Shown here in pieces: positions 1 through 64,000 of a DNA stretch of 64,000 nt. The notes under the pieces were generated by a model. That model saw nothing but the letters and a program-made list of their open reading frames with translations. It searched no databases and was not told where the DNA came from. This DNA comes from Mesostigma viride (taxonomy: Eukaryota > Streptophyta > Mesostigmatophyceae > Mesostigmatales > Mesostigmataceae). How positions within the stretch are numbered: the stretch's first letter is position 1; each line of letters starts with the position of its first letter. Position numbers and translations under genes: made by a program. The DNA lies in assembly GCA_009746045.1 (NCBI GenBank), contig RPFO01000038.1, positions 564,107 through 628,106 on the forward strand, given 5' to 3'.

Positions 1-198
1 GGACAAGGCGGATAGGCGGGCAGGCGGGCAGGGGGCTGGGCAGTTAGCTACTAAATGTCTGGATTAACGCTGTGTTAACCTGGTTTGTGATGATGAAATG
101 CCGCCGTGCCATGGTCACCAACCCAGTTTTTTTAACTCCCTTCTCTCACCTAATTACTTATTTCTGCACGTCCAACCTGTCGCTGCCCCTCCTCCCAG

Positions 199-3100
199 AG
201 GTGGCTTCTGCCCCAACAACAACGAGGTGCACATCTACTCCACAAACAACAATGCGGCCGACACAGCCACATGGGCCAAGCTGCACGTGCTCAAGGAGGT
301 GGGTGTTTGTCCCGTCGGCGCAGTCACAGGGAAACAGGGGCCTCACATGCTCTAGGAGGTGAGGTTGTGGCAATAGAGCGATAGATTGTGCACTGCTTAA
401 AGAGTGATTGTTTTTGTAGCATATGGACAACCGAAGTCCAATCTGTTCGTGCTCAAGGGAGTAGGGTGTGGTGCGTGCCCCAGGAGGTGGGTGGCAACGC
501 TCTCTTGTGTCTTTCCAGAGGCATGTGGCTGCGCGTTCTCAGAGGCAACGCTCCTTGTGTCGTTCCAGAGGCATGTGGCTGCGCGTGCTCAAGAAGGCAA
601 CACTCCTTGTGTCGTTCAGAGGCATGTGGCTGCGCGTGCTCAAGAGGCAACACTCCTTGTGTGTCGTTCCAGAGGCGTGTGGCTGCGTGTGCTCAAGAGG
701 CAACGCTCCTTGTGTCGTTCCAGAGGCATGTGGCTGCGCGTGCTCAAGGGGTGGGTCGGCTACGCACATGGTGACTGCGTTGCGAAGTGGCGTGTGGGAC
801 CAAGCTGCTCGTGCTCAAGGATGTGCCGGTGCTGTAGCAGGGTGCCACCTCACAAGGGTTTTCGCTGATATACGATGGCCATGTTTAAAAATATGCCAGG
901 AGGCTGGGCCTGTCAGCTGATGACCACTGCTAACCGACATTTATTTGAGGGGCTTAAATCATTCCACAGTGCTCTCTATCTAGCAGAGAGTGGTGTGTGT
1001 TTGACTTCAATATCCTATGCACTGGCCTTAATCATGTGAGCGTCCTCGTAGGAGTTGCCGCGCAGAAGACACTTTTGACGTTCTCAATACGGTGCACAAA
1101 CCACCCGTGGGCATTTGAATTTGCACATGTCCACACGAGATGCCCACCATAAGCCCTCGCAGCAGCCCTCGCGCCGCACTAGTGGTGCTTCCACTGCTGT
1201 TATCTGATGGTTATATCATGTCGGTGCTCCTCCCATGTGATTTGTTGCAACATCCTTCCGCGGTGTTGCTGCTGCTTTTGTTACACCTGTTGTTCTGGGG
1301 CTATGGACTTCGCGGATTTTCTGCTTCGCAACACATTGTTGTTATGTAGTATCTTGTATGTATATGTAGTATTTTGTATGTATTGATGACAGCTGTCTTG
1401 TTCCTGCTCGTTTTCCTTGTCTTTCGCTTGGCCTGTCACCTCCCCCTCTCCCTCTCCTCCCTCCCTCCTCCCTCTCCTCCCTCTCCTCTCTCTCCCTCTC
1501 CTCCCTCTCCTCCCTCTCCTCCCTCTCCTCCCTCCTTCCTCCTCTCCTCCCTCTCCTCCCTCTCCTCCCTCTCCTCCCTCTCCTCCCTCTCCCCCTCTCC
1601 CCCCTCTCCCCCTCTCCCCCCTCTCCCCCTCTCCCCCCTCCCCCCTCTCCCCCCTCTCCCCCTCTCCCCCCTCTCCCCCCTCCTCTCCCCTCTCCCCTCT
1701 CCCCCTCTCCCCCTCTCCCCCTCTCCCCCTCTCTCCCCTCTCCTCCCCCCTCTCCCCCCTCTCCCCCTCCCCCCTCTCCCCCCTCTCCCCCCTCTCCCCC
1801 TCTCCCCTCCCCTCTCCCCCCTCTCTCCCCCTCTCCCCTCCCTCTCCCCCTCTCCCCCCTCTCCCTCTCCCCCTCTCCCCCCTCTCCCCCCTCTCCCCCT
1901 CTCCCCCTCTCCCCCCTCTCCTCTCCCCCCTCTCCCCCCTTCCCTCCCCTCTCCCCCCTCTCCCCCTCCCCCCCTCCCCCTCTCCCTCTCCCCCCTCTCC
2001 CCCCTCTCCCCCTCTCCCCCCTCTCCCCCCTCTCCCCCTCCCTCCCCCCTCCCCTCTCCCCTCTCCCCCCTCTCCCCTCTCCCCCCTCTCCCTCTCCCCT
2101 CTCCCCCCTCCCCCCTCTCCCCCTCTCCCCCTCCTCCCCCTCCTCCCTCCCTCTCCCCCCTCTCCCCTCTCCCCTCTCCCTCCCCTCTCCCCCTCCCCCC
2201 TCTCCCCCCTCTCCCCTCTCCCCCCTCTCCCCCCTCTCTCCCCTCTCCCTCTCCCCCCTCTCCCCCCTCTCCCCCTCTCCCCTCTCCCCCTCTCCCCTCT
2301 CCCCCTCTCCCCCCTCTCCCCCTCTCCCCTCTCCCCCCCTCTCCCCCTCTCCCCTCTCCCCTCTCCCCTCTCCCCCCTCTCCCCTCTCCCCCCCTCTCCC
2401 CCTCTCCCCCTCTCCCCCTCTCCCCCTCTCTCCTCTCCCCCTCTCCCCCCCTCCCCCCCTCTCCCCCCTCTCCCCCTCTCCCCCTCCCCCCCTCTCCCCC
2501 CTCTCCCCTCTCCCCCTCTCCCCCCTCTCCCCCCTCTCCCCCTCCCCCTCTCCCCCTCTCCCCCCTCCCCCCTCTCCCCCTCTCCCCCCTCTCCCTCCCC
2601 CCTCTCCCCCCTCTCCCCCTCTCCCCCCTCTCCCCCCTCTCCCCCTCTCCCCCCTCTCCCCTTCCCCCTCTCCCCCTCTCCCCCTCTCCCCCTCTCCCCC
2701 CTCCCCCCCCCGTCTCCCCCTCTCCCCCTCTCCCCCTCTCCCCCCTCTCCCCCTCTCCCCCCTCTCCCCCCCTCTCCCCCTCTCCCCCTCTCCCCCTCTC
2801 CCCTCTCCCCCCTCTCCCCCTCTCCCCCCTCTCCCCCTCTCCCCCTCTCCCCCCTCTCCCCTCTCCCCCTCTCCCCCCTCTCCCCTCTCCCCCTCTCCCC
2901 CTCTCCCCCCTCTCCCCCCTCTCCCCTCTCCCCCTCTCCCCCTCTCCCCCCTCTCCCCCTCTCTCCCCTCTCCCCCCTCTCCTCCCCTCCTTCCCCCCTC
3001 CCCTCCTCCCCCTCCCCCTCCCCTCCCCCTCCTCCCCCTCCTCCCCCTCCTCCCTCTCCTCCCTCTCCTCCCTCTCCTCCCTCTCCTCCCTCTCCTCCCT

Positions 3101-6100
3101 CTCCTCCCTCTCCTCCCTCTCCTCCCTCTCCTCCCTCTCCTCCCTCTCTTCCCTCTCCTCCCTCTCCTCCCTCTGCTCCCTGTTTCGCCTTTCCTTGCAT
3201 TCACTCCCTGCATGCTCCTATCCTGCAGCATGACCAGCGTGTGTCGGCCATCGACTGGTGCCCCACCACCAACATGATCGTTTCTTGCGCGCACGACCGC
3301 AACGCGTGAGTGGGCATGCCGCCACATATATAAGTATATATGTACAGCTGCCAAATGCATGGCATGGCTGGTAGCGGTAGATGGATTGTACTAGCAGACG
3401 TGACTCTTCTTGGCACAGCGGCTTGACTTTGTTTGGACTGGCTTGGCCTGGCGTTGTGAAATGTTCATTCTCTGCGGACTTTGAAGATGTCTTATCAAAG
3501 TCTGGAATCGTGCTTAGCTTCGCCCGCTGCCAATTGCCCGGGGGGATGCACCCTAGTGAGGGGGCAGAACTGCCAATCAAGGGCTGGGCTGCACGATGGA
3601 CCCTGGAGGAGGTCGTGGCCTCCATGTCATATTGGAAAGAACTTGCCGCTGCATGGGTTTATGGATGGTGGGCATGAAACGTGTGGTTGTTGGTCTCTGT
3701 TCGAAAATTCATTCAGGAAGTACTTACCGTTACGCCAGGTCAAAAGATGACGATTAGACAAACGTCTTTCGCCAAATATACATGTAGTATCAGTTCAGTC
3801 TACTACAAAGAAATAAATGGGTTATTGTTTAGCACACGAGTGCCATCAAATGCAAACCCTTGTCTGAAACTGTGTGAAAAGCAACTTTCATTAATGATCT
3901 CTTTTACTTATAATCTCTACGCCCACTACTAAACTCGCGCGTTGTGCTGCCTCTTCATTTTCCGTTTCCCGGTTCCCTGGCCCCGCATCTGCCTGTGCGG
4001 GCTACCCCCTGGCAGCTATGTCTGGAAGCTGAACGCGGAGGGGGTGTGGGAACCCATGCTGGTGCTGCTGCTGCTGAATCGGGCGGCGTTGACGGTGCAA
4101 TGGAGCCCAAAAGGTGAGCGGTGCATAGGGAGATGCATGCGTGCCCTTGCCGATGATGCCACTGCAGGGCTTGAATCCCATGAGCGCAACAAACAGCGTA
4201 GCATGCCAGCTTATATGGTTAGGAAGTTGCCATCAGAAGCCCTACATATTCTGCTATTGCTAAGGAGGGATGCGTTGGGGACGACGTATCTGTCTCTTGG
4301 CGAAAGGACCCACTATTTGCTCACAGTGTTTGCTGACACTGTTCGCTCTCCTGTCGCGCCGCTTGCACGCGGCGGGCTCCTGTTGCAGGCAACAAGTTTG
4401 CGGCGGGCAGCGGCGCCAACTCGGTGTGCATCTGTTACTACCAGGAGGCCAACAACTGGTACGTGCCGCACCCCCTCTTCCTTGCTCGCTGTGGCTTTGC
4501 AGGTGGTGCATTTCATTAGCCATCACGGCGATTTGTTGCCATCTTAGTTTTGCCATTGCATGTCTCCGGGATTTCCTGCAACGCTGCCTTGTTCCTTTTT
4601 TGGTCTAGGATGGGGCCCCGAATGGGGATGCACCCGTGCGACCGTGCAGTGCCCCGCACAGGGTCCAAAATCATCACCCCTTCAATTTGCCTTGTATTTG
4701 GTGGCGGACCCTCGCATGCCCTCCTTACGCTTCCTTGGTATAATTGCCTGTATCTTCGCGGTCGCGTGCTTTTATTAGTTGTATGAGAACAGGGGCCGAG
4801 TCTGTTTGGTCAACGCATGCGCTGCCCCGTAATGCACCAAGCCTGTACTTTGTCCAATCGCGCTGAACTTATTCGCGCTTTGCCCACCCGCCATGTTGAC
4901 TAGCTTGCTCACCGCTCGCGCGCTTCATGGCGTGGCACCCTCATCCTGGCGTCCGAACCCTCCCTGAATGCGCACCCTGAATGCGCCAGGTGGCTGACCA
5001 AGAAGATCACCAAGAAGCACTCGTCTTCCGTGCTGAGCGTGGCGTGGCACCCCAACAACGTAAGCTGTGGCTGGCACTGGTTGGGGGCATGCATGGGGCA
5101 GCGCACCCTAGCAGGCTGGCGGTTCCTCGTACCACCTCTGGTATCCCACAATTCTCATTCAAAATACTATAATAATAATGCCTGGGTATGCCTTGCTGGG
5201 ATATTGCAGGGCGGCATACGGCCAGCATGTTGGCCACCAACACAGCTGTTGCAGTGAGGAGAAGAGGGGGCCAGCCGCCGAGCTTTTTTCTGTCATTCCC
5301 TATTTCCGCAGGCCGGCCGCCTCTATACCTCATACTGATTGCAGCAGGGTGGCTTCTGGGCGGTCATCTGACTCTCTGCATGCACAAGCATTCAGCAAGT
5401 CGACAAACCCCCTTTAGGTCGACAGTCATGTGTGTGACCTTCAACAATGCCTGTGATCTCGTGCGCTGTGCCCGCACCCTGTGACATTGTCGCCTTGGCG
5501 CCATCATGGCCTGGTGGCTCCTGGCATGGTTGCTGACTGGATCCCTTTCTGTTGCCACGGCATGTCTTGCCGATCCGGTGGCCATCGTCTCTCGTGGACG
5601 TGCGACGCGTGGTGGCGGACGATGCATGCATTTTGGCGGCTGATGATGCGTGACGTGTGGTGGAGGCAGGTGCTGCTTGCGACCACGTCGTCCGACAACA
5701 AGTGCCGGGTATTTGCGGTCTACGTCAAGGGTGTGGACGCAGCCGAGTGAGTCCATACATGTTTAGTAGCGTATGTGAACAATACTTGCCGTAGTGGTCA
5801 AAATCACTTTGCAGCAAATACTTTGCGAATCGACCTCGCTAACTTCCATTAATTTGCTTTATTTTGGCTCACAAGCATGCCACTGTACTCGTCTGCTACA
5901 TTTTTATCTAATTTCATTAGATAATACTGATAACATTTTGATATAACTTCATTAGATAATACTTATAACATTTTGATATAATTTCATTACATAATGCTGA
6001 TAAGGCGCCGCGTTGCAGGTACCATGTTGAAATAGTTTTGCCTCGCAAATCTAAACTTTGAACTTTTTTTGGGTCGCAAAGTAATTTTGACCTCTACGGT

Positions 6101-7850
6101 AGTAGTATGCATGTTCAAGGCATGGACTGATACTAGTACACTCAGGTCTTTGGCCCAAAAGTTGTTTGTGGCGGGCTTTCTTGTTGCTTGGGTTCCGTGC
6201 GTGCGCGTGTGCATGTACCCATTTTTTTCCAATTTTTGTAAGCCAGTTACTGCAGGCCAATATATGCCCCTTGTGGTTTTAGTTCTTTTTAGTAGAGATG
6301 GTGCACTGATTTGTATGTGCCCACTTGTGCGTGGAATCGAGTGCTGACTTGTCGCCTCCATGATATGCGTTCTCCGTGGCATGTGCTCGCTGCGGTGTCT
6401 TATGCCAATCTCCGTGGCATGTGCTCGCTGCGGTGTCTTATGCCAATCTCCGTGGCTTGTGCTTGCTGCGGTGTCTTATGCCAATCTCCGTGGCTTGTGC
6501 TCGCTGTGGTGTCTTATGCCAATCTCCGTGGCATGTGCTCGCTGCGGTGTCTCATGCCATGACAGGGACGCCCAGGAAAGCGTGTTTGGCGAGCTCAAGT
6601 TTGGAGAGGTGGGTTCGCCCCATGATCGATGGCCAGTAGCCACCCCTGTGTCGAGCATTGTAATCATGTTGTGGCCCCCTGCGCCATCCCAGGGTAGCCC
6701 GGGTTATCACGAGAGTGTAGCGGTGATGGAAGCAATCCGCACTTGTTACGGCCACCATGCAGTTTTGCATCGCAGAGCTGGGTAGCACCGTCCTCGATGT
6801 TTTGTGGTGATGATGCGCCTATCGGGGGCATACTGCTGTACTTGGGCTCGGGGTTGTAAAATGATGACCTCCCCACAACCCTTGCCTCGCCTGGCATCCG
6901 TACAAAGCGCGCCAAGTGTACAATGCCATGAGCCATGCCAGCTCATCACCCGTAGAGGCCCAGGCAACGGTGATCATGCCAGGCACGAGGTGATCATGGC
7001 ATGCTCATGCAACAAAAGCTGGCTGTTGGCCGCATCCGCCCTATGCGACCAGCACAGCATGTAAATACATTTTAGTACGGCACTGTAAACACACTTTAGT
7101 GCTGCATGTTTGTCCTGTACGGGTCAAAGTTGACACGATGAGTGAGGAGGAACCCAAGTCCATGTGCCCTTCCTCTCGGGCAATATAATATGGTAGTTTC
7201 ACTGCTGCTGCGTGATGATGCCCCACGTGCCTGCCAACCGCAAACCATGGCTGCCTGCTTCTCTCCCTCTCCCCATTTGTGGGTGCTCATCTCTCATCTT
7301 CCCATTTGCCCTTTGTGCATGCCCCCCGCATGCGCACGCAGCCGGTGCTGGAGTTGGACGCGGCGGTGGGCTGGGTGCACTCGGTTCGCTGGTCTCCCTC
7401 GGGCACTAAGCTGGCCTACACGGGTGCGAAGGGGGGGGGGGGGAGAATAGGCCAAGGGGTTGTGGGTATGGGGGTGGGGAGCACATGGGGGCGCGCGTGT
7501 GGTGGTGGACATACACGGGTTTCTGTGGATGCGGAGGAACAAGCGGAGCGAGGGGCATCACATATGCGCGCAAACACGCAATGTTTTGTGAAGGGGTGAG
7601 GTGGGGTGGGGGTATAGTTTCTTCGTCTCTGTTTGGTCCTTTTCCTCTGTGTGAATGTTGGGTGAGCATGGGCCACCGGTTGGCTACCGATGCCAACTGT
7701 CACCCGATACCCTTTTCCCTCTGTGGTTTTCTTTCTGGCACATCTTCCTTGGTGCCTGTGCCCTTGCTGGTTTCCTGCGCGCTTCCCCTCTTTGCCCTCG
7801 ATCCAGCCATGCATGTGTGTATGTGTGCGCGCACGTGCATGCACACAAGT

Positions 7851-7920
<70 letters not shown>

Positions 7921-10900
7921 CGACTTCGACTCTTCTTTTTTAACAAGTGCGCCAGCGGTACGCGGAACACCGGCCATTTCCCAGGTTACGCTGCAACTAG
8001 GGTCATCGGTGTGCCTGCAAACAAGCTCACTTTGCATGCAAACGAGCTCTTGCGTGCTTGCTCTCGATTTTTTACTAAAAGGTTTACGAAAGGAGCGCTG
8101 ACACACATACGATTTGTGATGCGACCGCCCTCTGTGCTCTCCCCCCCCGCCGCCGGACACGTCCCTCCCAATGTGTGTCTGTACCTGTGGGTTCCTTCCA
8201 TGCAGCGCACGACTCGTCTGTCTACTACGTCAACAGCGTGGGCCCATCCGCCAAAGTGCAGGCGCTGCGGCTGCCATACCTGCCACTACGGGATGTACGT
8301 GTCTGTGGCAGCTGGCAGCAGGCATCATGCGTGTATGCAAGCGCCAAAAATAAAAAACTTGGGTGTATATCTGTCTTGGCCATTACATCAGCAGTATGTT
8401 TATTGCCGGCAATGGCAGGCACTGGGAGCTTTCACCGTGGCAACAGCGTCAGGATGTTGCTAGGCAGGTGGGGGGCCCATTGGAGCGACTAGACCCACTT
8501 TCAAGCAAGGAAGAGGGCACACAGATTTTGGGTGGCCTGCAATATGGAGGCTGGGCGCCGCTGGATGTGCGGACGACGGGACCATGGGTTACTGAGCATT
8601 TATGGCGGTGGGCATCCGCATCCGACTCTTGCACTCGCGTGAGTTATTACTTGGAAGGGTTCTCTCTACTTTTGGGGTGTGGTGAGACGCAATGGGGTTG
8701 GACGTTGTAATAACTTGAAATAATTATAAAATGTGTGCGATGCCCCCCTGGTACGTAAATATATGTGTCCCAGCTGCTGATACTGGTTGCTTCCTGTTGG
8801 CTCCGTGTCGCCCCGCTGCCCTCTGCACGCCCCCCGCTGGTTGCTTCCTGTTGGCCCCGTGTCGCCCCGCTGTCCTCTGCACGCCCCCCGCTGGTTGCTT
8901 CCTGTTGGCCCCGTGTCGCCCCGCTGTCCTCTGCACGCCCCCTGCTGGTTGCTTCCTGTTGGCCCCGTGTCGCCCCGCTGCCCTCTGCACGCCCCCCGCT
9001 GGTTGCTTCCTGTTGGCCCCGTGTCGCCCCGCTGCCCTCTGCACGCCCCCCGCTGGTTGCTTCCTGTTGGCCCCGTGTCGCCCCGCTGTCCTCTGCACGC
9101 CCCCCGCTGGTTGCTTCCTGTTGGCCCCGTGTCGCCCCGCTGTCCTCTGCACGCCCCCCGCTGGTTGCTTCCTGTTGGCCCCGTGTCGCCCCGCTGCCCT
9201 CTGCACGCCCCCCGCTGGTTGCTTCCTGTTGGCCCCGTGTCGCCCCGCTGCCCTCTGCACGCCCCCCGCTGGTTGCTTCCTGTTGGCCCCGTGTCGCCCC
9301 GCTGTCCTCTGCATGCCCCCCGCTGGTTGCTTCCTGTTGGCCCCGTGTCGCCCCGCTGCCCTCTGCACGCCCCCCGCTGGTTGCTTCCTGTTGGCCCCGT
9401 GTCGCCCCGCTGCCCTCTGCACGCCCCCGCTGGTTGCTTCCTGTTGGCCCCGTGTCGCCCTGCTGCCCTCTGCACGCCCCCCGCTGGTTGCTTCCTGTTG
9501 GCCCCGTGTCGCCCCGCTGTCCTCTGCACGCCCCCCGCTGGTTGCTTCCTGTTGGCCCCGTGTCGCCCCGCTGCCCTCTGCACGCCCCCCGCTGGTTGCT
9601 TCCTGTTGGCCCCGTGTCGCCCCGCTGTCCTCTGCATGCCCCCCGCTGGTTGCTTCCTGTTGGCCCCGTGTCGCCCCGCTGCCCTCTGCACGCCCCCCGC
9701 TGGTTGCTTCCTGTTGGCTCCGTGTCGCCCTGCTGCCCTCTGCACGCCCCCCGCTGGTTGCTTCCTGTTGGCCCCGTGTCGCCCCGCTGTCCTCTGCACG
9801 CCCCCCGCTGGTTGCTTCCTGTTGGCCCCGTGTCGCCCCGCTGCCCTCTGCACGCCCCCCGCTGGTTGCTTCCTGTTGGCCCCGTGTCGCCCCGCTGCCC
9901 TCTGCACGCCCCCCGCTGGTTGCTTCCTGTTGGCCCCATGTAGCCCCGCTGTCCTCTGCACGCCCCCCGCTGGTTGCTTCCTGTTGGCCCCGTGTCGCCC
10001 CGCTGTCCTCTGCAAGCTCCGCCGTTGCCCTAAGTACAGTATCGCTACGATTTTGTCACTAGAGTGTTAATGCGCGGCTCAAGCCGGTTTCTTCCCAGAG
10101 GACACCGGCAAGGGTCACGGGGAGGTGACCATGCAAACGGCCTCCTGCGCCCACCGTGAACGTTCACGCATAGTAGGGAATTACTATGGAGAACATGCAG
10201 AGAGAACTACTTGTAGCAGCATGGAAAACAAGCCGATGCCGAGAGCTTGGGGCAGCAGTCTGACACTGGTGGCGCGTGCGCGCACCTGCATGCCTCCCCT
10301 CATGGTGCTATCCGCATCGCTATAAGCATGGCCAAGCGACGCTGATGCTTCCTCCCGCCGAGCAAATCGCGCATTGCTCTCTCGTCCCCACGTGCCTCAC
10401 GCATGTCCACCTCCCCCCCCCCCCCCTGCTGGCTTGTCCCTACTCCCTCATGCCCGCACCTCATCGTTGGCTCACCCCTGCAGCTGCTCTGGCTATCCGA
10501 GAACCGACTGGTCGCCGTCGGGTACGACTGCGAGCTGCTTCTGTTCGGCGTCAACGCGGCCACGGGGCAGCTGTGAGTGCCTCGTGGGCGGAGCAATATC
10601 TTTTGATGGAGGTTCAAGGACTCTCTGTCCCTCCGTGGTGTTGACAGCTAAAGAGGTGGGCTGTGGGTGGGCTTATCTCGTCATACAGGTCAGTGGTTTA
10701 AGTACGCACAGAGCCGCTCTGTGAAGCAGGCTTACGCGAGTTTCCTTCCCACCAACGCCTGGCTGGTGCTGGTGCATAGACATGTATGGACGGCTAACCC
10801 TCCCCTCTCTTCATCCTCCCCCCCTCTCTTCATCTCCCCCCCCTTGGTTGTCGTAGGACAACCGTTCAGACGCCTGGTAGGAACAAGAACGATGCATGGG

Positions 10901-13900
10901 CAGGTCTAGTGCATGGGTTTATCTTGCCGGTATACCTTGACAAGTTCCTAATTGTCAAGTTTATAGTATTCATAACCCTTCTGAATAGGCAACTATGCGG
11001 GAACCGTGGTGGTGCCACCACGTGTGTGGCTTACTGTGCTGCCCACCCTGCTGTGCGGCGCACAGTGGGCCACGCACCATGAGCCGTGGTCGCTCATGAC
11101 CTCCCTCATCGCAACTGTGCCCATGGCACTGCTGTGCCCCCCATGTTCTGACACCTGTCCCGTGGACGCAGGTCCCTCCTTGAGGCGATCGACCAAGTGG
11201 CCAAGTCCGCGGGGGGAAAGGCGGGATCGCAGGTGAGCGCGGACGCCCGCGTGCTAGTGTGCGCAGACGCTGGCACGTGCCCCGACGTTTTTTTCCTTGC
11301 CAAGGCGGCGGCTGGGCTGGGCCATGTGTCTGTGGCCGCTAGGGGAGGGTTGGAGGGCGTTGCTACTGGGTCACAACGGAGCCGGATTCCTTTTGTGTGT
11401 GTGGTGGGGGTGGTAGGATGCTGGGGGTAGAGGATTTCCGATGGCAGGATCCTGCCTGACCAACTTCTGGCACTTGGGCTTGCTCGGATACACCCAGCAT
11501 ATCTCCAACTTGCAAAGACTTGCAGCAGAAACGCTATGAGAAAGTGGCTGGCTGTCTTTGTGTGATAGCTTGTCTTTGGGATCATTTGTGCATAGCCTGG
11601 GTGCTTGTGGCTTGGATTGTGGGCCCAGCGGTTTGCTTGAGTGATTTGTTCCTGTTGACACGGATACTGCCTGCATCTGCGTCATGCCCTCCTTTGTTCC
11701 CTTCGATGGCATTCCCTGCCATCCGGTGGCCCCCAGTTCACCGCTGCATTTGAGAAGTTCCACATACAGGACACCAAGGGGCAGGAGACGAGCGGGGGGG
11801 AGGCCCCGCCCACCACGCAGCACCTCAACTGCATCAGGTGAGCATGCGCTAGGCTTGGCGAGGGCGACCCCTCCCAATTCTAGCCGGCGCACAACACTCC
11901 CTAGGTTCTCTTGAGCGGTGGGTTTCGTGGGTGCTGGTAATGACATGAGTGCTGAGGAACAATCAGTGGAAATACGCACCCCTGGCTAGAATGCATGTGG
12001 GACTCTCTGCATCTGGGCCCACCGGCAAGCGCCATGAGTGTGGAGAAACACATGGGTAACCGACATGGACAGGGTGGGTCGGTCGTGCGTGCCAAGCTAG
12101 AGGTCCCGGTGATGGAACTGACGTCTTCATGGCACTGACGGGGTGCGCCCTAGCAACCCTCTAGCGACTGTTGCAGCGTCATGGGTGGGAGAGGCCTCTT
12201 TCCAGCGTCGGCCGATAAAGACGGGTGCCCCAGGATGCTTGTCAGTGGTAGACAGTGTGTTTTGACCTCCCAGGCATTCAACATGGCGCCTGTCAAAGGG
12301 ACATGAGGTGAGTCCTGGCACACGCAACACCCTACCAGTGCACCCCTGGCTGGGTGGCTGGCCGCACATTGTCATCGGAGTGTCCTTTGAGTGTCCTCTT
12401 CGCCTGGGTTCGATCTTGTTGCCGGGTAGCTCACAGCCGTAGTTTCCTTTGTAGCTCAACGGCTGCGCAAGGCAACCCTTATTAAGTGGAAAACAGCCCT
12501 TACCAGTCTCGGTGTGCGAAAGGAATGGCTGGAGCAACATTGTGCCTCCCGTTTGTGAGATTGTCCTGGTGCGTGGTGCGGCCGGGACTTGTCATGTGGC
12601 GCAAGCTTGCCTGCCTTGGTAGAGACTGCAGACATGGCTTCTACCTTGAAATGCGTGCCTGAACTTTTCAGCGGTTTCAAGTCGCTGATGGCCACGCATA
12701 TGTCATTTTGGTGCAGATAACATACGAATTGGGAGACATCGTGCAGCAAGTAGGTCATGTTGTCAAACACTGCATGTGCAAATTTTCTATCCATGTTTGC
12801 ATGGCAATCTTTGTACTACGTAGTCTAAGTTCCATTCATTTTCATCCTTTATGCTGGTATCAAGGAGACAACCAGCGCAGACCAGAAATCGGGAGAATCC
12901 GGACCATGGTAGCTCGAGCCTGCCGTTATCTTGTCCGCGTATTCGAGTCGTTCAGGATGATGAATATGAATGGTGATGGAAATGTGTAGCCTTGTGCATT
13001 GAAATTATGGCTGGCTTACGTGTAGAGCGACTAGATGACCTGGACGGTGGGCCCGGAAACAGCTTGCTTGATCAGGGTGTGTGTTTCGAGCCTAACTGGC
13101 CGGGAGTGTCTAGTGGTGAGCACCATTGCTGCGATCGCTCTCCCACCATTTACGAGGAAATACCCGCAAATGGAAAACCACTGAAAAGGTCTAGCTAGTC
13201 AGTCGTTACGTTAGCCATGCCATGATTCCAAACGTCCAAGAACTGCACACGGTGCAAAGGCAAAAATGCGGAGGAAAGCACTTTCAAATGTGCGGCGGGA
13301 ACCAAAATCCCGTGTATGCCAGAAAACACCGTGTTGCTGCAGCGACGCGACGATGTGGACAACGAATCCAGTGCCAAGCTCGGATTAGCCGCAAAGGAGA
13401 TCTGGCATCACAGGGTTCAGATGTGCGGAGATACTACGCGATCTAGCCGGTCCACGACCTGTTTGTAGAGCTTGTGCCAAGGGGCAGCACCGAACAGATG
13501 TGGGTGACGTTGCAAAAAACACCGGACTTGATGGAGCATAATGTCTCGGTGATAGTCTTTGACCAACAAACGATGCAAGAGTTCAACCAGAGTCGTGATG
13601 AAATCCACACGATAAGAACACAGCCGGTCAAAACGATGCAACTGACTAGAAACAACACCATATTTTGCTGTGTGGGAAAGGAGACTGTGAATATCGGGGT
13701 AGCGAATAAAAGGAATTTGCTGATATTTAGGATCCTTGCGCTTATCATAGACAGCCGTACGCCAGCCCTTCTTGTTATGGGTTAATGTTAAGATCGAGGT
13801 AATTGCAACTAGTATCCTCCGACGTGAGCTGCAATGTGAGGGCCGCTTGCGTGTAGATCATCTCAGCCAGTATGCTAATGCTAGCATGCTAGTAATCTGG

Positions 13901-15362
13901 TATCATTGTCATCCTTTATGCTGGTATGATCATCTCAGCTTGTATGCTAGTGCTAGCATGCTAGTAATCTGGTATCATTTTCATCCTTTATGCTGGTATG
14001 ATCATCTCAGCTTGTATGCTAGTGCTAGCATGCTAGTAATCTAGTATCATTTTCATCCTTTATGCTGGTATGATCAGAGTTTCCGTCTCACATTGACAAA
14101 GGGATGGCATGTGTGTGTGTCGTATTGTTGCCCCTCTTTGGCCCCCCCTTTTGCCCCCCCCCCCCCCCCCCCCCTGGCTCCCTTGAAGCCCCCCTTCATA
14201 ATAATATATTATTTATTATTATTATTATTGATTAATATTTTGCCCTCCCTTTGACCAGCTGCATCCGATCGCTGGCACCCCCAGGGTCTGCCACCGTGAA
14301 AAAGTTCTCCACATCAGGTGAGGACATGTGTGCTGCCTTGCGCTGGCAATGCAAGGCCTCTCCCCCTCGTCTATGGCATGCGGAGTCATGGGATATAAAA
14401 CATTATCGTCGTGTTGGACAGTTTGCAAGTGAAAGGCCTGGCCAAGTAGGCTAGCCACACAAGAGCTCTTTTCCTTCCCGGTGCGGATGTCAGCAGCATG
14501 GCCGCGCACGCTTCATGATGGTGTGACCTCCCTCAGGTCTTTCTCGTTGTGAGAGTTGAACATGTCCTTGCGAGGGGCCGCATGTCCCGGCAGGATGTGC
14601 TCCACCCTGAGGGGGGCTGGTGATGTATATATATATATAGGACACAGGGGCTGTTTTACTTCATAATTTTTCATATATAGGGCACTGGGGTGCTTACTTC
14701 TAGCCTGCGCTGGTTGTCTCATTGATATACCTGTGCTGGTTGTCACATGGTGACCAGGTGGTCCCTCTCTTAGCTGCCGCCTGGCTGATGGTGTTGAGCT
14801 CAGCACGGTGTCATCCCTGTTCTCAATGCCATGGTCACCAGGGACCCTCTCCAATGCATGGCCACATCAGCGCGTCTCTAAGATACTTTTTTTCATTGTT
14901 TCTTTGTAATTGTTTTGTTTCTATTGTTGTGGCCCAGGTAGTTCATTTCATGCCGAATGCTGCATCTTGACATGCTTTGTCAGGAAAGGCACTGCACAAA
15001 CTACACCATGTCACCATGCGTGCCGCAAGTGATGGTTTTCATGTTCCCGGCACTCTCGCCCGCATGTTCTACTGTTGTGCGTGAGCCATCACAACCTGAG
15101 AGGATACCCATGTGCTTACCATCCTGGGCGCTGTTAGAATGAAAGAAGCGTTGCAGACCTCAAATGCAACCAGGGAGCTTGCAGGGAGCAGCAACTCTCG
15201 CTGCTTTGCAGCGCAATCAGTTCCCGTGTTTCATGCCTGACCAGCACGCATGTGGGGTCCATCGCACTGTTCATCCACCCCGTTTGCATCTTTTTGGGTG
15301 CAGGTTACGACGGGCGGCTCATCCTATGGGATGTGTCGGCCGTGGCTAACGTGGCAGGGTGA
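199..15362 (+). CDS. ARPC1: Arp2/3 complex subunit 1 (ARPC1), 5'-partial, 14 exons
   Basis: WD40 beta-propeller subunit of the seven-protein Arp2/3 complex, which nucleates branched actin filaments in the cytoplasm. Visible exons: <199-298, 3229-3305, 4016-4113, 4389-4458, 4990-5059, 5670-5746, 6566-6608, 7342-7423, 8206-8294, 10484-10572, 11172-11232, 11737-11837, 14259-14317, 15304-15362. Every junction is GT-AG and phases join without a break, giving 357 residues; about 20 N-terminal residues are outside the window. Recognisable family blocks in order: [103 protein letters not shown] (plants have a similar doubled NCINCI) and a final [11 protein letters not shown] blade, then stop TGA. Exons are 43-101 nt while introns reach 2.9 kb and carry most of the satellites listed here. 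The first visible exon could begin at 199 or 201. Identification is secure; exact exon edges are by eye. Confidence 0.93.
299..830 (+). repeat. Exon-derived imperfect tandem repeats in ARPC1 intron 1
   Basis: About five units of roughly 50 bp (505-755) each contain an acceptor-like TTCCAGAGG followed by a short block ending GTGCTCAAG. That block resembles the 3' end and splice donor of the exon at 199-298, which ends CACGTGCTCAAGGAG followed by GTGGGT. Further echoes lie at about 340-360, 445-490 and 797-823. The array looks grown from the exon end; this is inference from similarity. Confidence 0.7.
1439..3174 (+). repeat. 1.7 kb homopyrimidine tract in ARPC1 intron 1
   Basis: About 1736 nt of C and T only on the plus strand, mostly CTCCC and CTCCCC units, with a single purine seen (G near 2712). 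It ends about 55 nt before the exon acceptor at 3228. The long Gly/Arg/Glu and Pro/Ser/Leu open frames across it are products of composition, not genes. Such mirror-symmetric polypurine/polypyrimidine DNA can form triplexes, and the G-rich strand can form quadruplexes. Confidence 0.97.
6368..6560 (+). repeat. 38-bp minisatellite, five copies, ARPC1 intron 6
   Basis: Unit begins ATCTCCGTGGCATGTGCTCG and ends GGTGTCTTATGCCA; five copies with a few substitutions. The array abuts the acceptor of the 43-nt exon at 6566. Confidence 0.9.
7852..7919 (+). repeat. (CA)n microsatellite, ARPC1 intron 8
   Basis: About 34 uninterrupted CA dinucleotides. The Thr-His and Cys-Val open frames reading through it are artefacts. 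Confidence 0.97.
8787..10016 (+). repeat. 54-bp minisatellite, about 23 copies, ARPC1 intron 9
   Basis: Unit starts GGTTGCTTCCTGTTGGCCCC and ends GCACGCCCCCCGCT. 54 is a multiple of three and the unit lacks stops in most frames, so five or six frames stay open for more than 230 codons. One unit near 9421 has one C fewer and switches frames. The collagen-like minus-strand reading (GPTGSNQRG repeats) is a by-product. Copies differ mainly at a C/T position in GCTGCCCTCT versus GCTGTCCTCT. Confidence 0.95.
12861..13747 (-). mobile_element. Retroelement family D, long 5'-truncated copy inside ARPC1 intron 12
   Basis: Minus-orientation copy of the element at 26279-27483. The shared 3' end (minus) reads GCGCTGGTTGTCTCCTTG. 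Interior carries a degraded frame with the block SQLHRFDRL-like / [10 protein letters not shown] / [20 protein letters not shown] on the minus strand at about 13417-13641, and a 60-codon frame at 13195-13377. Similarity to the other copy stops near 13747, consistent with 5' truncation. It sits in a 72-bp repeat array: the sequence just left (12841-12860) matches the end of the array unit found at 13856-14075. Confidence 0.75.
13856..14075 (+). repeat. 72-bp tandem repeat, three copies
   Basis: Unit begins GATCATCTCAG and ends TCCTTTATGCTGGTAT, with an internal GCTAGCATGCTAG near-palindrome. A partial fourth copy follows. The same unit end is seen at 12841-12860, on the other side of the retroelement insertion. 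Confidence 0.9.
14150..14230 (+). repeat. Poly-C run and ATT microsatellite before an ARPC1 acceptor
   Basis: A run of more than 20 C followed by (ATT)n, ending about 30 nt before the exon acceptor at 14258. Confidence 0.85.
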
Positions 15363-16110
15363 CCAACAGCACAAGTGTCTGCTGGGGTTGCTTGCAAAGT
15401 GTATGGGGTGTGAGCATAAAGAAAGTTACAATCGAACTCTGACATGTTTCGGGTCTTTCCAAGCCATGGCCGTGTTTCGAGGTTCCACCCAGGAATGTGT
15501 GCCTTCGATGAAAGTCAGGCGGTTTTCCCCCTAATTAAGGTTGTGAAATGCCAGCAGGGCAGTTAAGTGCCATTGTGCCCAAGTGTCCAGTGACTGCCCG
15601 TCTGCTGGGGTAGCATGGCACGAAACAGATTGCTGACCGGGCGCCCTGCCGGCCTCCTTTTTCAAGAAAGATTGAATATGTGCATGACCAGGCATCGTTT
15701 CACACGTCCCCAGGAACTACCCCTTACCTGCATGGCTGTGTATACCAGTGATTATCTGTTAGGCCCCAGTCATGGAAGCATGCAGATAGGTACTCACCAT
15801 TACATTTTGTGTTGTCATTATGTCGGGGAGTATCTGCTTGCCTAGGTGCAGGGGCATGTCATGGAGTACTATGCTAATCTTATGAAGTGAGACAACTATT
15901 CCTGGATACAAGAGCACACAAAGATCATCAGTGTGCACATATTTGGTTGTCGATATATTCATACTTTATATTACTATGTATTAAAAATATAATTACTTAC
16001 AGCAGAGTGAAATCACTCAAACCAAAGCAAACGCCCAGCTATAAACCTATATACAGAGCCATGTCAAAGCTCTATACTACGATAAGACCAATGGAAACGC
16101 CTAACGGGAG
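15363..16110. other. Gene-free 3' flank of ARPC1
   Basis: No supportable gene, RNA or repeat apart from AT-rich stretches. It separates ARPC1 from convergent retroelement debris. Confidence 0.6.
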
Positions 16111-16111
16111 G

Positions 16112-16580
16112 AACCTAATAGCCCTGCTGCACCGCAAAATCAGCCCGCGTACGGCGGAGCATGATGTCAGCCATGGCCCGAGTCAGCGCCACCGACAAGC
16201 GCTGATGCCAATATGACGTCCAGGTCCGCGCCGACCATGGGGCCCGCTGGCCCTCCAGGTCCAGCCGGTCCTCCCGGAGCCGGCAACACTCCTTGAAGAA
16301 GGCGGAGGTCAGGGGCCCCATGGCCCCAAACTCCTCCAGGACAAAGGGCACCACACGATGGTGCCCGACGTCGCCGTAGGCCAGGAGCTTGGCCCGCTCC
16401 GCCCGGTCCGCCGTGTAACCTGCCGTGAGGGAGGCCCCAGCCACGTGGCTAAGAGCCAAGGGCCGCGCCACCGAAACGTCAAAAAGCAGATGCCGGCCAC
16501 CCCCCTCAAAGTCCAGCACCACGATGTCAGGCCGGTGGTTGGGGGAATAGAAGGCAGCGCCATCCGCATCCTCGGATTAC
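16112..16580 (-). pseudogene. C-terminal fragment of a retroelement polyprotein (nuclease-like domain)
   Basis: The minus strand encodes about 150 residues beginning around YSPNHRPDIVVLDFEGG, then RHLLFDVSVARPL, HRVVPFVLEEFG and a Arg/Ala-rich end before a stop. The pattern (RPDIV, LLFDVSV, VPFVLEEFG) is the one seen downstream of reverse transcriptases in algal retroelements and resembles a PD-(D/E)XK-type nuclease region; this is from memory of the family. It has no start or partner RT here and is a fragment. It points away from the adjacent plus-strand LINE, so it belongs to a different insertion. Confidence 0.7.
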
Positions 16581-16872
16581 TATGTATACATCTCCGGCCA
16601 GCAGGCCCGGCCTGTCTTGTCATGGGTATGCACTGTATGAATTAGCAATGCCTGTATGAAGGGTCCACCACCTCGGTCCGCACTTCTTATGGGTCCACGC
16701 CACCATGCCCTCTACAGAAGGGTGTGTGGCAGGGCTGCGTGCTCTCGCCATACTTTTTCATTATTGTGGTCGAACACGTAATGATTCAGGCACGCAAGCG
16801 GTTTGCTCGCATTGTGGGTAGGGAACCAGGGGTGAAGCTAGGTCGCCAACACATTCTGGCATATGGCGGGGC

Positions 16873-16908
16873 TCTCCTGATTTCTGCCCTGCGCTGGTTG
16901 TCTCCTTG
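16873..16908 (+). mobile_element. 36-bp family D insertion with 12-bp target duplication
   Basis: Only the last 36 bp of family D (ending GGTTGTCTCCTTG) are present, flanked by direct repeats ATATGGCGGGGC at 16861-16872 and 16909-16920. The related LINE at 28.9 kb lacks the insert. Confidence 0.85.
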
Positions 16909-17225
16909 ATATGGCGGGGCGAACACGGAGATTTGGCTAGCGGAAATAATCTATGCCGACGACACCACTCTCTTCGAGGAAACTGCATGAGCACGTGCAG
17001 ACGTGGCTTGACTGCCTCGCCATCGAGCTAGGCCAGAGTGGTGGGGCTCGAGGTCAGCAAGAAGATAGATCGAGGCCCTGGCGGTTGGGCTCACTCAGCC
17101 ACCGCCCGGCCGCTTCCTCCTTGATGGCTCTCGGGTCCAGTATAGGGACCGCATCAAGTTTCTGGGTAGCTTATGTACTCCGGCCCCAGCCGCGGGGCTG
17201 ATGTGGACCACCGTATCTCCCTCGC

Positions 17226-17469
17226 AGGAATCAAACTTTTTCGCATGAATTCGCACTCTTTTGGCCTGTTTTAATTGGTCAGTTTCAGCAAAATTTGCAA
17301 GATTTCGCATGATTTTACACATTTTTGGCCCGTTTTTGGTAAATTTCTGCAAACTTCGCGCGATTTCGCACAGTTTTGCACGGTCGGCCAAAAGAAAAGT
17401 TAAAAAGGCTGAAATTGGCGTTTTTTTCTCGCATAAATCTTGCGCCCCATTCTCTGTGGGACCACCTGC
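17226..17469. mobile_element. AT-rich insertion of unknown type in LINE A1
   Basis: About 240 bp absent from the LINE copy at 28.6 kb, rich in TTTCGCA and TTTTGGCC blocks repeated inside it. No coding capacity and no clear terminal repeats. Class unknown. Confidence 0.6.
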
Positions 17470-17495
17470 CTGGCACGCTTTAATTACGTCAATAC

Positions 17496-17719
17496 ACACG
17501 CCCTGATCAAGCATGCTGTTTCCGGCCCCACCGTCTAGGTCATCTAGTCGCTCTACACGTAAGCCAGCCATCATTTCAATGCACAAGGATACACATTTCC
17601 ATCACCATTCATCTTCATCATCCTGAACGACTCGAACACGCGGACAAGATATAACGGCAGGCTCGAGCTACCATGGTCCGGATTCTCCCGATTTCTGGCC
17701 TGCGCTGGTTGTCTCCTTG
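17496..17719 (+). mobile_element. Family D 5'-truncated insertion in LINE A1
   Basis: About 224 bp matching the family D 3' region, ending TGGTTGTCTCCTTG. It interrupts the LINE between segments matching CTGGCACGCTTTA and CCCTGTGGCGCAAG of the intact copy at 28.6 kb. Confidence 0.85.
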
Positions 17720-18505
17720 ATACATGCAGCCCTGTGGCGCAAGCCCTTGGGCAAGCTAGAGAAACAGGACATGTTCTCTGCATGGTCCTGGTCCTGGTCC
17801 TCCCCTGTTCTTACGTATGGGGCCGGCCGAGACGTGGACCTTCGATCGATCACATGCAGTGCCGACCTTGCCAGAAAGCTGGACGGCGCGGTCATGACCA
17901 ACATGCTGGGCACCCGGTCAATTTTGCGTGTGGGATACGCTGCTCATGTCCGCAGGACTTGCATGTACCTCGACATGCCACATATCTGCACCAGCACCAT
18001 TAAGCAGCGGCGCCTGCAGCTAGTAGGGCATGCACTTAGCTAGCTCGCACCAACCAGCTAGGTAAAGACATGACAGGCCTCAAGTGGCCCCTCCGCAGGG
18101 CGCGCCGGCTGCGACCAGCTCGATCAGCCTGGCAGGCACCTCCTCGATCACGTGGGCCGGGCCCAGCAATGCTAGACGCCGCGAGGCCCGCACTTTCAAA
18201 TTAATAGCAGCTAGTAGAGGACATGGGGGGGCTATAGGCCTCTCCGTGATTTGGAACAAGATGATGGACAAGGCCAAGTGGACTCAGGTCATATCTAGAG
18301 GACAACGACCCCCCTCCAGTGGGGAAGCGCCCGCGTGTTTGCAAACGCGGGAAGCATGCGCTAGACAAGAATATAGATCTATAGTGAGTTGGCTTGTTTT
18401 TGTAGATAGATTAGACCGGTAGCCATTGCGTGTACCCATCCATCCATCGGGGTTAATGCTCCGTGACTCCCCAATGGGAGCACGAGTTTATAATTGAGTT
18501 TTTAA

Positions 18506-19044
18506 TTGATTAGCCTTGTATGATAATATAACACGCACGATCAGAATATACACAATCAGAATATAACACGCACGCGACTGCGTCACGTGAGCATAAATCG
18601 TCAATGAAATGGAAATGGGATGGGTGTACCTTGCCTCTATACGTACGTTGCTTCGTTGCATTAAAAAATGTCTAATTTAATGCATTTTTCACCAGGTGCA
18701 TACACAACTGGTGGCAGTGCTGCCACTTGCACATTTTACGGTTAGGTGTTTATTCTTAGCTAGCTAGTCTGTGCGGGTGCATGAACAGTGCATGCAAGGC
18801 AATGATAGCTCGAGTATGTGTTCTGCCAGCAAGGTAGGAGATTACGATGCACTCCTTGTTTGTGCATGCAGTATAGCGTTACATGAAGCCCCATCCTGCC
18901 AAGAAGAAAAACGTGTACTACTATGAACTTTGAAATGATAGACATGGTGAGCACATTGGGCAGCCACGAAGCATTAACCACCCTAGGATGACATGATGGA
19001 AGCCACTATCTAGTCTATACTACCGGTCAAATGTATATGCTTAT
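18506..19044. other. Non-coding stretch without recognisable features
   Basis: AT-rich; I see no gene or repeat beyond short palindromes such as TACGTACG near 18640. Confidence 0.5.
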
Positions 19045-19282
19045 AGTTAGGCTCGAAACACACGCCCTGATCAAGCATGCTGTTTCCGGCCCCACCGTCT
19101 AGGTCATCTAGTCGCTCTACACGTAAGCCAGCCATAATTTCAATGCACACGGCTACACATTTCCATCACCATTCATCTTCATCATCCTGAACGACTCGAA
19201 CACGCGGACAAGATAACAGCAGGCCCGAGCTACCATGGTCCGGATTCTCCCGATTTCTGGCCTGCGCTGGTTGTCTCCTTGG
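19045..19282 (+). mobile_element. Family D insertion with 11-bp target-site duplication
   Basis: 238 bp, truncated at its 5' end, ending TGGTTGTCTCCTTG. Direct repeats TATATGCTTAT flank it at 19034-19044 and 19283-19293. Good evidence for retroposition. Confidence 0.92.
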
Positions 19283-21049
19283 TATATGCTTATCTGATAC
19301 TGATCTAGCCTCTTAAGCCGGGCCCTTGCGTGCACCAAGCCGGCCCTCGCGTTCACGGTGGGTCGGGTGACATGCCCCTTTCCCACTGGCGTCCCGGCAC
19401 TAGTTACAGCCACATGGCCTTGTCATGCATTGAATTCCAGACAATGCGTGGAGTGGCCAATACCCGCCATCCCCGCGGCATTGGGTTGATCACTGGATGT
19501 CCGTGCATGCATGGTCCAGAAAGTGCTTCTAAGCCAGCTTTGGCCGGGCCTCCCCACGTGACGTGCCGGCCAGGCTAGTGGGCAGATCGACCGGAGCCAA
19601 TTAGCGCCGGGGCCCCGAGAGGTCCCAACTTGATTGGTGCAGGCTAGATGCCTGCTGATTCTATCTATGTTGCTTAGCTGCACTGCTAATGTGCGGCATG
19701 CCAAGAGACCAAATCTTGCTCATGTCGTGGCCGGCACACCCAACCCGAAAGGTATAACGCAATTTGCGCGGTGACTGAGCCGTTCAGCATCGCTTCTTAT
19801 GGTACTTCTACATCGTTTTCAAGGCAAATAAAGAAAAACAAGCTACCAAGTATTCCTTACCGTTGCATGTGTAAAACGGCATGTGTTCGAAAAGAATTTG
19901 TGGGTGTCCTGGCTACTACTGCATGCTTATTTTGGCCACCACAAGTATAGGCCTGCATTGCAGCGCACTTCTTTCATTGCGGCATATTTTCGATAACTAC
20001 GTCATGGTTCACACCCACGGTTCACCTGCGGCCGGGCCTGCATCCGGCACGCATCTCCACCAACCTCATTACAGCTCGCGGATCCGAAGAAACGCACGCG
20101 CATCAGACGCAACAACTAATGAAGGAAATTAATTTAGACCGACTAGACCCCGCCGCTCATGAATCATGATCAACATACTACAAGCCTCGGCACTCAGTCG
20201 GGCGTCCGGTCGGCACTCGGCCGCACATGCTCGGTCCATCCTCATCCGTCGTTAATTAAATCCTCACCATGTCCTCATCGTTAATTGTCGTCCCTTGCCT
20301 GGTGACCTGGTGCTTACAGTAGTCTCCCAAATCCAAAATCCCGACTAAAAGAGTCACGACTCTCGAGTCCCGAGTCCCGACCATTTTGGCATTTTGTCCC
20401 GACTGCCATTATACTGTATTATTTGCGGCAGCCAGCATATCTGAATACCCGCGTGCACGGCCGGCCCGTTGCGGCGCGTCAGGGCTACATGTCGGCCCGT
20501 GTTGCGGAGATTCCCGGAGTGAGTCGTGAGCGAAAATCAGGCTTTTGACAGCTGGCTGCCTTCCGCAAGCCCAAACAACTGTTTGCTTGCTTGCTGGGTT
20601 TCGGGCGCGTGGCCTTGCTACTGTTTCTTTACACGTGCTGTGTACAGTACGTTACGTCCTGATTATCAAAGAAGAGCTGAAAAGAGTGCCTTGGTGCGAA
20701 ACGTTAACTAGGGAAAATAACGAGTAACGTAGCGCAGTCATGAATAATGATTTTCCGAACAGCGAAAAGGCGACAATTCCTGACACAGTGGAAAGGCGAC
20801 GACACAGACCATGGACAAAACCTGCCTTGGTTTGTCAGTTAGCCCGCGTAACCGACTCTCAGCTTCGATGGATGATGGACGTAGACATGGGTGGCGAATA
20901 ACGTCAAGAGCATGGTTATATGGCTAGCGAGCAAGGCGAATCGACAAGGCTGCCTTTCGGTGTTACAGTCGCAAATCGCGATTGCTACTGAAAATTAATG
21001 GTGAAAATTACATCGAGCCCAGATTGTTAGTGTTAAGAAGATAACATAT
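19283..21049. other. Intergenic region upstream of the copper ATPase
   Basis: No gene supported. It holds a stretch at 20335-20400 with repeated GAGTCCCGA blocks and, near 20640, a TGTACAGTAC motif. GTAC is the core of copper-response elements bound by the CRR1-type regulator in Chlamydomonas; here it is only a weak hint, since the tetramer is common. Confidence 0.45.
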
Positions 21050-24000
21050 ATGGCGAACAGTGGCATCCTGTACGACGAGCTACCGGTATCATCCATGAAG
21101 ATCCAGACCTGTTCCTGCAAGCAAACGGGCGTGTGTACTTGTGGGCCAGTTTGCCGGTGCCCCGTATCCCACGACACCTCGGGAAGCGCGCACGGCTCAT
21201 CCCGCGCGCCCTCCGAGGTGTCCATCTCGATCAAGCCTCCTACAATTCACAAAGAGACGACGTTGCACGTGGGCGGCATGACCTGCGTCAGCTGCGTGAA
21301 TTCGATCCAACGCGTGTTTGCGCGCCAGCCAGGCATCGTCTCCGTGACCGTCTCCCTGCTAGCCGAGGAGGCCACCGTCCTGCATGAGAGATGGCTGGCA
21401 CCGGAAACCGTCGCGACCATAATTTCGGACGCGGGCTTTGACGCCACCGTGTCCAAAACGCAGCTAACCACGCCGCGTGGAGGCGACATGCGGTCCATCA
21501 CGCTGCAGGTGACCGGCATGACGTGCGCTTCATGCTCGGGCGCCGTCGAGCGTGCCCTGAGCGCGATCGAGGGCGTATCCTCGGTCCAGGTGTCCCTGCT
21601 GGCCGGCACGGCGCGTGTGCTGGCGGACGGCACGCGCGTGTCCACGGCCACGCTTCTGGAAGCCGTGGACGCGATGGGCTACGCCGCCGCCCTCGTGATG
21701 GACCGGCCCCATGCGCCTACGGCTGCCTCGCAAGGCAGCCGCTTCCACGATAAAGCTATCGACGCGAATGTCATCGGCTCTAACACAGCTACCATCCGTG
21801 GCGGCTCCGCTGCTGCCATCGGCGCTGCTGCCAGTAATAACAGCGCCAGCGATGCGGTTCGGATGCGGACGCAAATCGTGCGCATTGTGCGCGGGTGGAA
21901 CCCCCGCACGGCCCAAGCCCTCTCCTCCCTCCCCGGGTGCATGTCCGCGCGCTTCGACCCCACCACGTCCATGCTGGACGTGTCCTGGGACCCTGGACTG
22001 ACCAAACTGCGTGACATCATCGCCGTGCTCCAGCGCTTGGGCGTCGCCGCTGATGCGCGCGACCCGGCGATACTCCGCAAGCTCTCTGCGCTGGGAAAAC
22101 ACGACGAGGTGGCGGCGTGGCGGCGGCTGGCATTATTCTCGATCGTCTTCGCGGTCCCCTTCTTCATCTGGAGCATGCTCCTCATGGGTGTGCCAGCGGT
22201 CATGTCACTGCGCATGCGCCACGTTATCGGGTCGTTAGACCTGGGGACTCTCATCGACGCGTGCCTGGCCGCACCGGTCCAAGTGGTGGGCGGCGCGCGC
22301 TTCTACCGGCACGCTTATGCCGCGCTACGCCACCGCCAGCTCACCATGGACGTGCTGGTGGCCACCGGTACCAGCGTCGCGTTCCTTTACTCTCTGGCCA
22401 CCATGGTGGTTGCGGCGGTCAGCCGCGTCCCTCCTGTTAATTTCTTTGATACCTCCGTCAGCCTCATCACCTTCCTGTCCATTGGTCGGTTCTTGGAGAA
22501 CAAGGCAAAGGGGTCGGCCTCGGCGGCTCTATCAAAACTGCTTGCGCTGTCACCGCCGAAAGCACTCCTCGTGCTGGATAGCCCGTCAGAAGCGGACAAC
22601 CCACAACTGCCCATGAAGGATTCCCAGCCACCCCTGGTGTTAGAGCGGCTACCGCCTGGGCCCTTGGCCCCGCGTGATCTGCCTGCGGTAGGCACGCAGC
22701 AGCTGCCGCGCTCAGAAGCCAGGGATGGCAAGGGTGCGCATTTCCTTCTCGCCCATTCGCCGGGCGATGACGATCCCGCGTCGTCACTGATGACACCGCT
22801 ACTTGACCACGCCGACTCGTCTGTGCGTTCGGCGACAGGAGAAGACGAAGAGGAGGACGCAGAGGGGGCAGGTGATGGCCCCCTGCTCGAACCTCTGGTG
22901 GGGGAGGAGGCCTCCTCGCCCATGATTCGCGCCGCAGAGGAAGGCTACGCTCCGGCTGTTGGCACGGTGGCGGAGCCACAGGAGCACCCGGCAGGTGCCG
23001 GAGTGAAATCAACTTCACCATCCATGCAATTAACTTTATCATCAGCACAGCCAACGTCATCAGCAGGGCCAGTGGGGGCAGCTACGGCAGCCGTTCGAGA
23101 GATCGAAAGTGAGCTGCTCGAAGTAGGGGACGTCATCAGGGTGCCACCTGGCGCGCTCGTGGCGGCCGACGGGACAGTCCTGTGGGGCACTGCCAGCGTG
23201 GACGAGTCGATGGTAACAGGGGAGTCGCTCCCCGTGACCAAGACGCTGGGGGACAAGGTGACAGGTGGCACGCTCAACACATCAGGCGTCCTCCACGTGC
23301 GCGTGGATGCCCTGGGGGCTGACACGATGCTGAGCCGCGTCGCCGCCGCTGTGGAGGATGCTCAGACCGCAAAGGCGGGCCTGCAGCGGCTCGCAGACCG
23401 CTTGTCAGCGGTGTTCATCCCCACCATCTTGCTCCTTGGGCTGGCCACGGTGGTCGGGTGGCTTGGGATCCTGGAGATGGTGCTAGGGGGGGTGGTCCCT
23501 CGGGCCCTACGGGACATTGTGGGCGAGGGACCGGCACCCTTAGCACTCGCGTTGCGCTTTGGCATCAGCGTGGTCATCGTCGCATGCCCCTGCGCGCTGG
23601 GTCTGGCCACGCCCACCGCGCTCATGGTCGGCACGGGCGTCGGCGCGCGGTGCGGCGTGCTGCTCAAGGGGGGCGCCTCTCTCGAGGCTGCACGACGCGT
23701 CTCAGTGATCCTGCTGGACAAGACCAACACACTCACGACGGGACGGATGACAGTCGATACCGTGCTGCCACTGGGGGCGTTCAGGGCTACCTCTTCGCAA
23801 GGTGACCCTTATTGGGAGGGGTATCGAGTGCAGGGGGGGGATGATGTGCTGGGCCCGTCGTGCAACGGGGCGGATGCCAGCAGCGATGGATCTGGGGACA
23901 AGCTTGCGGAGGGTGCTGTGGGCAAGAGGCTCCAGCTGCCAGAAGCGGCATGGTATACAGGGAAGGACGCTCGAGACGCTCAAGATGCTCAAAATAGGCT

Positions 24001-25384
24001 CCGACTAGTCCTGCAGGCGCTGGAGATGGCAGAGCAGCACTCTGAGCACCCGCTGGCCAAGGCGGTCGTGGCCTACCTAGCGCAAGCAAAGCTCGGGCGC
24101 ACCCGCGGTCTGACCATGGTCTCGTTTGAGTCGGTCGCTGGGTTTGGCATCTCTGCCGTGTTTGTTGAGTCCCTGTTGGGCGCGGACTCGGATGCCGCGC
24201 AACTTGGGGCCAATGCCGCAGATGCGAGTCCCCAGGCTTTTTCTTTGCCTGTTGACGGGACCACAGATGGTCAGCAGGGCCAGCCGTCCTTGCATAATGC
24301 TGGGTCTACGGACATGGGGGGTAGCAAGTCACACACACTGCTCGTGGGCAATGCACGTTGGATGGAGCGGCACTCCATCGCATTCCCTGGTGTTGATCAG
24401 GCGGTCAGCAGCGGCAATGGACACCCGGCTTCGGGAAGAGCGGGGGATGGCGTGTCCCCGGGCCCGGCTGCGAGCGGAGGGAACCGAATGTTTCCATTCC
24501 GGTCCATGAATGGGGGACGTGAGTCCCCCAGGACGAATCCGTCCCCCGGCCACCCGTCGTGCTGCACCGACGTAAGAAAGCAGCAATTGGTGGGGCTCGA
24601 GACAGAACCCCTGGTTGTGGGCGTTGGGGGCGGGGACAACTCCCCCGTGGCCGCTCGGGGCACTGGCCTGGCAAAGTCTCCACCAGCGGTTCATGGCCTC
24701 AAGTCTGCAGACTCGCAATCCACACATGCCACGCCGGCTCGTGAGGCCATCCGGCACAGCAAGGAGGGCCGGGCGACCACGGACGTCTTGGTCGCGTGGA
24801 ACGGCTCCCCTGCGCTCCAAATACTGGTAACCGACACGCTCAAGCCAGACGCCGTCGCCACCGTCAAGCGGCTCAAGGCACTCGGCATCGAGCCCATCCT
24901 CGTGACGGGCGATTCGGCCGTCGCGGCACGCCGCGTGGCACATCAGACGGGCATCCGCCAGATGTTCGCGCAGCAGTCGCCGATGGACAAGGCAGCATTG
25001 GTGCGCAAGTATCAGTCTCGAGGGGAGACAGTGGCCATGCTGGGTGATGGCGTGAACGACTCGCCCGCGCTGGCAGCAGCAGATCTCGGGGTCTCGGTCT
25101 ACAACGGGACGGATATTGCATTGGAGGCAGCCGGCGTGGTGCTGATGCGGGATCGGCTCGGGGACGTGGTGACGGCGATACGGCTGGCACGGGCGATTGT
25201 CCAGCGCATCCGCGTCAATTTCGCGTTTGCGCTCGTGTATAATGTGGTCATGATTCCCGTAGCGGCGGGAGTGGGCGTGCCGGTGGGGGTCGTCCTGCAC
25301 CCGGCGCTGGCAGGGATCGCGATGGCACTCTCCTCCGTCTCTGTCGTCATCTCATCGCTCATGCTCAAGCAGTTCAAGCCATAG
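21050..25384 (+). CDS. Copper-transporting P1B-type ATPase, intronless, with Cys-rich N-terminus and DKTNT loop
   Basis: Membrane pump that uses ATP to move Cu(I) out of the cytosol or into the secretory pathway (RAN1/HMA5/ATP7/Ccc2 group). 1444 aa in one uninterrupted frame. Order: three CxC pairs at C21/C23, C29/C31 and C35/C37 (metallothionein-like); heavy-metal domains with CVSC at 79-82 and CASC at 159-162; a third domain around 275-340 without Cys; eight predicted membrane spans; TGES at 723-726; copper-site CPC at 846-848; phosphorylation loop D890-K-T-N-T; HP at 1000-1001; TGD; GDGVND around 1333; YN in TM7 and MALSSVSVV in TM8. Two low-complexity insertions swell it: about 180 aa before TGES and about 130 aa in the nucleotide-binding domain. 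The invariant Gly of DKTGT is Asn (codon AAC), which may impair phosphorylation or reflect error. All introns are missing, unlike its neighbours. The start at 21050 puts the CxC region in frame. Confidence 0.95.
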   Translation: MANSGILYDELPVSSMKIQTCSCKQTGVCTCGPVCRCPVSHDTSGSAHGSSRAPSEVSISIKPPTIHKETTLHVGGMTCVSCVNSIQRVFARQPGIVSVTVSLLAEEATVLHERWLAPETVATIISDAGFDATVSKTQLTTPRGGDMRSITLQVTGMTCASCSGAVERALSAIEGVSSVQVSLLAGTARVLADGTRVSTATLLEAVDAMGYAAALVMDRPHAPTAASQGSRFHDKAIDANVIGSNTATIRGGSAAAIGAAASNNSASDAVRMRTQIVRIVRGWNPRTAQALSSLPGCMSARFDPTTSMLDVSWDPGLTKLRDIIAVLQRLGVAADARDPAILRKLSALGKHDEVAAWRRLALFSIVFAVPFFIWSMLLMGVPAVMSLRMRHVIGSLDLGTLIDACLAAPVQVVGGARFYRHAYAALRHRQLTMDVLVATGTSVAFLYSLATMVVAAVSRVPPVNFFDTSVSLITFLSIGRFLENKAKGSASAALSKLLALSPPKALLVLDSPSEADNPQLPMKDSQPPLVLERLPPGPLAPRDLPAVGTQQLPRSEARDGKGAHFLLAHSPGDDDPASSLMTPLLDHADSSVRSATGEDEEEDAEGAGDGPLLEPLVGEEASSPMIRAAEEGYAPAVGTVAEPQEHPAGAGVKSTSPSMQLTLSSAQPTSSAGPVGAATAAVREIESELLEVGDVIRVPPGALVAADGTVLWGTASVDESMVTGESLPVTKTLGDKVTGGTLNTSGVLHVRVDALGADTMLSRVAAAVEDAQTAKAGLQRLADRLSAVFIPTILLLGLATVVGWLGILEMVLGGVVPRALRDIVGEGPAPLALALRFGISVVIVACPCALGLATPTALMVGTGVGARCGVLLKGGASLEAARRVSVILLDKTNTLTTGRMTVDTVLPLGAFRATSSQGDPYWEGYRVQGGDDVLGPSCNGADASSDGSGDKLAEGAVGKRLQLPEAAWYTGKDARDAQDAQNRLRLVLQALEMAEQHSEHPLAKAVVAYLAQAKLGRTRGLTMVSFESVAGFGISAVFVESLLGADSDAAQLGANAADASPQAFSLPVDGTTDGQQGQPSLHNAGSTDMGGSKSHTLLVGNARWMERHSIAFPGVDQAVSSGNGHPASGRAGDGVSPGPAASGGNRMFPFRSMNGGRESPRTNPSPGHPSCCTDVRKQQLVGLETEPLVVGVGGGDNSPVAARGTGLAKSPPAVHGLKSADSQSTHATPAREAIRHSKEGRATTDVLVAWNGSPALQILVTDTLKPDAVATVKRLKALGIEPILVTGDSAVAARRVAHQTGIRQMFAQQSPMDKAALVRKYQSRGETVAMLGDGVNDSPALAAADLGVSVYNGTDIALEAAGVVLMRDRLGDVVTAIRLARAIVQRIRVNFAFALVYNVVMIPVAAGVGVPVGVVLHPALAGIAMALSSVSVVISSLMLKQFKP

Positions 25385-25784
25385 CCTGAGAACCAGGTAC
25401 AGTTCATGCATTTTGTTGCAGATTTTTCTGCGTCTCCTGGATCGATCTAACTTTAGTCTGGCCGATGTAAATAGTAAACTACACTTTTCTAGAACTCCAG
25501 ATCTTAAAATGGAGCTAGTATAACGTAAACAACAACTGATATATGCTGTGTAGCCGCGTATATAGCGTACTGTTGGGCTAGCTGTTTTTCCCGATCATGT
25601 GCACCTTACTTTCATGTGTGTCTCCGTTCGGTCATCATTTTTTTCATTAAACTAATGAACATGTGTGTGCCTCTCATTTTGGAGAACGTGTGTATACATG
25701 TGGTTTACAAATAGTGTCAGCATGTGCCTGCGATCCATGCATGCCAGGCATTAATTAATTAATTAACTGATTAATTAATTAAAC
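25385..25784. other. 3' flank of the ATPase with TTAA-rich tract
   Basis: No gene. 25748-25786 is a run of (TTAA)n/(ATTA)n that forms the tail of the minus-strand repeat B copy that follows. Confidence 0.5.
25466..25470 (+). promoter_or_regulatory. Possible TGTAA polyadenylation signal of the ATPase gene
   Basis: TGTAA lies about 82 nt after the stop. TGTAA is the usual poly(A) signal in chlorophyte nuclear genes; here it is a short motif match only. Confidence 0.4.
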
Positions 25785-25985
25785 ACGTGCTCCCGTTGGG
25801 GAGTCACGGAGCACCGAAGTGCTTTTAATCCCTGAGTGTTCACAGCGGGCATGACCGGCAGAGACCCCCTTTCTCCTTCATGCCAGAGGCATGCCACAGC
25901 TGCAATCGGACACGGTAAACGATCCGGCAAGGTCTGTGGGTGCAATAAGACCCATGTGAGCATGTCATATCAAGGAGCGTGGGCA
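25785..25985 (-). mobile_element. Short dispersed element, family B
   Basis: Minus-strand copy of about 200 bp. Its 3' end reads GGGATTAAAAGCACTTCGG then the hairpin GTGCTCCGTGACTCCCCAAC and GGGAGCAC, then a TTAA-rich tail. Other copies: 32100-32275, 59523-59770 and 59805-60039. The last 30 bp match the 3' end of LINE family A, so it may use the same machinery. No Pol III boxes recognised. Confidence 0.75.
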
Positions 25986-26278
25986 AGTTATCTGCGCATA
26001 GCGAGGACGTAGCTGATGGCTGTACAAGGACTAAGCGAAGGCTATGGCTGGTTGTGTACCCTGTGTTAGCGGTGCAAGTGACTAGGTATGGTGGCACAGC
26101 TAGGCAAACATTCTAGGCATGGCTGCCATGCATGGCGGCAGTGACTACCAATGGATACAAGCTAGGCTATTCTAGACCGCGCAGGGGGCGTCCACATCTT
26201 GTGGTTGCCATCAGGTCCCCGCCCCTCCAGTACACCTTATAATTGGGCTTCTGGGGGCCCTGCTTGTGGCGGAGGTAT

Positions 26279-27483
26279 CAAAGAGACAACCAGCGCAGGC
26301 CAGAAATCGGGAGAATCCGGACCATGGTAGCTCGAGCCTGCCGTTATCTTTTCCGCGTTTTCGAGTCGTTCAGGATGATGAAGATGAATGGTGATGGAAA
26401 TGTGTATCCTTGTGCATTGAAATTATGGCTGGCTTACGTGTGGAGCGACTAGATGACCTAGACGGTGGGGCCGGAAACAGCATGCTTGATCAGGGCGTGT
26501 GTTTCTAGCCTAACTGGCCGGGAGTGTCTAGTGGTGAGCACCATTGCTGCGATCGCTCTCCCGCCATTTACGAGGAAATACCCGCAAATGGAAAACCACT
26601 GAAAAGGTCTAGCTAGTCAGTCATCACGTTAGCCATGCCATGATTCCAAACGTCCAAGAACTGCACACGGTGCAAAGGCAAAAAGCCGGAGGACAGCACT
26701 TTCAAATGTGCGGCGGGAACCAAAAGCCCGCGGATGCCAGAAAACATCGTGTTGCGGCAGCGACGCGACGATGTGGACAACGAATCCAGTGCCAAGCTCG
26801 GAACGGCCGCAAAGGAGATCTGGCATCACAGGGTTCAGATGTGCGGAGATACTATGCGATCCAGCCGGTCCACGACCTGTTGGTAGAGCTTGTGCCAAGG
26901 GGCAGCACCGAACAGATGTGGGTGACGTTGCAAAAAACATCGGACTTGACGGAGCATAATGGCTCGGTCATAGTCTTTGACCAATAAACGCTGCAAGAGT
27001 TCAACAAGAGTCGTGATGAAATCAACACGATAAGAACAAAGACGGGAAAAACGATGTAACTGAGAAAGAACAACACCATATTTTGCTGTGTGGGAAAGGA
27101 GACTGTGAATATCGGGGTAACGAATAAAAGGAATTTGCTGGTATTTAGGATCCTTGCGCTTATCAGAGGTATATTCCGGCCACAGGTCGCGTCGCTGCTG
27201 CTGCTGAGCGGGGGTCAGGTCGTCGTCCAGCGTCCAGGTGATCGAGGTCATGCAACCTCTTGCGACGAGAAAGGAACCGCTGCTTGTACTCACGGGAGGG
27301 GAAGGTGAGCAGGACAGTCTGGTGGGGGAGCCATGACGTACTGATGAAGAGCTCGCTCCTCCCACCAAGATTTGCTGCCTCGATCCAGCCTCGCATAACT
27401 GAACCATCTGGCCACAGCCCGAAAGATATCGGGTTCGCTGTCAGGCTCCTGGCAGTTATGCTGCAAACGGCCTGGCACTGACC
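26279..27483 (-). mobile_element. Retroelement family D, longest copy (ORF1-like plus RT-end-like coding relic)
   Basis: Minus orientation; 3' end at 26279 reads TGGTTGTCTCTTTG. Coding relics upstream: a frame at 26835-27407 with WTLDDDLTPAQQQQRRDLW and IPFIRYPDI, then [35 protein letters not shown], and stop; in another frame (27163-27504) LPHQTVLLTFPSREYKQRFL. The VLLTF...LTPAQ...RR part resembles the RNA-binding ORF1 of LINEs; the SQLHRF...VDFI part resembles the end of some eukaryotic reverse transcriptases. No catalytic YxDD is present. At least one frameshift separates the two frames. Family D supplies about a dozen truncated copies in this window. Confidence 0.75.
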
Positions 27484-27485
27484 TG

Positions 27486-27880
27486 AATGAATGGTGCTAG
27501 CCATTAATTAATTAATTCATTAATTAGGAACACAACTCCGTTAATTGGGAGTATATGTAGCACATAGCCCAGAGAAAGGGCATATGGCCTATAATACATT
27601 CTAAGCTACTTGGAACCTGCAAGGGTGGGAATGTAAACGACACTTGCTCTAGGTGCACCAAGGGCACCTGCACCCCCCAGAGTCTCAATCAAGCAACACC
27701 CAACTAAGGGGAGCCTGTCATGGGGGGGGGAGATGATCATGGCTATACAAGAGCTAGAGCGTGGCATCTCAGCAGAGAGCAGCTCTCTGCATGGGCACAG
27801 CATAACTAAATAAAGCTATATGCATCATCTGGAGTCCTTTACATCCCCACCCTTGCAGGAAGTAGCTTAGGATGTATTTA
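27486..27880 (-). mobile_element. Family C retroelement end with a 40-bp inverted repeat
   Basis: The minus strand at 27525-27575 shows the family C 3' signature (ATGTGCTACATATACTCC, loop, GGAGTTGTGT, then TTAAT-type tail). Further in, arms at 27595-27635 and 27840-27876 are inverted copies (TACATTCTAAGCTACTT versus its complement, including TGCAAGGGTGGG) around a 200-bp loop that has no gene. It may be a foldback element or two opposed copies. Confidence 0.65.
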
Positions 27881-27894
27881 TTAATTAATTAATT

Positions 27895-30800
27895 AGACTC
27901 GTGCTCCCGTTGGGGAGTCACGGAGCATTAACCCCGATGGATGGATGGATGGGTGCAAACATTCCTACCGGTCTAATCTATCTACATTGGCTACATACTA
28001 CATCTATCTAACAGCATTCTAGCTACAACATCTATCTAGGCAGCCGCACGTTGCCCTAGGGGGAGCTATCTGGTGTGCCTCCCGCGGGATTGCACACGCG
28101 GGCCGCTTCCCCACTGGGGGGGGCTCGTTGTCCTCTATGACCTGGGCCCACTTGGCCTTGTCCATCATCTTCTTCCAAATCACGGAGAGGCCTAGGCCCC
28201 CCATGTCCTCTACTAGCTGTTCTTTGAAGGTGCGGGCCTTGCGGCGTCTAACGTGCTGGGCCCAGCCCACGTCAGGAGGTGCCGGCCAGGCTGGGCTGGT
28301 CGCAGTTCTGCGGGGGGGCCACGTGAGGTGTCTACCTGGTTGGTGCGAGCTAGGTGCCCTACTAGCTGCAGGCGGCGTTGCTTAATGGTGCTGGTGATAT
28401 AGGGCATGCCCTGGTACAGGTCCTCATTGCGGACATGAGCAGCATATCCTACTCTGAAAATGGAACGCAGCATGCTGGTGACCGCGCCGTCCAGCTTGCG
28501 GGCCGGCAGGTCGGCGGTGAGGGTCCACGTCTCGGCGCCATACGTGAGAACAGGAAGGACGAGGACCTTGAACAGGTCCTGTTTCTCGATCTTGCCCAGG
28601 GGCTTGCGCCACAGGGCCCGGTACTGGCGTAAAGCGTGCCAGGCGAGGGAGATGCGATGGTCCACATCAACCTCGCAGCTAGGGAGCAGGCTGCCCAGCA
28701 GCTTAACGCGGTCCCGATACAGCACTAGTGAGGACTCGAGAGCCGTCTAGGAGATAGAGGGGCGGCGCTGAGTTGGTGAGCCCAACCGCCAGGGCCTCTG
28801 TCTTCTTGCTGACCTCAAGCCCCACTGCACGGGCCTCGAGAGCCAGGCAGTCAAGCCATGTCTGCACGTGCTCAGTGTCTTCGAAGAGGGTGGTGTCGTC
28901 TGCGTAAATGATGTCTGCTAGCCGAATCTCCGTGTCCGCACCGCCATGCCAGAATTTGTTAGCAACCTGCACTCCTGGTTCCCTGCCCACGATGCGGGCA
29001 AATCGCTTGCGCGCCTGAATCATTACGTATTCGACAACAATTGTTAATTCACTCACGGTCCTAAATTTAGGACTTTGTCCTAAATTGTCCTAGAGGTCAC
29101 TATAACCGAGGTACCGGGTAGGGGGGGTCACTATATGGTCCGTACCCCATGTCCACCGTACCCGGTATGATGTACCCGACCCGTGGTACCGGCACATGGT
29201 ACCCGGATTCCGTACCCGGGTACCGGGTATAATGGCGGGAAAGTAGGTACCTCGACCAAAAATATAACCGATTTTGGAGCGAAAAAGTGGGTGCGGGAAT
29301 GAAGTGAGGTGGATATCGCGACCTGACAATCGTGGCCGGCGTTTTCACGTGCGTTTATCATTTCGGGCGCCCAGTAGCAAAAACGAAAGGTTGTTAGTTA
29401 TGCTTAAAGGCTGTGAATATTTTCTGCCAAGTTTTTATGTGTAGCGCTGTATCACAGCGGCACAACACAAATGGGTCGCAGATCGCCTGCTCGCGGAGGG
29501 TCGATTTTGGCACAAACATGTTAGTGTATTAGCAATGGTGGTGCGAATCAAGCCAGGAAATTTTTGTGGACGATTTTTATTTTAGTCTGGAGTTTAGAAA
29601 CGGAGTATTTGACATGGGAGCGCCTGGGCCGTGATATTCTTGCCCGATTTCCATTGTCGACCATGTTTTAGGGACGTTCAGGCTGGGCAGCGAGCGCACC
29701 TTATAGGTCTTCACTTTCGGTATTTCTTGGACCTAGAACGCAGCACAAGCTTGGTTTATATCATTGTCGAACCGGTTGGCCAGCTTTGGTGCGCTCAGCT
29801 CTCGGAAAGCTGACCTCGCTGCGGATTTCAGCGACTTTTTTGCAACCATCTGGAATGAGGCGACGTAAGTAGCAGGTAAGTGCCGGGTTGTCCTAGATCA
29901 TGAGTGTAACTGGCAACGCTGTCGTGGTGTTTTGAGTCAGCCAGCTATGCCTAAAAAGAGGGGACGCTCTCTGTGCACATAACTGTCACACATAGTTGGT
30001 TTACGTCATACAATTTTTTACGTCGCTATCTTCGTCGTCCGCTGCAGCTAAAACACACATGCGTAAGAGCAGTTTTACTCATGTGTTAGTTATAAACCAT
30101 CGTCCTATGGCCTGCAGTCGTTCAGGGTGTTCTCAGACAGTATATACAGTATGGTTTACGTGTTACATGCACGCTGAATTCGCTCACAAAGCGTTGCATG
30201 TTAGCACAACGTTGTTTTGTAACTTGATTTGGCTGCATTCATGTGTTAGTTGCAATGCAAATGCAATGTTTTTTCATCGCTGGGTGGTGGCCAGCATGTC
30301 CGTGATGTCAAAGAAGGTTTGGCATATGCTTAGAGAAAGTTTACTGCATGGGGTGGGCCATGTTCAAGCCGGGCAACCTCAGCAACCATGCAACCCTATA
30401 TTGCATTACCTGCACCATCTGTGACACCGTTAATCACGCGTATATATAGAGGCAGCCACAGCAGGGTATGGCCTTGTTATACGCTGCCCCGCCATCCCAA
30501 GGCCTCGTAGGGTCCCCTAGCGCTTGTAAGATGCTCAAGGGACCGTGTGGATAGCATGGTCATGCGTTGACAATAATTGGTCCTAATGGTCCTAAAACCC
30601 ACATTTTGGCCAAATTCGCGCTTTGAGGTCTTGCAGGTGGCAGGGCCCATTCATGCACTAAATGTAATTATTTGACCCCAGGTTTTTGATGCCAACTAAA
30701 AAAGTGTGTTATCTGTCATGGGAACGAATGCCAGGGTCAAATTTTAATGTTTGCATGTATATATTTTAATTCAAAGTGGTCCTAAATTTAGGACTTTTTC

Positions 30801-31676
30801 TGGGAAGATTAACACAATAATGAACAAGTAGGGCGACAGCACGCAGCCCTGCCACACACCCTTCTTTAAAGGGCATGGGGGCGTGGTCCCGTAAGAAGTG
30901 CGCAACGAAGTGGTGGACCCTTCATACAGGTTGCGGATGACAGCAATCAGGGGGCGGGGGATCCGGAACAACTCGAGGATGTACCCCAAAGCGCAGGCCA
31001 GAAAACCGAATCGAAGGCTTTTTTGATGAAGTCCACCAGCACAAGGTGCAAAGGGGACTCACCAGGCTGAAGGCGTTGCAGTTCCTCCACCAGTCGGCGA
31101 GTAGCGAAGAGCGCCTGTACTGTGTTGCGACCTGAACGGAAGCCGTGCTGAGTCTCGCTGAGGTGACCGTCCAGGGCCGTGCGCAGGCGGTTCAGGATAA
31201 GCCGCATAAGAAGCTTGAGGGGGGCACTTTGAATGCACACCCCTCTGTAGTTGCCGGGGTCGGCAGGCGACCCCTTGTTCTTGTACAGCATCGTGCGAAA
31301 ACTGTGTTGCCAGGCCGCTGGAGGTGGTTGCGACGACAGCAGAAGGCGGTTGCAGATGTCCCGGAAGAGCAGCATAACACCTCATGTCCTCGAATTCGGC
31401 TGCAAGTTTTACAACTGCGGCCGGAATCTCGTTAGAGCCGGTGGCTGCGTCATAACGCAGGCGCTGGACCGCCTCCGTGACCTCGCGAGAGGTGAAAGGA
31501 GGCATGTCAGCCGGGTCGCCAAGTGGGCCGACCAGCGGGGGGACTAGGTAGTCCGCCGCTGACCTAGGCGGGGCAGGGGGCCCAGCGGGGCCGGCCAGGG
31601 CGGCCGGGCGGGCGGCGGCGGCTGGGAGCAGGGGTGGGGGCGGCGCAGCTGTCCCCACGACCTCGGCCGTGGCCGT
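27895..31676 (-). mobile_element. LINE family A copy A2, split by a DNA element
   Basis: Minus-strand non-LTR retrotransposon. The 5' half (31658 to 30815) encodes a Pro/Ala-rich linker, TSREVTEAVQRLRYDAATGS, LYKNKGSPADPGNYRGV, TQHGFRSGRNTVQALF and GVWQGCVLSPYLFIIV. The 3' half (29041 to 28019) resumes with VEYVMIQARKRFARIVGREPG, YADDTTLFEDTEHVQTWLDCL and LTYGAETWTL. The two halves join exactly when 29042-30814 is removed. Frameshifts remain, so it is dead. Its 3' end is the CTCCGTGACTCCCCAACGGG hairpin followed by (TTAA)n at 27870-27900. The upstream endonuclease domain is missing at 31676. Confidence 0.9.
29042..30814. mobile_element. 1773-bp terminal-inverted-repeat element inserted in LINE A2
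   Basis: Ends TGTTAAT and ATTAACA are inverted repeats; CAAT (or ACAAT) is repeated on both sides at 29038-29041 and 30815-30818, matching the single CAAT of the uninterrupted LINE at 16.76 kb. Just inside each end is the palindrome GTCCTAAATTTAGGAC. The left interior (29100-29240) repeats GTACCCGG/GGTACC blocks. No transposase is recognisable; a 142-codon frame at 29996-30424 has no known motif. Probably a non-autonomous DNA transposon. Confidence 0.8.
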
Positions 31677-31679
31677 GGC

Positions 31680-31785
31680 CCGTTAGGATGTATGATAGGC
31701 CATACGCCCCCTCTCAAGGGCTATGTGCTACATATACTCCCAACGGAGTTATGTTACAATTCAATTCAATTCAATCATCTGGAGT
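31680..31785 (+). mobile_element. Family C LINE 3' end with (ATTCA)n tail
   Basis: Only the last about 105 bp: CATATACTCC, loop CAAC, GGAGTTATG (31731-31753) followed by about four ATTCA-type units. 5'-truncated. Confidence 0.75.
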
Positions 31786-31837
31786 GTGGCACAGCATAGG
31801 CACACATACATGTACATGGCTAAATAATGCTCGTGAA

Positions 31838-32085
31838 TCATGCGCTAGCCATCTCCACGCTTATAAGGCAGATTCGCATGCATCCGTGGACACGTGTGAT
31901 TCTTTCCACCGTAACTGCTGGCCCTAGCCTGTCAGTGTGGAAGCTGGCAGTTATGTTGCAAACCGGCCTGGCGCACTGACCCCGTGCTAGCCATCTCCAC
32001 GCTTATAAGGCAGATTCGCATGCATCCGTGGACACATGTGAAATCTTCTTGACACCGTAGCTGCTGGCCCTAGCCTGTCAGTGTA
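31838..32085 (+). repeat. Two direct repeats of about 100 bp
   Basis: GTGCTAGCCATCTCCACGC to about CTAGCCTGTCAGTGT occurs at about 31838-31937 and 31982-32083. Between them, 31946-31982 matches the upstream edge of the family D copy at 27450-27483. Confidence 0.75.
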
Positions 32086-32099
32086 TATGGCTCCTTCCT

Positions 32100-32275
32100 T
32101 CTTAGATTGCCGGATCGTTAGCATGTCCGTTTAGCTAGCGTGCCCGAATGCAGCTGTGGCATGCCTTAGGCATGAAGGAGGCTGGGGGTCTCTGCCCTTT
32201 CTCCTGTTGTGCACACACAGGGATTAAAAGCACTTTGGTGCTCCGTGACTCCCCAACGGGAGCACGTGTTTAATT
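32100..32275 (+). mobile_element. Family B short element
   Basis: Plus-strand copy: GGGATTAAAAGCACTTTGGT then GCTCCGTGACTCCCCAACGG hairpin, then TTAA-rich tail. Confidence 0.75.
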
Positions 32276-32506
32276 AACTAACTGATTAATGGCTCCTTCC
32301 TAGCTGCCGTTGTCTGACTAAGAAATTCACGCAGCTCCCCCACTGTACGTGTCAGGAAGCTGGTAGCCGCACCCAGGGGTAGAGGGGAATCGTCAGTGGG
32401 CCCAACACCGGAAATTTCACACCCTTTTACTCAAATCGTAGAGCTAGCCCCCGGCCAACCACCAACCATTACGGTGGCCTGTATTGGTTGGTGGCGGACA
32501 TAAAGA

Positions 32507-32533
32507 TTCTGGCCTGCGCTGGTTGTCTCCTTG
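32507..32533 (+). mobile_element. 27-bp family D insertion with 7-bp target duplication
   Basis: TTCTGGCCTGCGCTGGTTG plus TCTCCTTG, flanked by ATAAAGA at 32500-32506 and 32534-32540. Confidence 0.7.
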
Positions 32534-32540
32534 ATAAAGA

Positions 32541-32949
32541 GTTTTATTATTCTAGATAGGCCTAGGTAGCTCTCCACGCCCGGAGCGGCCGATAGCATCG
32601 TCTTACATTCAGCGCAGCCGCCTTAGTGGCAAGCCGACTAATTAATTTGCCGGCCAGCAAATGCTGGGATCGATCAAGATGCGAAGCTGAAAAGATGCCT
32701 CCCTTCCTTCCCTACACCACTCTAAGTACTGACAGCATCACAGGTGCGCCACGCCTGACGGCTGGCGCAGGTACAATTAAGGTCTAGTGAGGCACGTTAG
32801 AAGCTACCTAGGCCTGCACTTTGGAACCACGCCGGCCTAGCGTCAGCACAAGAAGGCCACCCGGTGTAGTGCCCTTGTGACAAGCTAGAGTTAGAGTATT
32901 ACGTCACACGCGTCAGTTATAAAATGAGCAAAGCTGATCAAGTAGGATT
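32541..32949. other. Non-coding stretch
   Basis: No gene or repeat recognised. Confidence 0.4.
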
Positions 32950-33016
32950 GTTTCCGGCCATCCATCCATTCATTGGGGTTACTACTCCGTGACTCCCCCA
33001 TGGGAGCACGTGTTTT
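32950..33016 (+). mobile_element. LINE family A 3'-end fragment
   Basis: CATCCATCCATTCATTGGGG then CTCCGTGACTCCCCCATGGG hairpin; only the terminal about 65 bp remain. Confidence 0.7.
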
Positions 33017-33406
33017 CTAAACTAGTTAGTTAAAATTAATTAATTAATGGCCATGCAAATCCATATCTACATGCACTTAATATCTACATGCAGATACTTT
33101 TAACCACTTCCCTAATGAGGTTCCCAACATTTGCGTCTCGCTACATTGAGTCTCAACAGACCTGTGCGCAATGCTGGCCTCAAACTGGTCAAGCAGTGAG
33201 CACATTACAACTGCTGGCGAATAATTCCTTTCCCCACCTAGTCATATCAATATGATGGGGTAACTTGGACATCGGCCAGACTCATCTCCCACCGTTGCCG
33301 TACGAGCGGCCCATGAGACTACCAGCCGACAGGTCGTTCAGCGCCATGACCTGCTGCCTGCAAGCCCGTGCCGCATACTTTTATTGAAACCACCACGGCA
33401 TGCACA

Positions 33407-33958
33407 CTACTTCTTTGCAAAGTAGTATACAACCAGGAAAAGCACCACCACCACGCCCACGATGGTGAGCACCCGCCGGCTGGACTTGGTGCTAAACACC
33501 TGTTGGGGGGGGGGGGGGGGGGGGGGGGGGGGCGGGGCGGGCGCGCGCATATATATTATTATTAATGGGGGGGTACGCTGGCAAACGAGGAATGACCAGC
33601 AGACAGCTAGGTACGTGCACGGGTAAATTGATGATGATGATGATCATGTGTGTGTTTGTGTTTGTGTTTGTGTGTGTTTGTGTTTGTGTGTGTGTGTATG
33701 TTTGCGTTTGTGTGTGTGTTTGTGTGTGTGTTTGTGTGTATGCTTGTGTTTGCGTTTCTTTTTTTTTTTTGTGTGTGTGTGTGAGTGTGTGTGTGTCTGT
33801 GCATGTGTATGTGCGTGTGTGTTTTTGTGTGTGTTGTGTGTGTGTTTGTGCGTGGGCGTGTGGGCGTGTGTGTGTGTGTGTTTGTGCGTGTGTGTTTGTG
33901 TGTTTGTGTGTGTGTGCGTGCGTGTTTGCGTGTGTGTGTGTGCTTGTGTGTGTATGTT

Positions 33959-34003
<45 letters not shown>

Positions 34004-34085
34004 ATGTGTGTGTGCATGTGTGTGTGTTGTGTGTTTATGTGTGTTTGTGTGTGTGTTTGTGTGTGTGTGCTTGTGTGTGTATGTT

Positions 34086-34116
<31 letters not shown>

Positions 34117-34636
34117 TTGTGTGTGTGTTTGTGTGTGTGTGTGTGCATGTGTGTGCTTGTGTGTGTGTGTGCATGTGTGTGCTTGTGTGTGTATGTTTGT
34201 GTGTGTGTGTTTGTGCGTGTGTGTGTGTGTTTGTGTTTCTGTGTGTGTTGTGTATGTGTTTGTGCGTGTGCGTGTGGGCGCGTGTGTGTGTTTGTGCGTG
34301 CGTGTGTGCGTGCGTGTGTGTGCGTGTGTGTGTTTGTTTGTGTGTGCGTGTGTTTGTGTTTGTGTGTGAGCGTGTTTGTGTGTGCTTGTGTGTTTGTGTG
34401 TTTGTGTGTATGTGTGTGAGTGTTTGTGTGTGTTTGTGTGTGTTTGTGTGTGAGAGTGTTTGTGTTTGTGTGCGTGTGTGTGATTGTGCTTGCGTGCGTG
34501 CGTGTGTGTGTGTGTGTATGTGTGTGTGTGTGTTTGTATGTGTTTGTGCGTGTGTGTATGTGTGTGTGTGTTTGTGCGTGTGTGTGCGTGTGTTTGTGTG
34601 TGCGTGTGTGTCTGTGTGTGTGTTTGTGTGTGTGCT

Positions 34637-34668
<32 letters not shown>

Positions 34669-34695
34669 CGTGCGTGCGTGTGTGTGTGTGTATGT

Positions 34696-34767
<72 letters not shown>

Positions 34768-36892
34768 ATGGGCGGGGGGCAGCTGGGATGCTTCCGTATG
34801 TTTTGGCGAGTAGAAGATAAAGGTGACGTGAAACAGACGAGGCAGTGGTGTATGCAAGCCCCCACCCTAGTGCCTTACCCCTTGTTGGCAAATGATGGCC
34901 ACCCATATGCAGTGGACACAGGTCGGTGCGAAAAAGTCGTATACAGAGGGCACCCCCCTAGATGGGTGCACAAGGGCTAACAAACACCACTGCCCACACA
35001 GTGAGCACTACCACACAGTGACCAAAGCCTGCTCTCTGTGGCCAGCGCACAGAGGAAGGGGTGGGCCAAACCAACTTGCAATGAGCTACAACTTTCAGCC
35101 AACCGATTGTAAGCTATCCAACCAAGGCGTGCAGGAGAGTACCTTGTCCAGTTTATCCATAAGGCCGCCCAGCGCTCCTCGGGCACCGACGATGTTCTGA
35201 CCCTGAGGAGACAGCGAGCACGAGCAGCCACAGTCGCAGGAGAATACGCAGCCAATAGTTGACACACGGGGATCGCGTCAAAGTGTGCACGCGCGTCCAC
35301 AAGGGGTATTGATACTTAGGTACTAATTAGGTCCACAAGGGGTATTGATACTTAGGTACTAATTAGGTCCACGATTAGGTCCACAAGGGGTAGGGATACT
35401 TGAAGGTATTTATACGTCAGTTGTTTCTTGTGTATGCTATACAGTTTATCCTGGGGTGAGATGGGTTCGAGAGGCGCCTCATGGTGGCTCACCCGCGGCG
35501 TGAGCGCACGCCCTGTCATAGCTGTGATCCCGCGCACGGGTTGTGTCCAGTGGCAGTTTGTCAAGTGGCCGGCACATGGGGAGAGCGACCCACCTACCCA
35601 GTACCCCCAGTGTGTCCCTATCACTACTGACTCTGGGCCTGCCATATGCGTTGGCCTCTCTCTAGGCAAGCCATGAGCTTCTAGCGGCCCCTTGCTTCCT
35701 TTTCCCTTTGTCCCCCTCGTCCCTCGTTCCCCTCTTCCATCACGCGCCTCCTCCCTCTTCCCTATGCCTTCCATTGCTGTCAAGTGAGGCTGTATCGACA
35801 CACGCCGTGCACTATCGCACAAACCACAACGCGCTGCTGCCCGACACAATGCAACCACACCCATCACCCACCATTCATCACTCACCACCCGCCATACAGC
35901 AGAGATCTCATGGGACCCTGCTTCGAATGGAGGTATCAGCGACATGCCACTGCCCCAACAACATGCCAAATGGTATCTTGGCGCAAAAATATTGACTATC
36001 ACAAGCCGACCGTCTGTTTCCTAATCTTAAGTGCGAGTCTCATCGTGCATGGCTCATCGCCAGTTGCCACTATAACACCCATGCACCATGCAAGTCTTCG
36101 TGCATCATCTATTGTTGTGCAGCCGGCCAGCGGCATACATGCACCATGCGCTCCAGCAGTGGGTGGTGGGCCTATCAAGTGGATAAGTCATCACACACGG
36201 ATCGTCTATATCTAGCCACAAAACACGCTATAGCACAACAACACAAACGCACCATCCGCTCCAGTAGCGCGTTGTGGGCCTGGGCCTCCTCATGCATGTC
36301 CAGGGTGACCTGGGGGGGGGGGGGGGAGGGGAGGCATGGGCATGGGGTGGGCCACCACACATTCCAGGGCAGGGTGCCGGGATGATGATAGTTAAGAACA
36401 GCGTCGATAGTTGTGTTGCCGTTGTATGCACGAGTTTTCATTGATGTAAGCCACACTGGCACGCGGGCTTCATTGACCAATAGCCTTAGGCACCAGGTTG
36501 TGCTCATGTCCTTTAGAGTGCTTGCACCTTGGACAAGGAAAGGTGGCCTTCAAAGCTAGGTTTTTCAAAAACCTCTGCGTGCGAGCATTTTGTAGCTTCC
36601 ATGGCTGTAAACGGAAAGCCGCAAGAGGGGAAAAATCCACACAGCTAAGCAAGCTCAGGGAATAGCTAAGCTAAGTCTCTAGAAAATGCTTGAACGGGCG
36701 GACCACAGTAACTTTACGCGCGCTTACCCTCTTCAGCAGCTCCACCCTCTCGTGAAGACCGTCGATGTTCCTGTCATTCTCCTGCTCGGCAAGCTCATGG
36801 TCGAACATGCCGCCTCTCGCATTGTTCTCAAGTGGGTCGACGTCGCCGAAGAGGGCGCCCCTGCCCCCGCGTTCCCTGACACGGGGATACAT
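33407..36892 (-). CDS. BET1: BET1-like Qc-SNARE, four exons
   Basis: Small tail-anchored SNARE for vesicle fusion between ER and Golgi, with the SNARE helix in the cytosol. Minus-strand exons: 36892-36728, 36309-36253, 35202-35143, 33499-33407; all GT-AG, phase 0, giving 124 aa (family about 115-125). Exon 1: Arg-rich start, [33 protein letters not shown]. Exon 2: [19 protein letters not shown]. Exon 3: [20 protein letters not shown]. Exon 4: VFSTKSSRR, a single C-terminal membrane span (about 104-122), YYFAKK, stop. The central layer, Gln in human BET1 and Asp in Arabidopsis BET11 as I recall them, appears to be Asn77. Intron 3 carries the 1.1 kb GT tract; acceptors of exons 2 and 4 follow C-only runs. 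Head-to-head with the epimerase gene about 1 kb away. Exon edges by eye. Confidence 0.9.
33503..33543 (+). repeat. G-run abutting the BET1 last-exon acceptor
   Basis: About 28 consecutive G then GCGGGGCGGGC on the plus strand; on the transcript it is the polypyrimidine tract directly before AACAG. Confidence 0.9.
33640..34768 (+). repeat. 1.1 kb imperfect GT/TTTG satellite in BET1 intron 3
   Basis: Alternating TG with scattered TTTG, CG and AT variants, ending in a pure (TG)n of about 35 units (34700-34768). Long Cys-Val and Thr-His frames through it on both strands are artefacts. Confidence 0.96.
35303..35395 (+). repeat. 39-bp direct repeat in BET1 intron 2
   Basis: CACAAGGGGTATTGATACTT and AGGTACTAATTAGGTC, two full and one partial copy. 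Confidence 0.85.
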
Positions 36893-37897
36893 CCCACGCC
36901 CAGTTGGACCTCCGCACCGATCGTCACGCGCAAATCAGAAAAGCCTAGAAAGAGGTTGCCAACGCCTCCCTTTTCCTCAAAATATTGTACGGATGACGCT
37001 CCTTATCCTGCCAAAACACCGTGGAAAAATATCAGCATTGCATACAATAATTTAGCGAGGCTACCCGACGATTAGGTGGGGGGCATTTCTCGCCTGCATG
37101 CTAAGGGAACGAAGAAAGAATGTCTCGCAGCCAGTACCTCTTCCCAAACTGCATGGATCCCGTAGACAGGAAAACGAAGTCGTTCCGTCTTAAAGCAAAG
37201 CCTGCACCCTGTAAAGTTGGAATGGTGCCAATAACAGGCTAATCACTTGACATATCTATCACCAACAGCTTCAGCCTGCCTTAATAGCAGTTCAATCCCT
37301 TAAAACTAAGCCCGAATGCAGCAGATCGAAAAAACTTCTGAATATGCCTTAGTCTCGACGTATGTCAAGCTAGCTAATGCCCCGCTTCGGCATTGACGCA
37401 TTTATTTTCTCATCGTCGCCATGGCTTCCCCTCGTGTGTTCTTTATTACGTGTCAGCTTAGCAGAGAGAGCGGCAAAATCAATGATCCCAGCCGCGCTGT
37501 CCATGCTGCCCAGCAGCCGTACGACATGATACTTTCTTTCTTATTCTTGAAACATTCCAGCCTATTCCAGCTAGACGCAAACCAACTTGAGCGAGTAGCC
37601 GAGTATGTACCTCTTATGTATGTTGTACCTGCGTACAAACCTACGGTCAGCCCAGTGGCGACCGGCAGCACGCCCACGCCTGAAATGCCGATTGCACAGA
37701 CAACTCATTGTGACACTGTCAGCATCAGGCCCATGACGTACACAGCGATGGCCGCGTCATCAATAATTATCCAGGATCGCACTTCAGAATGAAAATTAAA
37801 ATGTTGCACAGTTGCACCCATTGCCAGCAATATTCTCAGCAATACTGAAACTGTCCGAATCGGTTCACGATAATTTACTTTACCGGGCAAGCGTGTT
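36893..37897. other. Divergent intergenic region between BET1 and the epimerase
   Basis: About 1.0 kb, presumably holding both promoters. Open frames of up to 123 codons exist on both strands but none shows a known motif. A minus-strand stretch near 37640-37690 reads like a short membrane segment (GVGVLPVATGLTVGLYA) flanked by AG and GT, but phases to neighbours did not fit, so I do not call a gene. Confidence 0.5.
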
Positions 37898-40800
37898 GTG
37901 AAGAGGATGAAGGTGATTGTCACGGGAGGATGTGGTTTTCTTGGTCGACGGCTGTTATCAGCCTTGCTGGAAAGGGGCAACCTTGTGAATTCCGAGGGAA
38001 GAGAGGAACAAATTGACGAAATAATTGTTGTTGACGCCATAATCGACGAGAAGCTAGCATCGACAAGGGTGCGACTAGTGCAAGGAGATATATCTGGGCT
38101 CCATGGAGTCTTGCCTTCCTTGATCGACGATCAGGTACGCCGGGCTTGTCGTTATGGGATCTTGATAGCTGCATCAACTACAAAATATACGATTCGCATG
38201 TGAGTTTCAAAATGCCCAATTTCTACTCGTGGCACACTCGGCCGCTGTGTAGTGCAGCAGGCGAAACCGTACGCCGAGAACCAGGATAACCGTCTAGCCA
38301 AGGCACCCGACGATATCGTCTGGGCGCGCCAACGACTGCCGATGCATAGCTTGCACTCCCGACTTGATCTACATTCTTTAACTCTCCAGTTGCCCGCGGT
38401 GGGGGTAGCTGATGTCTTAGAAACAGAGAACGAAGCAGTGCATTTTCGCAGAATTGATGACGCAGTCATTCGTCGTGCCATGTGCGGATGGGACGTAGTA
38501 CGTGCGCGCTGCAGCGTACTGGCGATGACATTCATTTGCCTCGGTTTGAAAGGTATGGCTTATGAGGGGCTCTAGGATTACAAAGAACATAATCTTGGAG
38601 GCTGGAGGTGAGCGTGCGTGAAATGTCAACGCAACCCGCCTTCCTCCCCCAATTCATGCCTCATACCCCCCCCCCCCCCCCCCCCCCAAGCCCTAGCCCA
38701 ACCTGCACCGCCATCCCTGCCTGGGTTCGACCTCAGTGACCCAAGACCAAATCTTTTGTAAGAGACGGGTGTTTGATTCTGGGTACCTTGCCAAGTCTTT
38801 GGAAGGATATGGTGAGAAAGTTTTGGGGGTTCCCTAATTTGGACCCACCGGACCTAGAGGAGAATATAGAGCCAGCTGCCTCCTCAATCTTTGCCGATCC
38901 TCCTAAGTGCCCTCACCCCCCGCCATGCCCCCATCAGGTGGGCAGCATATTCCACCTGGCAGCCGTCGTCTCCTCCCAGGCGGAACAAGACTACGACCTG
39001 GGCATGCGCGTCAACATCGATGGCTTGCGTGCGGTTATCGACAGCTGTCGCGCGAGGGAGACATCAACTGGGCCATCCGCCAAGCCGCCTCGGCTGGTGT
39101 TCACTAGCTCGGTGGCGGTGTTCGGCGACAGCCCCCCCGTGGTGACGGATGCCACGCCGGCAACACCGCAGTCGTCGTACGGGACGGAGAAGGCGGTGGG
39201 GGAGCTGCTCATCAACGATGCCACACGCAAGGTGGGGGGTGGCGGGTTGTCGCTAGCACCGTGGGGCAGTGACGGGTTCTGGTTCTAATAGCTCCCACTG
39301 CTCTACACTCATCCACTCTGTGATATTCATGATTGGGGGACATGAGGAGGGTGTGTGGGGTGGTGCAGGGAATGCTGGTTGTCACCGTGCGTGAAGCAAT
39401 CGTACGGTTGACCGATCATACATCGTTCCATAGATCCTACTGTATGCGCCTCAACGATGTGACGCGCAAGCTGGGCATTGTCCTTAGCACCGTAAAGCAG
39501 TCGAAGGGTCTATCAACAACATCCTTGCGGCTTTAAGACGCTAGCCGTGGAAGTGTCTATCAACAACATCCTTGCGGCTTTAAGAGGCTAGCCGTGGAAG
39601 GGTCTACCAACAACATCCTTGCGGCTTTAAGAGGCTAGCCGTGGAAGTGTCTATCAACAACATCCTTGCGGCTTTAAGAGGCTAGCCGTGGAAGTGTCTA
39701 TCAACAACATCCTTGCGGCTTTAAGACGCTAGCCGTGGAAGGGTCTATCAACAACATCCTTGCGGCTTTAAGAGGCTAGCCGTGGAAGGGTCTATCAACA
39801 ACATCCTCGTGGCTTTAAGAGGCTAGCCGTGGAAGGGTCTACCAACAACACCCTTGCGGCCTTAAGACGCTAGCCGTGGAAGGGTCTACCAACAACACCC
39901 TTGCGGCCTTAAGACTCTAGCCACTGGCTGCTGACCGGTTATGTGACATGCACGGTGGGCTTGGCGGGTAGTTGTTTATATATATGTGAGTCCACCTCCG
40001 TAATCTATCATTCTCAATGAATATATGTGGGACAGGCAAAGGAGATAGATGAGTTCGGCTTGAGGTGGAATCGTAATAACAAAACGTGTTAACCTTGTCT
40101 ATCAATGTGTTCTAGTTTGATGGTCTGGGATGGTGAACAATCGGCACGCCGCGAGTAGGTTGATACTGCCAGCCGGACCGGTGTAGCACATGGCCTCCGA
40201 TGTAGTTACTATTTCCCTGTCATATCTCTCCACCTCCATGTCACACACGTTTTCCCTTTACCCTCAATCATTCCAAGCTCCCGCCCCCATGCTCGCAACT
40301 TGCATCTGCCACGTGTTCCCCAGGGGTTCTTGGATGGCCGAGTGGTGCGGTTGCCCACCATCGTCGTACGCCCTGGCAAACCTAACAAGGCGGCGTCCTC
40401 GTTTGCCAGCTCCATTCTCCGGGAGCCGCTTCACGGGCTGCCCGCGGTGTGTCCCGTGGAGGGCACCGTGCCTCTGTGGGTGTTGTCGCCGGATAGAGCG
40501 ATCGACGCGCTGATCCACGCGCACAACCTGCCAGGGGAGCGACTGGGCAGGCAGCGAACCATCAACCTGCCGGGCATCTCGGTCACGGTGTGTGGGAAGT
40601 GGGAGTGCCAGCGGGGCGCAACCACATCCCCAAACCGATCGTAGTTGACTTCCTATATTCTTAGCTGTACGCAAGCGATCAGGCCCGGGATCTGTCAAAG
40701 GAAGCGTGTCCAAAGTTTCAGTGGGGTTAGTGATTGGAGGGCGGACATAATTTTTGCCCGCTGCTTGCTGGTGTATGTGAATTTAGAATTAGGGGGAGAG

Positions 40801-42128
40801 GGGGAGGAACATGGGCCTAGGGCCTAGGACTTTGGGTGCATGTGGTATGGGCGGTATGGCAGCTAGGTAGGCAGGGGCGTTCATATTGATATGGCTGTGA
40901 TAAATAAGCGGTGGGGGGGCGGGGGGGGATGGGGGCACCCGGTGGGAACGATCAGAGGGGAAACGAGGTTTCTCATCTGCTTGGTCTAGTTTACCCTCCA
41001 AGAACCTGCAGCAATGGGTGGGTTCTGCTTGTGCGATTCTCAAGGCACTATCGAAATCCTTGGAGTAGCTGGTGTTGGATCATCGCAAATACGGACAGCG
41101 TGCCTCCCATAGCAATAGGCCCCTCCTTGTTGAGAGCTTGCCAGTTTGATGATTATGATAAAGATAAAGCTGCCTGTTGCATGGACTCAGGGCAGCGGGG
41201 GGACAGGGCACACATTGGCGCGTACATTGTGAGGTGTTGCCTAGCCTTAAGAAAACCGTACCCAGACGCCCCGTTCGCTGGCATTCAACAGGGCCTTCCT
41301 GTTCCCCTCCCCGCAGGCATTTGCACTATCGCAAAATGTTCGATTCGTCAATCGCCAATAGTTAGCTTGCCTTGCCATGCCTATTGCAAGTGCCTGCCTT
41401 GTGCCTACATGAGGGTATTCCCCTTGGTAGCAAAGCTCCCAGGTGCCTACTTTGCTATCCATGCTCCGGCGGGTAACTTTGGCTAGAAGAAGACGTAGGG
41501 GATGCCCACCAGAGACAAGGGGTGCCTGTATGGTGTTTGCTACCCAGTGGTGACCCGTGGATAACTGGATATGTGCGTGTGCGTGCGGGTGTGGGTGTGG
41601 GTGTGGGTGTGGGTGTGGGTGTGGGTGTGGGTGTGGGTGTGGGTGTGGGTGTGGGTGTGGGTGTGGGTGTGGGTGTGGGTGTGGGTGTGGGTGTGGGTGT
41701 GGGGGTGTGGGTGTGGGTGTGGGTGTGGGTGTGGGTGTGGGTGTGGGTGTGGGTGTGGGTGTGGGTGTGGGTGTGGGTGTGGGTGTGGGTGTGGGTGTGG
41801 GTGTGGGTGTGGGTGTGGGTGTGGGTGTGGGTGTGGGTGTGGGTGTGGGTGTGGGTGTGGGTGTGGGTGTGGGTGGGTGGGTGAGGGGTTGCAAACACTG
41901 CGTTCTGTCCTGGCTTCTTTTGCACAGGTGGAGGAGATGGTCAACGCACTGGCCCGTGCTGGAGGGGACACCAGCTTGATACGGTGGGAGCGGGACGAAC
42001 ACATCGAGAAGATCGTGACCAGCTGGCCGGGCAAGATCGAGACGGAGCGGGGTTTAGAGCTTGGCTTTGTGGCGGATAGGGACATCGACTCGATAATCAC
42101 CTGCTTTTTGCGATCCGAAGGGCTTTGA
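37898..42128 (+). CDS. NAD-dependent epimerase/dehydratase, D-erythronate dehydrogenase-like, four exons
   Basis: Extended short-chain dehydrogenase fold. Closest remembered match is the DenD group, which oxidises D-erythronate with NAD+; substrate here is inferred. Exons 37898-38134, 38938-39231, 40324-40587, 41928-42128; GT-AG, all phase 0, 331 aa (family about 320-330). Motifs: [14 protein letters not shown] (Rossmann, residues 6-19), [23 protein letters not shown] (136-143), catalytic SSYGTEK with Tyr160 and Lys164, then [19 protein letters not shown], characteristic of the DenD-like group, and NLPGISVT. It ends [13 protein letters not shown], stop. Two Met codons (37898, 37907) could start it. 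Intron 2 carries a 47-bp minisatellite and a degenerate echo of the exon 2 end; intron 3 carries a GGGTGT array. Probably cytosolic: no targeting sequence seen. Confidence 0.9.
38669..38688 (+). repeat. Poly-C run in epimerase intron 1
   Basis: About 20 consecutive C; otherwise the 0.8 kb intron shows nothing notable. Confidence 0.85.
39509..39922 (+). repeat. 47-bp minisatellite, about nine copies, epimerase intron 2
   Basis: Unit contains CTATCAACAACATCCTTGCG and GCTTTAAGAGGCTAGCCGTG. Variation at GAGGCTAG/GACGCTAG and CTATC/CTACC defines sub-types. Confidence 0.95.
41586..41880 (+). repeat. (GGGTGT)n hexamer array in epimerase intron 3
   Basis: About 48 near-perfect copies with one slip (GGGGGTGT at 41700), ending about 47 nt before the acceptor of exon 4. 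Thr-Pro, His-Thr, Val-Gly and Trp-Val frames across it are artefacts. G-triplets on the sense strand could form RNA quadruplexes. Confidence 0.97.
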
Positions 42129-42689
42129 ACAATGACTTTTACCATGTTAAGCAGGTTAGCAGGAGATATTTCCTGCAGTGTGATGGTGCCAGGCAGGGCG
42201 CCCTTGCTGTTGCCAATGTGGACCATTGAACGTATACATGTATCCATGCGATAACTAATAACTATATACCTGATTCCAAGACAGCTTGTCCTGCCTCTTT
42301 TTCCGTATCACTTGCAAGAGGCCGAGGCCCTCCATGTCCATGATCCACTAGTTGATCCCAGACCGTGTAGCCGGTGCAAGGTTCCACGTGCACTATCCGC
42401 ATGCATAAGTATAAGTAAGTAAGTGCGTGAACATGCACTGACGGCATGCCACGGGGTACCCAAAGAGGTATCCGGGTAGGTTGTATGCTTAGCGCCCCGG
42501 TAGCTAGCCCATCAATTAATTAATTATAATAGACACGTGACTGCCGGCAGCTAGCCCATGCTGGAGAATATAAAGGCTTTACCCAGAGCCTGCATGCCGA
42601 TGATTTTTTATTTTTTTTTTTAAATAAAGACTCCACGCATGCCAGTTGCCATCACTGGCTCCACGGGATGAGACAGGCCTTCAATAAAA
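42129..42689. other. 3' flank of the epimerase gene
   Basis: AT-rich, with a T-run at 42606-42620; no gene seen. Confidence 0.45.
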
Positions 42690-43741
42690 GCTTGCATGGG
42701 GCATACTGATCGGGCTGACCTGATTTATGCGGACGACACCACCCTCATCGCGCGCCCCGAGCACATTCAGACCTGGCTGGACTGTCTGGGCCTGGAGGCG
42801 AGGGCGGTGGGGTTGGAGATTAGTGTCAAAACTGAGGCGATGGTGATTGGGGCCTCCAGTCGCCCACCGCTGCCGCGCCTGCTCGACGGGACGGAGGTCC
42901 CATTCCGCGACCGCTTCAAGCTGTTGGGGAGTTGGCTTCCTGACACTGCCGACGATGTGGACACCCGCATCGGCCTTTCCTGGGCCAAGCTCCGTTCGCT
43001 CAACACCTACTGGCGCTCCAAGGGCCTGGACGAGCACCGCAAGCGCATGCTCTTCATTAAGGTCCTCGTCCTCACGGTGCTCACGTATGGCGCCGAGGCA
43101 TGGACACTCACGGCAACACTGGCAGCCAAGCTAGACGGCACGGTAACCCGGATGCTCCGACAGGTCCTGAATGTCGGGTTTTCTCAGCGTAGGTCATTAG
43201 AGTCTTTGTATCACGGTATGCCGCGTATTTCGGACGAGATTAGGCAGCGTAGGATAGCATTTGTAGGACATCTTGCTCGCACCAGCCAGGTCGACACCGC
43301 CCTTGGTCTGGCCGGTCCCCAGCGGCTCGGCCAACCGGGGCGGCACATTTTGACCTGGCCTGGCCCCAAGAACATTCCTAAAAAGGTAGGGAAACATGCC
43401 ATGACCTATACCCAGATGTTGCTGGACAACCTAGTGGTCCCAGCCCAGTTTGAGTACCGCATCCACTCTCTCTCCCGTCTTTGGACTGCCATGCAGGACA
43501 AGACGCGGTGGAAGAAGATTGTCAAGGCGCACACGCCAGCCCCGGTGGGCAAGCCGCCTCCCCCCAAAAGGAGGAGCCGTTTTGATGAGTAGCGTAGATA
43601 GGCTTTTCTAGACTAGATATAGCTTAGAGTTAGGATAGTTCGATTACGCGGCTTCCTCCACACCACCCATCCAACCTGGAATATGTGCTACATGATCTCC
43701 CAACGGAGACATGTTATAATTTAATTTAATTTAATTTAATG
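42690..43741 (+). mobile_element. LINE family C, 5'-truncated, with intact distal RT frame
   Basis: One open frame at 42696-43592 (298 codons) covers the RT catalytic block ADLIYADDTTLIARPEHIQT, LLDGTEVPFRDRFKLLGSWL, VLTVLTYGAEAWTLT, QRRIAFVGHLARTSQVDT and a Lys/Arg-rich tail KPPPPKRRSRFDE. The upstream RT and endonuclease are absent. The 3' UTR ends with ATGTGCTA, a hairpin CATGATCTCC-CAAC-GGAGACATG (43691-43713) and (TTTAA)n. The open frame suggests a younger insertion than the family A copies, to which it is clearly related. Confidence 0.9.
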
Positions 43742-45681
43742 GGGCATACCCAGGATTTATTCCCATACTCCCTTATACGTACTGCACCCGCCACGCTTTT
43801 TATTCCTATGCTGAAGCTTTATTGCACCGGCGCAGTTGCGCCTGGTCCGGCAGCATATGATGCGAACTAGAGATCGTGGCGGCCTGCATGCCCACTAGCA
43901 ATTCATAAGCTTAAGCTTAGGGCAGCACGAGAGAAGCTAGGCCGGGCGCGCCCTACCTCCTTCCTTCTCATTGTGTATAGGGTTTTTAAAGGTTCCATTC
44001 TTGGAACCCACGTGACGCATGCATGTCTACATGATAGTTATAATCCGGATAATATGCAAGTCCGGCCCACATATGTCAAGGAGACAACCAGTGCCCCACA
44101 TATGTAGGCATGCATTTTGATCGTGAGACATCTGCATGCAGTAGTCTAGACTTGACATTCCGCGCGCTGTACGCAGGGCGCTCAAAGTGTTGCATTGTGC
44201 ATGTGTGCAGAGAAAAATGTTTTGTATTACTTGTAATATTATGAATTAAGTGAAACATGTATAGTTAATTTATAATCATAATGTATACTACTTAATTAAC
44301 AAGGAAGCCCAGCTGAAAATGGTAGCTAGAAGAGGCACACACTAAAAAGAAAATAAATCAATTGCACTTTGTCCCGTATAGGAGTCACGGAATGATGAGA
44401 AGAAGCTAGCCTACACTTATGAATCTAGATAACAGATTCTAATTGCCTAGTCTAGTCTAGGGGGCAGGGCCCCAGTTGACACGACTGCAGCCATGTAGGG
44501 TGCCACGCACCTCCCCTACCGGAAGGGGCGTGTTGGCCACCATTACCTGACCATGCACACATACAGGGATATCAAGTAGCGCCAAAGCGTGCATCAAGAT
44601 CTCATGTATCATCCCCGGAAACAAAAGGGCTTCCATGAACATGTCAACCCGACGTTACAGGGCATCATGCAACCAGCCTCCTGTCCAACCCAGGTAGAGG
44701 TAGACATGTTCCACACCATTCCACCGGAAATACCTCCCAAACGATACAAAGAAAAGCAAGCATTGAAAGTAAGATGGAAGCTAGAGTACACTTGGGAAGG
44801 CTCATGGTCCAAATACAAGAACCATTTCCTTCGTAAACGCCCTTCATTCTGGGCATACACCTCCGCTACGTATATACAAGACCTAGCCATAGATACAAGA
44901 CTTCCGGGGCCATACATCAGCAGGTGCGAAATATCTGTCTTGTTCGTGCCATTAGGATTTCTGGCCCACAAAAAGAAGTCCATGAAACATCTGCGACCAG
45001 CAGTGCTGACTTTGCCGCAGATGCGTTTTTAGCGTCAAGCGCAAAGGGCCAGGGGGTCACGGCTCATGCCGTGCGACCCTCCTGTACAGCCTGAAGGCAG
45101 GCACAGGGCAGAGAACCATCCGTTGTGGGCCCCGCTGCTGCGTACACCGCAGCTGATTACTGTGCTGATAACATGAAGGCATGGCGTGCTGACAAAAGCC
45201 GCAAGCACCGTGCAAATACTTAAGACACGCTGCACGCCGAATCAGGTACCACTTGAGAGAGTACCTACGGCTCCCGCGCATATATTCATTCCACTACAAG
45301 ACCCGCTTGGACGTCCAACGGGTCCGCTTCTCACGGAGAGGCGCGCTCACATTTAAAGTTTCACCCAGCGCAAGCCGACTCCATGTATGTACAAAGTTCC
45401 CAGCGTTTGCAGGACGCGAATAAACCGGGGGAACGCTGCTCCTCACAAACGACCCTTCCCGCCCTGGAGTCAGGGTCCCCCTGATATCGACAGGGGCAAT
45501 CTGTAATATGTACAAAAACGAACAAGGCCGCCCAGCGCTGGCCTGGCCTGGTCTGGCCTTGCCTCATGCCTGTAAAGGACAGAGCCACATGACATCAACA
45601 GAATATGTGGGTCACCTGACATTGCCACCCCCAGCTCGCATGATGTCACCCACGGGTGGCATGACATCATCATCTTGACCT
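43742..45681. other. Intergenic region, one unassigned frame
   Basis: A very short family D scrap (GTCAAGGAGACAACCAGTGC) sits at 44075-44094. A 147-codon plus frame at 44589-45032 (contains VDMFHTIPPEIPPKRYKEKQ) has no motif I know and no splice or promoter support; I do not call it. Nothing else recognised. Confidence 0.5.
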
Positions 45682-51243
<5,562 letters not shown>

Positions 51244-52948
51244 GCTGGGCAGCCGAAAGTTGCCTTCGAAACGTGACTATCTCCCCAATTCCTGCGACAA
51301 TTTAAGGTCACGAGCGAAGGCTGCTCGCCTGAATTACAGCTGTGAAGCAGGCAACACGGCTAACGTGTCAATTGTCGCGTCAGCCTCGAAGTTTTTTCCA
51401 TCCGGCTAAATATTGTATACCACGGTGATGCTGCGCCCAGAATTTTCCACATCAGCTTGCATCAGCAGACGGGCGGCGGGCCAGCTCGCATAGTGACATG
51501 TAAGTAGAGGTGGGGAGCCGTCAGGTGTACTACCTCCCGGCTCCGACGTGGAAAAAATCTTTAGGCCATCAACGTACGTGGCAATAGCTATGCTGACAAT
51601 GATTCCACTCAAAATTCCTGGCAAAAAGTGGTGTCTAGTAGATTCGGCATCCGTGGAAATGCTAGCAAGATCTGGGGCTGGGGAGCTCCGCCTTGCCTGG
51701 TCCGTACTCCGTAGCTTTTATTACTCCCGCCCTGCTCCTGCGCGCCCGTTCGCTTCACTTTTTGGCGCCCCTCATTGTCTGGTTGTGCTCCGTCGGGCGT
51801 CATGTCATTTGCATGTGGGGAACGAAGAGGCACCGGGCACGTGTTCGCGTCACATCACTCAACAGTCAGCCTTCGGCGTTCGCCTAGATGGCGGCCTGAA
51901 CAACCAAAGTTCGGACTTTCGGACTTCGGAGGATTTGTGTTTCGTGCTTTCTTGGGAGCGCGTGGTTGGGGGGCGACGCCGCGACGGCAGCCGGCATCAG
52001 GCGTGAGCCATGCAATCAGGGCTGAGGGCGGGCAAGTGGCAACCAACTTGTCTCCACTTGTGCGCACACGTGTGGACCAAACAGGCCTAACTGACAAAGG
52101 CGGGCGGGAAAGGCCCGAAAAAGAGCCAAGAGGCCCCGAAAAAGACTACAACGCGCGCAGCAAGGCGCGCTCTTCAAAATTACCAATCGGCGGCAGCGGC
52201 AGCACGTTTTTGTGCCATGTGACAGCATACGACAGAACTGGATCAGTGGTCGATGCCAAACTGATCCATACTCCATACTTACCCAGGCGGCCAGGCCATC
52301 CGCCATACCCAGGCTATTTGCTCTCGATTTGCTTGTTTGATAGTTGATACCTATTACCTGCTGCGATTTTCACTATTCGGAATGAACGTATATTTGTTAT
52401 TATTAGCTCCCAAAAAATTAGCTAGAGACGATTCACGAGACTCACGGGAGTCCAGTCACCCCTGATCAGTCGAACCTGTTGATGAGTGATCGTAATTAAT
52501 TTCTTGAACTCCGTCACAACAATTCCACGAATAAAATTGTGATATCATGCCGGCCAGAAACGTGACGACTCACAACCGACAAGGCAGGGACGATGAATCA
52601 ACTTTTCGTCATCAGTAACTAATAGCAATATACCTATTATGGCTAATCAGTGATTGGGAGAGTACGTTGTGAGTATAGGGGGCACTGGCCATTGCGCTGC
52701 GAGCTTTCCTGTATGAGCGGCTTATGACAATGATGTTAGGTAATGGGTAGCTGAGAACCAAACCGGAATATGGTCAGGACTGCGATTGCCTGTAACATGG
52801 GAATTTGTCAGTATAACCAATAGGCGCCGGAATATTCTTTCGTCATTCCTCGTGTTGACAAGTTAGTATATAGAAGCAGATGTGTTATTCCTAGAGTATC
52901 TGGTGTGCGTACATAGCTCGTTTCGCACAAGGCGGATCCTAAGGTGTA
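51244..52948. other. Divergent intergenic region between the lipase and the small conserved gene
   Basis: 1.7 kb with no supportable gene; overlapping open frames of up to 190 codons have no known motif. Presumably holds two promoters. Confidence 0.5.
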
Positions 52949-55900
52949 ATGGCTGGACTTGTGTCTGGGGCTTACGCCAGCGATGACGACGGCGTTTGGA
53001 GCGACAGTGACAACATCCCGCTGCCGAAACACGAGCATGAAGTCGCCGATGAGAATGAAGAAGACGTTCCGGAACCATTGGAGGAACCCCAGGCAGTTGC
53101 GCGCGTATCCGCTAGCAAGGCGACTGACAGCGGCCTACCTTCGCCCGGAGATTTCTTTGCCAAGGCAAGTTGATAAGAGTCAGTGTCCGAAATTAGCAGG
53201 TATTCTACATGCCGAGTGTTGTTGTTGGGGGAAGCAAGAACCGTGCACGTTTGCTAAGGAAATCGCTGCACGGATGGTGTAGACTGCCAATTGCAGCTAT
53301 GAAATGATTTTATCTTTCCCTTTCACATGGATTGGTTAGAAACCCAGTGCCTTGTGTTGCTCTCGCCAATCTCGTGACGTTTGCGCGTATCGCGGGCCGG
53401 TGCAGTCCACCAGATTCTTTTCCGTGCATCAACCCTGTTGTGCGTTTCCAGTGTTGGTTTCCTTCTGCTGCTTTTGGTGCTCTTTGGTGTTTCCAGAAGC
53501 GCCCGAGTGCATTGGATTGTGGGGCAGCTACTGGGGGGTGTGCGGGATCCCTGGGCCCAGCCACAAGCCTTGCATGCCAGACTGAAATTCTGCAAGACTA
53601 GAGAGCTAGACCTTTATGAAATGGATTCCACTTGTACACGAGGGGTTTGTAGAGTTGTAAAGAACTAATCAGAAAGCATGCTTGTGGGCCATTTTTGCGG
53701 TAAACGTGTATATTACTAATTACCTGCTGGGCCTGCCATTAGGCGGCCTGATGTATTTTGGGGATGCCGCATGGACAGCCCTCAGTTGAAGCTATCATTT
53801 GGGGGGCTGGCGGGCTTACGATGGCGCCCGTAGGGTACAATTCCTATGCCTCATGTCTCACCTCACGCTGGTGTTGAAACCCGTCTCATGTCAGTTGCAA
53901 TGCTCATGTGCGCGCCACATGCAACACCCCGCCACTACCCCGCCCCTGCATGTGCAATGCTACCCCCCCCCTGCAGGTGAAAGGCCCCCCCTCGTTCCTC
54001 ACGCCGGCCGCAACCGCCCCTTTGGCCGCCATCCCGGTCCACCACCGTCGACAGGTGGAGGCGGCGGCGGAGGCCAAGGCCAAGGCGCCCATACGAACGG
54101 AGGCCCCTTCCTGTGCGTGCTGCGCTTATTCACATTCATACGACACTTATTCGATCCGCTCCCTCACATGATGCACTCACATGATGCGGTCACATGGCGC
54201 GCTCGCACAACGTACTCACATGCCACGCGCGGAGATGGTCGATGTTCTCGCACGGCACACTAGTCTGGAGGGTTCAGGGCCGGTTGGGTGGGCGGGCACA
54301 TGGGTGTTGATGTGAGGAACGGGGATGGAGGCCTAGCGGGGCTTTAGCAGCAACCGTGATCACAGGCTAGCGGGGCTTTAGCAGCAACCATGATCACAGG
54401 CTAGTGGGGCTTTAGCAGCAACCATGATCACAGGCTAGCGGGGCTTTAGCAGCAACCATGATCACAGGCTAGCGGGGCTTTAGCAGCAACCATGATCACA
54501 GGCTAGCGGGGCTTTAGCAGCAACCATGATCACAGGCTAGCGGGGCTTTAGCAGCAACCATGATCACAGGCTAGCGGGGCTTTAGCAGCAACCATGATCA
54601 CAGGCTAGCGGGGCTTTAGCAGCAACCATGATCACAGGCTAGCGGGGCTTTAGCAGCAACCATGATCACAGGCTAGCGGGGCTTTAGCAGCAACCATGAT
54701 CACAGGCTAGCGGGGCTTTGGCAGCAACCATGATCACAGGCTAGCGGGGCTTTGGCAGCAACCATGATCACAGGCTAGCGGGGCTTTGGCAGCAACCATG
54801 ATCACAGGCTAGCGGGGCTCTGGCAGCAACCATGATCACAGGCTAGCGGGGCTTTGGCAGCAACCATGATCACAGGCTAGCGGGGCTTTGGCAGCAACCA
54901 TGATCACAGGCTAGCGGGGCTTTGGCAGCAACCATGATCACAGGCTAGCGGGGCTTTGGCAGCAACCATGATCACAGGCTAGCGGGGCTTTGGCAGCAAC
55001 CATGATCACAGGCTAGCGGGGCTTTGGCAGCAACCATGATCACAGGCTAGCGGGGCTTTGGCAGCAACCATGATCACAGGCTAGCGGGGCTTTGGCAGCA
55101 ACCATGATCACAGGCTAGCGGGGCTTTGGCAGCAACCATGATCACAGGCTAGCGGGGCTTTGGCAGCAAGCATGATCACAGGCTAGCGGGGCTTTGGCAG
55201 CAACCATGATCACAGGCTAGCGGGGCTTTGGCAGCAACCATGATCACAGGCTAGCGGGGCTTTGGCAGCAACCATGATCACAGGCTAGCGGGGCTTTGGC
55301 AGCAACCATGATCACAGGCTAGCGGGGCTTTAGCAGCAACCATGATCACAGGCTAGCGGGGCTTTGGCAGCAACCATGATCACAGGCTAGCGGGGCTTTG
55401 GCAGCAACCATGATCACAGGCTAGCGGGGCTTTCAATAGCCGCGCCTGGAATAGCCGCGCTTGGAATAGCGCTGGCATGGCCTCCCCTATGGCTGGGAGA
55501 ACACGCACCACGCCCTGGTCGGTTATTGGGTCGTGGACGCAACAACAGGCCAGCACGCGCACCAACAGAAATCGTGGCCACGCGGCCTTGAAAATTATGA
55601 ATTGGGGGTTGTAGACAATGCATCACCGATGCAGCTCTTGTTATAATCATCCGGGGCACAACCAATCTAATAAGAATTGTAGCCCTTCATTCCCTGTTCA
55701 TAGCATGGCGCTGCCTTGTGTGTTTTATTCATGAGCTGCGAGCGGTTCCATGCCAACGTTGTGGTTCTGGCGGGGAGACCGCATCGGTGTTGGGTTCTTT
55801 GCGACCGCAGGCGGTTCCTCATTAGGCGTTATAGAACATCTCCGTAGCCCAGGGCAGGTATGTCGGTATGTGACGACTGACAAGGTACGCCTAACAGCCG

Positions 55901-57978
55901 CTACCTTGGTCTCTTGTATCCCCGCGACAGGTCATTAGAACTCTTATCGGGTTGTCCGTGTGTCTGTCATGTCCCCGCTTGCCTCCCAGCCACCAATCAC
56001 CTTGGTCCTGCTTGTATGCACAGCGCGCCATTGCCCCTCATCAACTGCCCATCCATCCCCGAGAGAAAACGCCGCTTGCATGGGTTACTGACCAGCAAAA
56101 GCGTAGCCTGCTTGTACGGAGGGGACACGCATTCGCCTGGTCATCACTCCCTTGGGGGTAGTTTAAAATAAGGGCGATCCTGCGTTCCGCGCTACCAAAT
56201 GGCTTTGCGTCGGCTCATTCTGCGGCTTGTGTGTGCGTGCTGGCTGCCCTGGTGGAGCAGCCGCGATGGTGGAGGCCAAGCCGCAGTTGCGCAAGAGAGA
56301 TGAAGACCGAGACGTCACTGTGGGGCCGCAGGTGGTCGCGCCACCTGCCTCCCTGCGCGCCAAGTGAGTGCTGCTAGAGCTATTGTAGCCAGTGAGTGCT
56401 ATGGCTATTGTAGCAGGTGAGCGCTGCGGCTTCGCTCGGCAACGGTTTCCAGTTTCTTTTACAGTGGCCACGATGGGGTGGTGCACGATGCCCACTGGAG
56501 CATGCGGTGCTCAGTGGAAGGCATGGCAGTTACCAGTGCCATCCAACTACCCACTTGGATTACCCACTGTCGTCTTGTACTGTACAGACACAGTCACATG
56601 GGTGGCTCACCCTGACCCGTGAGATAGGCCTCGACGGCCATCCCTGCCATGGACACAAGGGGCCAGCGATCGCCAGGTGTCCATCCAGCGGGGAAAATAA
56701 TGGTAATCTGCGTACTTTGTGGTCATCGGATAGCAGCAGCTCTTCTGTTTGGATGTAGAGGCTTGTTGTTTGTTGGTGCCTAGCTACAGCAATAGCTGAC
56801 GTCACAGGGCCGATGATCAGTAAGTTTGGCAATCGCTGATGTCACAAGGCGGATTAGCAACAGGTGTCCCAACACAGACTCCCAGGCCAGGCCAGCACGG
56901 GCTGCAGGGAGGGGAGCCACATGGCTGGTGAGCGCATGGGGTCTTGTGCGTCCCCAGTTTGGTTATTCTGTTGCAGGTACGCGGGCATCTGTTGCAGGTC
57001 CCGCCAAGGGTCCTTCTTCCAAATGTTTCGCTGCTTGTGCTGGCAGATGCTCGTGGTTTTGACGGTGGTGGTGTTGGTGGCGGCGGGTTCTTTTGACGTG
57101 GGGGGTGATAGAGGCAGCATCAGCATGGCTCATTCCCCCGGGTAAAAAATTGTGTCGGCCGTACGAACCTCGTGTTTAGGGTGTCGTGAACACACATATT
57201 TGTGCTTTTCTCCGCTTCTTGTCCCATGTGCTGGCATTCCACCACCTCGGCCCCACAGTTTGGCTTTTAAAGATCATGATTACTGTACCTGAGGGTTTGA
57301 GGGGTGGCCCTGAGTAAAGGATCGATACGTGAGGCTGGACATGGCCAGCCTGCATGCCATGTCGGACGGAGGAGGGAAGAGAGCTATCCAGCACGTATGT
57401 GGCTGCGTGTGGTGCTCCCTTGATGCTCACCTGGCGGTATAATCTGATCGCTACATCGCTGAAACCATGTTCTTGGTGGGTTCTAGATGATGAGGCACCG
57501 TTTTGGCCGCTATCTATCTGTGGCGAGCATTAAACGCAGGATGGGTTCACAGCATTGCCGGGGCAAATTTTGCGGGCTGTTCCTCGTAAACCGATCAGGG
57601 AGGGGTCGCCCTTCGACTCCATAGCATGGAACCCACGGGTCACTATACCAGTCTCTATAACAGTTGGGTGGTCGCGTTGCGAAGGTATACACCCATGAGT
57701 CATCAAAGCATTCAGGGTATATAAACCCCTATCTGCGTTGCCAATGTCGCCAAGGCATCCAGCAGGCATTGAAAACAGGGTTTTCTTTGCTGCCCTATGC
57801 TGCCTTCTCCGTTTGTACCCTTTGCGCTTGCAACAGGCCTGTGCCCAAACATGCCCGCACGGAGGAGGAGAAGGCCACCATCAAAGACAAGGAGCGCCTC
57901 AAGCGCATGAAGGGGCAGAGCACGCACGCGACTTGGAAATCAGAGACAGAGATGCAGCTGCGGCAGACTTACGACTGA
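52949..57978 (+). CDS. Conserved small acidic/basic protein of unknown function, four exons, one GC-AG intron
   Basis: Exons 52949-53164, 53977-54112, 56261-56363, 57837-57978; 198 aa. The N-terminal half is acidic (AYASDDDGVWSDSD, DENEEDVPEPLEE), followed by LPSPGDFFAK joined to VKGPPSFLTPAATAPL, then MVEAKPQLRKRDEDRDVTVG and a basic C-terminus KATIKDKERLKRMKGQSTHA then TWKSETEMQLRQTYD, stop. The same layout and C-terminal KDKE-KRMKGQS-HATWKSE block occurs in an uncharacterised plant protein I remember; the LPSP-x-FF...FL-P block loosely resembles human C1orf52 (UPF0690). Intron 1 uses donor AAG|GCAAGT; phases and family sequence agree across it. Intron 2 (2.1 kb) contains the 34-bp satellite. 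Function unknown; the composition suggests a nuclear protein, which is inference. Confidence 0.8.
54329..55434 (+). repeat. 34-bp minisatellite, about 32 copies
   Basis: Unit CAGGCTAGCGGGGCTTTGGC plus AGCAACCATGATCA. The first third of the array carries CTTTAGC, the rest CTTTGGC with one reversion near 55329; one unit has a C to G change (GCAAGCATG) near 55170. No spacers, so not a CRISPR array. Confidence 0.97.
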
Positions 57979-58377
57979 TACTATTGAGAGCACAGGAGAC
58001 ATGACCTGTGCGGTGACTTGAGCATTGTAGTAGGGCATTCATCCCTTCCGCCAGCACATAATGTGCATGGCAGATGGACAGATAAGGGTGCTTCTGCAGA
58101 CAAGCGTGGGCAAGTCTCGAGGAATCCAAATGTGCGATGTGCCCAAAATTGAGTGTTGTTTGGGGGGGGGGGGGGACCTTGGCGCTGCAGCTTAATCTCA
58201 CTTGGCCGCATGCCATGTAGCATGCATAGTTGGCAACAAAATGGGCTTTGTTATTCAGATGAGGTTCCGCTTCTTTCACCACCGAAAGCTAGGAACTGAG
58301 TGGGCATATCAGATAACACACCGGAGCTTTGTGGAGATCTGCAAACCCATGCACATGATGGCCGCAACGCTCGACAC

Positions 58378-58735
58378 CACAAGGCCCGCACCTTCAAAGA
58401 ACAGCTTGTAGAGGACATGGGGGGGCTAGGCCTCTCCGTGATTTGGACCAAGATGATGGACAAGGCCAAGTGGGCCCAGGTCATAGGGGATCGACAACGA
58501 CCCCCCCCCCCCGTGAGGAAGCGCCCGCGTGTTTGCAAACGCGGGAAGCACGCTGGACAGGACCCCTAGGGTAGAGAGCTTAGATATGACAGAGTTGGCT
58601 TGATGATGTAGGTAGACTAGACCGGTAGGATCAGAATAGACCGGTAGGATTGCGTGTCCCCATCCATCCATCCATCCATCCATCCATCGGGGTTAATGCT
58701 CCGTGACTCCCCAACGGGAGCACGAGTTTCATTAC
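58378..58735 (+). mobile_element. LINE family A 3'-end copy (A3)
   Basis: 5'-truncated copy covering ARTFKEQLVEDMGGLGLSVIW and the 3' UTR with CATCC repeats and the CTCCGTGACTCCCCAACGGG hairpin. It carries one 4-nt palindromic insertion (GATCGA at 58489-58494) relative to A2. Confidence 0.85.
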
Positions 58736-59142
58736 TTGCACGTGATCGACATGTACTGCTCGGCGGACACATGGTCGGCCAATCACAACTTGTGAGCTAG
58801 GCAATCACAACTTATACATCAACGAGACAACAATATTGTTGCAATATTCCTATGATGTTCCGGACAAGATGGAGACGCGGTGCGCAGTGGTGTGTCCATT
58901 AATTAGTTTACCAGTGTCAATGAGACAACCGGAATGTCAACTGTCACTGTAAATAACTAATTTATTAATTAAACACGTCCTCTAGGTTTGTACGTCACAC
59001 TACAACCATGGATTCCAGCCGTGGTCAACCTGCCTACTTCGGCGATACTAGAATATCCCGTAGGTCCGTGCGTATAGTACTCCTGCGTAGGTCTAGTGGT
59101 GAGTCATCTTCTATAGATTCAGCAATATCGGGCATATTGGCC

Positions 59143-59290
59143 ATAATTTCAATGCACACGGATACACATTTCCATCACCATTCATCTTCATCATCCTGAA
59201 CGACTCGAACACGCGGACAAGATAACGGCAGGCTTGAGCTACCATGGTCCGGATTCTCCCGATTTCTGGCCTGCGCTGGTTGTCTCCTTG
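59143..59290 (+). mobile_element. Family D insertion with 9-bp target duplication
   Basis: 148 bp ending TGGTTGTCTCCTTG; ATATTGGCC at 59134-59142 and 59291-59299. Confidence 0.9.
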
Positions 59291-59522
59291 ATATTGGCCC
59301 CCCTCTCCGGTAAAGAGGTTTTTCGCAGTTGGGCTGTTTGGAAACGTTAAGTGAGATGCGGCCTTCGGATCGGGAGACTCACACAGCCGCGAAATCATGC
59401 CAAAGGTCAGGACTATGTTCGATTCCTTGCTGGTAGCTTCTAGGCTTTCTTACTTTCTGTGTTCCGCGGAATCTCAGATCTGGGCAGCTAGCGTTTTCAC
59501 GTTTGTTGCTTTCTGACGATGA

Positions 59523-59770
59523 CGTGCCCCCGTTGGGGAGTCACGGAGCACCGCGGAGTGCTTTTAATCCCTGCATGTATATCAAAGAGACAACCAGCGC
59601 AGGCCAGAAATCGGGAGAATCCGGACCATGGTAGCTCGAGCCTGCCGTTATCTTTTCTGCATATGTATATATGCACAACAGGTTAAGAAAGGGCAGAGAC
59701 CCCCTTTCTCCTTCATGCATGCCAGAGGCATGCCACAACAGCAATCGGACATGGTAGACGATCCGGCAAA
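59523..59770 (-). mobile_element. Family B element split by a family D insertion
   Basis: Minus-strand family B, interrupted at 59581-59656 by 76 bp of the family D 3' end. Flanks CTGCATGTAT (59571-59580) and CTGCATATGTAT (59657-59668) are an imperfect target duplication. The nesting shows family D moved after this B copy. Confidence 0.82.
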
Positions 59771-59804
59771 TTCTGTGGGCCGGTGCAATAATTAATTAAT
59801 TACA

Positions 59805-60039
59805 CTCGTGCTCCCGTTGGGGAGTCATGGAGCACCGAAAGTGCTTTTAATCCATGTGTGTGCACAACAGGAGAAAGGGCAGAGACCCCCATTCTCCTTC
59901 ATGCCAAAGGCATGCATGCCACAGCTGCAATCGGACACACTAAACGGTCCAATAATCCGGTGCAATCAGACCCGCGTACGTGAGCATATCATAGCATGGA
60001 GCGTGGGCAAGCAAGCGGAGCATAGCTAGGGCGTAGCAT
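59805..60039 (-). mobile_element. Family B short element
   Basis: Minus-strand copy next to a family D copy; 3' hairpin GTGCTCC...GGGAGCAC and an ATTAATTA tail at 59791-59805. Confidence 0.75.
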
Positions 60040-60400
60040 CAAGGAGACAACCAGCGCAGGCCAGAAATCGGGAGAATCCGGACCATGGTAGCTCGAGCCT
60101 GCCGTTATCTTGTCCGCGTGTTCGAGTCGTTCAGGATGATGAAGATGAATGCATATCGATGGAAATGTGTATCCTTGTGCATTGAAATTATGGCTGGCTT
60201 ACGTGTAGAGCGACTATAGATGACCAGCTAGACGGTGGGGCCGGAAACAGCATGCTTGATCAGGGCGTGTGTTTCGAGCCTAACTGGCCGGGAGTGTCTA
60301 GTGGTGAGCACCATTGCTGCGATCGCTCTCCCATCATTTACGAGGAAATAGGTACCGCAAATGGAAAACCACTGAAAAGACCTGTCTAGCTAGTGAGTAG
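60040..60400 (-). mobile_element. Family D 3' region copy
   Basis: Matches 26279-26625 with several short insertions (for example GGTACC near 60350 and GCATATCGAT near 60152). Confidence 0.8.
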
Positions 60401-60562
60401 CATGGCTGGCTAGTAGTTATAGGGCTTTCTAGATTAGATTAGCTTAGAGTCAGATTAGTTCGGTTTCGCGGCTTCGCCCACAGGTCCATCCATCCAGCAA
60501 GGGAATATGTGCTACATGATCTGGACCAATGGAGTCATGTTATAATTTAATTTAATCTTTTT
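60401..60562 (+). mobile_element. Family C LINE 3' UTR copy
   Basis: Matches the 3' UTR at 43600-43741 (TTCTAGA, GCGGCTTC, ATGTGCTACATGATCT) and ends with a TTTAA-type tail. Stem ACATGA/TCATGT at 60514-60519 and 60535-60540. Confidence 0.8.
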
Positions 60563-60894
60563 AATGGCTGACTGTACTAATGCTAAGTTAAGATAAGGCC
60601 ACGGCTGGTTGTGTACCGTGCGTTAGCGGTGCACGTGACTAGATATGGTGGCAAGGCTAGGCATTGCTGACATTCTAGGCATGGCTAGACTGTCACTGTA
60701 GCGGGCTCGATCGATCCAAATCGCTTACATATGACTGTGCACAATACTAACCATTCTGAAACTAGCTCGAAGGCCTGGAATCTGGAGGATCAATCGGACC
60801 ACGCGGGTTCCAAGCCTGCCATTAGATTATGTTAATTGCGTTTGTATATGTTGTCTCATTTATATTTTTAGTCGTCTCACTTCATATTTTGGAG

Positions 60895-60990
60895 CATTCA
60901 GATTGCAGATAATTTCAGGCTCAAGCTACGTACCATGGTCCGGATTCTCTAGATTTCTGGCCAGACTGCACTGCTGGCTATTTCCTTGAT
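60895..60990 (+). mobile_element. Diverged family D 3' end
   Basis: Matches CCATGGTCCGGATTCTC and the terminal block with substitutions; ends GGCTATTTCCTTG. Carries ACGTAC at 60928-60933 where other copies have AC. Confidence 0.65.
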
Positions 60991-63347
60991 ATTCACACTA
61001 TTGCTGTCATGATCATGCTTACCGGACTTCTAGTTTGGTCGCAAAAAATTACACTAGGGCGCAATTAGTACACAAATTAACGCCCTACAGTAACCACCAC
61101 CCTTGGCAATGCGTACTGTGGTACCTACACTCCAAAGATCCTAACATGTTTCTATATCCCCCACCCCACGAGCATTCCCAGTCGGCTAGGGAACTCACGT
61201 ACAACTTGTCGGAGTATATATGAGTAAGTATCTGTACACTGGATATACAGAGGGAAGCCCTAGCATCGAGATCTACAATAAGTCAGTACAGCTGACCCTT
61301 ACTGGTACTGAGTAGACGATGTGAAAACGTGCTGAGAATCCTCATTAACGTTCTCCCAAGAAGACACCAACTGCATGGAGAGTTTGATTTTCGGGCATCG
61401 ACCATGCTGCGACACTCGATGACATGACAGGACCAGGACAGGACTGATCAGGACTCGGATCCGGGCGCCATGCTCAATAGGCATCCCGCAGGCACACGCG
61501 TCATGCTGCCAACCACGCGTGACGCATGCCGATATCAGTACCGGGTGTACGAAGGTGCGTATAAGTTACCCTTGACTCTTGAGATATGGAAGTGGGCAGG
61601 GTTTAGAGGGGAAGACAAGAAGAGGAAGAAAGCCGCATGGTGTATAAAGGAGGCAGGAGATTGAGGGAGGCATGGGCTGTTAGTCAAGAACTGAAGGGAT
61701 CCCCAAAAGTTTCCCGTAATCCTGGTCGACCACTACTTAGTCGACCACAGCCGCCACGGCAAGGAATCCATTTAAAGGGGGCGTTTGCTTTCACTAGTAC
61801 TGCTCGTAAAGAGCACACCTGAATGGATACTATGTTGGTATGGATCCCAGGGATTTCAAAGGCTGGTTGTCTCATAAAATTACTTTAGGACCGACAATCT
61901 CTTGGAAAAAATCCAAGTTTCCTTTTAATTTGTAAGACAATTTTGGCGTTCACTGTCCCGGCTGCGCGATTGCCGGCCATCCACAGGGTCCTAGCGGTAT
62001 CAGATAGATAATTTTTTTGGCTAGTTACATGCGCAAGATGATAGCACACAATCAATACTACTCCGATTCCGTGACCATGGCAGCACCTTGTAAATAATTG
62101 AATTGGCCTGTTGCAGTGATGCCCATTGCCATGCCAGTGATGCCAGCACGTTGACTGCCAAGACGTGCCAACAAGCGCGGTCACTGATCACGCAGGATCA
62201 CGCATACCTAGGACCCTTGACCAGCCTTGAACCCTGCTTTGACTGGCAATTAGCGCGGCAAGCTGCGGCAAGCCTGCGGCAACTCCGGCGGCAAGGCCTG
62301 TTTCCCGCGCAGACTCGTGGGCCGGGCCGACGTCCGACTTCGCTTAGTTACTACAGTAGTGCGGTGGTGCGGCTGGTGCCCCGAAACCCCGCACTCCACC
62401 CCGCACAACAGAGTTTGCATTCATCTGAGAGTTTGTACTGTACTTTGTACTGTACTGTACGAGTTCGCTGGTCCCTCTCGGGTCCAGTGAGACAACCTCT
62501 ATAAGTGCTGATTGACCCAGCCAGTCGGTCAGTTGATTCCCACGCCGGTTACCCATCCTCCGGGCGGGCTCCGGCACGGCGGCCACAACGATGCGTGCTT
62601 TGCAAGTCGCTCATTCAGGGAGTCCTAAACGTTCCAGGCCTGAGCTGGAAATCACGCGCAACCGTGATAGACATGAACGTGTCTTCGAAAGGCCGACATG
62701 CACTGATGGATTGATTTGATGAGACTTTCCACTTGGCCGGTTGTCCTTAATCCAGTGTACTGTCCTATCTACACGAATTGCTCAGGAGAATTCCCAATTC
62801 TTCGTATTATAAACCACAGGCAACCATGCCATCATGCGAGTATCAGGCGAGTATGATAACGAGAAGATTGACTGCTGGTGAGATCGACATTATTGCAATT
62901 CATGCGAGTGTGTGATACCAGCTGTTTTTACGAGGACGTAGCGAATTATAGTCTGCCAGCAACTAAGTACAATTGCAAGAAGCTGGGCGTTGAACGGGCA
63001 ATATTATATATTATTAGTTATACCGCGCGACTCGATCGATCGACCACAGCCTGATCCATTACATCAATGGCAATTAAGTACTTTCAGTATAACGTTCATG
63101 TCTTCCCCCGGCCGCCATACGGATGCCAGCACGCATGCGCACGTAATGCTACGTACAAGGAGTTGCACGGCATGGATAGCTAGCTAGCTAGCTGGCCGAC
63201 TTGCAGGGAGACTAGTAGGCCGTCTGCGCGACGTATAACGTACTGCACGATCCAGCTGCAGACCTGGCGACCCCGGGTGCAGGCCGATGCCGCCTGCGGC
63301 CAAGACGTCTTTGATCTAGAGCACGACGTGGGACTTCAACGAGCGCA
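60991..63347. other. Intergenic region upstream of the right-edge ORF
   Basis: No gene supported. Short tandem palindromes occur, such as AGCTAGCTAGCTAGCT near 63178 and CGATCGATCGA near 63035. Confidence 0.5.
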
Positions 63348-64000
63348 ATGGGAGCCACGGAGTCGAAAAGTCAGATAGCAGATCCAGGCAAGTCCGCGCC
63401 CATCAGTCGCGGAATAGGCAATACTGACCTTGCTAGCTCGTTGATCGACCTCAACTGGGCCGGCAGCGGCAGAGGGAACAATTCGGGGGCCGCTGCGCAG
63501 CAAGCCCGGCCGGTCTCCAACCATCTCATGGCCGGGAGCGCTGCTGGCATGTACAGCGGAGCGCAGCCTCGCCCGGCAAGTGCCCCAGCGGGCAGCAATA
63601 CTAAGAGTACAGGTGGGGAAATTGCAGCCATTCAGAAACCTACGACTAGACACGAAACAGGTCCAGGCTGCTCTGCATTTGGGAGTTCTGGTACTGGCCT
63701 GGCAAACAGCCACGGCCAGCAGCACACCGGTTTGGGCATGATTAGCTCCGCCAGTATAAATCATCAGGCTCCCCGCGTGAGGATTACCGATCATCAGGCG
63801 CCCGTGACGGTTGCCAGTCTTCGAGGCCCAATGGCAGGAAATCCCAGCCTCGAAAATGGTGCCCATGGCTCCTCAGGCCGGGGACAAGCCACAGTTCAAA
63901 AAGTAGCCCCTGCCAGCTATCCGCAGGCAGCCAGTATGCCATCCACCAGTACCACCATCCACCCTGCTGTGCCCTCCTCTGCAACCGTGGTTGGTGCAAC
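63348..64000 (+). CDS. Partial ORF running off the window, Ser/Gly/Ala/Gln-rich, unidentified
   Basis: ATG at 63348, no stop before the window end (217 codons); an in-frame stop lies about 36 nt upstream. Starts MGATESKSQIADPGKSAPIS, contains SSLIDLNWAGSGRGNN, then low-complexity Ser/Gly/Ala/Gln/Thr sequence (NHLMAGSAAGMYSG, ITDHQAPVTVASL). MG at the start would allow N-myristoylation; the composition is that of a disordered region. A competing minus-strand frame (63336-63866) exists and also lacks motifs. I do not recognise the gene. Confidence 0.5.
   Translation, partial: MGATESKSQIADPGKSAPISRGIGNTDLASSLIDLNWAGSGRGNNSGAAAQQARPVSNHLMAGSAAGMYSGAQPRPASAPAGSNTKSTGGEIAAIQKPTTRHETGPGCSAFGSSGTGLANSHGQQHTGLGMISSASINHQAPRVRITDHQAPVTVASLRGPMAGNPSLENGAHGSSGRGQATVQKVAPASYPQAASMPSTSTTIHPAVPSSATVVGA

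What the first reader, a model, noticed from the sequence alone, without database searches (positions are those of the whole stretch)
16836..18300. Recurrent 4-nt palindromic insertions (XY becomes XY + reverse complement + XY) in one LINE copy
Comparing LINE copy A1 with A2 (27895-31676), A3 (58378) and related C1 (42690), A1 has about sixteen insertions, nearly all +4 and all palindromic: AGCTAG at 16836, TGCATG 16984, AGCTAG 17026, GATCGA 17068, ATGTAC 17173 (AC-GT-AC with C to T), CCGGCC 17180, CCGGCC 17823, TCGATCGATC 17842 (+8), TGCATG 17960, CATGCA 18029, AGCTAGC 18038, AGCTAG 18056, TCGATC 18120, TCGATC 18144, AATTAA 18199, ATCTAG near 18293. Relatives show only XY at these sites; at 18029-18061 both A2 and C1 lack all three, so the insertions are derived. 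A random 4-mer would be palindromic only once in 16. The pattern equals a 2-bp duplication with P-nucleotides between, as expected if a 2-nt staggered cut is sealed as hairpins and reopened. I know of no described mobile element or repair pathway that leaves exactly this. It could mark an unknown excising element, or a repair or genome-defence process acting on repeats.
Basis: seen in the sequence. Interest (0 to 1): 0.92.

Follow-up and report, generated by a model that had tools for sequence, protein, structure and literature searches.

The report
Four-base mirror insertions in LINE copies
Copies of jumping genes in this genome carry many tiny insertions, most often of four bases, that are reverse-complement copies of the bases on either side of the spot where they sit; the pattern is very unlikely to be chance and mostly follows one simple rule, but what makes it is not yet known.

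Summary
Confirmed, and wider than reported. The signature also occurs in R, C1 and H repeat copies elsewhere in the 440-Mb assembly. One rule covers most of it: derived = anc[:p1] + rc(anc[p1-2:p4+2]) + anc[p4:], with p1-p4 = 0, 1 or 2, always +4. It fits 14 of 16 R and 23 of 32 LINE/H +4 insertions (expected 0.48, 0.95) and 51 of 73 gap contexts in other repeats (expected 1.95). Clean gaps drop from 149 at 4 nt to 5 at 5 nt. A small hold-out gave 1 of 3. Artefact is unlikely: 23.8 kb of tandem arrays hold two +4 insertions, none fitting, and a 4.4-kb gene ORF is intact. Best mechanism: 2-nt staggered cut, hairpin sealing, nick 2 nt into the stem, end joining. Main rival: template switching while the element is copied, since insertion density does not rise with age in R copies. 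An excising element is not supported.

The parts
16763..17226 (+). LINE copy A1, upstream part, holding insertions at 16836, 16984, 17026, 17068, 17173, 17180
   Evidence: alignment to A2 29041-28642 and to C1 protein
17729..18360 (+). LINE copy A1, downstream part, holding most of the other insertions
   Evidence: alignment to A2 28617-28072 and A3
16836..16841 (.). AG to AGCTAG
16984..16989 (.). TG to TGCATG
17026..17031 (.). AG to AGCTAG
17068..17073 (.). GA to GATCGA
17180..17185 (.). CC to CCGGCC (inside a longer gap with ATGTAC at 17173)
17823..17828 (.). CC to CCGGCC
17842..17851 (.). TC to TCGATCGATC (+8, inside a +14 gap)
17853..17858 (.). CA to CATGCA (inside the same +14 gap)
17960..17965 (.). 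TG to TGCATG
18029..18034 (.). CA to CATGCA (one +8 gap with 18038)
18038..18043 (.). AG to AGCTAG (one +8 gap with 18029)
18056..18061 (.). AG to AGCTAG
18120..18125 (.). TC to TCGATC (A2 has CC)
18144..18149 (.). TC to TCGATC (A2 has TG)
18199..18204 (.). AA to AATTAA
18233..18236 (.). TA to TATA (+2, palindromic dinucleotide)
18292..18299 (.). class 2: TA.TCTA.GA, rc(TAGA) inside its own TAGA
   Evidence: unique solution, d=0
17494..17723 (-). R-family fragment nested in A1; its only listed insertion (TATA) is shared with two other loci
27887..29041 (-). LINE copy A2, relative without the A1 insertions
58364..58735 (+). LINE copy A3 with its own GA to GATCGA at 58489
42672..43592 (+). C1, related LINE with an intact 306-aa frame, used as reference
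12856..13750 (+). R-family copy with no insertion of 2 nt or more listed; query for the family
60038..60398 (+). R-family copy with five private insertions in 345 aligned bp (60152, 60215, 60225, 60351, 60380)
59714..59719 (.). CA to CATGCA in an H-family copy
59778..59783 (.). GG to GGCCGG in an H-family copy
32040..32047 (.). class-2-like: GA.AATC.TT, with neighbouring base changes
   Evidence: alignment only; not a strict fit

Best explanation
LINE-type repeats of this genome have been hit by a process that typically inserts at most four bases, made of the reverse complement of up to 2 nt on the left and up to 2 nt on the right of one break. Shown: the signature, its rule, the length cliff after 4 nt, and that the insertions are private to single copies in the sample, hence derived. 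Inferred: a double-strand cut with a 2-nt 5' stagger; the recessed 3' end is filled by 0, 1 or 2 nt and sealed to the opposite strand as a hairpin; the hairpin is nicked 2 nt into the stem; the opened end is joined to the filled partner end. Fill 2 gives XY.rc(XY).XY, fill 0 gives rc(abcd) inside abcd, fill 1 the intermediate form. The enzyme is unknown; Spo11/Topo VI-type cuts have the right stagger (recalled; passages of PMC12918824 state it for mouse SPO11). It seems to act on new copies or soon after, rather than at a clock-like rate.
For: The rule fits 14 of 16 and 23 of 32 +4 insertions (expected 0.48, 0.95), and 51 of 73 and 81 of 122 gap contexts in the all-vs-all comparison (expected 1.95, 3.53), where same-shape controls fit far less often (reverse 6 and 9, direct 0 and 2). 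Of 102 fitting +4 events one recurs as an exact 18-mer in the 49 records held, and that one is low-complexity. Length cliff from 149 at 4 nt to 5 at 5 nt. Palindromic XY give XYXY +2 (5 of 19, 0.9 expected), as annealing of self-complementary ends would, and rarely +4 (1 of 31, 8 expected, but that count favours uniquely decodable events, so it leans this way by construction). Junction homology over all 102 fitting events is at chance (return 22, exit 26, a quarter expected). One two-sided event (60152) is exactly left + rc(3) + rc(3) + right with 2 nt lost. R family: 42 distinct insertion sites against 9 deletion sites.
Against: Simple fill-in products (XYXY of non-palindromic XY) are not in excess (1 of 19, 2.1 expected), and deletions are few in R, unlike ordinary end joining. 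32 of 149 clean +4 gaps fit no class tested. Split by class, fill-0 events do show junction homology above chance (return 14 of 27, exit 12 of 27; P 0.003 and 0.026), while fill-1 (0 and 0 of 14) and the return of fill-2 (8 of 61) are below it; ambiguous events were put in the lowest class, which may cause this. For +3 the control forms are raised too (other repeats: reverse 11, direct 11, tandem 16 of 40). Hold-out small: +4 1 of 3, +3 3 of 5. Density does not rise with private divergence in 48 R copies (rho 0.07, P 0.64), odd for a steady repair process. The aligned families look like retroelements where I could tell, so a genome-wide process is not shown. No enzyme identified.
Confidence: 0.43

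Rival explanations
1. Template switching while the element is synthesised (second-strand synthesis of LINE integration, or strand-displacing replication): the growing strand jumps to the displaced complementary strand, copies a few bases spanning the fork, and returns.
For: Insertions are private in the sample and not age-correlated in R copies: 7 copies with 1 private substitution in 2264 bp already hold 3 insertions. No fitting +4 in tandem arrays, none in a host gene ORF. A1 needs 18 inserted segments but has no in-frame stop in 267 aligned codons and 21 of 150 private amino-acid changes (the aligner penalises stops). The inverted piece is contiguous across the break in fill-0 events, natural for an intact displaced strand, and those events show some junction homology.
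Against: Over all fitting events junction homology is at chance, so the return would mostly need extension from an unpaired 3' end. No reason for exactly 2 + 2. 4-nt gaps are more frequent in more diverged pairs (0.62 per kb at 0-2%, 3.9 at 6-8%, then 2.6-4.3, pairs not independent).
Confidence: 0.35
2. Footprints of a cut-and-paste element with 2-bp target duplication and hairpin-type excision.
For: Hairpin excision gives P-nucleotides (Ac/Ds, passages of PMC5873905); net gain with few deletions fits a retained target duplication; events are overdispersed among young R copies (P 0.0085).
Against: No occupied site with a 2-bp duplication among the large inserts. No clear target motif. Would need a very large number of insertions and excisions (inference).
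Confidence: 0.1
3. Sequencing or assembly artefact.
For: Insertions are private to single copies in the sample and their density is flat with age in R copies. In tandem arrays +2 insertions (7) are about as many as the R density predicts. Reads were not available.
Against: 33 tandem arrays, 23,786 bp, hold 2 +4 insertions, none fitting; about 19 would be expected at the R density of 17 sites per 21.6 kb. A 4.38-kb gene ORF is intact where 6.0 insertions are expected (P 0.0025). A1 has 18 inserted segments in 934 bp against 1.36 insertions per kb in young R copies, while the R fragment nested inside it has no private one. 1-nt gaps are fewer than 4-nt gaps (93 and 149).
Confidence: 0.04

Closest known systems
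P-nucleotide footprints of hAT (Ac/Ds) excision
   Same: short palindromic insertions explained by hairpin ends opened off-centre (PMC5873905, passages seen)
   Different: no element, no 8-bp duplication, +4 dominant; in fill-0 events the two inverted pieces stand in the order opposite to ordinary P-nucleotides
Short-range template-switch mutations (four-point model)
   Same: a reverse-complement copy of nearby sequence is inserted; the rule can be written with four switch points (PMC7954356, passages seen)
   Different: here the points are tied to each other at 2 nt and the copied piece is at most 4 nt
Foldback inversions at yeast double-strand breaks
   Same: very short templated inverted insertions, one end joined by NHEJ (PMC11724301, passages seen)
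   Different: those are primed by inverted microhomologies next to the break and vary in length; here junction homology is at chance over all events and length is nearly fixed
Repeat-induced point mutation (RIP; recalled)
   Same: hits copies of repeats
   Different: insertions, not C-to-T changes; no sign here that repeats are sensed

Membership tests
hAT-type excision footprint | site occupied by an element in some copies, with its target duplication | tested here: not met
   no large insert with a 2-bp duplication in R/A2/C1/H copies of the records then held (window, L009-L040)
hAT-type excision footprint | palindromic P-nucleotides at the junction | tested here: met
   class 1 is (overlap 2, P 2); one two-sided case at 60152
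hAT-type excision footprint | transposase acting on terminal inverted repeats | not tested
   search of the assembly was mostly unavailable
short-range template switch | inserted piece is a reverse complement of a near template | tested here: met
short-range template switch | homology at the switch points (my own criterion) | tested here: inconclusive
   22 of 102 and 26 of 102 overall, chance a quarter; fill-0 events above, fill-1 and the fill-2 return below
foldback inversion at breaks | inverted microhomology beside the break primes synthesis | tested here: inconclusive
   the copied piece directly adjoins the break; junction homology at chance overall; inverted microhomology farther off not tested
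Spo11/Topo VI break product | 2-nt 5' stagger | tested here: inconclusive
   the rule needs a 2-nt offset; enzyme not shown; PF04406 matches two places of the assembly
simple slippage / tandem duplication | inserted bases duplicate the adjacent bases in direct orientation | tested here: not met
   plain tandem duplication explains 8 of 73 and 23 of 122 +4 contexts (expected 1.2, 1.9), the inverted rule 51 and 81; the two overlap for palindromes

The most novel reading that the evidence does not exclude
An undescribed enzymatic process acts on new LINE copies and writes inverted tetramers into them with fixed 2 + 2 geometry, sometimes as a burst that breaks the reading frame many times (A1): in effect an insertional counterpart of RIP, or a LINE-encoded by-product with the same effect.
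Probability: 0.3. Interest if true: 0.95.

Novelty: new variant of a known kind. Interest (0 to 1): 0.82.

Why it matters
Small insertions are usually direct duplications (general knowledge; for human meiotic hotspots a passage of PMC7615360 says inserted bases match the flank at 82% on average). Here the commonest small gap between repeat copies is 4 nt, about two thirds of those fit an inverted rule, and lengths fall off sharply beyond 4. That points to a hairpin-sealed staggered break, or to a distinctive step of LINE integration, whose second half is called very poorly understood (PMC6895275, start of abstract seen in the listing only). Either makes a specific enzymatic question testable, and the signature can be scanned for in other genomes.

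Tried and rejected
Hexamer counts alone: class-1 hexamers are in excess in non-coding window sequence (266 against 138) and not in the ATPase ORF (12 against 14-16), but other period-4 words are raised too and several (AATT)n tracts sit at LINE 3' tails. In DNA not repeated within the sample the class-1 O/E is 1.68 against 1.26-1.33 for reverse, complement and other middles and 4.2 for direct repeats; in repeat-covered DNA it is 1.24, below reverse (1.58) and complement (1.56). I do not use hexamers as proof of a genome-wide process.

A first strand-displacement/flap idea explains class 1 only. Ordinary two-sided P-nucleotides (left + rc2 + rc2 + right) fit 3 of 16 and 5 of 32 (expected 0.18, 0.23), fewer than the rule. 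A target motif was looked for and not found (lowest P 0.0066 over 8 positions and 4 bases). The organism was not identified: protein database off, no confirmed relatives in genome or viral contigs, genome search mostly busy. The comparison with L009 used a wrong slice and is not used. A blastn run returned nothing, probably because of unsupported gap costs; two searches were script errors.

Filters: copies above 15-20% divergence, contexts with more than 1-3 mismatches (by call), gaps with another gap close by, and simple-repeat contexts were dropped before counting. In one search several contexts are one insertion seen against different relatives, so independent events are fewer than 73 and 122, the longer copy is simply taken as derived, and the 122 overlap. 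In one search arrays longer than 4000 bp were cut to 4000; besides 2 +4 there were 7 +2 and 63 +3 insertions, of which 58 fit the +3 form and are one variant amplified in a 49-bp satellite.

Full report
What was checked. The window is from a eukaryote assembly of 439,911,974 bases in 2243 contigs. A1 is a broken LINE copy interrupted by an R-family fragment. Aligned to A2 it shows the listed insertions at the listed places. Against the intact frame of C1, A1 needs 18 inserted segments (+4, +8, +14, +3, +6 and others), A2 four. Of 18 isolated net +4 gaps between repeat copies in the window, 11 equal XY.rc(XY).XY with no more mismatches than a free insertion; random tetramers give 0.32 (P about 4e-16).

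A second class and one rule. R-family copies (51 copies, 21.6 kb, 278 substitutions against the consensus) have mostly private insertions: distinct sites +1 4, +2 9, +3 8, +4 17, longer 4, against 9 deletion sites. Beside XY.rc(XY).XY there are insertions of rc(U) inside U: CA.AATG.TT, TG.TCCA.GA, AG.ACCT.GT, TA.AGTA.CT, AA.CTTT.AG. Both, and an intermediate (GTT.TAA.TATC), obey derived = anc[:p1] + rc(anc[p1-2:p4+2]) + anc[p4:] with p1-p4 = 2, 0 or 1. With 1 + 2 instead of 2 + 2 the rule gives +3 insertions (R 4 of 5, expected 0.78; LINE/H 4 of 5, expected 0.83).

Strength. +4: R 14 of 16 (expected 0.48), LINE/H 23 of 32 (0.95). All-vs-all of 49 records, 295,448 bp: other repeats 51 of 73 (1.95; P about 6e-71 taking contexts as independent, which they are not wholly), known families 81 of 122 (3.53); +3 25 of 40 (6.28) and 35 of 50 (7.28). 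Controls for +4: reverse 6 and 9 (expected 2.33, 4.4), direct 0 and 2, tandem 8 and 23 (1.22, 1.88). For +3 they are: reverse 11 and 7 (4.07, 5.17), direct 11 and 8, tandem 16 and 10 (2.02, 2.28), so the +3 evidence is weaker. In one search the complement form fitted 7 of 32 LINE/H +4 events (expected 0.67), largely, I think, because palindromic words satisfy both. Clean gaps by length: 1 93, 2 111, 3 69, 4 149, 5 5, 6 12, 7 8, 8 6. Explained by one class alone at +4: (2,2) with d = 2 31, d = 0 11, d = 1 7; (1,3) 2; several classes 66; none 32. Within the 2 + 2 rule alone, unique solutions are d = 2 53, d = 0 17, d = 1 14 of 102 fitting events. A true hold-out, ten loci fetched after the rule was fixed, held few events: +4 1 of 3 (expected 0.10), +3 3 of 5 (0.87).

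Real or artefact. The events are private within the sample (1 of 102 recurs, low-complexity), as errors would be. But 23,786 bp of tandem arrays hold two +4 insertions and none that fits, where about 19 are expected at the R density; homogenisation removes mutations but not read errors. The arrays do hold 7 +2 and 5 +3 insertions besides one amplified +3 variant, not clearly fewer than R. A 4.38-kb copper-ATPase ORF is open where 6.0 events are expected at the young-copy rate (P 0.0025). A1 is far denser than the rest.

Timing. In 48 R copies (23,404 bp) there are 35 insertions of 2-4 nt and 155 private substitutions, with no correlation of density with private divergence (rho 0.07, P 0.64); seven copies with one private substitution already hold three insertions. 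A1 has no in-frame stop in 267 aligned codons and 21 of 150 private amino-acid changes against 12 of 141 in A2. Pairwise, 4-nt gaps rise from 0.62 per kb at 0-2% divergence to 3.9 at 6-8% and then vary between 2.6 and 4.3 (pairs not independent). I read this as insertions arising with or soon after integration, perhaps plus later ones.

Mechanism. A template switch to a displaced strand gives the same sequences but mostly needs extension from an unpaired end and has no reason for 2 + 2; what speaks for it is timing and that the aligned families look like retroelements (RT domains in A2 and in L028; R by its fixed 3' end, truncated copies and target duplications, an inference; the other repeats were not classified). 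Excision footprints lack an element. I give 0.43, 0.35, 0.10, and artefact 0.04.

Comparison. Passages of PMC5873905 (Ac/Ds hairpin footprints), PMC11724301 (foldback inversions), PMC7954356 (template switches), PMC12918824 and PMC7615360 (meiotic breaks) were seen through term searches in the text; other papers only as listings. Ten literature searches (one search found no paper) returned nothing I recognised as this signature; that covers only open-licence PMC text and those terms.

Noticed in passing
window 21005-25384 (+): Intronless copper-ATPase ORF (two HMA stretches, P-type ATPase domains) whose phosphorylation motif reads DKTNTLT instead of the usual DKTGTLT (usual form recalled).
   Followed up: no
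window 1440-3180: About 1.7 kb of nearly pure pyrimidine inside what looks like an intron of an Arp2/3 subunit ARPC1-like gene (gene name recalled from the exon translation).
   Followed up: no
window 50263-51276 (-): ORF beginning like a plastid transit peptide (recalled look), so the organism may be an alga; no Pfam match.
   Followed up: partly
window 25750, 27503, 27880, 33034, 42514, 59789: (AATT)n tracts; several adjoin LINE 3' ends and look like their tails.
   Followed up: partly
R and H copies, e.g. L020 near 2430, L013 near 850: Several +2 insertions that fit no class are the dinucleotide CG (about five distinct sites by eye in the unexplained +2 rows).
   Followed up: no
window 16863-16920: About 40 bases of the R 3' end flanked by ATGGCGGGG on both sides, i.e. 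a very short insertion with a 9-bp target duplication.
   Followed up: no
L053 2662-7989 and L054 1-5816: 49-bp satellite filling more than 11 kb just downstream of the window in the same contig, with a +3 variant spread through the array.
   Followed up: no
L033 6536-7501 (-): ORF matching the transposase domain PF13843, DDE_Tnp_1_7.
   Followed up: no
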